Origin: Hyphomicrobiales bacterium | GTDB lineage: Bacteria; Pseudomonadota; Alphaproteobacteria; Rhizobiales; Rhizobiaceae | DNA length: 64,000 nt | Assembly: GCA_900471815.1 (NCBI GenBank) | Contig: UICE01000004.1 | Coordinates: 524,131-588,130, forward strand | Direction: 5' to 3' | In this document: positions 1-64,000 of the stretch, piece after piece | How the letters are laid out: every line of letters begins with the position of its first letter | Numbering within the stretch: the stretch's first letter is position 1 | Translations under genes and position numbers: made by a program | The notes under the pieces: model-generated | Database searches by the model: none | The model's input: the letters and a program-made list of their open reading frames with translations, nothing else | What the model was told of the DNA's origin: nothing

Positions 1-354
1 AAGCCTGTCACTGCCAAGGTGATAAATGATAAGCCGGTTGAAGAAAAACGCCAGGTAGCGTCGTCAAGTGCGTCGTCGGCTCGCCAGGCGCAGAAGTGGA
101 GCACACGGGTTCAATCCTATCTCGTGCGCCGTACAAAACGCGCCAAAGCAGATGGAACAGGGGTTGTCACTGTCAGGTTCGTTGTTTCGCGTTCCGGCGA
201 TATTGTTGCATCAAGCGTTGTTGGCAGTTCCGGATCCGGTCAATTGGACCAGAGCGTGCTCAATGCTGTTCGCAACGCGTCGCCGGTTCCTTCCGCTCCT
301 GAAGAAGTAACGGTTTCGCAGCAGAGTTTTACAGTGCCTTTCCGTATCCAGTAA
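1..354 (+). CDS. tonB: TonB-family energy transducer, C-terminal part (5' truncated by window)
   Basis: The reading frame is open from base 1 to a TAA at 352-354, so the N-terminus (membrane anchor and proline-rich linker) lies outside the window. The visible 117 residues hold a TonB C-terminal domain: the stretch GVVTVRFVVSRSGDIVASSV followed by a helix (LDQSVLNAVRNASPVPSAP) and a last strand ending SFTVPFRIQ is typical of the TonB_C fold that contacts the TonB box of outer-membrane receptors. An iron-siderophore-type ATPase gene follows 33 bp downstream, and a TonB-dependent receptor lies near 28 kb. Role inferred: transduce proton-motive force to siderophore receptors. An in-frame ATG at 19 is internal to the domain linker and is not thought to be the true start. 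Confidence 0.88.
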   Translation, partial: KPVTAKVINDKPVEEKRQVASSSASSARQAQKWSTRVQSYLVRRTKRAKADGTGVVTVRFVVSRSGDIVASSVVGSSGSGQLDQSVLNAVRNASPVPSAPEEVTVSQQSFTVPFRIQ

Positions 355-387
355 CGCTGCCGAACAATAGCTTTAAGGAAGTGGTTA

Positions 388-1215
388 ATGACCGAAATCG
401 CCGGACAGAACCAGATGCACTCAGCCTCGCAGGCCGTGGATGAGGCTTTGCTGGAACTTGGCGATGTGAGCTTTGCCATCGAATCGCGAACATTGCTGCA
501 GCCGCTTTCGCTGAAATTGCAGTCGCGCCGCGTGACCGGTCTTATCGGTCATAATGGATCTGGAAAATCCACACTGGTAAAGATCCTCGCCCGGCAGCAG
601 CCGCCAAGTTCGGGCACCGTATTGTTTGAAGGCAAGGCTATTGAAGAATGGGGCGCTCGTCCCTTTGCCCGCAAGGTCGCCTATCTTCCGCAATATACGC
701 CGCAAGCCGATGGCATGCTGGTTAAGGAACTGGTGGCGCTGGGTCGATATCCCTGGCATGGCGCACTTGGCCGCTTTAGCAAGCAGGATCGTGAAAAGGT
801 CGAAGAAGCGATTGAACTGACCGATATTGGCGGCTTTGCTGATCGTCTGGTCGATACGCTTTCGGGCGGCGAACGCCAGCGCGTCTGGTTGGCTATGCTG
901 GTGGCACAGGATGCAGAATGGCTGCTGCTTGACGAGCCGATCTCCGCATTGGACGTGGCACATCAGGTTGAAATCCTGTCGCTGGTGCATCGTCTGTCGC
1001 GCCAGAAAGGGCTTGGCGTCGTGGTCGTCCTGCATGATGTGAATATGGCCGCCCGTTATTGCGATGAAATCATTGCGCTGCACTCCGGCAAGCTGATCGC
1101 TCGCGGTACGCCTGATGAAATCATGACATCGGAAAGCCTTGGTGCAATTTATGGCATTGAGATGGATGTCATCCGCCATCCATCGTCAGGTCTGCCAGTC
1201 AGCTTTGTAAGATAA
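388..1215 (+). CDS. Iron-siderophore ABC transporter ATP-binding protein (FhuC/FepC type)
   Basis: 275-residue ATPase. Walker A is GHNGSGKS near residue 54, the signature is LSGGERQR near 159, and Walker B is LLLDEP followed by the D-loop SALD; a switch histidine sits in VVVLHDVNMAA. The spacing and the phrase DVAHQVEILSLV are characteristic of the FecCD-partner ATPases (FhuC, FepC, BtuD class) that drive uptake of ferric siderophores or haem. It follows the tonB fragment by 33 bp, with AAGGAAG just ahead of the ATG as ribosome binding site. No permease or binding protein gene is in the window, so these must lie upstream or elsewhere. The stop codon is inside a strong terminator hairpin, so this is the last gene of its operon. 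Confidence 0.9.
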   Translation: MTEIAGQNQMHSASQAVDEALLELGDVSFAIESRTLLQPLSLKLQSRRVTGLIGHNGSGKSTLVKILARQQPPSSGTVLFEGKAIEEWGARPFARKVAYLPQYTPQADGMLVKELVALGRYPWHGALGRFSKQDREKVEEAIELTDIGGFADRLVDTLSGGERQRVWLAMLVAQDAEWLLLDEPISALDVAHQVEILSLVHRLSRQKGLGVVVVLHDVNMAARYCDEIIALHSGKLIARGTPDEIMTSESLGAIYGIEMDVIRHPSSGLPVSFVR

Positions 1216-1237
1216 AGGGCCGTCAAGACGGCCCTTT
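1214..1237 (+). terminator. Rho-independent terminator after the ABC ATPase gene
   Basis: AAAGGGCCGTC at 1214-1224 and GACGGCCCTTT at 1227-1237 are perfect inverse complements separated by two A residues, giving a stem of about 10 bp with a CAAG loop, followed by a short T-rich tail (CGTTCT). The left arm overlaps the TAA of the upstream ATPase gene. Because the arm begins with AAA, the same hairpin read on the minus strand ends in TTT, so it may also stop transcription of the convergent lysE-type gene that ends at 1281. Confidence 0.85.
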
Positions 1238-1280
1238 CGTTCTGCAAATGAAATTGCAATGATACTGATTGCGATGCCAA

Positions 1281-1922
1281 TCAGATCTTGCGATTGAAGG
1301 CCTCGACAATCAGCTTGATGCCCAGGAAGCCCATGACAGTGCCCGCGGAGTAATCCAGCCATTTTTTCAGGCGGCTGTAGAGGGCGCGCATGCGGAAACC
1401 GGAAAATGCCAGGGCGACGATTGTATACCACCCCGCTTCCACCAGAAACAACGAAACCGGGATTGCAAAAAGCAGCCATTTGGCAGGATCAGCGGGCAGT
1501 ACGGCAGCAAAGATACTGGCGTAAAAGATCGATGTTTTCGGATTGCTGAGCTGGGTAATCAAGCCGGTGAAAAATGCCCGATACACGGTCATTTCCTTGG
1601 AACCACGCACCGATTTACCCGTGTCAAGCGGCGCTGACGCGCCCCGGCAAATACGGTAGGCCATATAAAGCAGATAGCCGCCGCCGATTATCTTGAAGGC
1701 AAGATAAAGCCATTCGAACTGCATCAGCAGCGCTGTCAGTCCCAATACGGCCAAGGAAGCGAAAATAAATCCGCCAACACCCATGCCCAGCGCCGAAGCC
1801 AGACCATGGGCGCGAGAGCTGGAAAGGGCAATGCGCGACACGAGCACAAAGCTCGGACCGGGGCTCATGGCACCGATCGCCATTGCCGCGATGATACTGA
1901 CGAGAATTGCAAGTGCGTCCAT
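1281..1922 (-). CDS. LysE/RhtB family amino-acid exporter
   Basis: 213-residue inner-membrane protein with about six hydrophobic segments. The N-terminus (AIGAMSPGPSFVLVSRIAL) carries the MSPGPxF signature of LysE/RhtB exporters, and a GITQLSNPK-like motif (FFTGLITQLSNPKTSIFYAS) in the middle is equally typical. The family exports amino acids such as lysine, homoserine or threonine; the substrate here cannot be told. The ATG at 1922 is chosen because GGAGGAA lies 4-10 bases upstream; an in-frame TTG four codons earlier is unlikely. It is convergent with the preceding ATPase gene, sharing the bidirectional hairpin, and stands alone. Confidence 0.88.
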   Translation of the reverse strand: MDALAILVSIIAAMAIGAMSPGPSFVLVSRIALSSSRAHGLASALGMGVGGFIFASLAVLGLTALLMQFEWLYLAFKIIGGGYLLYMAYRICRGASAPLDTGKSVRGSKEMTVYRAFFTGLITQLSNPKTSIFYASIFAAVLPADPAKWLLFAIPVSLFLVEAGWYTIVALAFSGFRMRALYSRLKKWLDYSAGTVMGFLGIKLIVEAFNRKI

Positions 1923-2000
1923 AATTTCCTCCAAGCTTGTTGGCGCAAACCATCATAGCGTTGTGAAGCGGTGGCTTGTCAATTCAGAATTGCAAGCAAG

Positions 2001-3122
2001 TTAGGAGCAGGGCTCGGGCGGTATGGCGGCTGGAGATGGAGCGGGAGCGGCGTTCTTCTGTTCCGGCATCTGTTCTGCGGGCGGTGTTATTGCCGGTTCG
2101 GATTTTCGAAGGTCGTTCCGGTTGAACGGTTCCTCCTGCGCAATTGCGCGGAACAGCCTCTTTGCCGGACCCTCCAGCAATTCGACGCGGCCGGGATAAT
2201 TGGCGGAATCATGCCATGGTGCCGTTAGAAACCGGATATTATCAGACGATATCACGCGCACGGCGAGGGCAAGTTTTATCATCAGGCCGGGCGTAAACTC
2301 CGGATCGGTCGTGACGGATCCACTGGCCACGCCCACGAAATGGAGCAGCTTGACAGGATTGAGCAACATGCCGCCACCCATGATCTTTTGCCCTAAGGCA
2401 GACAGGAAGCGTTGCTGCCGCTGGATGCGCCCAATATCGGTTCCATTGCTCAGGCCATGGCGCACCCGGACATAGCCGAGAGCCTGTTCCCCGCGCAGAA
2501 GTTGCAAACCGGATGGCAGGTCGAGGGGAACATAGGTATCGTGGATCGGTTCGGGCAGACAGACCTCGACGCCGCCGGCCGCATCCACCAGCGTTTTGAA
2601 CCCCGTGAAATCGACAATGACGAAATGATCAATATGGATGCCGGTGAGCGTTTCAATGGTTTTCCAGATGCACCCGATGCCCCCGGTACTGAATGATGAA
2701 TTGATAATGCCGCGCTGCGCCCTTTGTCCCGGCAGGCCATTGCGCGCGACGCATCCGGGCAGCCGAACCCGCAAATCCCGCGGAAAGCTGATGATGGTCA
2801 GTTCACTGCGGTCGGCAGGCAGGTGCACCAGCATGATTGTATCCGTGCGCTCGCCAAAACGAGCCGCATCATTTCCTTCCCGGCGATCCGACCCTACAAG
2901 AAGGATATTTATCGCCGATGGTGACGCTTTGGCAGGACGGTTTTCGCCCAGTTCATCGGACGTGACCTTGATGTGCCTGACATTGGAGATCATCGTGAGA
3001 TAGGTGATGCCAATGCCAAGAACCAACAATATTATAAAGGCAGCAGCAGTCAGGATCGACCAAAGGATCCAACGGGGCATCCGCTTGGGCGGATTCTTTT
3101 CAGAAAGTGATTCATCGGTCAA
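2001..3122 (-). CDS. LCP (LytR-CpsA-Psr) family membrane-anchored protein
   Basis: About 373 residues. A single transmembrane helix at about residues 19-42 (WILWSILTAAAFIILLVLG) is followed by an extracytoplasmic LCP domain. Visible LCP hallmarks are INILLVGSD with the DRR motif, RTDTIMLVHL, IISFPRDL, a TGIHIDHFVIVDFTGF stretch, and RVRHGLSNGTDIGRIQRQQRFL near the end, all of which line the polyprenyl-phosphate pocket in the family. LCP enzymes transfer polymers from lipid carriers to cell wall acceptors. The C-terminal tail is proline- and alanine-rich. The start is uncertain: the TTG at 3122 has only weak ribosome-binding sequence, and the next in-frame ATG is at 3080 just before the membrane helix. 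It is a single gene on this strand. Confidence 0.8.
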   Translation of the reverse strand: MTDESLSEKNPPKRMPRWILWSILTAAAFIILLVLGIGITYLTMISNVRHIKVTSDELGENRPAKASPSAINILLVGSDRREGNDAARFGERTDTIMLVHLPADRSELTIISFPRDLRVRLPGCVARNGLPGQRAQRGIINSSFSTGGIGCIWKTIETLTGIHIDHFVIVDFTGFKTLVDAAGGVEVCLPEPIHDTYVPLDLPSGLQLLRGEQALGYVRVRHGLSNGTDIGRIQRQQRFLSALGQKIMGGGMLLNPVKLLHFVGVASGSVTTDPEFTPGLMIKLALAVRVISSDNIRFLTAPWHDSANYPGRVELLEGPAKRLFRAIAQEEPFNRNDLRKSEPAITPPAEQMPEQKNAAPAPSPAAIPPEPCS

Positions 3123-3277
3123 ATTTATTGCCCATATTAGATGGTGTTAAGATACATCGGGGCGTTGCAGTTGCAATCCCCATCCGGCCCTCGCCACCGT
3201 GATAAATTGAGCTAATTCGGAACCTTGGACTGTATGGACGGTTTCCTTTCGGACAACCACCAAAAGGTTCTGAAATC

Positions 3278-3892
3278 ATGACGCTTAAAGCACTTGCCAT
3301 TAATTGCACGCTGAAGGTCGATGGACAGTCGTCAACACAAAGGATGATTGATCTGATTGCCGAATCTCTTGAGCCCTTTGACGTTGAAACCTCATCGCTT
3401 CGTCTTGCCGAATTCAACGTCAAACCCGGCGTGAAATCCGATGAGGGTGAGGGGGACGACTGGCCCTCCATAAGAAAGAGACTGCTTGAATCCGACATAC
3501 TCATTCTTGGCACGCCGATCTGGATGGGCCAGCCTTCAAGTGTTTGCAAGCGCGCGCTCGAACGCATGGATGCCTTTCTGGAAGAAACGGATGATCAAGG
3601 CCGCATGCTCACCTATGGCAAGGTTGCAGCCGTGGCTGTTGTTGGCAATGAAGATGGGGCGCATCATGTCTCTGCCGAACTTTATCAGGCCTTGAACGAT
3701 GTGGGTTTTTCGCTTGCACCAAATGCCGTGAGTTACTGGGTGGGGGAGGCCATGGGCAGCGTCAATTTCGTGGATTTGACAAAGGTGCCTGATGTCGTCA
3801 CCAATACATTGGCGATGCTGGCACGAAACACCGCACATCTTGCCAATCTTCTCAAAACCAATTCATATCCAGGTGAAAAAACCGAGGCATAA
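3278..3892 (+). CDS. Flavodoxin-fold FMN-dependent oxidoreductase family protein
   Basis: 204 residues. The N-terminal strand LKALAINCTLK and the phosphate-binding region STQRMIDLI, then DILILGTPIWMGQPSSVCKRALERMDAF, match NAD(P)H-dependent FMN reductase/flavodoxin-fold proteins, in which the TPIWMG loop contacts the flavin ring. A later strand KVAAVAVVGNEDGAHH is the usual next flavin-side segment. The protein is likely a cytosolic quinone or small-molecule reductase, but the substrate is unknown. The gene stands alone between the LCP gene on the other strand and the kinase gene 140 bp downstream. Confidence 0.8.
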   Translation: MTLKALAINCTLKVDGQSSTQRMIDLIAESLEPFDVETSSLRLAEFNVKPGVKSDEGEGDDWPSIRKRLLESDILILGTPIWMGQPSSVCKRALERMDAFLEETDDQGRMLTYGKVAAVAVVGNEDGAHHVSAELYQALNDVGFSLAPNAVSYWVGEAMGSVNFVDLTKVPDVVTNTLAMLARNTAHLANLLKTNSYPGEKTEA

Positions 3893-4031
3893 CTGGCTTG
3901 TTGCTTTTCGCATCGGCAGATGGGGTTTCGTGTGGCTTACCAGAAACCTTGTCTTGCTAATGCGAAGCCAGTTGATACTGTACCGAAGCTGACCATTGCA
4001 TGTTCTGGCTGATCTTGTGGAGAATGGATAA

Positions 4032-5042
4032 GTGAATGCGGACGAAGAACACCATCTGGTAGCCGCCAGATTAGCTGCCATCGTTGATAGTTCATTTGAT
4101 GCAATCATCAGCAAGGATCTAAACAGTATCATTACGAGCTGGAACCCGGCGGCCGAGCACTTTTTCGGCTACAAGGCGGAAGAGGTCATCGGCAAGAGCA
4201 TTCGCATTCTCATCCCCGAGAGTCATCAGAGCGAAGAAGACGAGATAATCTCCCGTGTCCGGGCTGGTGAGGTGGTTGAAAGCTTCGAAACTCTTCGTGT
4301 CAGAAAAGACGGCTCGTTCATTCCCGTCTCGCTCACTGTTTCACCCATCAAGGACGAGAATGGCAGGATTGTCGGCGCTTCAAAAATCGCGCGTGACATC
4401 ACTGTTTCGCGGGACAATGAGCGGCGCATTCGGCTTTTGCTTCGCGAAGTCAATCATCGCGTGAAGAACCAGTATGCGGTCATGATGTCCATCATTCGTG
4501 AAACCGCAAAGCGAACGCAGAGCGTTGAGGAGTTTCAACGCCAGATAAATGAACGCATAGCATCGCTCGCCAGCTCGCATGACGTTCTGGTTTCAACGGA
4601 TTGGAAAGGCGGCGATCTGAGAACGCTGATCAATGATCAGCTGAAACCGTTTAAACATGATGGGCTCATAACCGTTGACGGGCCTCAATTGATCCTCGCA
4701 GCGCCCGCAGTCTTGCATATAGGAATGGCCATGCACGAGCTGGCGACGAACTCAGCAAAATACGGCGTCCTCGCATCCTCGCAGGGCATGATCACTATTT
4801 CCTGGGCGATTGAGGGCAGCGTCGACGAAGAGCTTTTAAAACTCCGTTGGGACGAAACCAACAATGCGCCCACTGTTAAAGTCGAACAGAAATCCGGCTT
4901 TGGATATGTTGTATTGCAGCGTGCCACGCCGCTGGCGCTGCGTGGCACTGCTCAAATTACGGTGAATGACGAACGCCGCATGTGGGAGCTGGTCGCCCCG
5001 CTGAAGGAATGCGTTTCGGATATGGTAGACCACGAACTTTAG
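4032..5042 (+). CDS. PAS domain HWE-family sensor histidine kinase
   Basis: 336 residues with no membrane segment, so a soluble sensor. A PAS domain spans about 10-130 (AAIVDSSFDAIISKD ... GASKIARDIT). The dimerisation box holds the phospho-acceptor histidine in LLREVNHRVKNQYAVM near residue 142. The ATP-binding domain has MHELATNSAKYG (N box) and LKLRWDE, the WxE feature that separates HWE kinases from HisKA_2 kinases, then GFGYVVLQRA. The start codon is GTG. HWE kinases commonly act in the light, stress or general stress response of alphaproteobacteria. No response regulator gene is adjacent, so it is an orphan. It is convergent with the operon ending at 5060, with a 17-bp gap. Confidence 0.87.
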   Translation: MNADEEHHLVAARLAAIVDSSFDAIISKDLNSIITSWNPAAEHFFGYKAEEVIGKSIRILIPESHQSEEDEIISRVRAGEVVESFETLRVRKDGSFIPVSLTVSPIKDENGRIVGASKIARDITVSRDNERRIRLLLREVNHRVKNQYAVMMSIIRETAKRTQSVEEFQRQINERIASLASSHDVLVSTDWKGGDLRTLINDQLKPFKHDGLITVDGPQLILAAPAVLHIGMAMHELATNSAKYGVLASSQGMITISWAIEGSVDEELLKLRWDETNNAPTVKVEQKSGFGYVVLQRATPLALRGTAQITVNDERRMWELVAPLKECVSDMVDHEL

Positions 5043-5059
5043 ACCCTACGGGGCGGCGA

Positions 5060-6880
5060 TCAACTCCACTCGGCTCCCCACTCCTGAACCATATGGTCAG
5101 GCCCCACTTGCTTGAATTGGCGGATCGGAACCTGATAATCGACAGCGCGGATCGGGCTCTTCAATTCATCATTGACCAACCGCTTTTTGCCGGCGCGCCG
5201 GCTTGGATCAGCCATGGGCACCGCAGAGAGCAACCTGCGTGTATAGGGATGCTGCGGATTGCCGAACACGCTTGCACGCGTTCCGATCTCCACAATCTCG
5301 CCAAGATACATCACTGCCACGCGGTGACTTATGCGTTCAACCACGGCCATATCATGTGAAATGAACAGGAAGGCCAGTTTCAACCTTTCCTGCAGGTCCA
5401 GCATCAGATTGATCACCTGTGCCTTGATGGAAACATCGAGCGCGGAAACCGCCTCATCGGCAATGATGAGCTGCGGTCCCAAAGACAGGGCGCGGGCGAT
5501 GCATATGCGCTGGCGCTGGCCGCCGGAGAATTCATGCGGGTAGCGGTCATAGACATCGCCGCTCATGCCGACGCTCTTCAAAAGCTCGCTCACGCGTTCG
5601 CGCGCACGTTTCGGCGTTTCGGTGCCATGGGCAATCATTGGTTCGGCTATGCTCTCGCCGATGCGCATACGCGGATTAAGGCTGGCATAGGGGTCCTGAA
5701 AGATCATCTGCATGCGCTTGCGCATGTCGCGGAACGAGGATTTTTCGATATTCAGAATGTCATCCCCGGCAAGCCGGATCGAGCCGCTTGTCGGCGCGGT
5801 CAGCCGTACAATCGAGCGGCCAGTTGTTGACTTGCCGCAGCCGGACTCGCCAACCAGAGCAAGGGTTTCGCCGGGATATATATTGAACGAGACATTCTCG
5901 ACCGCATGCACGCGGCCAGCCAGCCCACGCAAGACGCCTTTGCGGATGTCAAAATATTTGGTCAGGTTTTTTACTTCTAGAATTGGCTTTGTAGCCTCAA
6001 CCGTATCAATGCCCTCTGGTGGTTCAGCGGCTATGCCGGTTTGCTGATCGACCAGAGGAAAGCGAAGCGGCCGTGTCTTGCCGATCATGGAGCCGAGCTT
6101 TGGTACGGCAGACAAAAGCGAGCGCGTATAGGCATGCTGGGGATTGGCAAAAATATCGGCGGTATCGCCGCTTTCGACAACATCGCCGCGTAACATCACG
6201 ATAGTGCGGTCGGCAATTTCGGCAACCACGCCCATATCATGCGTGATGAAGAGGACGGCCATTCCATCCTCGTCCTGCAAATCCCGGATGAGTTCGAGAA
6301 TTTGAGCCTGAATGGTAACATCGAGCGCGGTGGTAGGCTCATCCGCAATCAGCAGTTTCGGTTTGCAGGCGAGCGCCATGGCGATCATGACCCGCTGGCG
6401 CATGCCGCCGGACAGCCGGTGCGGATAGTCGTTAGCGCGCGATTTTGCAGAAGGGATGCGCACGCGATCCAAAAGCCGGATGACTTCAGCCTCGGCTTGG
6501 GTCAGGCTCATATTGCGGTGGCGCATCAAGGCTTCAGCGATCTGAAATCCAATGGTTAGGCTTGGATTGAGACTGGTCATCGGCTCCTGAAAGATCATGG
6601 CAATTTCGTTGCCGCGCACATTGCGCATCTCCCGCTCCGGCAGGTCCAGAAGCGATCGCCCTGCCAGTGTAATATTGCCCTCGACCTTGCTGTTGCCACC
6701 CGGCAGCAGCCGCATGATCGACAGTGCGGTCATGCTTTTGCCCGAACCGGATTCGCCGACGATAGCCACTGTCGTCCTCGGCGCGATATCAAATGAGATG
6801 TCGCGAATGACCGGCGTCCACGCCCCATCATTGTAAAAGGAGGTACGCAGCTTGGTGACGGAAAGAATGGGAGGGGTCAT
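5060..6880 (-). CDS. Dipeptide/glutathione ABC transporter, fused double ATP-binding protein (GsiA type)
   Basis: 606 residues containing two complete ABC ATPase domains. The first has Walker A GESGSGKS at 42-49, signature LSGGMRQR and Walker B LLIADEP; the second has GESGCGKS near 350, FSGGQRQR and LIIADEA. Each domain ends with the oligopeptide-transport extension ([15 protein letters not shown] and [15 protein letters not shown]), so this is a fusion of the DppD- and DppF-type subunits as in glutathione importer GsiA. The second domain has DEA instead of DEP at Walker B, which keeps the catalytic Glu. It is the last gene of the minus-strand operon beginning at 13785 and energises the two permeases at 9629-11433. 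Confidence 0.9.
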
Positions 6881-6901
6881 TTTGTATCTCTCGTCTGAAG
6901 C

Positions 6902-7753
6902 TTAGAAAAGAACACTGGCAAGGAAGCGAAGGCAGATCAGCAGAAGGAAAATGCCAAAGGCCATTTCCAGCTTTGACTTGGACCAGGAATGCGCAAGCCT
7001 CACTCCGATCGGGGCAGTCAGAACCGTGGTCGGGATGAAAAGGGCAAGCCCCAGCAGCGAAACATAGCCGATGGCAATGGGGAATTGCAGGGCAACGACA
7101 TCGGGAAACTCCGACGCGCGCGGCCAGCCTGCATACATATAGCCAAGCGTTCCGGGAATTGAGATCAATATGCCAAGGCCTGATGATGTCGCCACCGCCT
7201 GATGAATAGGGCGGCCATAGAACGTCATGAACAAATTTGACAATTGTCCGCCGCCAATACCCATGAGTGATGAGAGAACGCCGATCAAAAGCCCGTAAAA
7301 GCGCATGAGCCAGCCAGCCGGAAGGTCATCGGCAAGACGCCATTTGTCATTGCCGAACAGCAGGCGGATCGCCGAAGCGCCTGCAACCACCACAAAGACG
7401 ATCTTGAAAAGATCGGCGGGAGCATAGCGCGCGATAAAACTGCCAAGAACCACGCCGAGCACGACCGGAACAGCCCATTTGCCAAGGATTGTCATATCCA
7501 CGGCGCCCTTGGCCTTATGGGCATAAAAGGAGCGCAGCGAGGTCGGGATGATGATGGCCAGAGACGTGCCGATGCATAGCGGCATGCGGACTTCTTCCGG
7601 TACTTCCATGAAACGGAACAATTCATAGAGAACCGGAACGGCAACCGCGCCGCCACCGACACCGAACAGACCGGCAAGCAGGCCGGTTACTGCGCCGGCA
7701 ACCAGTAGTCCGACCACCAGCAAAGACAACTCAAAAACAGGAATACCGAACAT
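6902..7753 (-). CDS. TauE/SafE family anion (sulfite/organosulfonate) exporter
   Basis: 283 residues, mostly hydrophobic, with about eight membrane segments in two similar halves. The first half shows LLAGLFGVGGGAVAVPVLYEL, and the second repeats it as LLIGVLSSLMGIGGGQLSNLF; these glycine-rich loops after helix one of each half are the TauE/SafE signature. Known members move sulfite, sulfoacetate or related anions. It sits inside the operon between the gamma-glutamyltransferase-like gene and the double ATPase gene, which fits disposal of a sulfur anion after breakdown of a thiol peptide such as glutathione. That link is inference from context only. Confidence 0.88.
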   Translation of the reverse strand: MFGIPVFELSLLVVGLLVAGAVTGLLAGLFGVGGGAVAVPVLYELFRFMEVPEEVRMPLCIGTSLAIIIPTSLRSFYAHKAKGAVDMTILGKWAVPVVLGVVLGSFIARYAPADLFKIVFVVVAGASAIRLLFGNDKWRLADDLPAGWLMRFYGLLIGVLSSLMGIGGGQLSNLFMTFYGRPIHQAVATSSGLGILISIPGTLGYMYAGWPRASEFPDVVALQFPIAIGYVSLLGLALFIPTTVLTAPIGVRLAHSWSKSKLEMAFGIFLLLICLRFLASVLF

Positions 7754-7805
7754 ATTGTTTCCTTAACTGGAGACCGCCAAGTTTCGACGCCGGAACGCCG
7801 ATGTT

Positions 7806-9602
7806 TCAGCGCCCGATTGCATAAGCCTGCATGAGGCGCGGCGTTGCAGCTGCCCGCAAAATGCCATCCGGGTCCCGCTCGGCGGCGGTCAACCGCCCGA
7901 CCGACCATTGGGGAACAATCTCGACATCGTGGCCGCGCGCCTTGAGCGCATCGATTGTTTCCCGGCCAAAGCTCTCCTCAACGACAAGGCGGCCCGGGAT
8001 TGCCTCGCGCGGATAGAAGGAGGAGGGGAAATGCATGGTATGGAACAAGGGCAGGTCAATACTTTCCTGCAAATTGAGGCCGTGATGGACCCGGCGCAGG
8101 AACATTGCCAATTGCCACTGGTCCTGCTGATCGCCGCCCGGCGTTCCGAAAACCAGACGCGGCTTTCCTTCATAAAGCGCCAGCGATGGCGTCAATGTGG
8201 TGCGGGGACGTTTAAGCGGGGCCATGCTGGCTGGCAAGCCGGGTTCCAGCCAAAACATTTGCGCCCGCGTGTTGAGCGCAAAGCCAAGCTCGGGAATAAC
8301 TGGTGATGATTGCAGCCACCCGCCCGATGGCGTGGCGGAAACCATATTGCCCCATTTGTCGATGACATCGATATGAACAGTGTCGCCGCGCTTTTCAGTG
8401 CGCAAATGCGCCATTGTCGGCTCGCCCGCGCCCGGTGCAATATCACCGCTGGCACCGGCATAGCGAACTTGTGACATTGCCGTCTTGAGCTGAGCCTCAA
8501 AACCCGGAATCGTGCCTGGCCGCAATTCCATCGATGCTTCATTGGTGATGAGCGCACGCCGCTGATCGCTATATGCATCAGACAGAAGCGCTTCCATTGG
8601 AACACCCACGAAATCCGGATCGCCGTAATAAACCTCCCGGTCAGCGAAAGCGAGTTTCATGGCCTCGGTTACGGTATGTATGAATTCGGGGCTGTCCGGC
8701 TTCATGGCGGCAATATCAAGCTTTTTGAGCAGCGCCAATGTTTGGAGGAATACCGGGCCTTGTCCCCAAGGGCCTGTCTTGGCAACAGTCCAGCCGTGGT
8801 AATCATAGGTCAGCGGAGTTTCATAGGTAGCGCTCCAGCCTGCCATGTCCTCGCCGGTCAAAAGACCCTTATGGCGACGACCGCTGGTATCCATGGCTTC
8901 GGTCTGGCGGCAGAAGCGATCGATCGCCTCAGCGACAAAACCACGATAAAATGCATCGCGCGCTTTTTCGATCATCGCCTCACGATTGCCGCCTGCTGCT
9001 TCCGCCTCATCGACAATGCGCTGATAGGTATCGGCAAGGATCGGATTACAAAACAGTTTTTTGGCTTCAGGCGCATTGCCACCAGGCAGCCATGTTGCGG
9101 ATGATGTCGGCCACTCCTTGGCAAAGAATTCAGCATTGTCCTTGATCGTATTGGCAACACGCGGCAGGAGCGGATGCCCATGACGCGCATAATGGATTGC
9201 CGGTTCCATCACATCTCGAAGACTCATGGACCCGTGATCGCGCAACAGAACCATCCATGCGTCAAACGCACCGGGGACGACTGCTGCCAGAAGTCCGGAA
9301 CCAGGGACGAGATCAAGATCCAGCGCCTTGTAAGCTTCGATGGTTGCCGCTTGCGGCGTCACACCTTGCCCGCAAAGGACTTCCGTCTTTTGTGTCTGCG
9401 CAGAGTAAAGAATGATAGGCACTTCACCGGAAGGCCCGACAAGATGGGGCTCCACAATCTGCAACACAAAGCCAGCGGCTACCGCAGCATCGAAGGCATT
9501 GCCGCCACGTTCCAGCATTGCCATGCCAGCTGCCGAGGCGAGCCAATGCGTCGAGGTCACAACACCAAAGGTGCCCAAAATTTCCGGTCTCGTCGTAAAC
9601 AT
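7806..9602 (-). CDS. Gamma-glutamyltransferase family protein, predicted cytoplasmic
   Basis: 598 residues of the Ntn-hydrolase gamma-glutamyltransferase family. The nucleophile is expected to be Thr408 in the motif GDTVHIDVID, where chain self-cleavage would make a large and a small subunit; RPRTTLTPSLAL and FGTPGGDQQDQW downstream are the usual glycine-rich substrate loop. There is no signal peptide (the N-terminus is MFTTRPEILGTFG), unlike classical periplasmic GGT, so hydrolysis should happen after import. The EPHLVG stretch near 51 lacks the usual GIGGG sequence, as in YwrD-type relatives. It lies between the permease genes and the TauE/SafE gene in the operon. Probable role: cleavage of an imported gamma-glutamyl compound. 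Confidence 0.88.
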   Translation of the reverse strand: MFTTRPEILGTFGVVTSTHWLASAAGMAMLERGGNAFDAAVAAGFVLQIVEPHLVGPSGEVPIILYSAQTQKTEVLCGQGVTPQAATIEAYKALDLDLVPGSGLLAAVVPGAFDAWMVLLRDHGSMSLRDVMEPAIHYARHGHPLLPRVANTIKDNAEFFAKEWPTSSATWLPGGNAPEAKKLFCNPILADTYQRIVDEAEAAGGNREAMIEKARDAFYRGFVAEAIDRFCRQTEAMDTSGRRHKGLLTGEDMAGWSATYETPLTYDYHGWTVAKTGPWGQGPVFLQTLALLKKLDIAAMKPDSPEFIHTVTEAMKLAFADREVYYGDPDFVGVPMEALLSDAYSDQRRALITNEASMELRPGTIPGFEAQLKTAMSQVRYAGASGDIAPGAGEPTMAHLRTEKRGDTVHIDVIDKWGNMVSATPSGGWLQSSPVIPELGFALNTRAQMFWLEPGLPASMAPLKRPRTTLTPSLALYEGKPRLVFGTPGGDQQDQWQLAMFLRRVHHGLNLQESIDLPLFHTMHFPSSFYPREAIPGRLVVEESFGRETIDALKARGHDVEIVPQWSVGRLTAAERDPDGILRAAATPRLMQAYAIGR

Positions 9603-9628
9603 TTATTGTTCCTGCTTTGTATGAATTC

Positions 9629-10489
9629 TTAGTATTCGCGCGGGTCGATTGCGTCGCGCAGGCCATCACCAAGAAGGTTGAAGCCCAAAACGGCGAGGAA
9701 GATTGCAGCCCCCGGCCATAGCGACATCCAGGGTGCCTGCGAGATGAAGTTCTTGGCGGTATTCAGCATTGAACCCCAGGAAGGATTGGGTGGCTGCTGG
9801 CCAAGGCCGAGAAAAGACAGGCTGGCTTCTGCGATAATAGCCGCCGCGATCGTCAGCGTAGCCTGTACAATGACGGGAGGAATTGAGTTCGGCAGGATAT
9901 AGCGCAGGATGATGCGTGGATGCCGCAGGCCGATCACCTGCGCTGCCTCCACATATTCCTCCGCCTTGACCGATAGAACCTGTCCTCTTGTGAGGCGGGC
10001 AAAGATCGGCGCGGCTGACAGGCCAATGGCGATCATGGCGTTGGTCAGGCTGGCACCCAGAAATGCGGCCAGTGAAATCGCAAAAATGAGGAAGGGGATG
10101 GCCAGCATTGCATCGACCAGACGCGAAATAACGCCATCGATCCAGCCGCCGAAATATCCGGCAAGCAGGCCAAAGGGCACGCCGACAATGACCGCAATCA
10201 CGACCGATACACCGCCCGCCATCAAGGATGCGCGTGCGCCATAGATCATGCGCGAGAAAATATCGCGTCCAAGCTCATCCGTCCCAAGCCAGAATTGCGC
10301 GGAAGGCGGCTTGCGTATCGTTGTGAAGCTCGTCTGAAAAGGATCATAGGGAGCAATCAGGGGCGCAAAGATCGCGAGCACCACGAAGATGCCGACAATA
10401 ATGGCCCCGGCAACGGCTGCCTTGTTGCGCGTGAATTTGGACAATTGGCGGCTGAAAGAGCTGCTGCGATGGGAAGTGATGGCACTCAT
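9629..10489 (-). CDS. Peptide ABC transporter permease (DppC/GsiD type)
   Basis: 286 residues with about six membrane helices. The N-terminal region has LAIFAPLIAPYDPFQT and the loop WLGTDELGRDIFSRMIYGAR, the universal DppC/OppC signature; the cytoplasmic EAA loop is EEYVEAAQVIGLRHPRIILRYILPN. The start is set at the ATG at 10489 because it overlaps the TGA of the preceding permease gene (ATGA), which implies translational coupling; a longer frame reaching 10573 is spurious. It forms the membrane channel with the DppB-type permease encoded upstream. Confidence 0.92.
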   Translation of the reverse strand: MSAITSHRSSSFSRQLSKFTRNKAAVAGAIIVGIFVVLAIFAPLIAPYDPFQTSFTTIRKPPSAQFWLGTDELGRDIFSRMIYGARASLMAGGVSVVIAVIVGVPFGLLAGYFGGWIDGVISRLVDAMLAIPFLIFAISLAAFLGASLTNAMIAIGLSAAPIFARLTRGQVLSVKAEEYVEAAQVIGLRHPRIILRYILPNSIPPVIVQATLTIAAAIIAEASLSFLGLGQQPPNPSWGSMLNTAKNFISQAPWMSLWPGAAIFLAVLGFNLLGDGLRDAIDPREY

Positions 10490-11433
10490 GATGCATCTCT
10501 CAGGCGTGGATTGACAACGATATAGAGAATATCCGCGAGAAGGTTCATCAGGATGAAGCCGACGGCCGTGCAAAGCACCACGCCTTGCACCACGGCATAA
10601 TCACGGGTGAAAACGGCATCGACGATCAATTTTCCAAAGCCGGGAATGGTGAATATCTGTTCGGTCAAAACAGCGCCCGCGAGCAATTCACCAAACAGCA
10701 GCGTCGATAGGGTGATGATCGGAACCAGCGCGTTTTTCAGCGCATGGCGCAGGATCACTGTCTTTTCATTGAGCCCCTTGGCTCGCGCCGTCCGCACATA
10801 GTCGGAGCGCAATACACCGAGCATGGCGGATCTGGTGTGGCGCATGAGAACACCGGCAAGTCCGGTTCCCAGAACAAAGGCCGGCATTATCATCGTGCGC
10901 AGGTTCTGGCTGAGATCTTCCAGCGGCGAGGTGTAGCCGGAAGCCGGAAGCAATTGCCATTGCACCGATACCAGCAAAATGAGCATGAGGCCAAGCCAGA
11001 AATTGGGAATTGAAAGGCCGGACAATGCCACGACATTGATTGCATAATCCGTGGCCGTGCCCTTGCGTATCGCAGAAATAATGCCTGCGGGCACGCCGAT
11101 TATAAAGGCTATGACCATAGCAAATGCGGCCAGCTGGATAGTGACAGGAAGTTTCTGTGCAATCAGACTAAGGACGGGCTGCTCGGTGCGCAAAGAAATT
11201 CCAAGATCGCCCCGCAGGATTTGTCCAAGCCAGGCGACATACTGGACGGGGATCGGATCATTGAGACGATATTTCTCCTGCAGATAGGCTATGGTTTGCG
11301 GATCCCGGTCCTCGCCTGCCATGGTGAGGATTGGATCGCCGGGAAGAAGCTTCTGCATACCGAATACTATAATGGACACGAGAAGCAGCGTGGGCAGGAC
11401 GACGATGCATCGTCTAAAAACAATCTCGATCAT
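10486..11433 (-). CDS. Peptide ABC transporter permease (DppB/GsiC type)
   Basis: 315 residues with six predicted membrane helices. The first helix segment (RRCIVVLPTLLLVSIIVFGMQKLLPGDPI) and the DPI-containing periplasmic loop (YLQEKYRLNDPIPVQYVAWL) are typical of DppB/OppB. The EAA loop is LRSDYVRTARAKGLNEKTVILRHALKNAL, and the C-terminus ends DILYIVVNPRLR, as in nearly all family members. It overlaps the next permease gene by four bases and follows the binding-protein gene after a 73-bp gap containing a GC-rich hairpin. It should form the translocation pore with the DppC-type partner. Confidence 0.93.
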   Translation of the reverse strand: MIEIVFRRCIVVLPTLLLVSIIVFGMQKLLPGDPILTMAGEDRDPQTIAYLQEKYRLNDPIPVQYVAWLGQILRGDLGISLRTEQPVLSLIAQKLPVTIQLAAFAMVIAFIIGVPAGIISAIRKGTATDYAINVVALSGLSIPNFWLGLMLILLVSVQWQLLPASGYTSPLEDLSQNLRTMIMPAFVLGTGLAGVLMRHTRSAMLGVLRSDYVRTARAKGLNEKTVILRHALKNALVPIITLSTLLFGELLAGAVLTEQIFTIPGFGKLIVDAVFTRDYAVVQGVVLCTAVGFILMNLLADILYIVVNPRLRDAS

Positions 11434-11472
11434 GGGGCAACACTTTAAAACTGGAAACGGGAAGGCAAGGGA

Positions 11473-11491
11473 GCGGCCGCGGATGGGCCGC
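11473..11491 (-). other. Intercistronic GC-rich hairpin downstream of binding-protein gene
   Basis: GCGGCC at 11473-11478 and GGCCGC at 11486-11491 form a six-bp all-GC stem with a seven-base loop in the gap between the binding-protein gene (ends 11507) and the permease gene (starts 11433). No T run follows, so a full terminator is unlikely. Such stems after binding-protein genes are commonly thought to shield the 3' end of the abundant binding-protein transcript; that is inferred here. Confidence 0.6.
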
Positions 11492-11506
11492 CCCAGCCCA
11501 TGAAGA

Positions 11507-13009
11507 TCAACCTTCGGTTGAAACGCCCTTCAGGCGGATCATGCCATCAGGATAGGCAGTGAAACCCTTTACATTGGCACGTGCCGCAAATGGCCATGGC
11601 TGGTAATAAAGGTAGACGATGGGCAGTTCGTCCTGGGTAATCTCCTGGACCTGATCATAAAGCGCCTTGCGCTTGACCGGGTCGGTCAGGCTGCGGGCTT
11701 CTTCAAGCAGCGCATCCACTTTCTCACTGCAAAAATGAGCGTCATTGAGATTGCCCTTGCAGCTTACAAATGCGTGGATATTACCATCCGGATCGGCGCG
11801 ACCTGACCAGCCGCTCTGACCGGCTTCAAAGGAGCCGTCCTTCAGCGCCGATTGCAGCGCGGCAAATTCTGTGGGACGCAGCGAGATGTCAAAACCGACC
11901 TCGGCCGACATCGCCTGAATCAGCTCATAGATTTGCTGCGAGGCGGTGTTATTGCCGAAAGCGATTTCCAGCTTGACGCGCTCATGACCAGCTTCGGCGA
12001 GCAATGCCTTGGCCTTGGCCACATCGCGCTGGCGGCTTTCGAACTTCTTGTCATAGGCAAAGCTGGTTGGTGGAAATGGCTGATAGGCAGGCTGGAAGAT
12101 GCCCTGACCGACGACCTCGTTGATGACGTTGCGATCGATAGACAGTTCAAAAGCCTGACGAATGCGTTTGTCATGACCGATCGGAAACGTATCCTTGTCA
12201 CCCTTCTTCATATTGAAGGTCAAAGCCTGATAGCCGGTTCCGGTGACTGGATAAAATGCCAGATTGGAATCGCCCTTTACGGCTTCGATATCAGAAGGGG
12301 CAATACGCTCGATAAGATCAAGATCGCCCGAGCGCAGATTTGCCAGGCGCACTGTCGAGTCCGAGATCGGAATGAAGGTCAGCTTGTCATATTTGTAATT
12401 TGCCGCGTCCCAATAATCCGGAAACTTCTGAAGAACGATGCGGTCATTCTGAATGCGCTCGACGAACTTGTAAGGACCCGAGCAAACAGGGTTTTCGCCA
12501 AAATCGCCACCCTCGAAAGCTTTGGGTGACAGGATCATGCCCGCACGATCCGAGAGCTGCGACAGCAGCGATGCGTCCGGCTTGACCAGGTGGATCACGA
12601 GCGTTGTCGCATCGACCGCATCAACCGAAGCGATGGAGGCGACTTCACTCTTGCGCAGTGATTCCGGCAGCGTCTTCGCCCGTTCGAGATTGGCTTTTAC
12701 AGCGGCGGCGTCAATTGTTGTGCCATCATGAAATTTGCCATTGTCGCGCAGCTTGACGGTAAGCGCCTTGCCGTCTTCCGACCAGGACCATTCCTTGGCG
12801 AGTAGAGGCTGGATCTCCAGCTTTTCGTTAATGTCGAAAAGCTTGTCGCACATCGAGGTGAAGACGATGCGCCCGACGAAAGTGCGGGCGCGGTGCGGAT
12901 CCAGAATATCCGCATCATCCTGCAGACCTATGCGCAGGTCGGCAGCAAAGGCTGCGGAGGCCGAACCAACAATGGCGGCGGTTAAAAGGAGTTTCTTGAT
13001 GCAGTTCAT
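11507..13009 (-). CDS. Peptide ABC transporter substrate-binding protein (SBP_bac_5)
   Basis: 500 residues. Residues 1-22 are a classical Sec signal peptide (MNCIKKLLLTAAIVGSASAAFA, cleavage after AFA). The mature part follows the SBP_bac_5 pattern: DLRIGLQDDADILDPHRA at the start, KLEIQPLLAKEWSWSEDGKALTVKLRDNGKFHDGT, and PDYWDAANYKYDKLTFIPI. It is the periplasmic receptor for the importer encoded downstream. The ATG at 13009 overlaps the TGA of the upstream GntR gene (ATGA), so regulator and receptor are translationally coupled. The ligand is unknown; the GGT-like gene in the operon points to a gamma-glutamyl peptide such as glutathione. Confidence 0.92.
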   Translation of the reverse strand: MNCIKKLLLTAAIVGSASAAFAADLRIGLQDDADILDPHRARTFVGRIVFTSMCDKLFDINEKLEIQPLLAKEWSWSEDGKALTVKLRDNGKFHDGTTIDAAAVKANLERAKTLPESLRKSEVASIASVDAVDATTLVIHLVKPDASLLSQLSDRAGMILSPKAFEGGDFGENPVCSGPYKFVERIQNDRIVLQKFPDYWDAANYKYDKLTFIPISDSTVRLANLRSGDLDLIERIAPSDIEAVKGDSNLAFYPVTGTGYQALTFNMKKGDKDTFPIGHDKRIRQAFELSIDRNVINEVVGQGIFQPAYQPFPPTSFAYDKKFESRQRDVAKAKALLAEAGHERVKLEIAFGNNTASQQIYELIQAMSAEVGFDISLRPTEFAALQSALKDGSFEAGQSGWSGRADPDGNIHAFVSCKGNLNDAHFCSEKVDALLEEARSLTDPVKRKALYDQVQEITQDELPIVYLYYQPWPFAARANVKGFTAYPDGMIRLKGVSTEG

Positions 13010-13785
13010 TGGATTCCCTCTGTAGTTGAACTTTTTTTACTGCTGATTTTATCATTGGGCGCTACGTCCCAAACTGGCGCCACGCTGTCTGTAAGCTGCA
13101 TGGCTTCAATGACTGCGCTGCGAATGGAGAGCAGATGCTTGCGCATGGCAGCCTCTGCCTCGGCAGGATCGAACCGGCGAATAGCCTCAATCACCGCGTC
13201 GTGCTGCTCTACTGAAAGGGTTGTGCGACCCGAGGACCGGGTCCGTTCACGAAAGTGACGCCAGGCATCGTTCTGGCGAATCTGGTCGATCATTCCCATG
13301 AAGAGAATGAAAAGTTGATTGCCCGCAGATTCCGCGATCTTGCGATGGAACGCGCCGTCCCAAAGCTCCCAGGAATCAATGTCGGTGGCGTCTTTTGCCT
13401 TGGATGCCAGCCTTTCCAGCTGCTGTATAAGAACGGGTGTGGCCTTCGTGGCAGCGATGCGTGCGAGAACCGGCTCGATTTCAATGCGCACCTCCATCAC
13501 CTCAAGCGGATTGGTAAATTCTGCCAGATTGCTGACCCGCAGCGTGCTTGAGACCTGTTGGGAACCGGCAAAAGTTCCTTTGCCCTGCTGACGCCAGATA
13601 AGGCCTTCATCTTCCAGAACCTCAAGCGCTCGGCGAAGAGCGCGCCGTCCCACACCGATTTCCTCGGCCAATTCACGCTCCGGTGGAAGGCGCAATTCGC
13701 CGCCCAGCGGAACAGAACTCAGCAATATGCGCAGACGCTCAAGGGCGTGCCCGGAATTTGCAGCAGGTTTGGCACGAACGGGCAT
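13006..13785 (-). CDS. GntR family (FCD/FadR subfamily) transcriptional regulator
   Basis: 259 residues. The N-terminal winged helix covers about 12-80: LPPERELAEEIGVGRRALRRALEVLEDEGLIWRQQGKGTF contains the recognition helix. Residues of about 90-235 form an FCD effector domain (FTNPLEVMEVRIEIEPVLARIAA, then DGAFHRKIAESAGN, then HDAVIEAIRRFDPAEAEAAMRKHL), with metal-type histidines in the usual positions. It is the first gene of the minus-strand importer operon and overlaps the binding-protein gene by four bases, so it very probably controls its own operon. A palindrome at 13823-13834 upstream is a candidate operator. Confidence 0.9.
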   Translation of the reverse strand: MPVRAKPAANSGHALERLRILLSSVPLGGELRLPPERELAEEIGVGRRALRRALEVLEDEGLIWRQQGKGTFAGSQQVSSTLRVSNLAEFTNPLEVMEVRIEIEPVLARIAATKATPVLIQQLERLASKAKDATDIDSWELWDGAFHRKIAESAGNQLFILFMGMIDQIRQNDAWRHFRERTRSSGRTTLSVEQHDAVIEAIRRFDPAEAEAAMRKHLLSIRSAVIEAMQLTDSVAPVWDVAPNDKISSKKSSTTEGIQ

Positions 13786-14227
13786 GGGAAACCTTCAAAA
13801 GCGGATCAATATGAAGAATGGTTCACAAATGTGAGGCGCATGCCTTGGTGTATAAATGAGAATATAAAGCGCGTCTCCAAGGCTTGTCGCACTTTCCACT
13901 AAAATTTAGCCTATTTAACAATAAACAACGACGCAACCAATTTCTTTTATGGTTCACTTTATTTGCGGCAATAGGGTTAAGGTAGGTCAAACCAAGATTT
14001 GTTCGCCGCGAAAGAACTGCCGGAATGGTATAGATTCGAGCAGCGGCTTTGCTCCCAACCAAGACGCGCCCGCTCAACGCGATGCTCTGGCTTGTCAATC
14101 ATATTGGTGCCAATCCCTCTTAAAATTGTCGACAATATCGTTGACAAAGAGAAATCCTTATGGCCCTATGCTTTCAATAAATCGCGGTCAAGCTTGCAAA
14201 AGGCACTCGCGGAAGAGGGAAACATTG
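13786..14227. promoter_or_regulatory. Divergent intergenic region between the two importer operons
   Basis: About 440 bases without a credible gene. On the left side a 12-bp palindrome TCACAAATGTGA at 13823-13834 lies 38-49 bases ahead of the GntR gene start and may be its operator; the phrase ATGGTTCAC occurs at 13818-13826 and again at 13949-13957. The right side holds the tandem ATTGT-type operator at 14125-14148, and TTGACA at 14141-14146 with TATGCT at 14167-14172 as a loose promoter candidate (20-bp spacing). The middle is A/T-rich with no stable structure that I can see. Short frames through this region look like chance. Confidence 0.6.
14125..14148 (+). promoter_or_regulatory. Tandem GntR/FCD-type operator ahead of the first binding-protein gene
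   Basis: ATTGTCGACAAT at 14125-14136 is a perfect 12-bp palindrome; it is directly followed by the related ATCGTTGACAAA at 14137-14148. The same motif, ATTGTNGACAAT, recurs at 24862-24873 and 26321-26332 around the second GntR gene. It fits the TNGTnnnACNA style of FadR-subfamily operators. The second copy overlaps TTGACA, a possible -35 element, so binding would be expected to repress. Confidence 0.75.
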
Positions 14228-15796
14228 ATGATGCGAATGCGAAAATCCATTCTGATGGCGGTGACATCAATCCTGTTATTGGGAACAGCCGCAGAGGCGG
14301 CGACGCTTAAATGGGCAGGGCAGCGGGACATATTCTCCCTGGATCCCTATTCCTATGGCTCGACCTCAAATCTCGCCTTTCTGAACCATATTTACGAAGG
14401 TCTGGTGCGTTACACGCCGGAATTTGAAGTCGTTCCGGCATTGGCCACGGAGTGGCAGCTGATCGACAATAAATATTGGCGTTTCAAGCTGCGCCAAGGC
14501 GTAAAGTTTCATGATGGTTCGGATTTTGACGCCGATGACGTCATTGCCTCGCTCAAGCGGGTCAGCGCGCCATCATCGCCCTTGAGAGGAAATATCCCGC
14601 TCTATGCCGGCTCGAAGAAGGTCGACCAGTACACGGTCGATATCGAGGTTTCAGCGCCATCGCAGTTGTTTCTCAATGATATGACAAACATCTTCATGTT
14701 CGACGCGAAGTGGCTTGCGGATAATAAGAGCGAGCAGCCCACCGATGTCGGCGCTAAGGTTGAAGGTTATACAACCTACCACGCCAATGGCACCGGGCCT
14801 TTCAAGCTGGAAAGCCGCGTGCCGGACAGCAAGACGACGCTCGTCGTGAATGAAGGCTGGTGGGACGAGAAGAAGCACAATCTCGATCGCATTGAATTCA
14901 CCCCGATCACTTCAGCGGCAACGCGTGTTGCAGCGCTATTATCCGGCGAGGTCGATCTGGTGGATGCGGCCCCCATTCAGGATATCAGCCGCCTTGAAGC
15001 AACGCAGGGCATAAAGGTCGACAAGCGCTCCGATTTGCGCACGATTTCGATTGCCTTTAACCGCCGCGAAAAATTGACCGATGGCCGCGACAATCCATTC
15101 AATGATTTGCGGGTCCGGCAGGCATTTGATCACGCCATTGACCGGAACCTGATCAACAAGAAGGTCATGCGCGGACTGGCGCATCCCGCAGGCGTTTTGG
15201 TTGCACCCGAGATCCCCGGTTATGATGCCACGCTTGACGTGCCTGCAACCTATGATCCGGAATTGTCCCGCAAGCTCCTTGCCGAAGCCGGGCAGACTGA
15301 TCTGGCCTTTACCTATCTTTGCATGAATGACGAAAGCGTGAACGAGGAGGACGTTTGCTCAGGTGTCGTCAACATGTTGAGCCGGGCAGGATTCAAGCCA
15401 ACGCTCGATATAGGACCGCGTGCTGTGCAGACGCCCAAGCGTTCGAGCGGCAAGTCCGATGTTTATATGGTCGGCTGGGCAAATGAGCCTACGCTTGATG
15501 CCTATTCAATATTGGTTCAGGTGCTTTCCACCCGCAACGGCGCCGATGGCGTGGCGAATTACGGTGGCTGGTCCTATCCCGAACTCGACAAAATGGTGAA
15601 AGACGCCGCCTTGGAGCAGGACCGGGAAAAGCGGCTGGCAATTGAAACTGCGGCACTGAAATTCGCCAAGGATCAGGCAATCATGATCCCTTTGCATCAG
15701 CAGCCAATGGCATGGGCCACAAGCAGCAAGATTGAGAGTGTCGTAATCCGGGCTGATAACAAGCCACGGCACTGGCTGACGCGCATGAGCGAGTAA
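14228..15796 (+). CDS. Peptide-type ABC transporter substrate-binding protein 1 (SBP_bac_5)
   Basis: 522 residues from the ATG at 14228, preceded by GGAAGAGGGA. The first 24 residues are a Sec signal peptide (MMRMRKSILMAVTSILLLGTAAEA). The mature protein starts ATLKWAGQRDIFSLDPYSYG and carries the SBP_bac_5 features YEGLVRY, ALATEW, LRQGVKFHDG and NRREKLTDGRDNPFNDLRVRQAFDHAIDR. A much longer upstream frame exists but lacks coding character. It is a close paralogue of the next gene (both have SLDPYSYG, HANGTGPF and LPLHQQPMAW-type stretches). It is the receptor of the importer encoded downstream and the first gene of the regulon controlled by the ATTGT-type operators. Confidence 0.92.
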   Translation: MMRMRKSILMAVTSILLLGTAAEAATLKWAGQRDIFSLDPYSYGSTSNLAFLNHIYEGLVRYTPEFEVVPALATEWQLIDNKYWRFKLRQGVKFHDGSDFDADDVIASLKRVSAPSSPLRGNIPLYAGSKKVDQYTVDIEVSAPSQLFLNDMTNIFMFDAKWLADNKSEQPTDVGAKVEGYTTYHANGTGPFKLESRVPDSKTTLVVNEGWWDEKKHNLDRIEFTPITSAATRVAALLSGEVDLVDAAPIQDISRLEATQGIKVDKRSDLRTISIAFNRREKLTDGRDNPFNDLRVRQAFDHAIDRNLINKKVMRGLAHPAGVLVAPEIPGYDATLDVPATYDPELSRKLLAEAGQTDLAFTYLCMNDESVNEEDVCSGVVNMLSRAGFKPTLDIGPRAVQTPKRSSGKSDVYMVGWANEPTLDAYSILVQVLSTRNGADGVANYGGWSYPELDKMVKDAALEQDREKRLAIETAALKFAKDQAIMIPLHQQPMAWATSSKIESVVIRADNKPRHWLTRMSE

Positions 15797-15799
15797 TTG

Positions 15800-15818
15800 G
15801 TAGCGCTTCGGCGCTATC
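15800..15818 (+). other. UUCG-capped hairpin just after binding-protein gene 1
   Basis: TAGCGC at 15801-15806, the tetraloop TTCG at 15807-15810 and GCGCTA at 15811-15816 give a very stable stem; flanking GG and CC extend it with one bulge. It begins within five bases of the stop codon of the first binding-protein gene. No T run follows, so it looks like a transcript-end stabiliser or a partial attenuator and not a full terminator. Confidence 0.7.
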
Positions 15819-15883
15819 CGATAAGCAAGGGAAGACCTCCGTTCAAGGGGGCGACCAACATCCAGAAGCGGAGCACAACCAGA

Positions 15884-17443
15884 ATGTTTAAGCAACTAGG
15901 CCTAGCGGCCACGGTGGCATTGACCCTCATTTTACCCAGTCATGCCGAAACTCTCAAATGGGGCGCGCCCCGTGATATTTACTCGCTCGATCCCTATTCC
16001 TACGGGGATAGCTATACGATTGCCTTCCTGAACCATGTATATGAAGGCCTCGTCAGATATGACGCGAAATTGCAGATTGAGCCTGCTCTTGCGACCTCAT
16101 GGGAAGTTGTCTCGGATAATGTCTGGCGCTTCCACCTGCGTCAGGGCGTCAAGTTCCACAATGGCGCAACGTTTACATCTGCGGATGTGCTGGCCTCGTT
16201 GACACGCGTGAGCGACAAGACATCGCCGCTTCGCGGTAATCTGCCGGCCTATAAATCAGCCAAGGTGGTTGATGACTATACGATCGATATTGAATTGACG
16301 GGGCCTTACCCGCTGCTCCTTAACGATCTTACCAATATTCACATTTTCGATGAGACTTGGCTGACCGACAACAATTCGCTGAAGCCAACCGATGTGGGTG
16401 CGAAGCTGGAAGGCTATGCGACCTATCATGCGAATGGAACCGGACCCTTCGTCGTTGAAAGCCGGGTGCCCGACAGCAAGACCATTCTGGTGAAGAATGC
16501 GCAATGGTGGGACAAGTCCGACAGCAATGTCGACCGCATCGAGTTTACACCCATCGTTTCGGCAGCAACCCGCGTTGCGGCGCTGCTTTCAGAAGAGATC
16601 AATTTCACGGACAATGCTCCATCGCAGGATATTCCGCGCCTTGCTGCTCAGCCAAACCTTAAAGTCATGGAGCGTACCGATCTTCGGACTGTGATGATCG
16701 GTTTCAACCGCAAGGCCAAGCTCGACAATGGCACGGAGAACAAGTTCAACGATCTGCGCGTGCGTCAGGCATTTGCTCATGCGCTCGACCCGCAACTGAT
16801 CCAGAAGCGTATCATGCGCGGCAAGTCCAGAACTGCCGGAGCAATCATTGCACCGGAAATTCCAGGCTATACGGAAGCGCTCGACAAGCCCGTACCATTT
16901 GATCCGGAACTGTCCAAAAAGCTACTGGCAGAAGCTGGCGCGACCGATTTACCCTTTACCTTCGTTTGCACCACCGACGCCTATGTCAATGAGGAAGAAC
17001 TGTGCCAGGGCATGATCAATATGCTCAGTCGCGGTGGTTTCAAGCCTCAGCTTGATATTGCGCCAGCCGCCGCACAAACGCCAAAACGCGCAAATGGCAA
17101 GGCGGATGTTTACCTGATCGGCTGGGCAAATGAGCCAATGCTCGACAGCTACTCCATCCTGCTTCAGATGATCCAGACAAAGACGGATAATGCCGGGGTC
17201 TTCAATTGGGGTGGATGGTCTTATCCTGAAATCGACAAGCTGATCGTCCAGGCGTCGACCGAAATGGACAGGCCCAAGCGGTTGGAACTTCAGACCAAGG
17301 CCCTGCAAATGGTCAAGGATGAGATCATCATGCTTCCTCTCCATCAGCAGCCCATGGCCTGGGTAATGACGGGCAAGGTCGATAGCATCGTTCAGCTGGC
17401 GGACAATAAACCTCGCCATTGGCTGACACATATTGCCAAATAA
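15884..17443 (+). CDS. Peptide-type ABC transporter substrate-binding protein 2 (SBP_bac_5)
   Basis: 519 residues from the ATG at 15884; the frame is open further upstream but that part spans the hairpin and has no protein character. Signal peptide residues 1-20 (MFKQLGLAATVALTLILPSHA). The mature protein is strongly similar to its neighbour along the whole length: ETLKWGAPRDIYSLDPYSYG, NHVYEGLVRY, LRQGVKFHNGATF, PKRANGKADVYLIGWANEPMLDSYS. The pair looks like a tandem duplication that has diverged in ligand-contact loops. Both would share the single permease pair encoded downstream, giving one importer with two receptors. Confidence 0.92.
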   Translation: MFKQLGLAATVALTLILPSHAETLKWGAPRDIYSLDPYSYGDSYTIAFLNHVYEGLVRYDAKLQIEPALATSWEVVSDNVWRFHLRQGVKFHNGATFTSADVLASLTRVSDKTSPLRGNLPAYKSAKVVDDYTIDIELTGPYPLLLNDLTNIHIFDETWLTDNNSLKPTDVGAKLEGYATYHANGTGPFVVESRVPDSKTILVKNAQWWDKSDSNVDRIEFTPIVSAATRVAALLSEEINFTDNAPSQDIPRLAAQPNLKVMERTDLRTVMIGFNRKAKLDNGTENKFNDLRVRQAFAHALDPQLIQKRIMRGKSRTAGAIIAPEIPGYTEALDKPVPFDPELSKKLLAEAGATDLPFTFVCTTDAYVNEEELCQGMINMLSRGGFKPQLDIAPAAAQTPKRANGKADVYLIGWANEPMLDSYSILLQMIQTKTDNAGVFNWGGWSYPEIDKLIVQASTEMDRPKRLELQTKALQMVKDEIIMLPLHQQPMAWVMTGKVDSIVQLADNKPRHWLTHIAK

Positions 17444-17451
17444 GTCTGGCG

Positions 17452-17478
17452 GTCGGCTTCGTTAGTTGCGAGGCGGAC
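17452..17478 (+). other. Intercistronic hairpin after binding-protein gene 2
   Basis: GTCGGCTTCG at 17452-17461 can pair with CGAGGCGGAC at 17469-17478 with one mismatch and one G-U pair, leaving the loop TTAGTTG. It fills the 54-bp gap between the binding-protein and permease genes and has no T run. It is placed like the other hairpins noted downstream of binding-protein genes in this window. Confidence 0.5.
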
Positions 17479-17497
17479 GGATTAGGGAGCGCACTAT

Positions 17498-18466
17498 ATG
17501 CTGGTTTTTATTGTGAGGCGTTTAGGAAACGCAATTCTGGTTATGCTCGCAGTAGCCATGCTCGCCTTCCTGATTTTCCGGCTCGCAGGTGATCCGGTTG
17601 AGTTGATGGCGAACGAACAGATGACGCAGGCAGACAGGAACGAGCTGCGCGAGCGGCTTGGTCTTAATGATGGTTTGCCAACGCAATATGTTCGCTTCGT
17701 CGTCAATGCAGCGCAGGGCAATTTCGGAATTTCCTACCGCAACGGACAGGATGTTCTGACGTTGATTGCCGACCGTTTTCCAGCAACGCTTGAGCTTGTG
17801 CTGGTGGCAACATTGATATCGCTTGTTCTTGGAATACCACTTGGCGTGCTCACCGCAATCAAGCGCGGCAAGTGGTACACTGAAGGATTGCAGTTCATTT
17901 CCATTGTAGGCGTGTCGTTACCGAGCTTTGTTGTCGGTATCCTGCTTATTCTGGTCTTCTCGGTCAGTCTGGGCTGGCTGCCCGCTTTCGGGCGCGGCGA
18001 CGTGGTCAAGCTTGGCTGGTGGTCGACGGGGCTTCTTACTCCATCGGGGCGTCTGGCGCTTATCCTGCCATCAATCGCGCTGTCGCTTTACCAGATCACG
18101 CTCATCATGCGGCTGGTGCGCGCCGAAATGCTGGAAGTGCTGCGTTCTGACTTTGTAAAGTTTGCGCGCGCGAGGGGTATCCCCCGTTGGCGGATTTATT
18201 TCCGGCACGCCTTGAGAAACTGCCTGATGCCCGTTGTCACCATGACCGCCATGAATATTGGTTCATTGATTGCTTTTGCCCTGATCACCGAGACCGTGTT
18301 CCAGTGGCCGGGAATGGGTATGCTGTTTATTCAGGCGGTGACATTCATCGATATACCGGTCATGGCCGCATATCTGTGCATCATTTCTTTCATTTTCGTT
18401 GTTCTGAACATGCTGGTGGATATTGCTTATGCAGTGATCGATCCCCGCTTGCGCAGCACACGCTAG
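17498..18466 (+). CDS. Peptide-type ABC transporter permease (DppB type)
   Basis: 322 residues with six membrane segments. The start MLVFIVRRLGNAILVMLAVAM, then AFLIFRLAGDPVELM, the loop RNELRERLGLNDGLPTQYVRFV, and the EAA loop LRSDFVKFARARGIPRWRIYFRHALRN identify a DppB/OppB-type subunit. The C-terminus ends DIAYAVIDPRLR, the usual terminus. It is 54 bp after the second binding-protein gene and 16 bp before the partner permease gene. Confidence 0.93.
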   Translation: MLVFIVRRLGNAILVMLAVAMLAFLIFRLAGDPVELMANEQMTQADRNELRERLGLNDGLPTQYVRFVVNAAQGNFGISYRNGQDVLTLIADRFPATLELVLVATLISLVLGIPLGVLTAIKRGKWYTEGLQFISIVGVSLPSFVVGILLILVFSVSLGWLPAFGRGDVVKLGWWSTGLLTPSGRLALILPSIALSLYQITLIMRLVRAEMLEVLRSDFVKFARARGIPRWRIYFRHALRNCLMPVVTMTAMNIGSLIAFALITETVFQWPGMGMLFIQAVTFIDIPVMAAYLCIISFIFVVLNMLVDIAYAVIDPRLRSTR

Positions 18467-18482
18467 AGCAGAGACCGGATCA

Positions 18483-19442
18483 ATGACCATTGATGCAACC
18501 AAGCCACCCAAATTGCCAAGACCGGCGCGACCGCCTTTGCACAAGCGCATTCGCAACAGTGACCTGTGGTGGTCGTTCAAGCATAGCAAGGTTGCGATTG
18601 CGGGCGCGGTCATATTGGCAGTGCTCATTCTGACAGCGGTTTTCGCGCCGCTGATCGCCATGCAAAATCCCTATGATGGTGCGCAGCTCGACATGTGGAA
18701 AGCAGAGCTTCCACCTTATTGGCAGGAAGGTGGCGAGTGGCCCTATCTGCTCGGAACCGATACGCAGGGCCGCGACATGCTTTCGGCAATTTTGTACGGG
18801 ACGCGGATTTCCATTTTCATCGGCATAGCATCCGTGGCGCTCTCCTTACTGATCGGCATGAGTGCGGGTCTGGTAGCCGGTTATTTCGAGGGTTTCATAG
18901 ACAATCTTCTGATGCGCATAGGCGACATAACGCTGTCCATTCCTACTATTCTAGTTGCCATACTGGTTTCGACAGTGGTGAGGCAGATGTTGCCAGCAGA
19001 CCTTCGCGAGATGGGCGCCTCAGCCGTGTTGGTGTTTGCGATCGCCCTGTCCGCATGGGTTCAATATGCAAGAACAGTCCGCGCCCAGACGATTGTGGAA
19101 TGCGGCAAGGACTATGTGCATGCGGCACGGCTGATCAAGGTTCCTGCGCGCAGGATCATGGGCAAACATATTCTCCCAAATACGCTCACGCCCGTGCTCG
19201 TCGCCGCCACCTTGAATTTCGGCATGGCCATTTTGACGGAAGCCACGCTGTCCTTTCTGGGTATCGGCATGCCGCCAAGCCAGCCGTCACTCGGAACTTT
19301 GATCCGTATCGGCAATCAGTTTCTGTTTTCCGGTTCGTGGTGGATCGTGCTCTTCCCGGTGCTTCAGCTGTGCCTGCTCGTCGTTGCAGTTAATCTGATC
19401 GGCGATTGGCTGCGTGACGCCCTGAATCCAAAATTGAGGTAG
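18483..19442 (+). CDS. Peptide-type ABC transporter permease (DppC type)
   Basis: 319 residues. After a basic, proline-rich cytoplasmic head comes a first helix (VAIAGAVILAVLILTAVFAPL), then a long periplasmic loop with LLGTDTQGRDMLSAILYGTR, the DppC-type signature. The EAA loop is CGKDYVHAARLIKVPARRIMGKHILPN, and the C-terminus is LIGDWLRDALNPKLR. It partners the DppB-type protein. Its TAG stop lies within the ribosome binding region of the amidohydrolase gene seven bases further on, so transport and catabolic genes are one transcript. Confidence 0.93.
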   Translation: MTIDATKPPKLPRPARPPLHKRIRNSDLWWSFKHSKVAIAGAVILAVLILTAVFAPLIAMQNPYDGAQLDMWKAELPPYWQEGGEWPYLLGTDTQGRDMLSAILYGTRISIFIGIASVALSLLIGMSAGLVAGYFEGFIDNLLMRIGDITLSIPTILVAILVSTVVRQMLPADLREMGASAVLVFAIALSAWVQYARTVRAQTIVECGKDYVHAARLIKVPARRIMGKHILPNTLTPVLVAATLNFGMAILTEATLSFLGIGMPPSQPSLGTLIRIGNQFLFSGSWWIVLFPVLQLCLLVVAVNLIGDWLRDALNPKLR

Positions 19443-19449
19443 ATGATTT

Positions 19450-20643
19450 ATGACCGATTTGCTGCTGCGCAATGTGCGACCCATGGCTGGCGAGACCTGC
19501 GATATCCTTATCGAGAACGGTGAAATTTCCGGTTTCGGTCGTTTCGAGCCCAAGCCCGGCATGGCGGTGGAAGATGGGGGCAACTCTATCGTTATCCCCG
19601 GTCTTATCGATGCGCATACACATCTCGACAAGACCACATGGGGCATGCCCTGGCATGTGAATAATCGCGCGGCGATCCTGCGCGAGCGTATCGACTTTGA
19701 GCGGGAAAACCGCAGCGATATCGGGATTGACCCGCATCGCCAATCCATGCGCCACGCGATCGGACTGGCGGCCCACGGCGCAACCCATATACGCAGCCAT
19801 GTCGATATTGATCCCACCCATGGGCTTTCCATTGTCGAGGGCGTTTGGGAAACCCGCGAAAAACTGCGCGATATCATCGATATCGAGATTGTCGCATTTC
19901 CGCAGTCCGGCCTCATGGTCATGCCCGGAACGAAGGAACTGCTTGATGAAGCGCTTGCTCAGGGCTGTGAAGTTCTGGGCGGCATCGACCCATGCGGCAT
20001 TGACCGCGATCCCAAGGGGCAGTTGGACACGATATTTGCTCTGGCAGTCAAGCATCAGCGGCCAATCGACATCCACCTCCATGAGACAGGCGATCTTGGT
20101 GCCTTCACGATGGAGCTGATTTTCGAGCGTATCCGCGCCAATGGCATGCAGGGAAAAGTCGCCATAAGTCATGCTTTCGCGCTCGGCATGAATGATTATC
20201 TGCGCGTCGGCAAACTGATTGATGAGCTAGCCGCGCTGGATGTGGCAATCCTTACAACCGGCGCGCCATCAGCGACAGTGCCATCCGTCATGAGGCTCAA
20301 GGAAGCAGGCGTTCGGGTTGGCGGCGGATGCGATGGCATTCGCGATACATGGGGGCCTTGGGGCCAGCCTGATATGCTCGACCGTGCCAAGATCATCGGC
20401 ATGAAAAACGGAATGCGGAAAGATCACGAGTTGGAGCATGTCCTGCACATTGTCTCGCAGGGTGGTGCTGATGTCATGCGGATCGAAGGATATGGCCTGA
20501 ACATTGGATGCAATGCGGACATGACATTGCTTACGGGCGAGACGCTTGCCCATGCTGTTGTTGACGTGGCGCCGCGTCCATTGGTTATCAAGCGCGGGCG
20601 CGTGACAGCCCGCGCCGGTCAAGCCATTGTGGATATGCCATGA
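19450..20643 (+). CDS. Amidohydrolase of the cytosine-deaminase-like subfamily
   Basis: 397 residues with a complete metal site. After a short N-terminal beta sandwich come IPGLIDAHTHLDKT (His56, His58), IDIHLHETGD (His209, His211, Glu212), ISHAFALG (His241) and GGGCDGIRDTWGPWG (Asp295). The HLHE and CDGIRDTWGPWG motifs resemble those of bacterial cytosine deaminase (CodA) and related N-heterocycle deaminases. No signal peptide, so cytosolic. It is coded seven bases after the permease gene, and its stop overlaps the next amidohydrolase gene (ATGA). Likely role: hydrolysis or deamination of an imported cyclic amide or pyrimidine-like compound; the exact substrate is unknown. Confidence 0.85.
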   Translation: MTDLLLRNVRPMAGETCDILIENGEISGFGRFEPKPGMAVEDGGNSIVIPGLIDAHTHLDKTTWGMPWHVNNRAAILRERIDFERENRSDIGIDPHRQSMRHAIGLAAHGATHIRSHVDIDPTHGLSIVEGVWETREKLRDIIDIEIVAFPQSGLMVMPGTKELLDEALAQGCEVLGGIDPCGIDRDPKGQLDTIFALAVKHQRPIDIHLHETGDLGAFTMELIFERIRANGMQGKVAISHAFALGMNDYLRVGKLIDELAALDVAILTTGAPSATVPSVMRLKEAGVRVGGGCDGIRDTWGPWGQPDMLDRAKIIGMKNGMRKDHELEHVLHIVSQGGADVMRIEGYGLNIGCNADMTLLTGETLAHAVVDVAPRPLVIKRGRVTARAGQAIVDMP

Positions 20644-22133
20644 CAGGAAATCTGGATAGTTTGCAACTCGGCGTCAGGTCGGCAGGCAGGACATTGCTGA
20701 CCGCCGATTGGGTGCTTGGTCACAGCGATGGCACTCATCGCCTGTTCCGCAAGGGAGAGGTTGTGTTCGAAGATGGCAAGGTGCTTTTCGTCGGCCATAA
20801 TTTTGCGGGCGAGGTGGCTCGCCGCGTCGATTTTGGAAAGGCTTTGATCAGCCCGGGACTGATCGATCTGGACGCCTTGTCCGATTTGGATACGACTATT
20901 CTGGGTATCGACAACCATCCCGGTTGGGCGAAGGGCCGTGTCTGGCCGCGATCCTATGTTGAAGCCGGTCCCTATGAAATGTACACGCCGGAGGAACTGG
21001 CTTTTCAAAAGCGGTTTGCCTTTGGACAATTGCTTTTGAACGGCATAACGACGGCGGCTCCCATCGCTTCGCTTTTCTATCGCGAATGGGGCGAAACAGT
21101 CGCCGAATTCGAAGCGGCAGCGGATGCAGCGGAGGAAATGGGTCTGCGGGTCTATCTCAGCCCTGCCTATCGTGCTGGCGGCATGGTGCTGGAAAGTCCG
21201 GGCCAGATCATTCCCGTCTTTGATGAAGAACGCGGGCTACGCGGTTTGGACGATGCAGTGCGATTTATCGCAGAGCATTCGGGGCGGGGCGGCGATCTTG
21301 TGCGCGGCATGCTTACGCCGGATCGGGTGGAAACCTGTACAATAGAATTGCTCAAGCGCACGGACGCTGCTGCGCAGGAACTTGGCTGCAAGATACGCCT
21401 GCATATGGCGCAGGGCATAATGGAAGTTGAAACAGTGCGGGCGCTGCATGGCACGACGGCACCCATTTGGCTTGCCAAGCATGGATTGCTGAGTGAGCGG
21501 CTGATTGCGCCGCATGCGACCAACGCAACTGAAGAAGACTTGCGCCTCTATGCGGAAAACAATGTTTCCATCGTTCATTGCCCGCTGGTTTCAGCTCGTG
21601 GCGGAAACACGCTCAATTCCTTCTCTGCCTGCCGCAGCCGAGGCATCAATATCGCAATGGGTACCGATACGGCCCCGGCGGATATGTTGATGAATCTGCT
21701 GGTCGGTTTGATAACCTCCCGCATCAATGATGGCGTGCCGGACCGCGTGCGTTCTGCTGATCTTTTTGATGCGGCGACCCTTGGCGGGGCAAAGGCTTTG
21801 GGCAGAACGGATATTGGCCAGCTATCGCCGGGGTCGCGGGCGGATATTGCGGTGTTTGGCCTTGATGATGTGATCATGACACCGGCAATTGATCCGATCA
21901 CAACGCTTGTCACAGGCGGATCAGGCAAGGTGACACGCGCGACGTTTGTCGACGGACGACTTTCAATGCTTGGCGGCAAGGTTGCAGGTATCGACATGCA
22001 GTCCGCGCAGCTACAGGCGCAGGAACAGTTCGACCGCCTTGTCGCAAAATATCCGGAACGAAGCTGGGCGCATCCGCCGCTATCCGAGATATTTCCTTCC
22101 AGCTATCCAATGGAGAGCAACGCAAATGGGTGA
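20640..22133 (+). CDS. Second amidohydrolase (chlorohydrolase/deaminase type) lacking the HxH motif
   Basis: 497 residues of the TRZ/ATZ-like amidohydrolase family. The first metal motif, normally PGLxxxHxH, reads SPGLIDLDALSDLD, so the two histidines are replaced (Asp78 and Leu80). The later ligands are present: His255 in IRLHMAQG, His292 in IAPHATNAT and Asp343 in AMGTDTAPADML, followed by LLVGLITSRINDG and GRTDIGQLSPGSRADIAVF. Loss of HxH suggests a mononuclear metal site bound differently or a changed chemistry. Start ATG overlaps the preceding stop (ATGA), and its end overlaps the next ATPase gene by eight bases. Function unknown, presumably acting on the same imported compound. Confidence 0.82.
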   Translation: MTGNLDSLQLGVRSAGRTLLTADWVLGHSDGTHRLFRKGEVVFEDGKVLFVGHNFAGEVARRVDFGKALISPGLIDLDALSDLDTTILGIDNHPGWAKGRVWPRSYVEAGPYEMYTPEELAFQKRFAFGQLLLNGITTAAPIASLFYREWGETVAEFEAAADAAEEMGLRVYLSPAYRAGGMVLESPGQIIPVFDEERGLRGLDDAVRFIAEHSGRGGDLVRGMLTPDRVETCTIELLKRTDAAAQELGCKIRLHMAQGIMEVETVRALHGTTAPIWLAKHGLLSERLIAPHATNATEEDLRLYAENNVSIVHCPLVSARGGNTLNSFSACRSRGINIAMGTDTAPADMLMNLLVGLITSRINDGVPDRVRSADLFDAATLGGAKALGRTDIGQLSPGSRADIAVFGLDDVIMTPAIDPITTLVTGGSGKVTRATFVDGRLSMLGGKVAGIDMQSAQLQAQEQFDRLVAKYPERSWAHPPLSEIFPSSYPMESNANG

Positions 22134-23112
22134 AGCAGCCGGTCAACTCATTCTTGACGTTCGTAACCTCAGGGTGGAATTTCCCGGCCGCCATGGCACG
22201 GTCACCGCGCTTTCGGATGTCAGCCTCGACATAAGGGCTGGCGAAATCCTTGGTGTGGTTGGCGAGTCCGGCGCAGGGAAGTCGATGGCCGGTCTGTCCA
22301 TACTGGGACTGCTGGAACGGCCCGGCCATATTAGCGGTGGCGAAATCTGGCTCGAACAACGGCGGATCGACACGCTCGACGATTATGAGATGGAGAAGAT
22401 TCGGGGGCGCAAGATTGGCGCGATCTTTCAGGACCCGCTGACCTCACTCAATCCTCTGTTCACGGTCGGCGCGCAGTTGACCGAAACAATCCGTCAACAT
22501 CTGGATATGAACAAGGCACAGGCGAAAGCACGGGCGATTGAACTGCTGGGCGAGGTGGGCATTCCTTCACCTTCCGAGCGTGTCGATCATTATCCGCATC
22601 AGTTTTCCGGCGGCATGCGGCAAAGAGTGGTTATTGCCTTGGCGCTTGCCGCATCGCCCCGGCTGATCATTGCCGACGAACCGACAACGGCGCTTGATGT
22701 TTCCATTCAGGCGCAGATCATTTCACTGTTGCGCCGACTGTGCAAGGAAAAGCAAACCGCCATCATGCTTGTCACCCACGATATGGGCGTCATTGCTGAA
22801 GCCGCGGACCGGGTTGCTGTGATGTATGCGGGGCGGCTGATCGAGGTCGGGCCAGTGGAACAGGTGCTGCACGCGTCCAAACATCCCTATACGCGCGGCC
22901 TTATGGCCTCCATTCCGGCGCTCGCTGCCCGGGTCGAACGGCTCAACCAGATCGATGGCTCCATGCCACGGCTTGATGCCATTCCTGATGGCTGCGCCTT
23001 TAACACACGCTGCAAATCGGCTGGTCCGCGCTGTACCCGCGAGCAGCCGGTTCTGATCCCGGCCGGTGCTGGTGCGAGCGCCTGTTGGCTGAATGCGGGA
23101 GGAGTTGCATAA
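22126..23112 (+). CDS. Peptide-type ABC transporter ATP-binding protein (DppD type)
   Basis: 328 residues from the ATG at 22126; a longer frame from 21946 runs through the end of the amidohydrolase gene and is rejected. Walker A GESGAGKS near residue 44, signature FSGGMRQR, Walker [13 protein letters not shown], switch histidine in VTHDMGV. The C-terminal oligopeptide extension has KHPYTRGLMASIP and cysteines in CAFNTRCKSAGPRC, the DppD/OppD iron-sulfur-type motif. It overlaps the preceding gene by eight bases and touches the next gene (TAATG). Confidence 0.93.
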   Translation: MGEAAGQLILDVRNLRVEFPGRHGTVTALSDVSLDIRAGEILGVVGESGAGKSMAGLSILGLLERPGHISGGEIWLEQRRIDTLDDYEMEKIRGRKIGAIFQDPLTSLNPLFTVGAQLTETIRQHLDMNKAQAKARAIELLGEVGIPSPSERVDHYPHQFSGGMRQRVVIALALAASPRLIIADEPTTALDVSIQAQIISLLRRLCKEKQTAIMLVTHDMGVIAEAADRVAVMYAGRLIEVGPVEQVLHASKHPYTRGLMASIPALAARVERLNQIDGSMPRLDAIPDGCAFNTRCKSAGPRCTREQPVLIPAGAGASACWLNAGGVA

Positions 23113-24104
23113 TGGATATTCAACAAAAAATGCCGGCCTTTACCGCAGAGCGCCTTGTCAAGACATTTGATGTTTCCGCGCCATGGCTCAGCCGCGTGCT
23201 GGAGCGCAAGCCGCGCCAATATCTCCATGCTGTTAACGATATCAGTTTTACCGTGCCTGCCGGTGGATGCCTGAGCATTGTCGGCGAAAGCGGTTGCGGC
23301 AAATCCACCGTTGCACGCCTTGTGACGGGACTGCACCGGCCAACCAGCGGTGCGCTTCGCTTTGCACCCGGCGCGCAGGGCGCGCCTCTTTCCGTGCAGA
23401 TGATTTTCCAAGACCCGTTTGCATCGCTCAATCCGCGTTGGCGCGTCAAGAACATTGTCGCCGAGCCCCTGCGTGAATTGAAGTTGCTGAAGACACGAGC
23501 AGAGATTGCGGATCGCGTTGAGGAATTGCTTCAGATTGTCGGCCTGTCGATCTCCGATGGCGAAAAATTCCCGCATGAGTTTTCGGGCGGACAGCGACAG
23601 CGCATATCGATTGCGCGCGCGCTCGCCAGCGAACCGGAATTTCTCGTATGCGATGAACCGACTTCTGCACTCGATGTGTCTGTTCAGGCCCAAGTTCTCA
23701 ATCTTATGCGCAAACTGCAGGACGAACTCGGCCTGACCTATCTTTTCATCAGCCACGATATGAGTGTCGTCCGGCACATGTCGGATCGCATTGCCGTTAT
23801 GTATCTCGGCCGGATCGTGGAAGAGGGTGATACGGAAAAGCTTTTCGCCGACCCTCGCCATCCCTATACGCAGCTTCTGCTGCAGACGATCCCGAATGTG
23901 CAGAACCCGAACAGAAATCGCGCACCCGCCAGCGGTGAAGTGCCAAGCCCGCTCAAGCCGCCTTCAGGCTGCACATTTCATCCGCGCTGTCCGATTGCAA
24001 CAAAGCGATGCTCAGTGGAAATTCCCGAAGTGCGCATGTTGAGCAATGGCACCCGCATTGCCTGTCATCTGGTCGATGAACGCGAAGCCGCCGTGGCGCT
24101 ATGA
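23112..24104 (+). CDS. Peptide-type ABC transporter ATP-binding protein (DppF type)
   Basis: 330 residues from the ATG at 23112, which shares one base with the previous stop and has GGAGGAG eleven bases upstream. Walker A GESGCGKS near residue 60, signature FSGGQRQR, Walker B LVCDEPTSALD, switch histidine in ISHDMSV. The C-terminal part has DPRHPYTQLLLQTIP and CTFHPRCPIATKRC, as in DppF/OppF. With the DppD-type subunit it powers the importer for this cluster. It is the last plus-strand gene of the operon, convergent with the GntR gene that ends ten bases further on. Confidence 0.93.
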   Translation: MDIQQKMPAFTAERLVKTFDVSAPWLSRVLERKPRQYLHAVNDISFTVPAGGCLSIVGESGCGKSTVARLVTGLHRPTSGALRFAPGAQGAPLSVQMIFQDPFASLNPRWRVKNIVAEPLRELKLLKTRAEIADRVEELLQIVGLSISDGEKFPHEFSGGQRQRISIARALASEPEFLVCDEPTSALDVSVQAQVLNLMRKLQDELGLTYLFISHDMSVVRHMSDRIAVMYLGRIVEEGDTEKLFADPRHPYTQLLLQTIPNVQNPNRNRAPASGEVPSPLKPPSGCTFHPRCPIATKRCSVEIPEVRMLSNGTRIACHLVDEREAAVAL

Positions 24105-24114
24105 GACAGGGTAT

Positions 24115-24792
24115 TTATGCCAGGGCGGACTTCAGATCATGAGGCTGGTCGCGGATTTCGCTCAGGTCAAGCTCGGTTTCGACATGTTCCAGATGATGCT
24201 CCATAAGCTTTGTCGCAGTCTCTGGATCGCCACGGGCAATCGCTTCAACAATATCCGCGTGCTCGTCCGGGCCGCAATTGAAGCGATTGGTATTGCGGTA
24301 GACCGCCGTAATCAGCGAGCTTCTGGAAATCAGATCGCGCATCGTAGCAAAGAGGAAGTCGGAACTGGCAACTTCGGCAAGCAGCAAGTGAAAGCCGCCG
24401 GACAATTTGATAATATCGGTCGTGATGTTCTGGGCGTTGGCGGTTCTTTCCTTGGCAACGTGGGTTCGCAGTCTTGTGACATTGGCCTTGGAGATGGATT
24501 TGCAAAGCCGGTCTACGATGCACCTTTCGACCGCTCTTCGTACGAAGAATACGTCGCGTGCTTCTTCCACCGAGGGCTGGCAAACGAAGGCACCGCGATT
24601 GGGGATGATCGTGACAAGACCGTCGCGCTCCAGCGCGGCAAGAGCCTGGCGGACGCGTGCGCGACTGACATCAAAAATCGCTGCGAGCTGGCCTTCTTTA
24701 AGCTGGACGCCTGGACGAAGCCGCCGCTCGGCGATGGAAAGCCAGACACGTTCAACAATATCCTGTGCAGAAACCCCTGTTTGTTCAGTCAT
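24115..24792 (-). CDS. GntR family (FCD) transcriptional regulator of the amidohydrolase cluster
   Basis: 225 residues. The winged-helix head spans about 8-75 (IVERVWLSIAERRLRPGVQLKEGQLAAIFDVSRARVRQALAALERDGLVTIIPNRGAFV), followed by an FCD domain (EEARDVFFVRRAVERCIVDRL, HLLLAEVASSDFLF, EHADIVEAIARGDPETATKLMEHHLEHVE). AGGAGG precedes the ATG. It is transcribed away from the flavin reductase gene at 24920; the gap between them contains at least two copies of the motif ATTGTnnACnAT, the same element found before the binding-protein operon and the MarR-like gene. This makes it the best candidate for the regulator of the whole cluster. Confidence 0.9.
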   Translation of the reverse strand: MTEQTGVSAQDIVERVWLSIAERRLRPGVQLKEGQLAAIFDVSRARVRQALAALERDGLVTIIPNRGAFVCQPSVEEARDVFFVRRAVERCIVDRLCKSISKANVTRLRTHVAKERTANAQNITTDIIKLSGGFHLLLAEVASSDFLFATMRDLISRSSLITAVYRNTNRFNCGPDEHADIVEAIARGDPETATKLMEHHLEHVETELDLSEIRDQPHDLKSALA

Positions 24793-24849
24793 TTGCGCGC
24801 CTCCTCTTGAACACAGACATTCGCGATCAAACGAAAAATGTCAACTTAT

Positions 24850-24896
24850 TTTGTCTGCATAATTGTAGACAATTAATACTAGAAATTGTACACGAT
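24850..24896. promoter_or_regulatory. Operator array in the divergent GntR/flavin reductase promoter
   Basis: ATTGTAGACAAT at 24862-24873 is a near-perfect palindrome identical in 11 of 12 positions to the sites at 14125 and 26321. A weaker copy, TTTGTCTGCATA at 24850-24861, is directly adjacent, and ATTGTACACGAT lies at 24885-24896. A TGTCAAC half-site sits at 24839-24845. The array lies between the start of the regulator gene and the start of the flavin reductase gene and could control both directions. Confidence 0.72.
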
Positions 24897-24919
24897 AATT
24901 ATAGAGAGGGGAGGTTGCA

Positions 24920-25549
24920 ATGCAGTTTGACTTTACAACATTGGAACCGGACAGCCGGTATCGCCTGCTGACCAACTTTATCGGTCCACGGCCAATTGCA
25001 TTGGTCACCACCCGCTCGCAAGCGGGACACAGCAATGCGGCTCCGATGAGCTTCTTCAATGTTTTCTCCCATGATCCGGCGATCGTGGTTCTTGGTGTGC
25101 AACCGCGCCAATCTGGTGAAGAAAAAGACACCATGATCAATATTCGCCGCACCGGCGAGTTCGTTGTCAATATGGTTGATATGACCATAGCCCAGCAAAT
25201 GCTTGTTTGCGGATTGGGCTTTGACAGCGAGATCGATGAATTGGAAATGGCGGGCCTTCAGGCGGAAAAATGCGCCAAGCTCGATGCCAATTATGTGGCC
25301 ACCGCCCCATGCTCCCTTGAATGCCGTGTGGAACGCCTGATCGAGTATCCGCGCCGCGTGCTCATTCTCGGTGAGGTCGTGCACATGCATGTCCGCCGCG
25401 ATTGTCTCGATGCCGAAGGGCGTTATGTCAATCCTGAAGTCTATCAGCCCATCGCCCGCCTTCACGCTGATAATTACATCACATCTGACCGACAGTTCGT
25501 TCTCGAACCCCCGTCAATCTCTGATTTCATTAAATCCCGGCGCGACTGA
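24920..25549 (+). CDS. Flavin reductase domain (FMN-binding split-barrel) protein
   Basis: 209 residues. RYRLLTNFIGPRPIALVTTRS followed by GHSNAAPMSFFNVFSHDPAIVVLGVQ is the signature of the flavin reductase-like FMN-binding split barrel; the Pro-Met-Ser-Phe-Phe segment contacts FMN. The C-terminal half has an EVVHMHV strand and a tail typical of the DIM6/NTAB group. GGGGAGG precedes the ATG. It may supply reduced flavin to a monooxygenase, though none is coded nearby, or act directly as an FMN enzyme on the substrate of this pathway. The racemase gene follows 20 bp downstream. Confidence 0.85.
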   Translation: MQFDFTTLEPDSRYRLLTNFIGPRPIALVTTRSQAGHSNAAPMSFFNVFSHDPAIVVLGVQPRQSGEEKDTMINIRRTGEFVVNMVDMTIAQQMLVCGLGFDSEIDELEMAGLQAEKCAKLDANYVATAPCSLECRVERLIEYPRRVLILGEVVHMHVRRDCLDAEGRYVNPEVYQPIARLHADNYITSDRQFVLEPPSISDFIKSRRD

Positions 25550-25569
25550 CGCGGTGAAGGAACTGAACC

Positions 25570-26310
25570 ATGCATATTCATCTGATTAATCCAAATTCAA
25601 CGGCCTCCATGACTGCCCAGGTGCTTGAGAGCGCAATGCGGGTTGCCAACCCGACAACACGCGTGACTGCCGTCAATCCGCTGGATACACCCGTCAGCAT
25701 CGAGGGCGGCACAGACGAGGCAATGGCGGTTCCGAGCATGTTGTCGGAAATTGTCAAAGGCGAAGCGCAGGGTGTCGACGCCTATGTCATCGCGTGTTTT
25801 GATGATCCGGGGCTGCATGCGGCACGGGAAATTGCGCGTGGTCCTGTTGTGGGCATTTGTCAGGCTGCGGTGCAGGTGGCAATGACGATCAGCCGCCGAT
25901 TTACAGTCATTACCACCTTGCCCCGCTCCATCCCTATCATTGAAGATCTCGTTTCAGCCTATGGCGCTGATCGCCATTGCCGCAATGTTCGTGCAATCGA
26001 CCTGCCGGTGCTTGGGGTGGACAGTGATCCTGCCGAGGCAGAGCGGCTTTTGACCATCCAGATTCATAAGGCGAAGCTGGAAGATCGCGCCGAAGCGATT
26101 GTGCTTGGCTGCGCCGGAATGTCAGCCTTGTGCGAGCGGCTAAGCATTGCGACCGGTCTTACCGTCATTGATGGCGTTACCGCCGCAGTCAAACTCGCCG
26201 AGGCGCTGGTGGGGGCGGGATATGCGACCTCGAAAGTAAACGCCTATGACTTTCCCCGGATCAAAACACCATCTCCAGCCAAGATTGTCGAGCAAGCCTT
26301 GACCAGGTGA
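25570..26310 (+). CDS. Asp/Glu/hydantoin racemase family protein
   Basis: 246 residues of the Asp/Glu/hydantoin racemase family. The start HIHLINPNSTASMT is the typical phosphate/amide-binding NPN strand. The two catalytic cysteines are present in the expected contexts: Cys76 in IACFDDPGL and Cys181 in VLGCAGMSAL, the numbering also reported for rhizobial hydantoin racemase. Such enzymes interconvert D- and L-5-substituted hydantoins or related cyclic ureides by a two-cysteine proton transfer. With two amidohydrolase genes in the same regulon, this points to cyclic ureides or amides as substrates. Aspartate/allantoin-type racemase activity is the alternative. Confidence 0.86.
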   Translation: MHIHLINPNSTASMTAQVLESAMRVANPTTRVTAVNPLDTPVSIEGGTDEAMAVPSMLSEIVKGEAQGVDAYVIACFDDPGLHAAREIARGPVVGICQAAVQVAMTISRRFTVITTLPRSIPIIEDLVSAYGADRHCRNVRAIDLPVLGVDSDPAEAERLLTIQIHKAKLEDRAEAIVLGCAGMSALCERLSIATGLTVIDGVTAAVKLAEALVGAGYATSKVNAYDFPRIKTPSPAKIVEQALTR

Positions 26311-26320
26311 TGGACTGCTC

Positions 26321-26332
26321 ATTGTTGACAAT
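26321..26332 (+). promoter_or_regulatory. GntR-type operator ahead of the MarR-like gene
   Basis: ATTGTTGACAAT, 11 bases after the stop of the racemase gene and 45 bases before the MarR-like ATG. It agrees with the sites at 14125 and 24862 in all positions except the central one. Its presence here suggests that the MarR-like gene belongs to the same regulon and has its own promoter. Confidence 0.7.
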
Positions 26333-26377
26333 ATATCGATAAAATGATGATATAAAGTCATTAAAAGAGGGGCGGAT

Positions 26378-26968
26378 ATGATGACGGCCGGGCCGCAGGA
26401 TAATGATGACGCAGAGAAAGAGCAATTTGCGACAGCACTGCCAAAGCATCTCAAGCCTGTAACGTCAATCGGCCCCATCGTGTCTTCGGCACATCTTGCC
26501 GATGGCGTTTCCCCTGGTCTTTCCGAAGTAGAATATGGTTTGATCCTCGCTTCCCATGCCTTTTCGCGCTGGATGGTTCGATGCATGGCCGCTGCCGGAC
26601 TGCCGGGGCTTTCAGCAACAGAGATTCTCATACTCCATTCGGTACGCCATCGAGACCGGGAAAAGAAGTTGGCGGACATTTGCGTGGTGCTCGATATTGA
26701 AGACACCCATGTCGCCACATACGCCATTCGCAAACTGGAAGCGGCCGGCTTGGTCAGCACCGGTAAAATTGCCAAAGAAAAAACTATCAGGATTACGGAA
26801 AAAGGCTCCGACGCCTGCGCGCGTTATGCCCAGATACGGGAACGCTTATTTGTAGCGTCAACGATCAATGCGCGCCCTGCAGAAGAAACCCTTTCGGAGA
26901 TAGCCGCAGTTCTGCGTTTCCTTTCAGGCGCCTATGATCAGGCATCGCGCGCTGCCACCACGCTGTAA
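26378..26968 (+). CDS. MarR-type winged-helix DNA-binding protein
   Basis: 196 residues. An acidic, probably flexible N-terminus of about 50 residues is followed by a winged-helix region: ASHAFSRWMVRCMAAAGLPGLSATEILILHSVRHRDREKKLADICVVLDIEDTHVATYAIRKLEAAGLVSTGK, then ITEKGSDACARY. This pattern belongs to the MarR superfamily. Ribosome binding site GAGGGG precedes the ATG. The location directly after the racemase gene, with the shared operator upstream, suggests a second regulator of the heterocycle cluster. Its 3' end overlaps a possible small gene on the other strand by 45 bases. Confidence 0.82.
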   Translation: MMTAGPQDNDDAEKEQFATALPKHLKPVTSIGPIVSSAHLADGVSPGLSEVEYGLILASHAFSRWMVRCMAAAGLPGLSATEILILHSVRHRDREKKLADICVVLDIEDTHVATYAIRKLEAAGLVSTGKIAKEKTIRITEKGSDACARYAQIRERLFVASTINARPAEETLSEIAAVLRFLSGAYDQASRAATTL

Positions 26969-27232
26969 GGCTTCCTGTTTTGCGGCGTGCGAATCTGATC
27001 CGGCCGGGTTGATGAAGAAGGTCGTAACCGGTCGCCCGCGTGTTTTGCCCGAATGGATGACCCGGCCCACGACCAACTCCTCATCAATCAATCTGCGAAG
27101 AAGCAACCCAATCGATACGGGATGCAATGACAATCGGTCGGCCAGTTGTTGGCGGGTAAGGCCATCGCTGCTTTCCAGAGCCTTCAAGCATTCCAGAAAC
27201 CGGCCATGATGCAGGGTATTTGCTACTCTCAA
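26924..27232 (-). CDS. Small winged-helix protein, possibly a ROK/MarR-type fragment
   Basis: 102 residues. CLKALESSDGLTRQQLADRLSLHPVSIGLLLRRLIDEELVVGRVIHSGKTRGRPVTTFFINPAG reads as a helix-turn-helix plus wing, with GRPVTTFFINP close to the N-terminal domain ending of ROK repressors. No sugar kinase-like domain follows, so it is either a stand-alone small regulator or the remnant of a larger one. The start is a TTG at 27232 with GAGAAG five bases upstream. Its end overlaps the convergent MarR-like gene by 45 bases, which makes the call less certain. Confidence 0.5.
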   Translation of the reverse strand: MRVANTLHHGRFLECLKALESSDGLTRQQLADRLSLHPVSIGLLLRRLIDEELVVGRVIHSGKTRGRPVTTFFINPAGSDSHAAKQEALQRGGSARCLIIGA

Positions 27233-27600
27233 TAGTCTTCTCGTTACATTGATGAATCACAGGGAAGGGCGGAAAGGAGGCATCAGTGCCTTACAACGCG
27301 TTCCCGCTTTCGGGTCAGGCATCGTTCGGACAAGTTAAACGCTTGTCTGTGAAGTCCATGTGACACGCTCCAAATTCGGGGCGCTTCAGACTCGCAAAAG
27401 CACCCTGCCGGGACCTTTTAAAAAGCGGAACCTGTGCCAATCCCCAAAAAGTCTACCGCTACTGTCCACTTATAGTTGCAAACTCAACCGGCTTGTCTTA
27501 ACGAAAAGATGAGTGGAAGAGTCAAGATTACATTGCGCTTCCAGTGGACGTGGAAAAGGCGGGCAGTGCCCCGCAAGACGTGAATGATAAAGGGTCCCAG
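27233..27600 (+). other. Intergenic region ahead of the siderophore receptor gene
   Basis: About 370 bases without a convincing gene. GACAAG at 27329-27334 and CTTGTC at 27342-27347 form an inverted repeat around TTAAACG, a possible operator. I looked for a cobalamin riboswitch and for Irr/Fur-type boxes and recognise none. A GTG-started extension of the receptor frame to 27544 has no ribosome binding site. Confidence 0.4.
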
Positions 27601-29748
27601 ATGACTGATATGAACGATAAGACGGGATGCGGCTGGCTCGCATCAACCGCCCTTGGCAGCGTGCTGCTGCTGGCATCCGGTGGTATGGTGCAGGCACAAA
27701 CGACGAATGCGGCACCCGGAACGCAACCGGCGGCCAATGGCTCCATCACGCTGGATACGATCGTCATTGATGGCAGCGCCGAAGGCGTCAACGGCATTAT
27801 CGAATCCGATGGTTATGTGGCTAAGTCTGGCCGAACCGCGACAAAAACCGATACGCCCGTGGCGCAGGCACCGGTTTCACTTTCCACAGTCACCCAGAAG
27901 CAGTTGCAGGACATCAAGCCGCAAAATCTCGTCGAAGCGCTGAATTATACGCCCGGTGTACGCGGCGGCCTTTTCGGCGCTGAACCGAGATTCGATGCTT
28001 TCAAGATTCGCGGCATGGATCTGACCTATACGGGTGTATTTCGCGATGGTTTGCGCCAGATCAGCAGTCCCAATGGGCTGTTCCGGCTCGAACCCTATGG
28101 TTTGGAGGCGATCACGACCTTGAAGGGGCCGGCAGCTTCAATCTATGGAGCGAGCAGTTCGGGCGGGATCGTGGATGTTGTTTCGAAACGACCGACAGAA
28201 GAAAGACTCCGCGAGGTCGAGATCCAATATGGTTCCTATGGCCGGGTGCAGGGTGCCTTTGATTTTTCAGGGCCGGTCAATGCGGACAATACGCTTCTCT
28301 ACCGCCTGACTGGCGTTGCCCGTGACGCGCGAAATGAGATCGATGCGGTCAAGGACGACCGGCTGTTCATAGCGCCTGCTTTGACATGGCAACCGGATGA
28401 CGGCACGAAACTGACCGTTCTGGGCGAATATATGGATAGCACGACCGGTGGAACGTGGGGCTACATCAATAAATATGGTCCGGGCGGCACTTCCATAGGC
28501 GCGACGCCTGAATATGGCGGCGATGCCCGGTTCAATGATTTCAGCCAGAAGCAATGGCGCATAGGCTATGAGCTGGAACAGGCACTCAGCGATTCGGTGA
28601 CACTTCACCACAAGCTGCGCTACTCGGACCTTTCCATGCGTCAGGAATGGGTCTTCGAGAATTTTCCCGGTCTTGGCTATGAGGACAATAGCGGCCTCGC
28701 GACCGACACTTATCTGAAGAGCGATTTCGACACCGGAGCGCTCGAGCATCAACTGGTTACCGGTATTGACTACAGCTATATGAAATATACCGCCCGGCAG
28801 GGCAGCGGGCCGGATAACTTCACCGACGATCATACCTATGTTCCGGAAATCACCTATGAGGAGATGCAGCGGCAGCGGTCCGTCGGCATTTATGCCCAGG
28901 ACCAGATCGCTTATGATGCCTGGCGGCTGACAGCCGGAGTGCGCCATGACTGGGTGGACAGCGAATATACACCCGGCGGCGACAGCTATGCACGCGACGA
29001 CAGCGAAACAACCGCACGTGTCGCGCTTGCCTATGTCACACCATTCGGGCTGACGCCCTATGTCAGTTATGGCACATCATTCGTGGCCAATCCCGGCGTG
29101 ATCCAAACCGTGGGCAGCGTTGCACAGCAGGCGCGCCCGACATTGGGCGAGCAGGTGGAAGTCGGCGTAAAATATGCCGTGCCCGACACCAATATCCTGC
29201 TGACCGCTGCGGTGTTCAACATCGACCAGAAGAATGCCACGGTTTACGAAACCTCGTCGGGCACCAATCTGCTCAGGCAGCTCGATCTCAAATCCCGCGG
29301 CTTCGAGCTTGAGGCGACAGCGTCGATGGATAATGGGCTGAGCTTCATCGCCGCCTATTCCTATAATGATGTCGAGATAACCCGGCTGACGCCGGAGACA
29401 GAGGGCAAGACGCTTAATTCCTCCCCCTATCACACAGCCTCGCTTTGGGTGAATTACGACTTCCAGGATGGGCCGCTGGACGGGCTCGGAGTCGGGGCAG
29501 GCGTGCGCTATGTCGGTTCGAGTTTCGGCGATAATGTCCATACACCGGTGCTCGACAACAAGGACCGAACCTTTGTCGATGCCTCCATCCGCTATGATTT
29601 CGGCAAGCTGGATTCAGCCCTCGAAAATGTTCGCCTGCAGGTCAATGCGACCAATCTCCTCAATGAGGTCAAGCAAATCTGCACCACCGGTTTCTGCTAT
29701 TTCGATGAAGGCAGGAAGGTCGTTGCCAGCATGCGGTACCGTTTCTGA
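27601..29748 (+). CDS. TonB-dependent siderophore receptor
   Basis: 715 residues from the ATG at 27601. A signal peptide is visible ([21 protein letters not shown]). After a linker comes the plug: [50 protein letters not shown] and [20 protein letters not shown], as in ferric-hydroxamate-type receptors such as FhuA and FiuA. The rest is a 22-strand barrel with aromatic-rich strands and the terminal Phe (ASMRYRF) needed for outer-membrane assembly. Its stop overlaps the start of the permease gene (TGATG). Together they form a receptor-permease pair for siderophore uptake, energised by a TonB such as the one at the left edge of the window. Confidence 0.92.
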
Positions 29749-30998
29749 TGGCGAAATTATCCAATCCTTCTCCGGTACTGGTCTTTGTCGCAGTTGGCGG
29801 CCTTTATGTGGCGCAGAGCGTTATTGGCGGGTTGACGATGCTGGGACTCCCGGCGGTGTTGCGGGACCAGGGTCTACCACTTGACCAGATCGGACTTTTA
29901 TATCTGACGGTCCTGCCATGGGCGTTAAAATTCCTCTGGTCACCCTATGTAGAGCGATACAGACTGCCGCCGGTCGGGCGCAATAGATCGCAATTGATCG
30001 TGCTCGTCGGAGGACTTCTTTGCGCGGCCGGTCTTGCCGCCATGGGGTTGATCGGACCTTCACCGCTGATGCCGGTATTGTTCTGCCTGACATTCATTGC
30101 CTTCATAACCTCAACCGTGGACATAGCCTGCGATGGCTATGCGGTGGAATCGCTGGCAAAGGAACATCATGGCTGGGGAAACGCCGCCCAGGTTGGCGGC
30201 GCCTATCTCGGTTCCGCAATCGGAGCAGGGCTGTTTCTCGTTCTCGTTGACAGGATGGGCTGGAGCCCAGCGGTATATCTTATGGCGCTTGGGGTGCTTG
30301 TTCTCGGCCTGCCTTTCATTTTCGGGCCACCCGCGCGTTCGGTCGTCGAGATTCGCGATCATGCTCCGTCATTGATGGTGGCGCTGCGACGCCCGCAGAT
30401 CAGAAAGGGCCTTCTGATCGCGGCGATTTACGTTGCTGCACAGAAATGGGGACTATCCATGCTTGGTCCCTTCCTCATCGATTATGGTTTCGATCTTGCG
30501 ACGATAGGGGTTTTGAATGGCCTTGGGAGCATGCTGGTTGGTTTCGGCGGGGCTCTTCTTGGCGGCGCGCTCGTTCGACTATGGGGAGCAAGCTTTGTGC
30601 TGATCCTGACGATCCTCGTGCAGGCCGCTCTGCTTTTCGCCTTCGCTTTCTTCAATTTCGGTGGCACCGCATCAAAGCCCGTTATCATCGCGGTTGCCAT
30701 TGCCAGTTCCTCCGGCGTGATGTCGATCGGTTTCGTAGCCCTCTATTCGCAGTTCATGGGCTGGTCTGATCCGAAACAGGCCGGCGTCGACTTTACGCTT
30801 TTCCAGTGCATGGACGGGATGGTCAGTATGGTAGGAGGCCTCGGTGCCGGTTGGATCGCCGAGCATCTGGGCTATACGGTCTTCTTTTCGATCGCAGCGG
30901 GGATTGCCGTCGCTTCTGCTCCGGCCATATTCTGGCTGATGAGCAAAAGCGACGTGGCTATTCCAAGGCTCGCCTTCAAGTCGTCCGGGTCGACGTGA
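29748..30998 (+). CDS. MFS siderophore permease (RhtX/FptX type)
   Basis: 416 residues with about twelve membrane helices. [59 protein letters not shown] is the characteristic start of the RhtX/FptX family of inner-membrane siderophore permeases, also related to AmpG. RhtX carries rhizobactin 1021 and FptX pyochelin as single-polypeptide permeases, replacing an ABC importer. The ATG overlaps the receptor stop. Its 3' end overlaps the convergent sugar ATPase gene by 23 bases. The siderophore ligand is unknown. Confidence 0.88.
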
Positions 30999-32061
30999 TG
31001 GCCAATTCTGTCTCGTAGTCAAAGAGGTGGAGATTGTCCGCAGAAATATGCAGGCGGACTTTCTCACCTTTGCCGTTTCCGGGTCTGCCGCTATGGGCCA
31101 TGATTACCGGCTGGTCAGCAACATCGAGGACGACGAAAGTCATGCTGCCGGTGGATTCGATGCCGGTTACAACGGCATCAATTGCCACATCGTTCGAACT
31201 CGCGTGAAGCGAGAGATGTTCGGGTCGCATACCGACCCATAATTTCCGGCCCGCCTCGATATGGAAGTTTGACTGGATAGACTGCGTGCTATCCTTGTTG
31301 AAGACGATCTTGCCATCAGCCTCTGCCGTCGCCGGCAGGAAATTCATGGCGGGCGAACCGATGAACCCGGCAACAAATTTATTGCCAGGGTGATCGTAAA
31401 GATCCAGAGGGCTGCCTTGCTGTTCGACCACGCCGGAGCGCATCACCACAACATGATCGGCCATTGTCATTGCCTCGACCTGATCATGGGTGACGTAGAC
31501 AGATGTCGCCTGCAGCCGCTCATGGAGCTTGCGGATTTCCCCGCGCATATGGACCCGCAATGCGGCATCAAGATTGGAAAGCGGTTCGTCGAACAGAAAG
31601 ACCTTCGGATTGCGAACGATGGCCCGGCCCATGGCTACGCGTTGCCGTTGTCCTCCCGACAGCGCCTTGGGCAAACGGTCCAGAAGACCGCCAAGCCCCA
31701 AAGTATCGGCGGCAGCGCGTGTCCGCTCCGAAATTTCATCCTTCGGGCGGCGTTTCAGGCGCATCGAATAGTTCATGTTGCGCTCGACATCCATATGCGG
31801 ATAGAGCGCATATGACTGGAACACCATGGCGACATCGCGCTCGCGCGGCGGTTTGCCGACAACGCTGGTTCCAGCAATGCGCACATCGCCGGAGCTGATC
31901 TTTTCAAGCCCCGCCAGGGTGCGCAGCAATGTCGACTTGCCGCAGCCGGATGGCCCGACCAAGGCGACGAACGAACCCTGCTTTATGGCAATATTGATGT
32001 CCTTGAGTGCATGAAACCCGACATAATGCTTGTTCAGGTGGTCGATCTCGATCTGGAGCAT
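30976..32061 (-). CDS. Sugar ABC transporter ATP-binding protein (UgpC/MsmK type)
   Basis: 361 residues. Walker [10 protein letters not shown] near residue 36, signature LSGGQRQR near 135, Walker [13 protein letters not shown], and the C-terminal OB-fold (TOBE) part with MRPEHLSLH. The order is that of ATPases serving carbohydrate uptake (MalK, UgpC, MsmK). The ATG at 32061 gives the usual start MLQIEID; a GTG five codons earlier overlaps the permease stop (GTGA) and is the alternative. It is the last gene of the sugar operon transcribed from 37073 and overlaps the MFS gene tail-to-tail. Confidence 0.92.
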
Positions 32062-32072
32062 GGTGGTTGACC

Positions 32073-32885
32073 TCACTTGAGCGCGCCGGCGGTGAGACCG
32101 CTGACGATACGTCGTTGCAACAGCATGAAGGCGATAAGGATCGGCGTCACATAGATGGCCGCATATGTCATGATGCCGTTCCAGTCATTGGCCTCCGGAC
32201 CCATGAAGGTCTGCAAACCCACGGTCGCAGTCTGTAGCTCATTCTTGGCGATCAGCGAGCGCGCATAGACATATTCACCAAAGGATTGCAGGAAGATCAG
32301 CACGGAGGTGATCAGGATACCGTTGCGGGCCAATGGCAGCATGATGCGGAAGAAGGCACCGATGCGCGATGACCCGTCGACGAGCGCGGCTTCTTCCAGT
32401 TCTCGTGGTACCTGCACGAAGGTTGCGCGGCACAGCACGATATAAAGAGGTAGCATCTTGGCGGTCTGCGCAAGAATGACTGCAAATCTTGGACTGGCGA
32501 GAAGCCCGATCTGGTTGAACATCACGAATATGGGCGTCACCATCAAGGATGAGGGCAGGACCTGCATCATCAGGATCGCAAACAGAGCCAGATCCATCCA
32601 GATATTGCGTACCCGGGACAGCACATAGGCGCAGCCCGTTCCAAGCATTGTAACGAGAAACGTCACGCCCATGGCGATCAAAAGGGAATTCCAGATATAG
32701 CGGCCCATATCACGGCTCTTCCAGACATTCAGGAAGTTCCATTGCGGATCGCTCGGCCAGAAGGTTGGCGGATAGCGGAAGATTTCCGTACCGCCTTTCA
32801 GCGCTGTCAGATACATCCAGTAGAGCGGGAAGAGATAGATCGCCGTTATAAACAGGCCAATGAGGAGGAGAATCGTGCGTTTCAT
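32073..32885 (-). CDS. Sugar ABC transporter permease (MalG type)
   Basis: 270 residues with six membrane helices. FPLYWMYLTALKGGTEIFRYPP at the N-terminus, the MQVLPSSLMVTPIFVMFNQIGLLASP segment, and the EAA loop VPRELEEAALVDGSSRIGAFFRIMLPLARNGI are the MalG-type marks. It forms the channel with the MalF-type protein encoded nine bases upstream. The ATPase gene follows directly. Confidence 0.92.
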   Translation of the reverse strand: MKRTILLLIGLFITAIYLFPLYWMYLTALKGGTEIFRYPPTFWPSDPQWNFLNVWKSRDMGRYIWNSLLIAMGVTFLVTMLGTGCAYVLSRVRNIWMDLALFAILMMQVLPSSLMVTPIFVMFNQIGLLASPRFAVILAQTAKMLPLYIVLCRATFVQVPRELEEAALVDGSSRIGAFFRIMLPLARNGILITSVLIFLQSFGEYVYARSLIAKNELQTATVGLQTFMGPEANDWNGIMTYAAIYVTPILIAFMLLQRRIVSGLTAGALK

Positions 32886-32894
32886 CTTTCCGTC

Positions 32895-33797
32895 CTAATA
32901 GCTGTGTTCGTGACGGGTGGAGCGGACATAGACTGCCGCTACGATGATGACGAAAATGATCATGAGGACGGAGACGGCGCTGCCGAGCGAGATTTCATAG
33001 GTCTGGAAGGAAAGCTGCCAGGACCAATATTGCGCAACATTGGAACTGTCTGCGGGGCCGCCCTGCGTCAATGCCGCGATCAGGTCGAATTGTTGCAATG
33101 TGAAAATGACGCCGAGAGAAATGACTGCGCCGAGCTGGGCACGCATCAGCGGCAATGTGATGGATCGGAACCGCTCGAAAGGTCCCGCGCCATCAAGTTC
33201 GGCGGCCTCGTAGACATCACGCGGTATGCTTGCAAGCCCCACCGAAAGCAGCAGCATGTTGAACGGGATACCGAGCCAGACATTGGCAATAATAACGGCA
33301 TAGAGAGTGACATCCGGGTCGGAAAGCCAGAAGATGCGCTCGTCCGCAAGCCCCAGCGCGGTCAACGCATAGTTGATGACGCCGAAGTCACCGGCGAAAA
33401 GCCATTTCCAGATGGCACCAACGACAAGAGCCGGCATGATCCATCCGGCAAGAAACAAGCCGCGCAGATAGGTGGCGCCGGGAAAATCCTGCTGGAAGAA
33501 GAGGGCGAGACCGAACCCGATGGATAATTGGAAAACAATCGACAGCACCACAAATTTCAGAGTGTTCCAGAAGACAGAACCGGCGATGGGCTGCGAGAAA
33601 ATATCGTAATAATTTTGCAGGCCGACAAAAGGCCGGTTGAACGAAGTGATCGTGAACATGTCCACGGTCTGCAGCGACATGATAATATTGTAGATGATCG
33701 GAAAAGCCGAGAAGGTGATCAGATAAATGAGGGCTAGCCCGAGCAGCAGGATATCAAAACCGCTGCCGTCCCGGATGGTTCTCATAATGCCTTGCAT
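32895..33797 (-). CDS. Sugar ABC transporter permease (MalF type)
   Basis: 300 residues from the ATG at 33797, which has GGAGG eight bases upstream; a longer frame to 33836 is not supported. Six membrane helices; EAA loop IPRDVYEAAELDGAGPFERFRSITLPLM; the segment WIMPALVVGAIWKWLFAGDFGVINYAL is typical of the MalF class. Partner of the MalG-type protein. A hairpin lies upstream between it and the binding-protein gene. Confidence 0.92.
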   Translation of the reverse strand: MQGIMRTIRDGSGFDILLLGLALIYLITFSAFPIIYNIIMSLQTVDMFTITSFNRPFVGLQNYYDIFSQPIAGSVFWNTLKFVVLSIVFQLSIGFGLALFFQQDFPGATYLRGLFLAGWIMPALVVGAIWKWLFAGDFGVINYALTALGLADERIFWLSDPDVTLYAVIIANVWLGIPFNMLLLSVGLASIPRDVYEAAELDGAGPFERFRSITLPLMRAQLGAVISLGVIFTLQQFDLIAALTQGGPADSSNVAQYWSWQLSFQTYEISLGSAVSVLMIIFVIIVAAVYVRSTRHEHSY

Positions 33798-33827
33798 AGC
33801 GTCCTCCGCTCGCCGCCGAACAAATGG

Positions 33828-33861
33828 GCTTCGCACTTTCGCATGAAGGAAAAAGCGAAGC
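33828..33861 (-). other. Intercistronic inverted repeat after sugar binding-protein gene
   Basis: GCTTCGC at 33828-33834 and GCGAAGC at 33855-33861 are perfect inverse complements separated by 20 bases, in the gap between the binding-protein gene (ends 33870) and the permease gene (starts 33797). It could form a stem in the transcript that protects the binding-protein message; no T run follows. Confidence 0.55.
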
Positions 33862-33869
33862 GCAATTTA

Positions 33870-35075
33870 TCAGTTCAAAATACTGTCGATCTGGGTTTGC
33901 GCAGTATCGAGCGCCGTCTTTGCATCGCTTTTCTTGGTCAGCGATGACTGGATTGCAGTGTAAATGGCCTTGGAAATCTTTGGCCATTCAGGGTGCGGTC
34001 CGCGATTGCGAGCATATTTCATGCTCTCTTCGAAGACCCCGTAAATCGCAGGCGTATTGGGATTGTTGGACTTGATATTTGCTGCCGGCAGAAAGCCGAA
34101 ACGGTTCCAGACATCGGGCATTTTGCCATAGAGGAATTCGAGGAGAATGAATGCTTCTTTCGGATGATCGCTATTGGCAAGGATGACATTGTCGCCTTCA
34201 CCCAATGCAGATGCGCGTGTGGCGCCTTCCTGCGGGACCGGGAGCAATGCCGCCCGATAGTCAAACTTGGCGTCGCGGCTCATGCGCGGCAATTCCCATG
34301 GGCCAGAGATCGCCATGGCAGCGTTGCCGGAATTGAATGTGCCGGTCGAGTCATATTGGCTGCGGATCAGCGTATCCGGCGAGGCAAGTTTTTCATCAAG
34401 CAGCTTGCCCCAAAAGTCGAGAACCTTGACGCCGCCTTCAGTATTCACCTTGTTGTAGTCGCCGCCCGCCATTTGCAGCCAGGGCAGAAACTGGAACGTG
34501 CCTTCCTCGGTGGCCACGGCCGAAAATGCCAGACCGTAGACGTTCTTGGCCGGGTCGCTCAGCTTCTTGGCTGCATCGTAGAGCTCGTCCCATGTTTTCG
34601 GCGGATTATCGGGATCAAGCCCCTTGGCCTTGAACATGTCGGCATTGTAATAGAGCGCGATTGTATTTGCGCCGCGCGGCACACCATAGATTTTCCCGTC
34701 CCAGCTGACCGAGGAAAGCGGCCCGGGGAAAATATCCTCCTTCTTGATGACTTTCGATTCATCAAGCATCGGCGTGAGATCCAGCAGCAGACCGCGGGAG
34801 GCAAAGAGAGCAACCTCGGGATTGTCGATATAGGTCACGTCCGGAGACTCGCCCGTTGCCGTTGCCCGCGCCAGATCATTGACCATGTCGCGGAACTGGA
34901 CTGTCTTGACGTTCAGCTTGATATCGGGATGGGATTTTTCAAACTCATCCTTCACCAGATACATATACTGGTCCGGACGGTCGATGGTCCATACATCCAG
35001 CGTTACCGGCTCAGCCCCGGCTGCGCCGGTCATAAGCAGGGATGCAGCTGTTATCCATTTTAGAATAGGCTTCAT
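33870..35075 (-). CDS. Sugar ABC transporter substrate-binding protein
   Basis: 401 residues. Signal peptide residues 1-21 (MKPILKWITAASLLMTGAAGA). The mature part follows the type-1 extracellular sugar-binding fold: VTLDVWTIDRPDQYMYLVKDEFEKSHPDIKL, PDVTYIDNPEVALFASRGLLLDLTP, GKIYGVPRGANTIALYYNADMFKAKGL, NGAMAISGPWELP-like NAAMAISGPWELP. GGAGGAAG precedes the ATG. It is the periplasmic receptor of the importer whose permeases and ATPase follow. The sugar is not identifiable from sequence. Confidence 0.92.
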   Translation of the reverse strand: MKPILKWITAASLLMTGAAGAEPVTLDVWTIDRPDQYMYLVKDEFEKSHPDIKLNVKTVQFRDMVNDLARATATGESPDVTYIDNPEVALFASRGLLLDLTPMLDESKVIKKEDIFPGPLSSVSWDGKIYGVPRGANTIALYYNADMFKAKGLDPDNPPKTWDELYDAAKKLSDPAKNVYGLAFSAVATEEGTFQFLPWLQMAGGDYNKVNTEGGVKVLDFWGKLLDEKLASPDTLIRSQYDSTGTFNSGNAAMAISGPWELPRMSRDAKFDYRAALLPVPQEGATRASALGEGDNVILANSDHPKEAFILLEFLYGKMPDVWNRFGFLPAANIKSNNPNTPAIYGVFEESMKYARNRGPHPEWPKISKAIYTAIQSSLTKKSDAKTALDTAQTQIDSILN

Positions 35076-35105
35076 TGCTTCCTCCTCTTGGGGTTGGTCC
35101 GGCTT

Positions 35106-35126
35106 CCCTGCTTCTCAATGGCAGGG
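35106..35126 (-). other. Hairpin between isomerase and sugar binding-protein genes
   Basis: CCCTGC at 35106-35111 and GCAGGG at 35121-35126 pair across a nine-base loop in the 65-bp gap ahead of the binding-protein gene. No T run is present. It may be a processing or stabilising stem that lets the binding-protein message accumulate separately from the upstream enzyme genes. Confidence 0.5.
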
Positions 35127-35140
35127 TTGGCCAGTCGAAT

Positions 35141-36037
35141 TTAGGGATTGGCGATATATGAACCGCCACGGCTCTGTTTCAGATAATTGAGCGAATGGAC
35201 CTGGCCGGTCATTTCCAGCGCATCGCGATATACGGGATCGTGCCAGCCTTCGATGTCGATGGAACCCGACCAGCCGGCCAGGCGCAATTCGGAAATGACA
35301 TCCACCCAATTTGTGTCGCCGAAACCCGGCGAGCGCATGAAGACGAATTTTTCCTTGCCGAAAATCCCGTGCTCGCGAATGACTTCCCAGCGGATCGTCG
35401 CATCCTTGCCGTGCACGTGAAATATCTTCGATGCCCATTTGCGGATTTGCGGCAATGGGTCGATCAGATAGACCATCTGGTGGCAGGGCTCCCATTCAAG
35501 TCCGATATTTTCCGCGGGCACTTCATTGAAAATCATTTCCCACGCATCAGGATTATGGGCGATATTCCAGTCACCACTTGCCCAATTGCCATCCATGGCG
35601 CAGTTTTCAAAGGCGATCCTAACGCCTTTATCGGCTGCTCGCCTGGCAAGCTCAGACCAGACCCGCTTATATTGCGGCAGGCTTTCCTCAATCGGCTTTC
35701 CACGAATACGACCCGTAAATCCGGCAATGGTCGTTGCGCCGAAATGATGGGCATTATCGATCAACGCCTCCCAGCCCTTGAGCGTTTCCCGGTCTATTTC
35801 CGTATCTTCCAGCGGATTGCCAAACATGCCCAGCGTTGAAACGGTAACATCGGCATCACCGATGGCGTCTTTCAATTGCGCCGCCAGCGTTGGCAGGTCC
35901 TTGTTCATCACTTGCCAGAAAAACGGTTCGATACTCTCAAAACCATGCGGCAAGATATTTTTCACATAGGCCGCAGGGTCGGGCGCATTGCCCTTGATCA
36001 TTGTACCGATGCGAATGGCTGTGGCTGGATTACTCAA
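35141..36037 (-). CDS. Sugar phosphate isomerase/epimerase family protein (xylose isomerase-like TIM barrel)
   Basis: 298 residues. The pattern of strands and metal ligands matches the AP-endonuclease-2/xylose isomerase-like family: FESIEPFFWQVM, VRIAFENCAMDG (Glu ligand), NIGLEWEPCHQMV (Glu, His region), KIFHVHGKDATI and WSGSIDIEGWHDPVY (final Glu). Such proteins isomerise or epimerise sugars, or dehydrate inositol-type compounds. It is cytosolic and lies between the oxidoreductase gene (13 bp upstream) and the binding-protein gene, so it probably acts on the imported sugar. Confidence 0.86.
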   Translation of the reverse strand: MSNPATAIRIGTMIKGNAPDPAAYVKNILPHGFESIEPFFWQVMNKDLPTLAAQLKDAIGDADVTVSTLGMFGNPLEDTEIDRETLKGWEALIDNAHHFGATTIAGFTGRIRGKPIEESLPQYKRVWSELARRAADKGVRIAFENCAMDGNWASGDWNIAHNPDAWEMIFNEVPAENIGLEWEPCHQMVYLIDPLPQIRKWASKIFHVHGKDATIRWEVIREHGIFGKEKFVFMRSPGFGDTNWVDVISELRLAGWSGSIDIEGWHDPVYRDALEMTGQVHSLNYLKQSRGGSYIANP

Positions 36038-36050
36038 TTCTCATATTCCT

Positions 36051-37073
36051 TCAGAACGTAATTTCGACGCGCCGCCCGGACTCGGCGCTATCGATAGCGC
36101 CGAAGACCATGGCAAGGCTTTTGATATTCTCTTTTCCGGCGGTTTCCGGTCGCGGGCCACCGCGGGTCGCCGCGATGAAATCCTGCATCACTCCGAGGTG
36201 ACCGCCGACGCGATCAGACGTATCGAGGGGAGGTATCTCGACTGCGGTCACCCCGGAAAACAGGCCGTCTTTGCCGGAGGTGACGGCTTCGGCCCGTATG
36301 TCATCATGTCCATCCCAGACAATTGATCCTTTGCTGCCAATGATGCGCCAGCCACTTTCCCAGCTTGTGCGCATGCCATCGGCGCACCAACTGCCGCGAT
36401 AGGTGAAAATGGCTCCATTGGAGAATTCAAAGATTGCGGCAGCGGACGATCCCTGAGCGTACCAGGAATTGCTGGGCTCCCATTCGCGCGCATAGACCGC
36501 ATCGGCGGCGTCATCGGCAAGAAAGCGTGCTGCGTCGAAAGTATGGATTGCCATGTCAAGAAACAGGACGTGGCGCATTTCCTCGCGGAAGCCGCCAAAA
36601 TGGGGAGCAAGAAAGAAGTCGCAATGAAGGCTTGTCACTTCGCCAATAGCGCCGGATTGGATCAACCGGCGGATGCGGCGAATTTGCGCGAGATATCGCC
36701 TGTTCTGCACGATGGCATGGATGCGCCCGGCGGCCTCGGCGCGATGAACGAGATCGCGTGCCTCGTCCATGGTTTCCGCCATGGGTTTTTCGGAAAGCAC
36801 GTGGCAACCGGCTGCAAGTCCCGCTGCTACGGTGGCATGACGGGCGGCCGGAACAACAATGTCGAAAAGCAAATCGGGTTTGGTGCGCGCAAGCGTGGCT
36901 GCCAGATCGCTGGATGCATTTGCCGAGGTCAGGCCAAATTCTGCGATACGTGCTTGCGCACGCTCTGCAGCAAGATCGACCACGCCGACGATCTCAATGT
37001 CGCCGATGCTGCGAACCGCCTCGAACCACGCTTTGCTCATGGCTCCGCAACCGACTAAAACGGCACTTTGCAT
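36051..37073 (-). CDS. Gfo/Idh/MocA family sugar oxidoreductase
   Basis: 340 residues. The N-terminal Rossmann fold begins SAVLVGCGAMSKAWFEAV, and the catalytic-lysine motif is SEKPMAETMDEARDLV, the EKP signature of the family. The C-terminal half has the open beta-sheet region with DMAIHTFDAARFL, in which the DxxxH pattern is the usual active-site pair. GGAGG lies eleven bases before the ATG. It is the first gene of the operon and should oxidise a sugar or cyclitol with NAD(P). The divergent LacI gene begins 280 bp away, with a palindromic operator between. Confidence 0.9.
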   Translation of the reverse strand: MQSAVLVGCGAMSKAWFEAVRSIGDIEIVGVVDLAAERAQARIAEFGLTSANASSDLAATLARTKPDLLFDIVVPAARHATVAAGLAAGCHVLSEKPMAETMDEARDLVHRAEAAGRIHAIVQNRRYLAQIRRIRRLIQSGAIGEVTSLHCDFFLAPHFGGFREEMRHVLFLDMAIHTFDAARFLADDAADAVYAREWEPSNSWYAQGSSAAAIFEFSNGAIFTYRGSWCADGMRTSWESGWRIIGSKGSIVWDGHDDIRAEAVTSGKDGLFSGVTAVEIPPLDTSDRVGGHLGVMQDFIAATRGGPRPETAGKENIKSLAMVFGAIDSAESGRRVEITF

Positions 37074-37131
37074 TCCTGCTCCTCCCTACAGAAACTCGCC
37101 ATAAACCGAGAAAATCGGTTGTAAAACGCTT

Positions 37132-37145
37132 CCGTAAACGTTTAC
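37132..37145. promoter_or_regulatory. LacI-family operator between sugar operon and regulator gene
   Basis: CGTAAACGTTTACG is a perfect 14-bp palindrome with the central CG step and AA/TT flanks usual for LacI-family operators. It lies 59 bases upstream of the oxidoreductase ATG, and a related half-like sequence, GTAAAACGCTTCC, sits at 37120-37132. The LacI gene starts at 37354. The most direct reading is that the LacI protein binds here to control the sugar operon. Confidence 0.8.
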
Positions 37146-37353
37146 GATCTAAGAATGGCGAATTATTTTTGTCAATCCCTTATTTCGGTGTTTTATGTGG
37201 GAAGGACCCTCACATCGAATCGTTGGTGGAGTGAATTTGACATTTGCATCCGGTGCGTCTGCAGGCACTTGCGCCAATGTCAGGCTCGCAAACTTCACCG
37301 AAAAATATATGCCTGCCAGGGGTCTTGTTAATTTCTTTAGCCGGGAGAAAAGC

Positions 37354-38385
37354 GTGAGCATTCGGGACCTTGCCCGCCATCTGAATATTTCCATCGGGAC
37401 GGTCTCGCGCGCGCTGAACGGCAAGAGCGATGTCAATCCGGAAACCCGTCAGCGCGTGCTTCAAGCTGCCAAGACGCTTGGCTATGTGCCGAACCAATCC
37501 GGACGCAGCCTGCGGCAGGGCACGACGAACACAATCGGATTCATGATCGAATCGACGGTTGAAACAGCGGAAATCGGCGATAGCTTCTTTTTCATGCCGG
37601 TATTTGGAGGCGTGCAATCGGTGTTCCGGCGGCATCAGCTCGATCTTGTCGCGCTGTTATGCGGGACAGATGAAGATCCGGGCGTTTATCTCAACCGGGT
37701 GGTCGGACGGCGCTTCGTCGATGGCTTGATCATATCGGCAACGATGCGGGAGGACCCGCGCATCCCATTTCTGCTGGAGCGGAAGATTCCATTTGTGGCG
37801 CTGGGGCGCAGCGCTGCTGATGGCTCATTTCCGTGGATCGATCTTGATTTTGAGGGCACGGCCATCACCGCAGTTACGCGTTTGGTGGGCTTTGGACACA
37901 AGCGCATCGCCGTTGGCGTTCCCAATAGCGATGTCAATCTTGGCCATGTATTTCTGAGCGGCTACAGGCAAGGGCTGGCAAAGGGCGGCATCGAGTTCAA
38001 TCCGGATCTGGTTCTGGCCGCGCCCAGCAATGAGGAAGGCGGCTATCAGGTCGCCTGCGCTATGCTTGAGCAAAAACCCATGCCGACAGCCGTCGTTCTG
38101 GTCAATGAAAACATGGCGATAGGGCTCTACCGGCGCTTTTACGAGATGGGTATTCATCCGGGGCGGGATATTGCTGTCATAGGATTTCGCGAAAGTACGC
38201 AAAGCCGCTTTCTATCGCCAACGCTGACCTGTTTCCGCCTGTCGCTCCGCGATCTTGGCATCAAGCTGGCCGAAACATTGCTTTCGACAATGCCTGCTTT
38301 TGAAAACAATTATCCCGCGGTCAAATCCGGCATCATATGGCCAATGGAACTGGTGGTTGGAGAAAGCGACCGCCCAGCGCCGTAA
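37354..38385 (+). CDS. LacI family transcriptional regulator
   Basis: 343 residues from a GTG start at 37354 with GGGAG 7-11 bases upstream. The frame extends 53 codons further upstream but those residues have no regulator character and the usual LacI proteins start with the helix-turn-helix. Here it is SIRDLARHLNISIGTVSRALNGKSDVNPETRQRVLQAAKTLGYVPNQSGRSLRQG. The rest is a periplasmic-binding-protein-like sensor domain (TNTIGFMIES, HKRIAVGVPNSDVNLGHVFLSGYRQGL, IAVIGFRES). It is divergent from the sugar operon and is its likely repressor. Confidence 0.88.
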   Translation: MSIRDLARHLNISIGTVSRALNGKSDVNPETRQRVLQAAKTLGYVPNQSGRSLRQGTTNTIGFMIESTVETAEIGDSFFFMPVFGGVQSVFRRHQLDLVALLCGTDEDPGVYLNRVVGRRFVDGLIISATMREDPRIPFLLERKIPFVALGRSAADGSFPWIDLDFEGTAITAVTRLVGFGHKRIAVGVPNSDVNLGHVFLSGYRQGLAKGGIEFNPDLVLAAPSNEEGGYQVACAMLEQKPMPTAVVLVNENMAIGLYRRFYEMGIHPGRDIAVIGFRESTQSRFLSPTLTCFRLSLRDLGIKLAETLLSTMPAFENNYPAVKSGIIWPMELVVGESDRPAP

Positions 38386-38419
38386 GGTTCGTCACGCGAT
38401 CTGAGAGCCAACCATTTTG

Positions 38420-38857
38420 TCAGGCAGCTCTAGGTTCCTTGCGCTTCTGCTTGCGTATGCGGGACTGATATTTGGTTCCCACGCGCAGCAGCTTTTGAAA
38501 TGTGGGGCATTGCAAATGTGACGGGGCGGAGCATTCTGCCACGTGGCGCATGATCCCCGCCAAGGCCTTTATCTCCTGCGCCTTTTTATCCAGAGCATCG
38601 GCGCGCGTTCGCAATTCGTCACGCGGGATCGCAAGTTCGCTGTTGCGGCCCAGAATATCTGCCACATCACTAAGCAGAAATCCCGCTGTGCGGGCCATAT
38701 TTATCAGAGCAAGCCGCTTGAGCACGTCCGGCTCATATTGGCGTCGCAATCCGTGTCTGGCTACGGAAGCGATAAGGCCCTGTTCCTCATAATATCGTAG
38801 CGTCGAGGCGGGCAATCCGCTTGCGCTGGCAACCTCTCCAATGTCGAGAAATTTCAT
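38420..38857 (-). CDS. MerR family transcriptional regulator with two conserved cysteines
   Basis: 145 residues from the ATG at 38857 (GAGG lies 8-11 bases upstream; a TTG four codons earlier is rejected). The winged helix-turn-helix is FLDIGEVASASGLPASTLRYYEEQGLIAS, then RQYEPDVLKRLALINMARTAGFLLSDVADIL and a dimerisation coiled coil. Two cysteines, Cys109 and Cys117, lie in AECSAPSHLQCPTF, the place of the sensor site. SoxR-type proteins have four cysteines for a [2Fe-2S] cluster, so this is not a canonical SoxR. It is divergent from an MFS gene with a MerR-type promoter between them. Confidence 0.88.
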   Translation of the reverse strand: MKFLDIGEVASASGLPASTLRYYEEQGLIASVARHGLRRQYEPDVLKRLALINMARTAGFLLSDVADILGRNSELAIPRDELRTRADALDKKAQEIKALAGIMRHVAECSAPSHLQCPTFQKLLRVGTKYQSRIRKQKRKEPRAA

Positions 38858-38859
38858 GC

Positions 38860-38890
38860 TTGACCTCAAGTTGACTTGAATTCGTATGAT
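38860..38890 (+). promoter_or_regulatory. MerR-type promoter with SoxR-box-like operator
   Basis: TTGACC (38860-38865) and TATGAT (38885-38890) are separated by exactly 19 bp, the long spacer that MerR-family activators use. Inside it lies the palindrome TCAAGTTGACTTGA (38866-38879). With its flanks, CCTCAAGTTGACTTGAAT, it is very close to the SoxR box CCTCAAGTTAACTTGAGG as I know it. It should drive the MFS gene and lies nine bases ahead of the regulator's own start. Confidence 0.8.
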
Positions 38891-38928
38891 GCGCGTTCCT
38901 GATTAAAAAGACAATGGAGACGATAAAA

Positions 38929-40137
38929 ATGCAGCTGACAAATGAACTTGACGAACGGCCGATCCGCCGCGATCCGCGCGCTGTGGCCTTGATGTTGGTT
39001 GCATCGCTTACAGTGATGACCGCCGCCACGATCAGCCCCGCCTTGCCCGGTCTTGAAACGCAGTTTGCGGGGGACGAAACCTACAGCTTTTTGATCCGCC
39101 TGCTGGTTCCCGCCCCATCCCTGGCGGTCGTGCTCTTCGCGCCGTGGTGCGGTGTAATTGCCGATAGAGCGAGCCGGCGATCAATGCTTCTGGCGGGGTT
39201 GATCCTGTTTATCATTTCGGGAAGCGCCGGACTGTTCCTTCCGACACTGCCATTGATCATGGCCAGCAGATTGTGCCTTGGTATTGCACTTGCCATGATC
39301 ATGACTGCGCAATCGGCATTGCTGGGCGATTATTTCTCCGGTAAAACGTTGCATATTGTTACGAGCGCCCAGGTTTCTGCCCGCAATCTTGGTGGTTTTG
39401 TCTTCATCATGATCGCTGGCCTGCTTGCCACAATGGGGCCAAGGTTTCCCTTTGCGGTCTATGCGCTGCCTATACTGGTCATGCCATTCTTCTGGCGGGT
39501 CATTGTCGATCCACCGTCCAGCATGCCGGCTGAACAAAACCTTTCTCCGATCAACGCAGGGAAGACCCAGCCGCTTATATATCTGCTTGCTCTTGGTCAA
39601 ATGGTCGTGACCATGCTGTTCTTCGTCATGCCCACGCAATTGCCCTTCTTTTTATCAGGGCAAGGTTATTCATCGCCCGCCATGACCGGGGCTGCGCTGG
39701 GGACGCTCATGCTGGCGGGCGGGGCGGCGGCTCTCTATTATCCGCGTCTTCGTGAGGCGATTGGTTATGCTGGCAATTGGGCCTGCGGCTTTGGTCTGAT
39801 GGCTATGGGTTTTGCGACCCTTGTGACAGTTAAAGCCGGAGTGGCAGTCTTTTTCGGCTGTGCAGCCATTGGCGCGGGCTACGCTCTGGCCATTCCAGGA
39901 TTCGTGGCGATTTCCCTAAGCGCAACCTCTTCCAATAAACGGGGAAAAACCGGTGCCCTGCTGACGGGATCGGTCTTCCTTGGCCAATTCCTGTCGCCTC
40001 TGATCAGCACCCCGGCAATATCGGCATGGGGCTGGCGCACCAGTGGCATCGGACTTGCCGTAATATTGGGTGCCCTGGCGCTGATTTCAGGGCTGGCATT
40101 CCAGCGGTCGCGGCTCGTTGCGCTAAGGAAGAATTGA
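38929..40137 (+). CDS. MFS transporter, probable drug/compound efflux
   Basis: 402 residues from the ATG at 38929, which has GGAGA eight bases upstream; an ATG five codons earlier lacks one. About twelve membrane helices. FAPWCGVIADRASRRSMLLAGL is the loop 2-3 signature (GxxADRxxRR) of MFS, and LGDYFSGKTLHIVTSAQVSARNLGGF is typical for the drug/H+ antiporter-like group. Controlled by the MerR-type promoter upstream, so probably exports a compound sensed by the MerR protein. Single gene; a 125-bp gap separates it from nasT. Confidence 0.86.
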   Translation: MQLTNELDERPIRRDPRAVALMLVASLTVMTAATISPALPGLETQFAGDETYSFLIRLLVPAPSLAVVLFAPWCGVIADRASRRSMLLAGLILFIISGSAGLFLPTLPLIMASRLCLGIALAMIMTAQSALLGDYFSGKTLHIVTSAQVSARNLGGFVFIMIAGLLATMGPRFPFAVYALPILVMPFFWRVIVDPPSSMPAEQNLSPINAGKTQPLIYLLALGQMVVTMLFFVMPTQLPFFLSGQGYSSPAMTGAALGTLMLAGGAAALYYPRLREAIGYAGNWACGFGLMAMGFATLVTVKAGVAVFFGCAAIGAGYALAIPGFVAISLSATSSNKRGKTGALLTGSVFLGQFLSPLISTPAISAWGWRTSGIGLAVILGALALISGLAFQRSRLVALRKN

Positions 40138-40262
40138 GGAAACAGCTTGGGATTTCGTAACCTAATGGCATCACGCACGTTCGAGCGCGACTGCCCTTAA
40201 ACTTTAGTGCTGCGTCCTAATGTCAGACTTGCACAATTTTCAAGCATGCGCAAAATTCAGGC

Positions 40263-40850
40263 ATGATTGCCGCTTTGTCCATAATGATCTTCGACGAGAA
40301 TCGCATCCGCGCCTCAATTATTGAGGAAGGATTGCGCGAAGCCGGGCATGATAAGGTTGTTGTTTTGCATGATATTGTCGGTCTTGCCCGGCAGATCGAG
40401 ATTATCGGGCCCGATGTTATTGTTATCGATATCGAGACGCCGAACCGTGACATGCTGGAGCATCTTTTCCAGCTGACCCGATCCGTTCGCAAGCCTATTG
40501 CCATGTTTGTGGACCGGTCCGATAGCTCCTCCATTGAAGCAGCGGTAGAGGCGGGTGTTTCCGCCTATATTGTCGATGGGCTGAAGAAAGAGCGGGTAAA
40601 GCCCATTCTTGATATGGCCGTCAGCAGGTTCAAGGCATTCAGTCGATTGCAGCAGGAATTGGCTGAGGCCAGGAGCGCCCTCGAAGAGCGAAAGATCATT
40701 GATCGCGCCAAGGGCATTTTGATGAAATCCCGCTCAATGTCGGAAGATGAAGCCTATTCATTGTTGCGGCAAACCGCGATGAACGAAAAGCGGAAGATTG
40801 CTGATATCGCGCAGAGCGTTGTCACAGCGGCCGCTCTGTTAGGATCTTAG
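40263..40850 (+). CDS. nasT: ANTAR-domain nitrate antiterminator NasT
   Basis: 195 residues. Residues 1-115 form a response-regulator-like fold (LSIMIFDENRIRAS, VIVIDIETPN with Asp56 as the acceptor-like residue, then KPIAMFVD). Residues of about 130-190 are an ANTAR RNA-binding domain: ERKIIDRAKGILMKSRSMSEDEAYSLLRQTAMNEKRKIADIAQSVV. NasT binds a leader RNA and prevents termination ahead of nitrate assimilation genes; its inhibitor NasS is coded 11 bases downstream. A structured leader with a T8 run lies before nrtA at 42360-42426, which fits the target. Confidence 0.92.
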   Translation: MIAALSIMIFDENRIRASIIEEGLREAGHDKVVVLHDIVGLARQIEIIGPDVIVIDIETPNRDMLEHLFQLTRSVRKPIAMFVDRSDSSSIEAAVEAGVSAYIVDGLKKERVKPILDMAVSRFKAFSRLQQELAEARSALEERKIIDRAKGILMKSRSMSEDEAYSLLRQTAMNEKRKIADIAQSVVTAAALLGS

Positions 40851-40861
40851 GAAGGGTTACA

Positions 40862-42118
40862 ATGAGTTTCATCCGCACCGGTATTGATAATGGCGGCCTG
40901 GCAGCGCCGGCTACTATCGCAAGTCCGGGTTCGAGGCTGGTTCGCGCGGGGTTCATCCCATTGGTTGATGCTGCGATCCTGATCGCGGCGGTCGAATTTG
41001 GTTTTGCTGCGCGCGAAGGCATTCAACTCAGCCTGATCAAGGATGTGTCATGGGCCAACATCCGGGACCGTCTGGCCTTCCGGCAGTTCGATGTTGCCCA
41101 TATGCTGGCACCGATGCCGGTGGCGGCCAGTCTGGGTCTGGGTTCCAATCCATCTCCTGTCATAGCGCCCTTTATTCTTGGGCGCGGAGGAAACGCCATC
41201 ACGCTTTCGCTTGGCTTGTACAGGCGCATGCAGACTATGGCGGACCTGTCCGGCAAGCAGGACGCTCTGGTCAATGCAAGGGCGTTAAAGCGCGTGATCG
41301 AGGTTCGCAGGAATGAGGGGCTCGACCCGATTACGCTGGGCATAACATATCCCTTCTCATCGCATAATTACGAGCTGCGATATTGGCTGGCGGCCGGTGG
41401 CATTGATCCTGACCTTGACGTGAAGCTTGTTGTGGTGCCGCCGCCCATGACTTCGGACGCATTGTCGGCGGGCGTTATTGACGGGTTCTGTGTCGGCGCA
41501 CCCTGGAACATGGTGGCGGTCTCGCGCGGCGTTGGGTGTATTGTTGCAGTCAAAGAAGACATTTGGGCACCCAGCCCGGAAAAAGTCATCGGCATGCGCC
41601 CGGACTGGTTTGAACAAAATTCTGAGACGGGTTCGCGCCTGATCGTTGCGCTGGACCGTGCCGCCCGCTGGTGCGATGACGGGGAAAACCGGCGGGAACT
41701 GGCGCAGCTCTTGTCGGACCCCAATTATCTTGATGTGCCGTTTGATCTTTTGCATCGCGTGCTGCTTGGGCAATTCACAATTGATCCGGATGGCGCCGAA
41801 CGTACGGTTCCTGACTATTTCAATTTCCATCGGGATGCAGCGAACTTCCCATGGGTTAGCCAGGCGCAATGGATTTACAGTCAAATGGTTCGTTGGTCCC
41901 AGGTGGACTATAGCCCATCGCTTGCCGGTCTGGCGGGCGCAGCCTTTCGCCCCGACCTTTATCGCAATGCCATTGGGGTCCGCCCTGATACGCCCGTTAA
42001 TGATACGCGCGTGGAAGGAGCGGGCACCGCGGATGCATTCCTTGACGGAGCAGTTTTCGACCCTGCAAATATCACGCGCTATCTGCAAAGTTTGGGCTCA
42101 ACCAAGGGAGATGAATAG
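40862..42118 (+). CDS. nasS: Nitrate sensor NasS (NrtA/CmpA-like protein without signal peptide)
   Basis: 418 residues with the fold of nitrate ABC binding proteins (VRAGFIPLVDAAILIAAVEFGFAAREGI, MLAPMPVAASLGL, YWLAAGGIDPDLDVKLVVVPPPMTSDALSAGVIDGFCVGAPWN). It lacks a signal or Tat peptide, so it is cytosolic. In nitrate systems NasS sequesters NasT until nitrate binds. It is very similar in layout to NrtA coded 345 bases downstream. The gene follows nasT with an 11-base gap and AAGGG as ribosome binding site. Confidence 0.9.
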   Translation: MSFIRTGIDNGGLAAPATIASPGSRLVRAGFIPLVDAAILIAAVEFGFAAREGIQLSLIKDVSWANIRDRLAFRQFDVAHMLAPMPVAASLGLGSNPSPVIAPFILGRGGNAITLSLGLYRRMQTMADLSGKQDALVNARALKRVIEVRRNEGLDPITLGITYPFSSHNYELRYWLAAGGIDPDLDVKLVVVPPPMTSDALSAGVIDGFCVGAPWNMVAVSRGVGCIVAVKEDIWAPSPEKVIGMRPDWFEQNSETGSRLIVALDRAARWCDDGENRRELAQLLSDPNYLDVPFDLLHRVLLGQFTIDPDGAERTVPDYFNFHRDAANFPWVSQAQWIYSQMVRWSQVDYSPSLAGLAGAAFRPDLYRNAIGVRPDTPVNDTRVEGAGTADAFLDGAVFDPANITRYLQSLGSTKGDE

Positions 42119-42271
42119 ATCGGGCAGCTGCTTATTTCTTGTGCATCGCACAAAATATCCGCAGAGACTGCACTGACAACGACAATGTTCTTGTATGTGC
42201 ATGCATTCAGAAGAATAACAGAAATTAAAAAATACATTTAAATTCAATAAGATAATAAAATACCTCTCTAA

Positions 42272-42289
42272 TTGGCACGCTTATTGCTT
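42272..42289 (+). promoter_or_regulatory. Sigma-54 (RpoN) promoter of the nitrate assimilation operon
   Basis: TTGGCACGCTTATTGCTT contains the GG (42274-42275) and GC (42286-42287) pairs with exactly ten bases between, matching the -24/-12 consensus TGGCAC-N5-TTGC. Transcription should begin near 42299. Sigma-54 promoters are usual for nitrogen assimilation genes and need an activator such as NtrC. The A/T-rich bases 42205-42260 upstream may host its binding or DNA bending; I do not see a clear NtrC site. Confidence 0.85.
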
Positions 42290-42298
42290 TGATAAATA

Positions 42299-42462
42299 TG
42301 TTCCGTCAATGAAGACAGGAACCGCGAGCACCGCATCGGGTGCTTTCAAAAGACACAGACGTCGCTTGGCTCAATTCATTCCAACGGTTCTACCGGGAGT
42401 GAATGTGATCCGGCGGCGTTTTTTTTCGATCAGCCTTTATGGCCAATATTGCAGGGAAGCTT
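42299..42462 (+). ncRNA. Leader RNA of the nitrate operon with candidate NasT-controlled terminator
   Basis: About 160 bases between the predicted start site and the nrtA start. A first hairpin is AGCACC (42327-42332), hexaloop GCATCG, GGTGCT (42339-42344). The second can pair CGTCGC (42360-42365) with GCGGCG (42413-42418) around an inner CGGT-TCT-ACCG stem (42385-42395), and is followed at once by eight T residues (42419-42426). That is a terminator-like arrangement. ANTAR targets are paired hairpins with hexaloops; the first loop is a hexaloop but the usual A1/G4 pattern is not clear. The role is inferred from nasT/nasS upstream. Confidence 0.65.
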
Positions 42463-43761
42463 ATGGATCAGAAACGTTCGAATGGCATAGCGAGACGCAA
42501 ATTCCTGAAGGCGGGCGGTGCGCTGACCCTGCTTGCCGCTGCAAAAGCGGCGTTTCCCGGCGGGGCGTTTGCTGCCGCTGCTGGCCCCGAAACGACCAAA
42601 GCCGTCCTTGGCTTTATCGCCCTCACAGATTCGGCGCCGCTCATCGTTGCTAAGGAAAAAGGTTTCTTTGCCAAACATGGGATGCCGGATGTCGAGGTCG
42701 TAAAACAGGCGTCATGGGGAACAACGCGCGACAATCTCGTCTTGGGTTCTCAAGGAAACGGCATAGATGGCGCGCATATTCTGACGCCTATGCCCTATCT
42801 GATAAGCACGGGCAAAGTTACCCAAAACAATCTGCCTTTGCCGATGGTTATATTGGCGCGCCTGAATCTCGATGCTCAGGGCATTTCTGTCGGTTCGGCC
42901 TATGCGCAGAACAAGGCGGGTGTCGATTCCGGAGTGTTGAAGGAAGCATTCGCCAAAAAGAAGGCTGAGGGAAATGCGGCCAAAGCCGCAATGACATTCC
43001 CCGGTGGAACGCACGATCTCTGGTTGCGCTATTGGCTCGCTGCGGGCGGTATCGATCCCGACAAGGACGTTGAAACAATCGTCGTGCCACCGCCCCAGAT
43101 GGTTGCCAACATGAAAGTTGGAACGATGGACTGCTTCTGCGTGGGCGAACCGTGGAACGCCCAGCTTGTCAATCAGGGCATCGGTTATACTGCCGTCAAC
43201 ACGGCTGAAATCTGGGCGAAACATCCGGAAAAATCTTTCGCCATGCGCGCAGATTGGGTCGAAAAGAACCCGATCGCCACCAAAGCCCTTCTCATGGCCA
43301 TCATGGAAGCCCAGCAATGGGCCGACGAGATGGCCAATAAGGAAGAGTTGGCCGAAATGGTGGGCAAACGGGCATGGTTCAACGTTCCTTCGAAAGACAT
43401 AGTGGGACGCTTGAAGGGCGATTACGACTATGGCTCCGGACGGCAGGAAACAGCTAGCCCGCACCTCATGAAGTTCTGGAAGGACAATGCTTCCTACCCG
43501 TTCCAGAGCCATGAAAAATGGTTCCTTACAGAAAATATCCGGTGGGGGAAATTTGCCCCGGATACGGATATTTCAGCGCTGGTCGGACAGGTGAATCGCG
43601 AAGATTTGTGGCGGGCGGCTGCCAGCGAGCTTGGTGTCGCGGCGGCGGATATTCCCGCCTCCAAATCGCGGGGTATCGAAACATTCTTCGATGGCAAGGT
43701 TTTCGACCCAGACAATCCGCAGACCTATCTCGCCAGCCTCAACATCAAACATTCTGCGTGA
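42463..43761 (+). CDS. nrtA: Nitrate ABC transporter substrate-binding protein
   Basis: 432 residues from the ATG at 42463, which has AGGGA eight bases upstream; an ATG eight codons earlier is possible but less well placed. A twin-arginine signal is visible: IARRKFLKAGGALTLLAAAKAAFPGGAFA. The mature protein follows the NrtA/CmpA fold: LGFIALTDSAPLIVAKEKGFFAKHGMPDVEV, WGTTRDNLVLGSQGNGIDGAHILTPMPY, YWLAAGGIDPDKDVETIVVPPPQMVANMKVGTMDCFCVGEPWN. It binds nitrate/nitrite in the periplasm and delivers it to NrtB. First gene of the operon after the sigma-54 promoter and leader. Confidence 0.92.
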   Translation: MDQKRSNGIARRKFLKAGGALTLLAAAKAAFPGGAFAAAAGPETTKAVLGFIALTDSAPLIVAKEKGFFAKHGMPDVEVVKQASWGTTRDNLVLGSQGNGIDGAHILTPMPYLISTGKVTQNNLPLPMVILARLNLDAQGISVGSAYAQNKAGVDSGVLKEAFAKKKAEGNAAKAAMTFPGGTHDLWLRYWLAAGGIDPDKDVETIVVPPPQMVANMKVGTMDCFCVGEPWNAQLVNQGIGYTAVNTAEIWAKHPEKSFAMRADWVEKNPIATKALLMAIMEAQQWADEMANKEELAEMVGKRAWFNVPSKDIVGRLKGDYDYGSGRQETASPHLMKFWKDNASYPFQSHEKWFLTENIRWGKFAPDTDISALVGQVNREDLWRAAASELGVAAADIPASKSRGIETFFDGKVFDPDNPQTYLASLNIKHSA

Positions 43762-43770
43762 GGAAAACGA

Positions 43771-44664
43771 ATGACCGCCAATCCTGTCCGCCTGAAATCC
43801 ATGGAGCCTGTTAAACCACAGGCCGATATAGTTCCCCTTGCGGTTGCCAGGCGAAATCCTGCGGGCAGGGCACTGCGTAAATGGCTCGCATCGGCGATGT
43901 CGCACGTCCTACCGCCGCTCGTGACGCTTCTGTTTCTGCTGATCTTCTGGGAGATCGTCTGTTCTTCCCCCACTGCAAGCGTACCGCCACCCTCGCGTGT
44001 CGTTTCAGAAACCTGGGAGCTTATTGTTCACCCATTTTATGTGGGGCAGGGCGTCGATCAGGGATTGTTCTGGCACATCTTTGCAAGTCTCAAGCGGGTT
44101 GCACTTGGCTATTGCCTGGCCGCATTTGCGGGCATCGCGCTTGGAGCACTGGTCGGCCAAAGTGAATGGGCCATGCGCGGTCTCGACCCGATCTTTCAGA
44201 TTTTGCGAACGGTCCCGCCACTTGCCTGGCTGCCTCTGTCTCTGGCCGCTTTCAAGGATGGCAATCCATCTGCAATCTTTGTGATTTTCATCACCGCGAT
44301 CTGGCCGATCATCATCAATACTGCGGTGGGTATCCGCAATATTCCGCAGGATTACCAGAATGTGGCGAAGGTGCTGCGGCTTAATCAGCTGGAGTATTTT
44401 GGAAAGATCATGATCCCCGCTGCAGCACCCTATATATTCACGGGCCTTCGCATTGGTATCGGGCTTTCCTGGCTCGCTATTGTTGCCGCTGAAATGCTGA
44501 TCGGCGGGGTCGGTATCGGGTTCTTCATCTGGGATGCATGGAACTCATCGCGCATCAGCGACATCATTCTCGCGCTCATCTATGTCGGCATCGTCGGATA
44601 TCTCCTTGATCGCCTCATTGCCTTCATCGCCAAGGCTGTCACCCGCAACACGGCAAGTGCCTGA
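43771..44664 (+). CDS. nrtB: Nitrate ABC transporter permease
   Basis: 297 residues. After a basic cytoplasmic head come six membrane helices with LLIFWEIVCSSPTASVPPPSRVVSETWELI, the IFQILRTVPPLAWLPLSLAAFKDGNPSAIFVIFITAIWPIIINTAVGIRNIPQDYQNVAKVL region containing the EAA-like loop, and GLSWLAIVAAEMLIGGVGIGFFIWDAWN. These are the marks of NrtB/SsuC-type permeases. It starts nine bases after the nrtA stop and ends ten bases before the ATPase gene start. Confidence 0.93.
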   Translation: MTANPVRLKSMEPVKPQADIVPLAVARRNPAGRALRKWLASAMSHVLPPLVTLLFLLIFWEIVCSSPTASVPPPSRVVSETWELIVHPFYVGQGVDQGLFWHIFASLKRVALGYCLAAFAGIALGALVGQSEWAMRGLDPIFQILRTVPPLAWLPLSLAAFKDGNPSAIFVIFITAIWPIIINTAVGIRNIPQDYQNVAKVLRLNQLEYFGKIMIPAAAPYIFTGLRIGIGLSWLAIVAAEMLIGGVGIGFFIWDAWNSSRISDIILALIYVGIVGYLLDRLIAFIAKAVTRNTASA

Positions 44665-44674
44665 GGAGCTCATC

Positions 44675-45472
44675 ATGGCAAAACCTTATCTTTCGCTGGA
44701 ACAGATCGACATGGTGTTCAGCCGTGGCGGTGCCACCACGCAGGTTCTCAATCAAGTATCGCTGACCGTCGAGAAAAACGAGTTCATATCGATCATCGGC
44801 CATTCCGGCTGCGGAAAGTCGACACTGCTCAATATTGTTGCGGGGCTGACGCAGGCAACGCGCGGCGTTGTCTTTCTTGAAGGGAATGTGGTCGACAAGC
44901 CGGGACCGGACAGGGCCGTGGTCTTTCAAAACCATTCGCTTCTGCCATGGCTGACAACCTATGAGAATGTGAAGCTGGCGGTCGACAAAGTATTCTCGTC
45001 AACCAAGAGCCGCGCGGAGCGGCATGAATGGACTATGCGCAATCTTGAACTTGTGCAGATGGTCCACGCCAAGGACAAGCGCCCTTCGGAAATATCGGGC
45101 GGCATGAAGCAAAGAGTGGGCATTGCTCGTGCATTGGCCATGGAGCCGAAGGTGCTTTTGCTTGATGAGCCGTTCGGGGCGCTTGATGCGCTGACGCGTG
45201 CGCATCTTCAGGATCAGGTGATGCAGATTCATGCGGAACTCGCCAATACAGTTCTGATGATCACCCATGATGTCGATGAGGCAGTTCTCCTTTCAGACCG
45301 TATCGTGATGATGACCAACGGACCCTCGGCCAGGATCGGCGAAATTCTCGACGTGCCGCTGGAGAGGCCGCGTCGCCGCATCGAGCTGGCCTCGGATGCA
45401 ACCTATATCCGCTGCCGCTCGGCAGTGATGAAATTTCTTTACGAACGTCATCGTCTTGTGGAGGCGGCATAA
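44675..45472 (+). CDS. nrtD: Nitrate ABC transporter ATP-binding protein
   Basis: 265 residues from the ATG at 44675, preceded by GAGGAG. Walker A GHSGCGKS near residue 49, Q-loop FQNHSLLPWLTTYENV, signature ISGGMKQRVGIARALAMEPKVLLLDEPFGALDALTR, switch histidine in ITHDVDEAVLLSDRIV. The length fits the short ATPase NrtD, without the extra receptor-like domain of NrtC. Its stop overlaps the nirB start (TAATG). A frame continuing upstream into nrtB is spurious. Confidence 0.92.
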   Translation: MAKPYLSLEQIDMVFSRGGATTQVLNQVSLTVEKNEFISIIGHSGCGKSTLLNIVAGLTQATRGVVFLEGNVVDKPGPDRAVVFQNHSLLPWLTTYENVKLAVDKVFSSTKSRAERHEWTMRNLELVQMVHAKDKRPSEISGGMKQRVGIARALAMEPKVLLLDEPFGALDALTRAHLQDQVMQIHAELANTVLMITHDVDEAVLLSDRIVMMTNGPSARIGEILDVPLERPRRRIELASDATYIRCRSAVMKFLYERHRLVEAA

Positions 45473-47931
45473 TGGCAGCGGTAAAACAAAAACTGGTCGT
45501 CATCGGCAATGGCATGGCTCCGGGCCGCGCGCTGGAGCATTTGCTGGAACTGGCGCCGGATGCCTATGAAATTGTTATCTTCAACGCCGAGCCACGGGTA
45601 AATTACGACCGCATCATGCTTTCTCCAGTCCTTTCGGGTGAAAAGGATTTTGAAGAAATCATCATCCATGGCGATGGCTGGTACATCAAGCACGGCATTA
45701 CCCTCTATAAAGGCCACAAGGTTATCAATATTGACCGCGAGGCGAAGACGGTTACCTCCGATGCTGGCACGACGGAAAGCTATGACAAGCTTCTCATCGC
45801 CACCGGCTCGGTGCCTTTCATTCTGCCACTTCCGGGCAAAGACCTTCCGGGCGTTTTGACCTATCGTGATCTTGATGATGTCAACGCCATGCTGTTGGCC
45901 GCGCAGTCACGGGCAAAGGCAATCGTTATTGGCGGTGGTCTGCTTGGGCTGGAAGCGGCGGCGGGTCTTGCTTCACGCGGCATGGAAGTGACCGTGCTGC
46001 ACGTCATGCCGACACTGATGGAGCGGCAGCTTGATCCGGCGGCAGGCTACCTGCTTGAAAAGGCTGTAGAGGCACGCGGCATTAAAGTCATCACCAAGGC
46101 CAATACCAAGGAAATTATCGGCGACGGCAAGGTTGAAGGCGTTTTATTGGCCGATGGCACCACATTGCCAGCCGATCTCGTTGTCATGGCAGTCGGCATC
46201 AGGCCGAACGGAACTTTGGCCAAGGATGCAGGATTGGAAATCAATCGCGGCATCGTCACAAATGCCGGCATGCGGACTTCGGATCCTGACATTTATTCCA
46301 TAGGCGAATGCGCGGAAGTGGGCGGTCAATGTTACGGGCTTGTCGCGCCATTATATGAAATGGCACGCGTGGTTGCCGCGCAACTTGCAGGCGATACAAG
46401 CGCAGCCTTTGTTCACAGCGAAACGCCGACAAAATTGAAGGTGACAGGGATTAATCTGTTCTCCGTGGGCGATCTGGGCGAGGGAGACGACCGGCAGGAG
46501 ATCGTGCTGCGCGACGCTGCCGCCGGTGTCTATAAGCGCCTTGTCCTGAAAGATGACCGGATCATCGGAACCGTGCTTTACGGTGAAACCTCCGATGGCG
46601 CATGGTTCCATGACCTCACCAAGAAACGCACCGACATTTCGGAGATGCGAGAGACCCTGATTTTTGGCCAATCCTATCAGGGAGGGTCCCCGTTGGACCC
46701 TATGGCGGCCGTTGCAGCATTACCGGATGATGCGGAAATCTGCGGTTGCAACGGCATATGCAAGGGAAAAATCACCGGCGCGATTACATCCAAGGGTTTG
46801 AGCTCTCTTGATGATGTTCGTGCCCACACCAAGGCATCGGCCTCATGCGGCAGTTGCACGGGTCTTGTCGAGCAGCTGCTGACGTTGACGCTCGGCGATA
46901 AATACAATCCCTCAGCCGTGACACCCATGTGCGGTTGTACTGATCTAGGCCATGATGATGTGCGCCGCCTGATCAAGGCAAAGGGGTTGAAGTCGATCCC
47001 CGCGGTCATGCAGGAGCTTCAATGGAAGACATCCTGCGGCTGCGCCAAATGCCGCCCGGCATTGAACTATTATCTCGTTTCCGATTGGCCGGATGAATAT
47101 GCCGATGACTATCAGTCGCGTTTCATCAATGAGCGCGTGCACGCAAATATCCAGAAAGACGGCACGTATTCGGTCGTTCCTCGCATGTGGGGCGGCATGA
47201 CCAACTCATCGGAATTGCGCGCAATCGCCGATGTTGTCGACAAGTTCGAAATCCCTGCGGTCAAGGTCACAGGCGGCCAGCGCATCGACATGCTGGGGGT
47301 CAAGAAGGAAGACCTGCCCGCCGTTTGGGCCGATCTCGGCAAGGCCGGTTTTGTATCGGGCCAGGCCTACGCAAAGGGCCTGCGCACGGTCAAAACCTGC
47401 GTCGGGTCCGATTGGTGCCGCTTCGGTACGCAGGATTCAACGGGCCTCGGCATCCGCATTGAAAAGTTCATGTGGGGATCCTGGACTCCGGCAAAGCTGA
47501 AAATGGGCGTATCCGGCTGTCCGCGCAATTGTGCGGAGGCCACCTGCAAGGACATCGGAATTATCTGCGTGGATTCCGGCTATGAAATTCACTTCGCCGG
47601 TGCAGCGGGTCTGGATATCAAGGGAACGGAAGTGCTTGGTCTCGTCAGGACAGAAGACGAAGCGCTGGAGCACGTTGTTGCTCTGACGCAAATGTACCGC
47701 GAGCAGGCGCGCTATCTGGAACGCATATACAAATGGGCCAAACGCGTCGGCCTCGATGAAATACGCCAGCAGATCATGAATGACACGGACAAGCGCAAAA
47801 CGTTTTTCGAGAGGTTCGTTTTCAGTCAGAAATTCGCACAGGTCGATCCGTGGTCGGAACGTGTATCGGGCGTGGACAAGCACGAGTTCCGGCCGATGGC
47901 GACGATCGGCTATGCGCAGGCAGCGGAGTAA
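45472..47931 (+). CDS. nirB: Assimilatory nitrite reductase large subunit (NAD(P)H)
   Basis: 819 residues. FAD domain at the start (KLVVIGNGMAPGRALEHLLE), NAD domain with VIGGGLLGLEAAAGLASRGMEVTVLHV, then BFD-like [2Fe-2S] motifs (CGCNGICKGK, CGSCTG). A second cysteine group follows (CGCTDLGHDDV, CGCAKC). The C-terminal third is the sulfite/nitrite reductase half with the siroheme-[4Fe-4S] ligands CVGSDWCRFG and GCPRNCAEATC. It reduces nitrite to ammonium with the NirD subunit coded five bases downstream. Siroheme supply may involve the cysG-like gene at the operon end. Confidence 0.95.
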   Translation: MAAVKQKLVVIGNGMAPGRALEHLLELAPDAYEIVIFNAEPRVNYDRIMLSPVLSGEKDFEEIIIHGDGWYIKHGITLYKGHKVINIDREAKTVTSDAGTTESYDKLLIATGSVPFILPLPGKDLPGVLTYRDLDDVNAMLLAAQSRAKAIVIGGGLLGLEAAAGLASRGMEVTVLHVMPTLMERQLDPAAGYLLEKAVEARGIKVITKANTKEIIGDGKVEGVLLADGTTLPADLVVMAVGIRPNGTLAKDAGLEINRGIVTNAGMRTSDPDIYSIGECAEVGGQCYGLVAPLYEMARVVAAQLAGDTSAAFVHSETPTKLKVTGINLFSVGDLGEGDDRQEIVLRDAAAGVYKRLVLKDDRIIGTVLYGETSDGAWFHDLTKKRTDISEMRETLIFGQSYQGGSPLDPMAAVAALPDDAEICGCNGICKGKITGAITSKGLSSLDDVRAHTKASASCGSCTGLVEQLLTLTLGDKYNPSAVTPMCGCTDLGHDDVRRLIKAKGLKSIPAVMQELQWKTSCGCAKCRPALNYYLVSDWPDEYADDYQSRFINERVHANIQKDGTYSVVPRMWGGMTNSSELRAIADVVDKFEIPAVKVTGGQRIDMLGVKKEDLPAVWADLGKAGFVSGQAYAKGLRTVKTCVGSDWCRFGTQDSTGLGIRIEKFMWGSWTPAKLKMGVSGCPRNCAEATCKDIGIICVDSGYEIHFAGAAGLDIKGTEVLGLVRTEDEALEHVVALTQMYREQARYLERIYKWAKRVGLDEIRQQIMNDTDKRKTFFERFVFSQKFAQVDPWSERVSGVDKHEFRPMATIGYAQAAE

Positions 47932-47936
47932 AGGCG

Positions 47937-48269
47937 ATGAGTGATTGGATTGCGATAGGTTCGATACACGATATTCCACGTCGCGGCGCCCGCTGCGTCA
48001 TGACTCCGCAGGGAAAGATCGCAGTCTTCCGCACGATGGAAGATCAGGTCTTTGCCATTGATGATCACTGCCCGCACAAGGGTGGCCCTTTGAGCCAAGG
48101 CATTGTGCATGGCGCATCGGTTACATGCCCTTTGCACAATTGGGTCATTTCGCTGGAAACAGGAAAGGCGCTTGGCGCCGATGAGGGCAGCGTCAGAACC
48201 ATTCCGCTCAAGCTGGATGGGGACAGCATTCTGGCTCATCTGCAAATCACGGCTGTTGCGGCGGAATAA
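47937..48269 (+). CDS. nirD: Nitrite reductase small subunit
   Basis: 110 residues, starting at the ATG at 47937 with AAAGG just upstream. It is a Rieske-like NirD: IGSIHDIPRRGARCV, VFAIDDHCPHKGGPLSQGIVHGASVTCPLHNWVISLETGKAL, EGSVRTIPLKLDGDSILAHL. One Cys-Pro-His and one Cys-Pro-Leu-His motif are present, so unlike many NirD proteins this one may keep a [2Fe-2S] Rieske cluster. It is needed with NirB for nitrite reduction. The stop overlaps the nasA start (TAATG). Confidence 0.93.
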   Translation: MSDWIAIGSIHDIPRRGARCVMTPQGKIAVFRTMEDQVFAIDDHCPHKGGPLSQGIVHGASVTCPLHNWVISLETGKALGADEGSVRTIPLKLDGDSILAHLQITAVAAE

Positions 48270-50929
48270 TGCAGACAGCGACAGCAACAACTCGCACCAC
48301 ATGCCCCTATTGCGGGGTAGGGTGCGGCGTTCTCGCCACCAGGGAGGAGAGCGGAGCCATCGGCATCAAGGGTGACCCCTTGCACCCTGCCAATTTCGGG
48401 CGTCTTTGCTCGAAAGGTTCCGCTCTTGGCGAGACCGTTGATCTGGAAGGGCGGTTGCTCCAGCCCAAAATGTTTGGCGAAGAAGCGGGCTGGGATGAAG
48501 CATTGGGGCTGGTGGCGAGCCGCTTTTCCGATGCGGTTCGCCAGCATGGGCCGGACAGTGTTGCCTTTTATGTTTCGGGCCAGTTCCTTACAGAGGATTA
48601 CTACGTTGCCAACAAGCTGATGAAAGGCTTCATCGGCTCGGCCAATATTGATACGAATTCGCGCCTGTGCATGTCCTCTTCAGTTGCAGGTCATGTGCGC
48701 GCTTTCGGTACAGACACAGTTCCCGGGACCTATGAGGATTTGGAGCTGGCCGATCTTGTCATCCTCACCGGCTCAAACCTCGCATGGTGCCATCCCGTTC
48801 TCTATCAACGGTTGATTGCAGCCAAAACAGAACGACCGGAAATGAAGATCGTCGTTATTGATCCGCGCCGGACAATGACCGCCGATATTGCTGATATGCA
48901 CCTTGCCATCAGGCCCGATGGCGATGTTGCCCTGTTCCTCGGTCTGCTTGGTTTTCTGGCGGATTCGGCAAATCTGGATCATGATTATATTGAAAGGCAC
49001 ACATCCGGCTTTGCGATGGCTGTCGCTGCCGCGCGTCAATTAAGCATTGATGAGCTGACCCGAAAGACGGGTCTGGATGCGCAGCAATTGGAGGCTTTCT
49101 ACACACTCTTCATTGCCACGCAAAAAACAGTCACTTGCTATAGTCAGGGTGTAAACCAGTCTTCCTCAGGGACAGACAAGGTAAACGCCATTATCAACTG
49201 TCATCTGGCAACGGGCCGTATCGGCAAGCCGGGCATGGGGCCGTTTTCGCTGACAGGCCAGCCAAATGCCATGGGCGGGCGGGAAGTCGGCGGACTTGCC
49301 AATATGCTCGCTGCCCATATGTCCATCGCCAGCGATGAAGACAAAGACAGGGTGGCGCGGTTCTGGGGCGCGCCACGCATCGCTTCCAAACCCGGCTTGA
49401 AGGCGGTTGACCTGTTTCAGGCCGTTGCCGATGGCCGGATCAAAGCCATCTGGATCATGGCGACCAATCCCGTTGTCTCCATGCCCGATGCGGATGCAGT
49501 CAAAGCCGCGATCAAGGCCTGTCCATTCGTGGTCGTGTCTGATGTGACCCAAACCGATACAAGCCGCCATGCGCATGTGTTCCTGCCCTCGCTCGGATGG
49601 GGCGAGAAAAGCGGAACTGTCACCAATTCTGAACGCCGAATTTCACGGCAAAGGTCATTCCTGCCCATTCCCGGTGAGGCCAGGGCGGATTGGTGGCAAT
49701 TGACCGAAGTGGGCCGGAGAATGGGCTTCGAGGCCGCTTTCCCATATAATTCGCCCGATGAAATCTTTGCAGAACACGCCGCTCTTTCTGCTTTTGAGAA
49801 TGACGGCACGCGCGATTTTGACATTGGCGCCTTTGCGCAAATTGACAGACACGCCTATGACGCGCTTTCACCCGTGCAGTGGCCACAGCCACAATCAGGG
49901 CCAGGTGGGACAGAGAGGTTCTTTGGCAATGGCGGTTTCTTCCATGCCGACCGGAAGGCGCGTTTCATCGCGGTAGAGGCTGGAAATGTGGAACGGCCAG
50001 CTAGCGCCTTTCCGCTGGTCCTCAATACGGGCCGTATCCGCGATCAATGGCATACAATGACAAGAACTGGCAAAAGCGCTCGCCTTGCAGCGCATATTGC
50101 CGAGCCCTTTGCGGAAATTCATCCCTTTGATGCAAAGGCGATCGGAGTTGAAAGCGCCGATCTGGTGGAGCTGGAAAGCCCCTATGGCAAGGTTATCGTC
50201 AGAGCATCGGTGACGGATCGGCAGGCGAAGGGCAATATCTTTGTTCCCATGCACTGGAATGATAATTTTGCCGCCAGAGCCCGTATTGATAGCCTGGTCG
50301 CTCCTCTCGTGGACCCGGTTTCGGGGCAACCCGCCTTGAAAAGCGCAGCAATTGCCGCGAAAAAATTTGCGGTATCTCATTACGGTTTCGCCGTTTCCCT
50401 TGCAAAGCCGGAAAGCATCGACCTGTCTTATTGGGCGCTGGCGAAGGCGCAAGGTGGCTGGCGCGTTGAATTTGCCGGAAACGATGTTGCTGACTGGACC
50501 GAGTGGGCGCGGGGAAAGTTCGGCATTCCGGCAGGAATAGAACCATTGGGCTATCATGACGGGCAATCGGGCGATTATCGGCTGGCGTTTTTTGACGAGG
50601 GCAAATTGTTGGCGGCCTTGTTCATTGCAGCCAAGCCCGTAGCAGTTGCGCGCAGTTGGATGATTGAGCAGCTCTCCTGCGATCATGCCGATCTATCAAA
50701 GCGTTTTTCCATCATAGCAGGCCGTCCTGGGGACAGAAGCGCGGATCGGGGTGCTATTGTCTGCTCCTGCTTCAGCGTTGGTTTGAACCAGATTGTTGCA
50801 GCTGTTCGCAGCGGCTGCGGCAGTGTCGAAGCTGTGGGAGCGACCACGAATGCGGGAACAAATTGCGGTTCCTGCCGCGCTGAAATCAGAGGGATCATCG
50901 ATGGATGCAACGTTGTCGCCGCTGAATAA
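48269..50929 (+). CDS. nasA: Assimilatory nitrate reductase catalytic subunit
   Basis: 886 residues. The N-terminal [4Fe-4S] site is CPYCGVGCGV (Cys12, Cys15, Cys19) with Cys47 in RLCSKGS. The molybdopterin domains follow: YYVANKLMKGFIGSANIDTNSRLCMSSSVAGH (Cys ligand region), VVIDPRRTMTADIADMHLAIRPDGDVAL and SGTVTNSERRISRQR. A dinucleotide-binding domain contains NTGRIRDQWHTMTRTGKS. The last 60 residues hold a BFD-like [2Fe-2S] motif (IVCSCFSVG ... TNCGSCRAEI), as in the longer NasA of Klebsiella type. It reduces nitrate to nitrite in the cytosol. The cysG-like gene overlaps its 3' end by 29 bases. Confidence 0.95.
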   Translation: MQTATATTRTTCPYCGVGCGVLATREESGAIGIKGDPLHPANFGRLCSKGSALGETVDLEGRLLQPKMFGEEAGWDEALGLVASRFSDAVRQHGPDSVAFYVSGQFLTEDYYVANKLMKGFIGSANIDTNSRLCMSSSVAGHVRAFGTDTVPGTYEDLELADLVILTGSNLAWCHPVLYQRLIAAKTERPEMKIVVIDPRRTMTADIADMHLAIRPDGDVALFLGLLGFLADSANLDHDYIERHTSGFAMAVAAARQLSIDELTRKTGLDAQQLEAFYTLFIATQKTVTCYSQGVNQSSSGTDKVNAIINCHLATGRIGKPGMGPFSLTGQPNAMGGREVGGLANMLAAHMSIASDEDKDRVARFWGAPRIASKPGLKAVDLFQAVADGRIKAIWIMATNPVVSMPDADAVKAAIKACPFVVVSDVTQTDTSRHAHVFLPSLGWGEKSGTVTNSERRISRQRSFLPIPGEARADWWQLTEVGRRMGFEAAFPYNSPDEIFAEHAALSAFENDGTRDFDIGAFAQIDRHAYDALSPVQWPQPQSGPGGTERFFGNGGFFHADRKARFIAVEAGNVERPASAFPLVLNTGRIRDQWHTMTRTGKSARLAAHIAEPFAEIHPFDAKAIGVESADLVELESPYGKVIVRASVTDRQAKGNIFVPMHWNDNFAARARIDSLVAPLVDPVSGQPALKSAAIAAKKFAVSHYGFAVSLAKPESIDLSYWALAKAQGGWRVEFAGNDVADWTEWARGKFGIPAGIEPLGYHDGQSGDYRLAFFDEGKLLAALFIAAKPVAVARSWMIEQLSCDHADLSKRFSIIAGRPGDRSADRGAIVCSCFSVGLNQIVAAVRSGCGSVEAVGATTNAGTNCGSCRAEIRGIIDGCNVVAAE

Positions 50930-52049
50930 GCGGCAGGAAAAACAAATGAATGCGCGGGTTACCGATTTGGCGAAACTCCCGGTTTTCTGGGATTTGAAAG
51001 GAAAGCGTGTCGTTATTGCCGGTGGGTCGGACGCAGCGGCATGGAAGGCCGAGCTTCTGGCGGCATGTGGCGCAATTGTGCACATTTATGCGGAAGAGCT
51101 ATCAGGCATCTTCTCCAGTTTGGTTGATGTATCCCAGGCTTCGCAGCGGCGCCGCTATATCCACCATGCAAGGCCTTATACAGCCGCCGATATGAAAGGT
51201 GCCTCGCTCGCAATTGGCGATTTTGAAAGCGAGGCCGATGCGGATATTTTCTTTAACGCGGGTGTTGCTGTGGGCACCCCTGTCAACGTGATCGATAAGC
51301 CGGCTTTCTGCCAGTTTCAATTCGGTTCGATCGTCAATCGCTCACCCGTGATCGTGTCTATATCCACCGACGGCGCTGCACCCGTTCTGGCTCAGGCAAT
51401 ACGGCGCAGGATCGAGGCGATATTACCCGCTTCGTTGCAGCTTTGGGGACAAATGGCGCAAGGTCTTCGCAGCAAAGTAAATGCCCGGCTGGAATCGGGG
51501 CAAGCGAGGCGACGTTTCTGGGAGGTTTTCGTCGACCGTGTTTTCACCGGGGGAATGCCGAATAGCACCGCGCTGGCGGAGCTGCTTGCTGATGCAGCAA
51601 AGGGTGACAGCCGCGCAGCGCGCGTCGGCAAGATTACATTTGTTGCTGCTGGGCCTGGAGACCCCGAACTGCTGACGCTGAAAGCGATTCGTGCATTGCA
51701 GGCAGCCGATATCGTTCTTTTCGGATCGCAGGTATCAAACGAAATCCTCGAATTCTCAAGACGGGAGGCGCGCCGGATACAAGTTGACCGGTTTGCAGAC
51801 CAAACGGTCGATAGTATTGCAGCGTTTCTGGATGAGGGAAAAAATATTGTCCGCGTTGATTTGAGCGGCCCTCTGGAAGGCCGCCGGTTTCGCGAGGAAA
51901 TTACCCGGCTCAAAGCAAGCGGGGCGCGCGTAAGCATGGTTCCTGGCGTAACGGAAAGTGCCGAAGTGCTGCACTATGCGCTTACCACTGTTCCCTTTGG
52001 GGGATACGCCAATGCAGGGCATGGCGAACAGTTTGGGAGCGCAAGATAA
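50901..52049 (+). CDS. cysG: Siroheme synthase-like protein with degenerate, shortened methyltransferase half
   Basis: 382 residues from the ATG at 50901 (GAGGGA eight bases upstream); an ATG at 50946 with AGGA upstream is the alternative start. The first half is the Met8p/CysG-B precorrin-2 dehydrogenase/ferrochelatase region: VVIAGGSDAAAWKAELLAA, VNVIDKPAFCQF, GSIVNRSPVIVSISTDGAAPVLAQAIRRRIEAILP. The second half starts like uroporphyrinogen-III methyltransferase (FVAAGPGDPELLTLKAIRALQAADIVLF), but the RLKGGDPFIFGRG site is replaced by VRVDLSGPLEGRRFREE. The chain stops soon after MVPGVTESAEV, lacking the last ~100 residues. It may therefore only perform dehydrogenation and iron insertion. 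Confidence 0.82.
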   Translation: MDATLSPLNKRQEKQMNARVTDLAKLPVFWDLKGKRVVIAGGSDAAAWKAELLAACGAIVHIYAEELSGIFSSLVDVSQASQRRRYIHHARPYTAADMKGASLAIGDFESEADADIFFNAGVAVGTPVNVIDKPAFCQFQFGSIVNRSPVIVSISTDGAAPVLAQAIRRRIEAILPASLQLWGQMAQGLRSKVNARLESGQARRRFWEVFVDRVFTGGMPNSTALAELLADAAKGDSRAARVGKITFVAAGPGDPELLTLKAIRALQAADIVLFGSQVSNEILEFSRREARRIQVDRFADQTVDSIAAFLDEGKNIVRVDLSGPLEGRRFREEITRLKASGARVSMVPGVTESAEVLHYALTTVPFGGYANAGHGEQFGSAR

Positions 52050-52051
52050 GT

Positions 52052-52372
52052 ATGGATCAGTTTGCTCCGTTCCTGCTAAGCATGATCATATGCCTTACCT
52101 TACCGGGTGTTCAGGGCATCTTTAACACTGGAACGAATGTGGCATTGCTCACCACTGTTCAAACGACAGTGGCAACCGCTCTGGCCATATCAAGCATTGG
52201 CCTGGCTTTGAGCAGCCTCGCTCCGGCGCATGCAAGCATTGTCATATTGCTTGGCATTTTGTCAGCGCCGGTCGCAAGTCAGTATGCGCATAAGCCTTTG
52301 TTCAGGCTTATGGCATCTTGTTTCATGTTTCTTTTATATGTGCGCCTGGGACTTCCGCAGGCAGGATTTTAG
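52052..52372 (+). CDS. Small membrane protein, possibly TauE/SafE-like remnant
   Basis: 106 residues with three or four hydrophobic segments (FLLSMIICLTLPGV, VALLTTVQTTVATALAISSIGLALSSL, ASIVILLGILSAPVASQYAHKPLFRLM, FMFLLYVRLGL). The ILLGILSAPVASQYAHKPLFRLMA region resembles the second half of TauE/SafE-type exporters, but the glycine-rich signature is absent, so the family call is tentative. Two bases separate it from the cysG-like stop, so it is translationally coupled to the nitrate operon. Its end overlaps the alcohol dehydrogenase gene tail-to-tail by four bases. Function unknown. Confidence 0.6.
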   Translation: MDQFAPFLLSMIICLTLPGVQGIFNTGTNVALLTTVQTTVATALAISSIGLALSSLAPAHASIVILLGILSAPVASQYAHKPLFRLMASCFMFLLYVRLGLPQAGF

Positions 52373-53409
52373 AGCGTGGCCATATCGATGACGAAACGGT
52401 AGCGCACGTCGCTCTTCAGAACCCGCTCATAGGCTTCGTTGATGTCCTTGATGTCGATGGTTTCGATCTCGGCAACAATATTGTGCTTGCCGCAGAAATC
52501 CAACATTTCCTGGGTTTCCTTGATCGAGCCAATCATGGAGCCGGCAAGGGTTTTGCGCCCGCCAATCAGGGAGAAGGCATGCACGGGAACCGCATGTTCC
52601 GGAACGCCCACCAGCACCATTGTGCCATCAAGCTTCAGCAGCGTGAGATAAGCATTCCAGTCAATCGTGGTGCCGACAGTGCAAATGATCAAATCGAACG
52701 TGCCTGCCAGACTTGTAAACGTCTCAGCATCGCTGGTTGCATAATAGTGGCTGGCGCCTAGCTTCAACCCGTCTTCTTTTTTCGACAGGGTTTGGCTTAG
52801 GACTGTGACCTCGGCACCCATGGCGTGTGCGATCTTGACGCCCATATGGCCAAGCCCGCCCATGCCGACAATCGCGACTTTTTTGCCGGGGCCAGCTTTC
52901 CAATGATGAAGCGGCGAGTAAAGGGTGATACCCGCGCAGAGCAAGGGCGCAGCTGCATCCAATGGCAGGTTCTCGGGGAAGGAAAGAACATAGCCTTCCT
53001 TTACAACGATCGAGTCCGAATAGCCGCCATAAGTCGGGGTGGTACCGTCTGCTTCGTAATCATTATAGGTCTGGACGAGACCGGGCATATACTGCTCGAG
53101 ATCGACGTTCCGTTCGGCGCATTTCGTGCAGGAATTGACAAAACAACCAACGCCGACGCGATCACCAGTCTTGAATTTTGTCACTTTGGAGCCGACCGAA
53201 GTTACAATACCTGCCACCTCGTGGCCGGGAACCATGGGGAATATGCCATTACCCCATTCGCTGCGAGCCTGATGGATATCGGAATGGCAAACGCCACAAT
53301 ATTTTACCGATATGACAACATCGTCTTCGTTTGGCTCACGGCGTTCAAAGGTGAAGGGTGTAAGAGGTTGTGACGCATCCGTCGCAGCGTAGCCTTTTGC
53401 AATAGCCAT
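52369..53409 (-). CDS. Zinc-dependent NAD(P) alcohol dehydrogenase with incomplete structural zinc site
   Basis: 346 residues from the ATG at 53409 (AGGAAA upstream); a longer frame to 53505 crosses the regulatory repeats and is rejected. Catalytic zinc ligands are visible: Cys38 in YCGVCHSD, His63-Glu64 in GHEVAG, and Cys in LLCAGIT. The nucleotide site is VGMGGLGHMGVKIAHAMGAEV. The structural zinc lobe, usually four cysteines, shows only Cys94 and Cys97; the third and fourth positions are Arg100 and Met108. It resembles the YahK/cinnamyl alcohol dehydrogenase group that reduces aldehydes. It is divergent from an AraC regulator, with two 11-bp direct repeats between. Confidence 0.88.
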   Translation of the reverse strand: MAIAKGYAATDASQPLTPFTFERREPNEDDVVISVKYCGVCHSDIHQARSEWGNGIFPMVPGHEVAGIVTSVGSKVTKFKTGDRVGVGCFVNSCTKCAERNVDLEQYMPGLVQTYNDYEADGTTPTYGGYSDSIVVKEGYVLSFPENLPLDAAAPLLCAGITLYSPLHHWKAGPGKKVAIVGMGGLGHMGVKIAHAMGAEVTVLSQTLSKKEDGLKLGASHYYATSDAETFTSLAGTFDLIICTVGTTIDWNAYLTLLKLDGTMVLVGVPEHAVPVHAFSLIGGRKTLAGSMIGSIKETQEMLDFCGKHNIVAEIETIDIKDINEAYERVLKSDVRYRFVIDMATL

Positions 53410-53473
53410 GGGTATTTCCTTTTTGGGGATGTAGAGCGCTACTATGCAGCCCATCGGAATTGGAGCGGTAGAG

Positions 53474-53505
53474 CAATCCTGCAAGCTTATTGCACAATCC
53501 TGCAA
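53474..53505. promoter_or_regulatory. AraC-type direct-repeat operator (21-bp period)
   Basis: CAATCCTGCAA occurs at 53474-53484 and again, identical, at 53495-53505, 21 bases apart start to start, which places both on the same face of the helix. The pair lies between the alcohol dehydrogenase gene (starts 53409, minus) and the AraC gene (starts 53585, plus). Tandem direct repeats of this period are the classical binding layout for AraC-family activators. Confidence 0.82.
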
Positions 53506-53584
53506 AAGTGATGGGGCGGCATGATGCGGAGCCGCTCAGCGTGGTATAAGTTCTGTCTCTTGGCAATCCGGAACCCAACACTAT

Positions 53585-54502
53585 ATGACACTACCATTCT
53601 CTCCCTATCAGGAAATTGCTGCGATCATTGATCGTTTTACCGGCGCGGACGGTAATTTTTCGACAGCGATCAGCAATCTCAGTTTTTATCGACACAGTGC
53701 CCCGACGATGCCCCACCATAGTGCTTATCGACCCGGCTTCGCCATTGTCGTGCAGGGCGCAAAAAGCTTGACCGTAGGGCAGGAGATTTATCGCTATGGC
53801 GCGGGTCAATATCTTTTGACCTCGCTAGACCTGCCGGTTGAATCACATGTGACAGAGGCCACCCCGGAAGCGCCTTATCTGTGCCTCACCTACACGATTG
53901 ACAGCGCCCGTTTGAGCGACATGATTGCTCGTGTCAGTATTCCGCGTCAGGGGACAGCAGAGGGCATAAGGGGCTGGGCCGTGAATATTGCATCACCGGA
54001 AATCCTTGATGCGTCAGTGCGGCTGCTGCGGCTTCTCGACAGGCCCGACGATATTGAAGCCGTCGCCCCGTTGATAGAACAGGAAATTCTCTACCGCCTT
54101 CTCTCTGGCCCTGACGGGCCGCGTCTGCTCCAGATTGCAATGTCCGAAAGTCAAAGCAACAAGGTTGTCCGCGCTATTTCATGGATAAGGGACAATTTTG
54201 CCGAAACATTACGGATTGAGGATCTGGCGGGACGTGTCAATATGAGCGTTTCTTCGCTGCATCACAATTTCAAGGCTGTCACTGCAATGACGCCTTTGCA
54301 GTATCAAAAGCAGCTTCGTTTGCATGAGGCGCGTCGGCTTATTTTGGTGGATCGGCTGGATGTCGGCATGGCTGGACACAAGGTCGGCTATGACAGCCCG
54401 TCTCAATTCAGCCGCGAATATAGCCGTCTCTATGGCTCGCCTCCACTGCGCGATGCCGAGCGGATAAGGGGCGCTACCGGCGACAGCAAATCATTGCCTT
54501 GA
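53585..54502 (+). CDS. AraC family transcriptional regulator
   Basis: 305 residues. Residues 1-180 form an AraC_N type ligand domain (YRPGFAIVVQGAKSLTVGQEIYRYGAGQYLLTSLDLPV). Residues of about 195-290 are two helix-turn-helix motifs: IRDNFAETLRIEDLAGRVNMSVSSLHHNFKAVTAMTPLQYQKQLRLHEARRL and AGHKVGYDSPSQFSREYSRLYGSPP. The overall form is like YqhC, which controls an aldehyde reductase. The divergent alcohol dehydrogenase gene, with two 21-bp-spaced repeats in the shared promoter region, is the obvious target. Confidence 0.92.
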   Translation: MTLPFSPYQEIAAIIDRFTGADGNFSTAISNLSFYRHSAPTMPHHSAYRPGFAIVVQGAKSLTVGQEIYRYGAGQYLLTSLDLPVESHVTEATPEAPYLCLTYTIDSARLSDMIARVSIPRQGTAEGIRGWAVNIASPEILDASVRLLRLLDRPDDIEAVAPLIEQEILYRLLSGPDGPRLLQIAMSESQSNKVVRAISWIRDNFAETLRIEDLAGRVNMSVSSLHHNFKAVTAMTPLQYQKQLRLHEARRLILVDRLDVGMAGHKVGYDSPSQFSREYSRLYGSPPLRDAERIRGATGDSKSLP

Positions 54503-54529
54503 TCGCTGGCGGAAGCGCCCCTCATTCTT

Positions 54530-55045
54530 TTAGTTGGATTTGGCGGGAACTCTGCGGAGCACGTCGTCATAAGGTGCAAGGTCGAGAAAGGCGGTTACTT
54601 CGACGGCCTTTCCATCCCGCATATGGAATATCCAGGCATAGCTATTGCTGTAAGGAACGCCATCTCCCGCCACGGCAACACCTTCCCAATTGATTATCAC
54701 GTGGTCTCCATCGGCCCATATCTTTTTGCTGACCGGTGTGACCGGTTTGGACAGGCGGGATACGAATGGGCGAACTGCCTGCTCAAGGAATGTTTCGCGC
54801 CCCCGAAACAGGCCAGCGCTTGGCCCGGACCCTTCGATCCTCCAATTGACTTCCGGTGACAGCACATCGGTAAAGAAGCTTTGTCCACCGGCGGCCCAGG
54901 CATCGAATGCCTCGGTTACGATCTGCTTGTTGCGCGAGGTGACATCCTGAGACGCTTGCGCCTGCGTGGTGGGCAGAAGGGGGAGCGTCAGCAAAGCCAC
55001 TGGCAATGCAGCGCTGCGGATCAGGGATAATATTGATTGCATCAT
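54530..55045 (-). CDS. Secreted SnoaL-like (NTF2 fold) protein
   Basis: 171 residues with a signal peptide (LIRSAALPVALLTLPLLPTTQAQA). The rest has the NTF2/SnoaL-like pattern: VTEAFDAWAAGGQSFFTDVLSPEVNWRIEGSGPSAGLFRGRETFLEQAV, then VIINWEGVAVAGDGVPYSNSYAWIFHMRDGKAVEVTAFLDL. Family members bind small ligands or act as isomerases or cyclases; no catalytic role can be assigned. It is the last of three minus-strand genes (Atu4866-like, SDR, SnoaL-like) divergent from a LysR gene, and ends 28 bases from the convergent AraC gene. Confidence 0.83.
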   Translation of the reverse strand: MMQSILSLIRSAALPVALLTLPLLPTTQAQASQDVTSRNKQIVTEAFDAWAAGGQSFFTDVLSPEVNWRIEGSGPSAGLFRGRETFLEQAVRPFVSRLSKPVTPVSKKIWADGDHVIINWEGVAVAGDGVPYSNSYAWIFHMRDGKAVEVTAFLDLAPYDDVLRRVPAKSN

Positions 55046-55088
55046 TTTACTCCTTCAGATCTGTCATTAAGCGGGTTTCAAAAGACAA

Positions 55089-55823
55089 TCAGTGGGGGCT
55101 GGCTGTCGGGCGGATAATGATTTCGCTCACATCCACCTCTGCTGGCTGGCTGATGGCATAGAGAATGGAGTTCGCGATGGCTTCCGGACTGATCGTGACG
55201 GCGCGAAAGCCTTTCATCGCGTCACGGGCAATAGGGTCACTGATTGTGTCGGCAAGTTCCGATGTTGTTGTGCCCGGTGAAATGACGGTAACCCGAATTT
55301 TATCGTTCTCTTGCCGCAAGCCATCGGAAATGGCGCGCACAGCGAATTTTGTAGCGCAGTAAACGGCGGCCGTCGGCGACACGGTGTGGCCGCCAATCGA
55401 AGAGACGTTGATGATCTGGCCGCTTTCCTGCTGCTTCATGATAGGAAGCGCTGCCGCAATGCCGTAAAGTACGCCTTTAATATTGACGTCAACCATCCGG
55501 TCCCATTCGTCGACCAAGAGAGCGTCCATTGGTGATAAGGGCATGACACCGGCATTATTGATTATCACGTCGAGACGACCGAATTCCGAGACGGCCAAAT
55601 TTACAAAACTGCTGACGTCCTCCCTGTCGGTGACATCCAGTTTTTTCGCCAGAACCGAACCGCCATCAAGCGCGATCTCTTCAGTCAATCTGTCGAGCCG
55701 GTCGGCACGCCGCGCACCGATGACAATATGCGCGCCAGCCTTGGCAAGAACCCGGGCCGTTGCTTCGCCAATACCGCTACTCGCACCGGTAATGGCAACG
55801 ACTTTTCCTTGAATATCAAGCAT
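55089..55823 (-). CDS. Short-chain dehydrogenase/reductase (SDR)
   Basis: 244 residues from the ATG at 55823, which has GGAG eight bases upstream; an ATG four codons earlier at 55835 is the alternative. Classical SDR: cofactor motif TGASSGIG near residue 12, IGARRADRLD (Arg after the second strand suggests NADP), NNAGVMPLSPMD, the catalytic Ser in INVSSIGG, and Tyr-Lys in VYCATKFAV. It is a cytosolic NAD(P)-dependent reductase of unknown substrate, of the SDR group often annotated as YdfG-like. It lies between the Atu4866-like gene and the SnoaL-like gene. Confidence 0.9.
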   Translation of the reverse strand: MLDIQGKVVAITGASSGIGEATARVLAKAGAHIVIGARRADRLDRLTEEIALDGGSVLAKKLDVTDREDVSSFVNLAVSEFGRLDVIINNAGVMPLSPMDALLVDEWDRMVDVNIKGVLYGIAAALPIMKQQESGQIINVSSIGGHTVSPTAAVYCATKFAVRAISDGLRQENDKIRVTVISPGTTTSELADTISDPIARDAMKGFRAVTISPEAIANSILYAISQPAEVDVSEIIIRPTASPH

Positions 55824-55857
55824 GTCAAACTCCATGGTTTCTTGAGATTATTGGATA

Positions 55858-56235
55858 TTATTTGCGGCGCAGGATCATCCCGCCGTGGTGAAGCGTGTTT
55901 TCGTCCACGAAATCGCCATCGGCGGTAAAGCCTGTGTCGTCCCAATATTCGATATGATTGCCGGTCACTTCGTAACGGCCCTGATAGGCACTTTCGCGAT
56001 TGCCGCGTGCCTCGTCATAGCGGTTATTGGGAAGCAGTTCATGGCGGACCCGGCCATCATCGGTGACCCACATGCCAACATATGCGTGTTGCAACATTTG
56101 AACCTCTTTTGTTTTGCTATTCTCTGTGTCGAGGGGCTTTTGCATCTTTTCCGATGCCCCACAGAAAGAACCAGACATCGATGCAAGAAGAGCAGTCATG
56201 ACGCCTGCTGCTATTTTGGAGCTGTGCATTGGCAT
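55858..56235 (-). CDS. Atu4866-domain secreted protein
   Basis: 125 residues. An N-terminal signal peptide (KIAAGVMTALLASMSGSFCGA) is followed by a linker and a domain of about 80 residues: YVGMWVTDDGRVRHELLPNNRYDEARGNRESAYQGRYEVTGNHIEYWDDTGFTADGDFVDENTLHHGGMILRR. This is the Atu4866 family, named from an Agrobacterium protein with a small beta-barrel structure and no known function. A cysteine next to the cleavage site (FCGAS) could make it a lipoprotein. It is the first gene of the three-gene set divergent from the LysR regulator. Confidence 0.82.
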   Translation of the reverse strand: MPMHSSKIAAGVMTALLASMSGSFCGASEKMQKPLDTENSKTKEVQMLQHAYVGMWVTDDGRVRHELLPNNRYDEARGNRESAYQGRYEVTGNHIEYWDDTGFTADGDFVDENTLHHGGMILRRK

Positions 56236-56331
56236 GAGTTATTTCCTTTCGAACCGGTGTGAATTCTATCTACAGGACGAAAATACGTGGTCGTATTAGG
56301 ACTATAAAGTTGCTAATAGCGGATGAGCTGG

Positions 56332-56348
56332 TTAGTAATGCTTACTAA
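56332..56348. promoter_or_regulatory. LysR-type palindromic operator abutting the LysR start codon
   Basis: TTAGTAA at 56332-56338 and TTACTAA at 56342-56348 are perfect inverse complements with TGC between them, containing the T-N11-A form of LysR-family sites. The right arm runs into the ATG at 56348. It fits autoregulation of the LysR gene and possibly control of the divergent three-gene set that starts at 56235. Confidence 0.72.
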
Positions 56349-57244
56349 TGATGGATGATCTTGAAGGTATCCCGGTATTTCTGGCGGTTGCTGAAGCGAA
56401 GAATTTTCGCATCGCAAGCGAGCGGCTCGGCGTTACGCGCTCTGCGGTCAGTCAGGCGCTTCAACGTCTCGAGGATCGTGTCGGCGTGGCGCTGGTACAA
56501 CGAACGACCCGGAGCGTAAGGCTGACGGAAGCCGGCGAATTATTCTATGACGCAGTGCAGCCTTCTGTTTCGCAAGTCCGACAGGCCGTTGAGGCCGCGC
56601 GCGAGATCCAGGGCAAGCCCAGCGGGCTGCTGAGGATTGCTGTTTCGTCAATCGCAGAGAGCTTCCTGTCTGGCCCGCTGCTTGCCGGATTCATAGAGCG
56701 CTATCCTGACGTGACGCTCGACATCACTGTTACCGATGAAGAGTTTGATATTGTCAGCACCGGATTTGATGCAGCAGTGCGGCTTGGTGAAGTCATCGAA
56801 CAGGATATGATCGCTGTTCCTGTATCATCGCAGCAAAGGCAATGTGCTTTCGCCTCGCCGGAATATCTGGAAAAAAATGGCAGTCCCACGCATCCAAGCG
56901 AATTGCCGGACCATATTTGTATTGGCTGGAGGCCCCGCCCGGACAGTGCGCCCTATCGCTGGGAGTTTACAGAAAATGGTCGCGACTTTGATGTCGCCGT
57001 CAATCCCGAAGTGACCACCAACGACATGCAGTTTATGATACGCATGGCCTGCGCCGGTGCCGGGATTACCTTTGGCATGGTCGATACATTTCAACCATGG
57101 GTTTCACGCGGCGAACTTGTGCCGCTTTTGGGAGCTTTCGGACCACCGTTCAACGGCTTTTATCTCTATTATCCAAGACGCCACAGGCAACCCATCAAGT
57201 TAAGGGCGCTGGTGGATCATATACGTGCCGCACGTCATGGCTGA
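56348..57244 (+). CDS. LysR family transcriptional regulator
   Basis: 298 residues. The helix-turn-helix is FLAVAEAKNFRIASERLGVTRSAVSQALQRLEDRVGVALVQRTTRSVRLTEAGE; the rest is the LysR substrate domain (GLLRIAVSSIAESFLSGPLLAGFIERYPDVTLDITVTDEEFDIVSTGFDAAVRLG). The start is ATG at 56348 (or the next codon ATG), and no ribosome binding site is visible because the palindrome fills that space. It is divergent from the Atu4866-like, SDR and SnoaL-like genes and probably controls them. Its stop is adjacent to the convergent ATPase gene end at 57245. Confidence 0.91.
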   Translation: MMDDLEGIPVFLAVAEAKNFRIASERLGVTRSAVSQALQRLEDRVGVALVQRTTRSVRLTEAGELFYDAVQPSVSQVRQAVEAAREIQGKPSGLLRIAVSSIAESFLSGPLLAGFIERYPDVTLDITVTDEEFDIVSTGFDAAVRLGEVIEQDMIAVPVSSQQRQCAFASPEYLEKNGSPTHPSELPDHICIGWRPRPDSAPYRWEFTENGRDFDVAVNPEVTTNDMQFMIRMACAGAGITFGMVDTFQPWVSRGELVPLLGAFGPPFNGFYLYYPRRHRQPIKLRALVDHIRAARHG

Positions 57245-58318
57245 TCAGATGCGATGTCCATCCTTGTCGAAAAGATGGATCGGAGCGCTGGACAGCGAGA
57301 GGTCAATATCCATGCCTGAGGCAAGATCATGCTGTCCGGGGATAACGACCAGGAATTTTTGCCCTGCGACTTCCGTGTGAAGCACCGTTTCGGAGCCAAG
57401 CGCTTCAACGAGCTTGATTTTGGCTTTAATACTCTTGTCACCTGAACCGAAAGTGACATGCTGCGGACGAATGCCCAGGGTGATCCGTGCGCCCTGCTCG
57501 AGACTTGTCTCGCGAGCAGGAATCGCAAGCTGATAGCCATCGGCCAGCGCGACCACCAGATTTCCCGATTGGACGGAACTGACAGTTCCTTCCAGAAAGT
57601 TCATATGGGGAGCGCCGATGAAGCCCGCGACAAACCGGTTTGCCGGCGTATTGTAGAGTTCAAGCGGTGTGCCAACCTGTTCGATTTTTCCGGCGCGTAG
57701 TACGACGATCCGGTCAGCGAGGGTCATCGCCTCCACCTGATCGTGGGTTACGTAAATCATGGTGGATGAAAGGCGGGCATGAAGTGCGGCCAGCTCGGCG
57801 CGGGTGGAAACCCGCAGCTCAGCATCCAGATTTGACAAAGGTTCATCCAGCAGAAAGGCGACGGGGCGGCGCACGATAGCCCGGCCGATGGCAACTCTCT
57901 GTCGCTGGCCGCCGGAAAGCTGACCAGGCCGCCGGGCCAAATAGGGCTCGATCTCAAGCATGCGGGCGGCTTCCGTTATCCGCTCGTCAATCTCGGCTTT
58001 GGGCATCTTGGAGTTCTCAAGGCCAAAGGCAAGATTTTGGCGCACACTCATATGCGGGTAGAGTGCGTAGGACTGGAATACCATGGCGAGGCCGCGATCA
58101 GCAGCTGTCACATCGTTGACCGGTTTCCCGTCAATGGCAATCTCGCCGCTGGTGATTTTCTCCAGCCCGGCAATGGCGCGCAGCAAGGTAGATTTTCCAC
58201 AACCCGACGGGCCGACGAAAACAACAAGTTCACCATCGTTTATGTCGAGGTTGATGCCATGCAGGACATCGATATTTCCGAAGGATTTTTTGACATTGGA
58301 GAGTGTGATCTGGCCCAT
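57245..58318 (-). CDS. Sugar ABC transporter ATP-binding protein (UgpC/MalK type)
   Basis: 357 residues. Walker [10 protein letters not shown] near residue 37, signature LSGGQRQR, Walker [17 protein letters not shown], switch histidine in [19 protein letters not shown], and a TOBE/OB region with LGIRPQHVTFG. This is the MalK/UgpC class used by carbohydrate and glycerol-3-phosphate importers. AAGGAAA lies ahead of the ATG. It follows the MalG-type gene by ten bases and is the last gene of the second sugar operon. Confidence 0.93.
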   Translation of the reverse strand: MGQITLSNVKKSFGNIDVLHGINLDINDGELVVFVGPSGCGKSTLLRAIAGLEKITSGEIAIDGKPVNDVTAADRGLAMVFQSYALYPHMSVRQNLAFGLENSKMPKAEIDERITEAARMLEIEPYLARRPGQLSGGQRQRVAIGRAIVRRPVAFLLDEPLSNLDAELRVSTRAELAALHARLSSTMIYVTHDQVEAMTLADRIVVLRAGKIEQVGTPLELYNTPANRFVAGFIGAPHMNFLEGTVSSVQSGNLVVALADGYQLAIPARETSLEQGARITLGIRPQHVTFGSGDKSIKAKIKLVEALGSETVLHTEVAGQKFLVVIPGQHDLASGMDIDLSLSSAPIHLFDKDGHRI

Positions 58319-58328
58319 ATGAGTTTCC

Positions 58329-59381
58329 TTATTTTAGGCCCGTGCCGGCGATGCCAGTGGTGATGAAACGCTGCAGGAAGATGAACACAAGCACCACCGG
58401 GATCATGGTGACGACGGTCATCGCCAGGATGAAGTGCCATTGCACATTAAGTTCGCCGGAATAGATGCTCAGGCCAACTTGCAGTGTGTAAAGCTCTTTG
58501 CGCGATAGAACGATCAGTGGCCAGAGGAAGTCATTCCACCGCCAGACGACCGAGAAGATTGCAAGCACTGCAAGCGCAGGCGCAGTCAGTGGCAGGACGA
58601 TGCGCCAGTAGATCTGCCACTCGGACGCCTTGTCCATCCGCGCCGCATCGATAAGCTCATCGGGAATGGTCAACATGTACTGGCGCAGTATGAAAACGCC
58701 GGTGGGCGTTGCGACTGTCGGTAAAATCACGCCCCAGAGATTGTTGAACAGACCGAGCGCCGAGATAATTGAATAGAGCGGCACCATGATGACCGAAAGC
58801 GGGACCATGAGCGTGGCAAGAATGATCAGCATCGCCACCGAGCGGCCTCGAAACTCGTATTTCGACAGGGCGAAGGCGGCCATTGAATTGACGATGAGCG
58901 TAATCAGCGTTGCCATGACTGTGACGAACACCGAATTCCACAGATAGCGGAAGAAGTCGAAATGCACGAATGGTCCGGTGTAATTCTCCGTGGCGAAGGA
59001 CAATTCCTGTACAGGTTTGCGGCTATTGATATTGACCCGAATGGTTTCGTCAGGCTTGGCGGGATCAACCATCTGGCTGAAAAGCCCGATGCGGCGCACT
59101 TCGGCAAGCTTCTTCGTCGTGCCATCTGGCAGCGTCACATCATAGAGAGTCAAAGGCTTGTCATGCCCCTCAACACTGACCTGCTGGCTGGTATAGGGCA
59201 GGATTGATGGAGGGAATTCCGCCAGTGCTGCCGGTGTCTTGAAAGAAGAGAACATCAGCCACAAGGCGGGGCCGAACATGATGAACAGTCCGCCTATGAG
59301 CCAAACCCAAGTGACGATATCGGTCCAATGCCAACCCTTGCCGCCCCTGCGGCGCAGAATGAAAGCTGCGGCTCTTCCCAT
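58329..59381 (-). CDS. Sugar ABC transporter permease (MalG type) with long periplasmic insert
   Basis: 350 residues, about 70 longer than the usual MalG class. After the first helix (IVTWVWLIGGLFIMFGPALWLMFSSFKTPAALAEFPPS) there is a periplasmic insert of about 100 residues (LYDVTLPDGTTKKLAEVRRIGLFSQ region), then five helices with the EAA loop IPDELIDAARMDKASEWQIYWRIVLPLTAPAL. The insert is known in a subset of such permeases and may contact the receptor. Its start shares one base with the stop of the partner permease gene. Confidence 0.92.
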   Translation of the reverse strand: MGRAAAFILRRRGGKGWHWTDIVTWVWLIGGLFIMFGPALWLMFSSFKTPAALAEFPPSILPYTSQQVSVEGHDKPLTLYDVTLPDGTTKKLAEVRRIGLFSQMVDPAKPDETIRVNINSRKPVQELSFATENYTGPFVHFDFFRYLWNSVFVTVMATLITLIVNSMAAFALSKYEFRGRSVAMLIILATLMVPLSVIMVPLYSIISALGLFNNLWGVILPTVATPTGVFILRQYMLTIPDELIDAARMDKASEWQIYWRIVLPLTAPALAVLAIFSVVWRWNDFLWPLIVLSRKELYTLQVGLSIYSGELNVQWHFILAMTVVTMIPVVLVFIFLQRFITTGIAGTGLK

Positions 59382-60418
59382 CAGCGTTTCCCCTTCTTTT
59401 CGCCGCGACGGCCAAGGCCAAGCTGCACCAATGTGAGCACGACAAGGACGAGGCCCATGAGTATGGATGCTGCGGCTGCAAGCCCGGGATTGCGTGGCTG
59501 CGATACAAAGCCCGTTTCATAAATATACTGGGTGATGAACAAGGTGCTCGTTCCCGGGCCACCGCCGGTGAGTATGTACACCTCGTCAAAGACCTGCACG
59601 GAGCGGATCAGCGCGAGCACAATAACGACGACGAGATTGGGCATAAGAAGCGGCAGGGTGATACGCCAGAAGACTCTCGCCGGTTTAGTGCCGTCCATAT
59701 CTGCGGCTTCATAAAGATCTTTCGGGATTGCCTGCAGGCCAGCCAACAGGATCAAGGCGTAAAAGCCCATATGCGCCCAAAGCGAAACCCCAACCGCGGC
59801 GGCGAAGGACCAGGTGCGGTCTGTCAGCCAGGTATAGGGATCAACGCCAAACGGATAGAGAATGAAATTCAAAAGACCTTGCCGCTGAAGAATCCATCGC
59901 CAGATGAGCCCGACAACCACGGGCGAGAGCAAAACCGGAAAGAAGAATACCGCGCGCCAGAAAGAACGGGCTGCGAGGTTGCGGTTCAAGATCAGCGCAG
60001 TCACCAATGCTGCGCCGATCATCAGGGTTACCTGCAAAACCACAAACCAGAATGTATTGCTGACGGCAGTCCAGAATGCATCTTCCTGACAGGTGAGAGG
60101 GTCAAGATAATTGCTGCAGTCGAAAAGACGCTGATATTGATCTGCGCCGACATATGAGCGCTCCGGCAGAAACAGCGCGGAGCCGCCGGTCGTTGAATAG
60201 ACGAAGTTGATGAACAGCGGCAACAGCACGAAAATGCCGAAAATCAGCATATTCGGCGCAAGGAAAAAGATTGCCATGCCGCTGAGACCGGTCATTCTCT
60301 GCAATGCACGCAAAGGGCGGTCGATCAAGCCCATGACAAGCCGGACCGGGGCAAGCGCAATAGCGCCCAAGTGCTGGACTGCCGATGGTTTTGATGCAGT
60401 TTCAAGCGGCGCCGTCAT
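59381..60418 (-). CDS. Sugar ABC transporter permease (MalF type)
   Basis: 345 residues. A cytoplasmic head is followed by helices with FFLAPNMLIFGIFVLLPLFINFVYS, a long periplasmic part containing Cys residues (FDCSNYLDPLTCQEDAFW), and the EAA loop IPKDLYEAADMDGTKPARVFWRITLPLLMPNL. A final segment is TSTLFITQYIYETGF. Partner of the MalG-type protein. A strong hairpin lies in the 84-bp gap between it and the binding-protein gene. Confidence 0.92.
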   Translation of the reverse strand: MTAPLETASKPSAVQHLGAIALAPVRLVMGLIDRPLRALQRMTGLSGMAIFFLAPNMLIFGIFVLLPLFINFVYSTTGGSALFLPERSYVGADQYQRLFDCSNYLDPLTCQEDAFWTAVSNTFWFVVLQVTLMIGAALVTALILNRNLAARSFWRAVFFFPVLLSPVVVGLIWRWILQRQGLLNFILYPFGVDPYTWLTDRTWSFAAAVGVSLWAHMGFYALILLAGLQAIPKDLYEAADMDGTKPARVFWRITLPLLMPNLVVVIVLALIRSVQVFDEVYILTGGGPGTSTLFITQYIYETGFVSQPRNPGLAAAASILMGLVLVVLTLVQLGLGRRGEKKGKR

Positions 60419-60449
60419 TGCGCATCTCCCGTGCCGAGGTGTCAGGATT

Positions 60450-60491
60450 ATGCGGCTTGTCTTCCATTATGAAGGCGAGAACAAGCCGCAT
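60450..60491 (-). other. Strong intercistronic hairpin after sugar binding-protein gene
   Basis: ATGCGGCTTGT at 60450-60460 and ACAAGCCGCAT at 60481-60491 are perfect 11-bp inverse complements, with CTTC and GAAG able to pair inside the 20-base loop. It sits between the binding-protein gene (ends 60503) and the permease gene (starts 60418). It is the strongest of the hairpins that follow binding-protein genes in this window; no T run is visible, so partial termination or 3'-end protection is more likely than full stop. Confidence 0.75.
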
Positions 60492-60502
60492 TGCCAGTTC
60501 TG

Positions 60503-61768
60503 TCAAAGGCCGGAGTCCTTGACCTTGGTCGCAACGTCAGAATCGATACGGGTGAAGGCGTCGTCGAGCGGCAGCTCGCCGGCAATCACCTGAGCCACAC
60601 GGGTAACCAAGGCGCCATAAACCGTGTCAGCCCAACGCCAGCCGGGCATTTTCTGAGCGGCGGGCGCAGTCGTCTTGCTGGCTTTGACGAATACATCAAG
60701 CGCTGCTTTGACCTGTGGGTCCTCGGTCTTGAAGTTGAGATCGCCCTTGTCGAGAATTCCCTTATGGGCCGGGATGAAAAGCGTTCGCTCTGAAAATTCT
60801 TTGACGACTGCTTCGCTTGCCAGATAGTCCATGACCTTGGCAACGTCTTTCGGGTTCTTTGTATATTTTACCGCAACCAGGCCTGCCCCTCCAGGCATGC
60901 CGGTGCAAGCAGCCGGGCCACAAGGGCTGCCGGTGGCAACCCAATCAAAGCCATTGCCGATTTTGGTCGCGAAATTAGGGATCTGCCATGAACCGGAATA
61001 GTAATAGGCAAGCTGCGCGTTGATAAAGTCGTCGGCGGCAGCGCGGTAGGTCTGGCCAGCAGCGGAAACCCACACATCCTTGCTCATGACCCCGTCATTC
61101 GTCCATCCGACAAATTTGGTGATGAAGTCCTTTGCGCCTTTATCCAGCGGCGCGGGTTTGCCATCAGCTCCGATGTAATTTGCACCGAAAGCAATATTGG
61201 GCGCCGTGATGCGATGGCCGGAACGGTCCAATGCCATGGCAAAAGGAATTTGCTGACTGTCGGCGACCTTCTTTGAAGCCGCCGCCCAATCGTCCCATGT
61301 TGCATCAGGGCCGGGCAGGGGAACGCCTGCCTGTTCGAACAGGGTCTTGTTGGCAAAGCCACCGGTCAAAGTGACCTGCGTCATGAAACCCGAAATCTGG
61401 TTGGAGCCATCAGGCCGCATCCAGTCAGCCTGGGCGCCGAAATTGGCATCCCAATAGGCTGCGTCCGATATAAGGGGGCGCAGATCCAGCCAATGCCGGC
61501 TGAGGTCTTTCAGCGCCGTTACACGCGCAATATCCGGACCATGACCTGCTTCGAGTTGAACCGGCAATTGTTCCTTGATGACACCAAAGGCAACATTGTC
61601 GATTGTCACTTTGATATCCGGGTTCTTGTCCATGAAGCGCTTCATGAGGTCAGCCAAGACCTCACCTTCAACACCATCGGAATACCACATGATACGTACA
61701 TCGCCAGCATAGGCCGTCGACGTCAGAAGCGCGAGCGTAGCGCCCGCCAGAAGCGATCTCAATTTCAT
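60503..61768 (-). CDS. Sugar ABC transporter substrate-binding protein
   Basis: 421 residues from the ATG at 61768, which has GGAGGA eight bases upstream; a longer frame to 61792 is not needed. Signal peptide MKLRSLLAGATLALLTSTAYA. The mature protein is a type-1 extracellular solute-binding fold: DVRIMWYSDGVEGEVLADLMKRFMDKNPDIKV, VRIAxV-like DIARVTALKDLSRHWLDLRPL, WDDWAAASKKVADSQ, YYYSGSWQIPN. It contains two cysteines in GSPCGPAACTG that could form a disulfide. It is the receptor of the second sugar importer; the ligand is unknown. Confidence 0.92.
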   Translation of the reverse strand: MKLRSLLAGATLALLTSTAYAGDVRIMWYSDGVEGEVLADLMKRFMDKNPDIKVTIDNVAFGVIKEQLPVQLEAGHGPDIARVTALKDLSRHWLDLRPLISDAAYWDANFGAQADWMRPDGSNQISGFMTQVTLTGGFANKTLFEQAGVPLPGPDATWDDWAAASKKVADSQQIPFAMALDRSGHRITAPNIAFGANYIGADGKPAPLDKGAKDFITKFVGWTNDGVMSKDVWVSAAGQTYRAAADDFINAQLAYYYSGSWQIPNFATKIGNGFDWVATGSPCGPAACTGMPGGAGLVAVKYTKNPKDVAKVMDYLASEAVVKEFSERTLFIPAHKGILDKGDLNFKTEDPQVKAALDVFVKASKTTAPAAQKMPGWRWADTVYGALVTRVAQVIAGELPLDDAFTRIDSDVATKVKDSGL

Positions 61769-61820
61769 GCCTGTTTCCTCCTCCAAGGACAAGGCGAGCC
61801 TCCACCCGCCGGGTTTATTC

Positions 61821-64000
61821 TTATGATTGGTCCAGCATTTTCGCTTCGCCCTTTACGCTATAATCGGCTCTTGTAAGAACGCGGCCTTCAGCCTCAATGC
61901 TGCCATCGGCACGGAAACGGACAGTCCCATATTCGGGATCGTCAATGATAATGGTCCCGTCACTTTCCTCACGGGCATCAAGGCGACCAAAGCGTTCTTC
62001 GACAGATGCCAAATCATTCGAGGTGCAGACGCGCACAATCCAGCGTGTTTTCATGCCATATTGGCGCAATTCCACATTCGCAGACGGGCCTTCCATAACC
62101 TGCAACAGTGGTTGGCTGGCATGCAGCAAAACGGCTCCCGTTCCCGAGCGGGCTACAGCTAGATTGCCCGAGACATGGCTTTCATCAAACTCGGCAATTG
62201 GAAACCAGGCATGGGTAAAGTCTGGTTGTTCTTCGTGGATCGAAAAGTCGAGAACAGCCAGACCGCGATATTGCTGGGCGCGGGGAATGGTACCGCATCC
62301 GCCCCAGTAAGATGGCCGTCCATAACCGAACTGGATCGTTTCGCCCGGATGATTGATCCAGATCGCCGCCTCGGGCTTTTCTCCCAGGCGCAAATGCAGA
62401 ATGGTTTCCTGATAACCCCATTCACCCCAGCGATAATGAGCGGCTGATCCCATGGCGAAATCAGCGCTCTTATAATGGTAGAGCGCGGCAAAGGCGTTTT
62501 CACCTTGCGCAAAGCGCCATTCTTGGTGCTGGTCTTCCCGGTAATCGGCGATCTTGGAAAGAGCTGCGGGAATTGCAAGGCCGTGATCACGCAGGCAGAC
62601 CGCGAGTTGCGGAAGGGCATGAACGCGGCGGCCATACCAGCCCTTGCCCCAGAGAAGGCGAGCCACGCCCGACAGTTCAAGCGAACGCCCTGCACAAAGC
62701 GTGTGTTCGTAAGAACGGCCCTGCGCTGCCGTCACCATGCCATGATGGGCAGAGCGGGCAATGATTTCACAAAGCCGGACAATGCCTGCCTTGGCGCGTG
62801 TGGCAATATCATCATCGGGAGCCAGAGCGGCAAGCGCCGTCAGACCTTTCAGGTCAATCGGGAAATAGGGCGCGGAGTTGAATTCCGCCATTTCCCAATT
62901 TTCGAAATGATCAAGCCATGCGCGTACCCGCTCCGCACCGATCCTGCTTTGCTCGGACCCCGTACGGCCCGAGCGGACAAAGGTGCTGTCCGAGAGAAGA
63001 TGGCCGGCAAGATAGGCTGATGTATGAAAAAGCAGCGCGTGGTTTTCCGAGAAATACCACTGAACATCATTGCCCGGCTCATCCATCCAATAGCGGTAAT
63101 TGAGAATGGCGGCATCAATCCGATCGCGCGTTTTGCTGTTGATGTCCTTGCCCCAGACTGTGCGCGACCAGATGAGCGGAACGAGCGAGAAGTCTGCGCA
63201 ATCATGGCAATCTTCGATGGAGGGGAGAATCTCCTCAATCATCGCATCGGTTTGCGCACCGGCGCGACCGCTGGCAAGACGGGCAAAGGCCCGAACAGTG
63301 TCCCGTTCCGAATGTTCCGAAATTTCATCAAGCGTTTCGGCAATGCGGCTTTCAAGCGTTGCCCCGGCTTTACCTTGCCGTTCGGCATGACAAATCTCGA
63401 CACCCAAGGAACGTGAGGCGACAAAACCGCCAGCGTTCAAGGTGATGCGGAAATGGCGGAAATCGGCGGGAGCTTCTTCTGACGGTCCAATCAGCAAGCT
63501 GGTTGCGCCAGCCGCAAGCTCGAAATCGAAATCAAACCGTTCGCGTGACATGAAGTCACCTTCGACGGCAACATTGACCTTGACGTCAACCGGTAGCGGC
63601 TGTGCGAGCAGGAGAGTAATATCGCCGCCAAAATAATGCGGACGATCAAGAGACATTCCGTCAAGCGCCGCTTCGAGGCTATCGGCAATCGATCCGGCAA
63701 CCGGCACGGGCAGTGCTATCTTTGCCGCCGGACCAGGGAGATAATCGAACTGGAAGAAATAGCGGGCGTCACGCTCGGCCAGATCATCGAAGAAAAGCGT
63801 AATTTCATTTATGCCTTCGATGAGGGGGAGTTCGAATTCCTGTTTTGCTTCGAGATTTCGGCTATAGGGCGCCATCCAGCCAATCTCAGCCCCGTTAAGC
63901 CAAAGAACTGCGCCGCCACAGGTTCCCAATTGAATTGTTGCGGTTCCAGCGGTTTCAGCGTCGATATAGGTCCGGGTCCAGGTGGCAAGACGCGTTGGCC
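61821..64000 (-). CDS. Large unfamiliar protein, probable carbohydrate-active enzyme (5' end outside window)
   Basis: The frame is open through the right edge, giving at least 726 residues without a start codon that must be used. The first visible part (TWTRTYIDAETAGTATIQL, then LGTCGGAVLWLNGAEIGWMAPYSRNLEAKQEFELPLIEGINEITLFFDDL) reads like a galactose-binding beta-sandwich as found on glycosidases. The middle (WYFSENHALLFHTSAYLAG, then FENWEMAEFNSAPYFPIDLKGLTALAAL, then AAQGRSYEHTLCAG) is rich in helices with aromatic and histidine residues, consistent with an alpha/alpha-toroid. The C-terminus is beta-rich. It is upstream of the sugar ABC operon by 53 bases and co-directional. I do not recognise a named family. 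Confidence 0.7.
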   Translation of the reverse strand, partial: PTRLATWTRTYIDAETAGTATIQLGTCGGAVLWLNGAEIGWMAPYSRNLEAKQEFELPLIEGINEITLFFDDLAERDARYFFQFDYLPGPAAKIALPVPVAGSIADSLEAALDGMSLDRPHYFGGDITLLLAQPLPVDVKVNVAVEGDFMSRERFDFDFELAAGATSLLIGPSEEAPADFRHFRITLNAGGFVASRSLGVEICHAERQGKAGATLESRIAETLDEISEHSERDTVRAFARLASGRAGAQTDAMIEEILPSIEDCHDCADFSLVPLIWSRTVWGKDINSKTRDRIDAAILNYRYWMDEPGNDVQWYFSENHALLFHTSAYLAGHLLSDSTFVRSGRTGSEQSRIGAERVRAWLDHFENWEMAEFNSAPYFPIDLKGLTALAALAPDDDIATRAKAGIVRLCEIIARSAHHGMVTAAQGRSYEHTLCAGRSLELSGVARLLWGKGWYGRRVHALPQLAVCLRDHGLAIPAALSKIADYREDQHQEWRFAQGENAFAALYHYKSADFAMGSAAHYRWGEWGYQETILHLRLGEKPEAAIWINHPGETIQFGYGRPSYWGGCGTIPRAQQYRGLAVLDFSIHEEQPDFTHAWFPIAEFDESHVSGNLAVARSGTGAVLLHASQPLLQVMEGPSANVELRQYGMKTRWIVRVCTSNDLASVEERFGRLDAREESDGTIIIDDPEYGTVRFRADGSIEAEGRVLTRADYSVKGEAKMLDQS

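Follow-up and report, generated by a model that had tools for sequence, protein, structure and literature searches.

A widespread alphaproteobacterial gene cassette probably devoted to the uptake and breakdown of a nitrogen-rich ring compound

Analysis of a 64,000-nucleotide stretch of DNA from a Hyphomicrobiales bacterium (hereafter the window) identified a real, widespread alphaproteobacterial catabolic gene set in a soil bacterium, which probably imports and degrades a nitrogen-rich ring compound via an allantoin- or hydantoin-like intermediate. The interpretation that we tentatively favour, at somewhat under an even chance, is that the genes form one GntR-controlled regulon in which an imported N-heterocycle would be deaminated to a chiral hydantoin of the allantoin type, the racemase RAC would act on its stereocentre and the ring would then be opened. 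All of the chemistry in this interpretation is inferred; the gene set, its conservation and the shared palindrome were established by computation. Domain and model scans recovered every gene of the original prediction, each at its predicted place, within positions 14228–26310:

14228..15796, + strand: SBP1, family-5 substrate-binding receptor (SBP_bac_5, 293.4 bits)
15884..17443, + strand: SBP2, second family-5 receptor (SBP_bac_5, 272.4 bits)
17498..18466, + strand: permease of DppB/NikB type (below every listed equivalog cut-off)
18483..19442, + strand: permease of DppC type (below every listed equivalog cut-off)
19450..20643, + strand: AH1, PRK05985 amidohydrolase of AtzC/cytosine-deaminase type with HxH present (model and structure matches)
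20640..22133, + strand: AH2, PRK06151 amidohydrolase with DxL replacing HxH (model match, alignment)
22126..23112, + strand: ATPase of OppD/DppD type (model match)
23112..24104, + strand: ATPase of DppF type (model match)
24115..24792, - strand: GntR-family regulator with FCD domain (GntR 55.9 bits, FCD 71.6 bits)
24920..25549, + strand: FR, flavin-reductase-like protein (Flavin_Reduct; nearest solved relative 4z85)
25570..26310, + strand: RAC, two-cysteine allantoin/hydantoin-type racemase (Asp_Glu_race, 196.9 bits)

No ring-opening enzyme was recognised in this cluster, and the window gave no matches in Rfam and tRNA scans.

The genes stay together much more often than chance would allow. 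Its conservation was computed over the closest named loci (the best 80 of 529 relatives, with AH2 present by construction), and all nine core genes were found at 35% identity or more in 74 of these 80. Cassette loci were distributed among Rhizobiaceae and relatives, Rhodobacteraceae, Devosia (including Devosia riboflavina) and Inquilinus, and the cassette also occurs on Sinorhizobium symbiotic megaplasmids. A palindrome, TTGTNNACAA, is shared between the genes and was located in the window by palindrome counts at the following sites:

14126..14135, no strand: TTGTCGACAA, proposed GntR operator before SBP1
24863..24872, no strand: TTGTAGACAA, proposed operator between gntR and FR
26322..26331, no strand: TTGTTGACAA, third site, flanked by RAC and a MarR-like gene; this gene was found in none of the best 80 of 529 relatives

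The window contains four copies of TTGTNNACAA against 0.55 expected, a number reached in 0 of 100 shuffles. Across the best 80 of the 529 relatives, 185 copies lay between cassette genes in 78 loci (1.42 per kb) in comparison to 7 copies in coding sequence (0.0074 per kb), an intergenic density approximately 190 times higher, while the last 7 of the 199 total copies lay elsewhere. This was the most widespread of 256 palindromes of its form in the 80 loci. We infer from these computed counts that TTGTNNACAA is likely to be the operator of the GntR regulator, in which both the GntR and FCD domains are present, and its occurrence between the genes of the cassette at 78 of the 80 loci supports the single regulon that the original prediction had asserted. 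Nine genes and a palindrome of their own, kept across these groups, suggest that some widely met nitrogen compound is used, seemingly by a route without a description in the open-licence literature searched. Within that literature the claim that no described pathway is known to have exactly this set of genes held, and the available parts of PMC4016543, PMC11698098, PMC12746152, PMC8407117 and PMC6321122 describe no such cassette. With so clear a palindrome and so few genes, the cassette lends itself to direct testing.

Importer components gave limited information on the imported compound. SBP1 and SBP2 share 60.5% identity, and the nearest solved structure to SBP1 was 5u4o, with YliB, DppA and AccA among the lower matches. 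The permeases and ATPases were of the dipeptide/nickel type in model scans, and both receptors and both permeases fell below every listed equivalog cut-off for named dipeptide, oligopeptide or nickel importers. In seven contexts of another genus AH1 and AH2 occur together beside a different ABC ATPase (33–35% to AtpF), and a receptor in one of these contexts and a permease in another matched PotD and PotC best, below cut-off; the transporter class therefore does not define the substrate. The Dpp/Opp type of the receptors and ATPases could be interpreted as a peptide, opine or cyclic-dipeptide importer associated with amide-cleaving enzymes, but the exchange of the ATPase in the seven other contexts and the fact that no recurrent peptidase was seen in the cassette make this very unlikely. 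In our favoured interpretation of an imported and deaminated N-heterocycle, the two receptors would feed the peptide-type ABC importer with a small ring compound, probably bearing an exocyclic amino or imino group.

Enzymes of the cytosine deaminase/AtzC branch possess a metal-binding and catalytic residue set of HxH, H, E, H and D. AH1, which was assigned to PRK05985 (554.7 bits; cut-off 408) and had 6nbo and then AtzC as its nearest solved structures, carries this set, as H56, H58, H209, H211, E212, H241 and D295 were invariant in 10 of 10 sequences and the metal and catalytic residues align with those of 6nbo and AtzC, the latter having Asp at the E212 position. Scores were only 30.3 bits on the allantoinase model (cut-off 357.85) and 23.5 bits on the D-hydantoinase model (cut-off 393.25). 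From these comparisons AH1 looks like a hydrolase of exocyclic C–N bonds and not like a ring-opening enzyme, which makes an amino- or imino-substituted precursor the more likely substrate; AH1 would hydrolyse the exocyclic C–N bond of the imported compound, as cytosine deaminase and AtzC do.

Similarity to the atrazine upper pathway (AtzA-AtzB-AtzC) was also observed outside AH1. Among solved proteins, AtzA is the best match to AH4, a further amidohydrolase present in 51 of the best 80 of 529 relatives (its S. meliloti copy scored 148 bits), and the predicted AH2 fold appears to resemble isocytosine deaminase, an Oleispira amidohydrolase and AtzA most closely, followed at a short distance by TrzN. 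Alternatively, then, the cassette may be a natural counterpart of this pathway that degrades a natural aminopyrimidine- or triazine-like compound through a series of deaminations, with the allantoin genes discussed below as accessories. In keeping with this, AH1 matched AtzC (188 bits) better than cytosine deaminases (101–113 bits), locus L154 adds a TadA-like deaminase (below model cut-off), and 12 of the 21 distant cassettes lacked the racemase within the stretch viewed. We consider it rather doubtful, as it leaves the racemase of most close loci and the allE, allB and hydantoinase neighbours unexplained and as similarity to triazine hydrolases is widespread across the superfamily; nor was a cyanuric-acid or barbiturase gene noticed in passing. 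The cassette further differs from the atrazine pathway in that the similarity is distant, AH2 lacks HxH, RAC and FR are present, and importer and regulator are united in one set. AH1 and AH4 may reveal a natural role for relatives of the atrazine enzymes.

TRZ/ATZ-type metal-dependent hydrolases carry an HxH pair and an HxxE glutamate. AH2, a clear PRK06151 protein (748.6 bits; curated cut-off 416), has neither, as D78-A79-L80 occupies the HxH position and Gln258 the HxxE position in 61 of 61 aligned members, confirming the second amidohydrolase without HxH that had been predicted. The alignment identifies AH2 as a member of a known family in which the usual metal-binding residues have been lost; in a wider alignment the L060, L061 and AH4 proteins keep HxH. 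This loss in 61 of 61 members, together with the 4 bp overlap of the AH1 and AH2 genes, could reflect a catalytically inactive protein that serves AH1 as a structural partner, an interpretation of AH2 alone that is compatible with any of the others. It is, however, unlikely, given that H255, H292, H313, D343 and the 11-residue DLDALSDLDTT were invariant in the same 61 members, a conservation stricter than expected for a scaffold. In the favoured route through a chiral hydantoin, AH2 and FR would perform further steps, and AH2 offers a natural test of a deaminase fold without HxH metal ligands. A more speculative and improbable extension is an undescribed pathway importing an imino- or guanidino-hydantoin, such as iminoallantoin/guanidinohydantoin formed from oxidised guanine, or a hydroimidazolone derived from arginine, where AH1 would strip the exocyclic nitrogen group, leaving allantoin or a 5-substituted hydantoin, and AH2 would act on the ring through a new type of metal centre in which Asp would replace the first His of HxH.

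RAC possesses the Asp_Glu_race domain and the two cysteines of Asp/Glu/hydantoin racemases and its closest matches were 3qvj, an entry titled putative hydantoin racemase, and the allantoin racemase 5lfd. Both cysteines align with cysteines of 3qvj, the related entry 3qvk having Ser there, and RAC was the only match in the window's genome at E <= 1e-10. RAC, on which the earlier argument for a chiral substrate rests, was present in 76 of 80 close loci (best 80 of 529 relatives) but in only 9 of the 21 distant AH1-AH2 cassettes, within the stretch viewed, and in none of the 7 contexts from another genus; a racemase step is therefore not general. Where present, RAC would equilibrate the stereocentre of a chiral, allantoin-type 5-substituted hydantoin. 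The Rut pyrimidine pathway similarly has a flavin-reductase-like protein beside hydrolases, together with a RutA-type oxygenase. FR shares this setting but is nearest to 2-nitrobenzoate nitroreductase among solved relatives, and no RutA-type or other oxygenase was recognised among the cassette proteins scanned. Likewise, reading by eye of the neighbour ORF families shared by four or more of the 80 loci (10 loci for the commonest family) identified no partner oxygenase for FR.

Genes for ureide and hydantoin breakdown adjoin some cassettes. The ureidoglycine aminohydrolase gene allE was adjacent in 10 of 80 loci, where flank length predicts 0.12, and these represent three arrangements only; in Ensifer-type loci, for instance, allE immediately follows gntR on the same strand, and in Phyllobacterium myrsinacearum AN3 it comes after FR-RAC. 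Across 297 genomes of the order, the PRK06151 family and allE showed no significant co-occurrence at genome level (6 of 12 versus 84 of 285, p = 0.20), the 12 positive genomes including G068 (L060), whose protein keeps HxH. In Sinorhizobium meliloti ml45 an allantoinase, AllB, follows AH4-AH1-AH2 (526.6 bits on TIGR03178, cut-off 357.85, but short of those set for two narrower allantoinase models); RAC, FR and GntR were absent from the 19.4 kb viewed at the two S. meliloti cassettes with allB. Locus L200, from a genome 70% complete, has a D-hydantoinase/dihydropyrimidinase (796.2 bits; cut-off 647), a D-carbamoylase (378.8 bits to 6lei) and proteins of the racemase family (33% to RAC), all beside an AH2 relative; AH1, FR and GntR were not seen in the 20 kb of this locus. 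In the window's genome the closest AllB relative (36%; others 30% and 32%) is a dihydroorotase with 271.6 bits on the allantoinase model, and allE lies approximately 387 kb from the cassette, with no other allantoin genes recognised by eye. These neighbours, the affinity of RAC and the operator lend partial support to the proposal that a cyclic amide or ureide is taken up and degraded, but the neighbours occur in a minority of loci.

Allantoin catabolism of the all/hpx type comprises allantoin racemase, AllB/PuuE and AllE, while hydantoin utilisation (hyu) comprises hydantoinase, carbamoylase and hydantoin racemase. The cassette resembles the former in the racemase family of RAC and in the allE or allB beside some copies, but adds an ABC importer, AH1, AH2, FR and often AH4 or AH3; no allantoinase or allantoate-degrading gene was recognised among the window cluster proteins scanned, which do not form a canonical allantoin cluster; among relatives, allB was seen in L210 and allE at 10 of 80 loci. 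Similarly, a racemase and the L200 neighbours recall hyu, but the same scan showed deaminase-type amidohydrolases in place of hydantoinase and carbamoylase. Direct scavenging of allantoin or simple hydantoins, with the amidohydrolases substituting for allantoinase or hydantoinase, would account for RAC and the allE and allB neighbours. We regard it as decidedly unlikely in view of the low AH1 scores on both corresponding models, the presence of an allantoinase or hydantoinase besides AH2 in the S. meliloti and L200 versions, and the redundancy of two to four amidohydrolases that it implies. With deamination of an imported precursor preceding the hydantoin, as we favour, ring opening and the last hydrolyses would be performed by allantoinase, hydantoinase, carbamoylase or ureidoglycine aminohydrolase, one or two of which some relatives encode beside the cassette and others would supply from elsewhere.

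Further candidates were rejected. Ergothioneine/hydantoin-5-propionate breakdown was suggested by two ErtD models matching the S. meliloti allantoinase, at 330.5 and 302.9 bits against cut-offs of 650 and 600. Riboflavin/lumichrome catabolism, raised by the Devosia riboflavina cassette, was dropped, as PMC12746152 describes P450, amidases and catechol dioxygenase and its text contains neither 'flavin reductase' nor 'racemase'. A PuuE-like gene beside two Pantoea-like copies was discounted at 79 and 78 bits (cut-off 424.6). Weak matches to PuuE_L213 were observed in L055, L200 and L201.

The cassette at 14228–26310, which we regard as a putative ureide/hydantoin-type catabolic regulon, consists of tightly spaced genes that were called in the following arrangement:

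From 14228, + strand: receptors SBP1 and SBP2, permeases PermB and PermC, AtzC/cytosine-deaminase-type amidohydrolase AH1, second amidohydrolase AH2, ATPases AtpD and AtpF, in that order
After AtpF and before FR, - strand: GntR/FCD regulator gene gntR
Ending at 26310, + strand: flavin-reductase-like protein FR, then two-cysteine racemase RAC

AH1 and AH2 overlap by 4 bp, AH2 and AtpD by 8 bp, and 20 bp separate FR from RAC. Composition did not mark the cassette as foreign, as its G+C was 0.554 versus 0.552 for the window. Every protein family represented in the cassette is already known, and the literature searched yielded no description of the gene combination, of the palindrome reported below or of the AH2 clade lacking HxH.

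Family assignment placed an SBP_bac_5 domain in both receptors and showed the transporter to resemble Dpp/Opp/Nik importers, with none of the listed equivalog cut-offs passed by either receptor or either permease. AH1 was assigned to PRK05985 (554.7 bits; cut-off 408), its nearest solved relatives being, in order, 6nbo, AtzC and cytosine deaminases, and the residues that we take to be its metal ligands and catalytic residues were invariant in 10/10 sequences. AH2 belonged to PRK06151 (748.6 bits; cut-off 416), while the nearest relative of FR was 2-nitrobenzoate nitroreductase. For RAC the nearest relatives were 3qvj, an entry titled putative hydantoin racemase, and the allantoin racemase 5lfd, with both cysteines aligned; RAC also shared 45.9% identity with a Klebsiella homologue.

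In a search across named genomes, 529 AH2 relatives were confirmed and the best 80 kept; these loci are not a random sample, since they are close relatives and AH2 was the query. All nine core genes (PermB, PermC, AH1, AH2, AtpD, AtpF, GntR, FR and RAC, each at ≥35% identity) were present in 74 of the 80. The exceptions were two short loci (L090 and L093; 11.7 and 13.5 kb) without some right-hand genes, L072 without six core genes, L125 and L128 without FR, and L137 without RAC at ≥35% identity. Among the same best 80 of 529, a receptor was found in 78, the AH2 paralogue AH3 in 22, and AH4, a further amidohydrolase with AtzA as nearest solved relative, in 51. Overall, the PRK06151 family is patchily distributed, passing the cut-off in 12/297 genomes of the order, and AH2 matches at E ≤1e-100 were obtained in 9/398 genomes of the phylum and 5/385 of the class, the window's own genome included. 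One of the loci, L115, comes from a record titled Bacillus subtilis SK6B4 and has a cassette resembling that of Pseudochrobactrum records; this assembly is probably mislabelled or contaminated.

The palindrome TTGTNNACAA occurred between cassette genes in 185 copies (1.42 per kb) in 78 of the best 80 of 529 loci, the region being taken to extend from 400 bases ahead of the first gene to 100 bases beyond the last, in comparison to 7 copies (0.0074 per kb) in cassette coding sequence and 7 elsewhere. It was the most widespread in the 80 loci of 256 four-base palindromes with a two-base gap, most commonly in the gntR–FR gap and ahead of the receptors. Like the conserved gene set, the palindrome is a computed result, and we take it as the putative GntR operator of the close group. 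Copies in the window were located as follows:

14126, 24863 and 26322: cassette copies
47234: fourth copy, inside a nitrite-reductase-like ORF

In the Phyllobacterium-group genome G017 (L203), the (S)-ureidoglycine aminohydrolase gene allE was seen near another GntR-like match accompanied by a TTGTNNACAA site, and near an additional importer of the peptide type.

AH2 lacks HxH, the position being occupied by D78-A79-L80. DLDALSDLDTT was identical in 61/61 aligned sequences (60 of the 80 loci and the window), as were H255, Q258, H292, H313 and D343, and this identity points to strong constraint on the replacement. In a wider alignment (n = 20), DLDALSDLD was kept in L051, L052, L056–L058 and L059, L055 had one change and L054 had N for D78, while L060, L061 and three AH4 proteins retained HxH. 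On this distribution, the loss of HxH looks derived within a single AH2 clade. The closest matches to the predicted AH2 structure (pLDDT 85, pTM 0.90) were isocytosine deaminase Vcz, an Oleispira amidohydrolase and AtzA; TrzN ranked lower in the list.

Twenty-one further distant loci (stretches of 13.7–23.4 kb), each with AH1 and AH2 or AH3, contained GntR in 18, FR in 15, AH4 in 10, RAC in 9 (once at 31% identity) and the allantoinase AllB in 2, and seven (L048, L049, L153, L206, L208, L209 and L212) had TTGTNNACAA between genes. Marinovum, Sulfitobacter and Rhizobium sp. RCAM05350 kept GntR, importer, FR, AH1, AH2 or AH3, and RAC in a changed order, several genes being interrupted in RCAM05350. 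Seven contexts of another genus (L156–L158, L195–L198) had AH1–AH2 with GntR (7/7) and FR (5/7), and neither RAC nor TTGTNNACAA between genes was found in any of them (0/7 each). RAC is scarcer in distant loci, and the racemase is therefore general in the close group only. The ABC transporter beside AH1–AH2 in these contexts differs from the cassette type, and because the L157 receptor and L156 permease best matched PotD and PotC (both below cut-off), the importer appears exchangeable around a retained set of enzymes. A nearby permease in L157 was distantly similar to a urea-carboxylase-system permease (226 bits; cut-off 740).

A ureide link was indicated by allE adjoining the cassette in 10/80 loci, comprising two Rhizobium loci, one Phyllobacterium locus and seven loci arranged in the Ensifer manner, six of these from records named Ensifer or Sinorhizobium and the seventh from a 'Rhizobiales bacterium' record. 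The gene followed gntR in the Ensifer type and RAC in P. myrsinacearum AN3, and the two examples scored (L067 and L119) passed the model cut-offs. Flank length predicted 0.12 such loci, assuming one copy per 5.5 Mb per genome, versus the 10 seen, and the adjacency is above chance even if counted as three independent arrangements. Additionally, S. meliloti ml45 had AH4–AH1–AH2 followed by AllB, which scored 526.6 bits on TIGR03178 (cut-off 357.85) and fell short of the cut-offs of two narrower allantoinase models (556.2 and 437.9 bits; cut-offs 631 and 688); no RAC, FR or GntR was found in the 19.4 kb inspected. In L200, an AH2 relative lay beside D-hydantoinase, N-carbamoyl-D-amino-acid hydrolase and two racemase-family proteins (33% to RAC), with no AH1, FR or GntR in 20 kb. 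The whole cluster is present in ml45, unlike strain 1021, where the 20 kb of pSymA inspected (L227) had no more than a 431-residue piece of AH2 and an allB fragment of 154 residues.

Against this link, co-occurrence of PRK06151 with allE across the order was 6/12 versus 84/285 (p = 0.20), and allE passed the cut-off in 6/6 genus genomes with AH2 and 2/5 without, 11 chosen genomes being too few to judge. The window's own genome has allE on the same contig at a distance of ~387 kb, with no other allantoin gene recognised by eye around it. The closest AllB relative in this genome (36%) was a dihydroorotase, and the genome had no AH4 at E ≤1e-30 and one RAC match at E ≤1e-10.

In the best supported scheme, the importer would bring the substrate in, AH1 would remove an exocyclic nitrogen group, AH2 and FR would carry out further steps, RAC would equilibrate a chiral hydantoin, and enzymes adjoining the cassette in some relatives would perform ring opening and hydrolysis. 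We infer the hydantoin/allantoin end of this pathway from genes that adjoin the cassette in a minority of the loci.

Elsewhere in the window, another peptide-type importer is accompanied by a separate FCD regulator, the regulator recognised by domain match and the rest named by eye, in a cluster that perhaps serves gamma-glutamyl compounds. The neighbouring features, named by eye apart from that regulator, were:

5060–13785: second importer cluster
6902–7753: TauE-like permease
7806–9602: gamma-glutamyltransferase-like gene
27544–30998 and 40862–52049: TonB siderophore-receptor-like gene with MFS transporter; nitrate/nitrite assimilation genes

The third operator-like site (26322–26331) lies 46 bases ahead of a MarR-like gene (26378–26968) that was found in 0/80 loci; possible explanations are capture of this gene by the regulon or a relic site.
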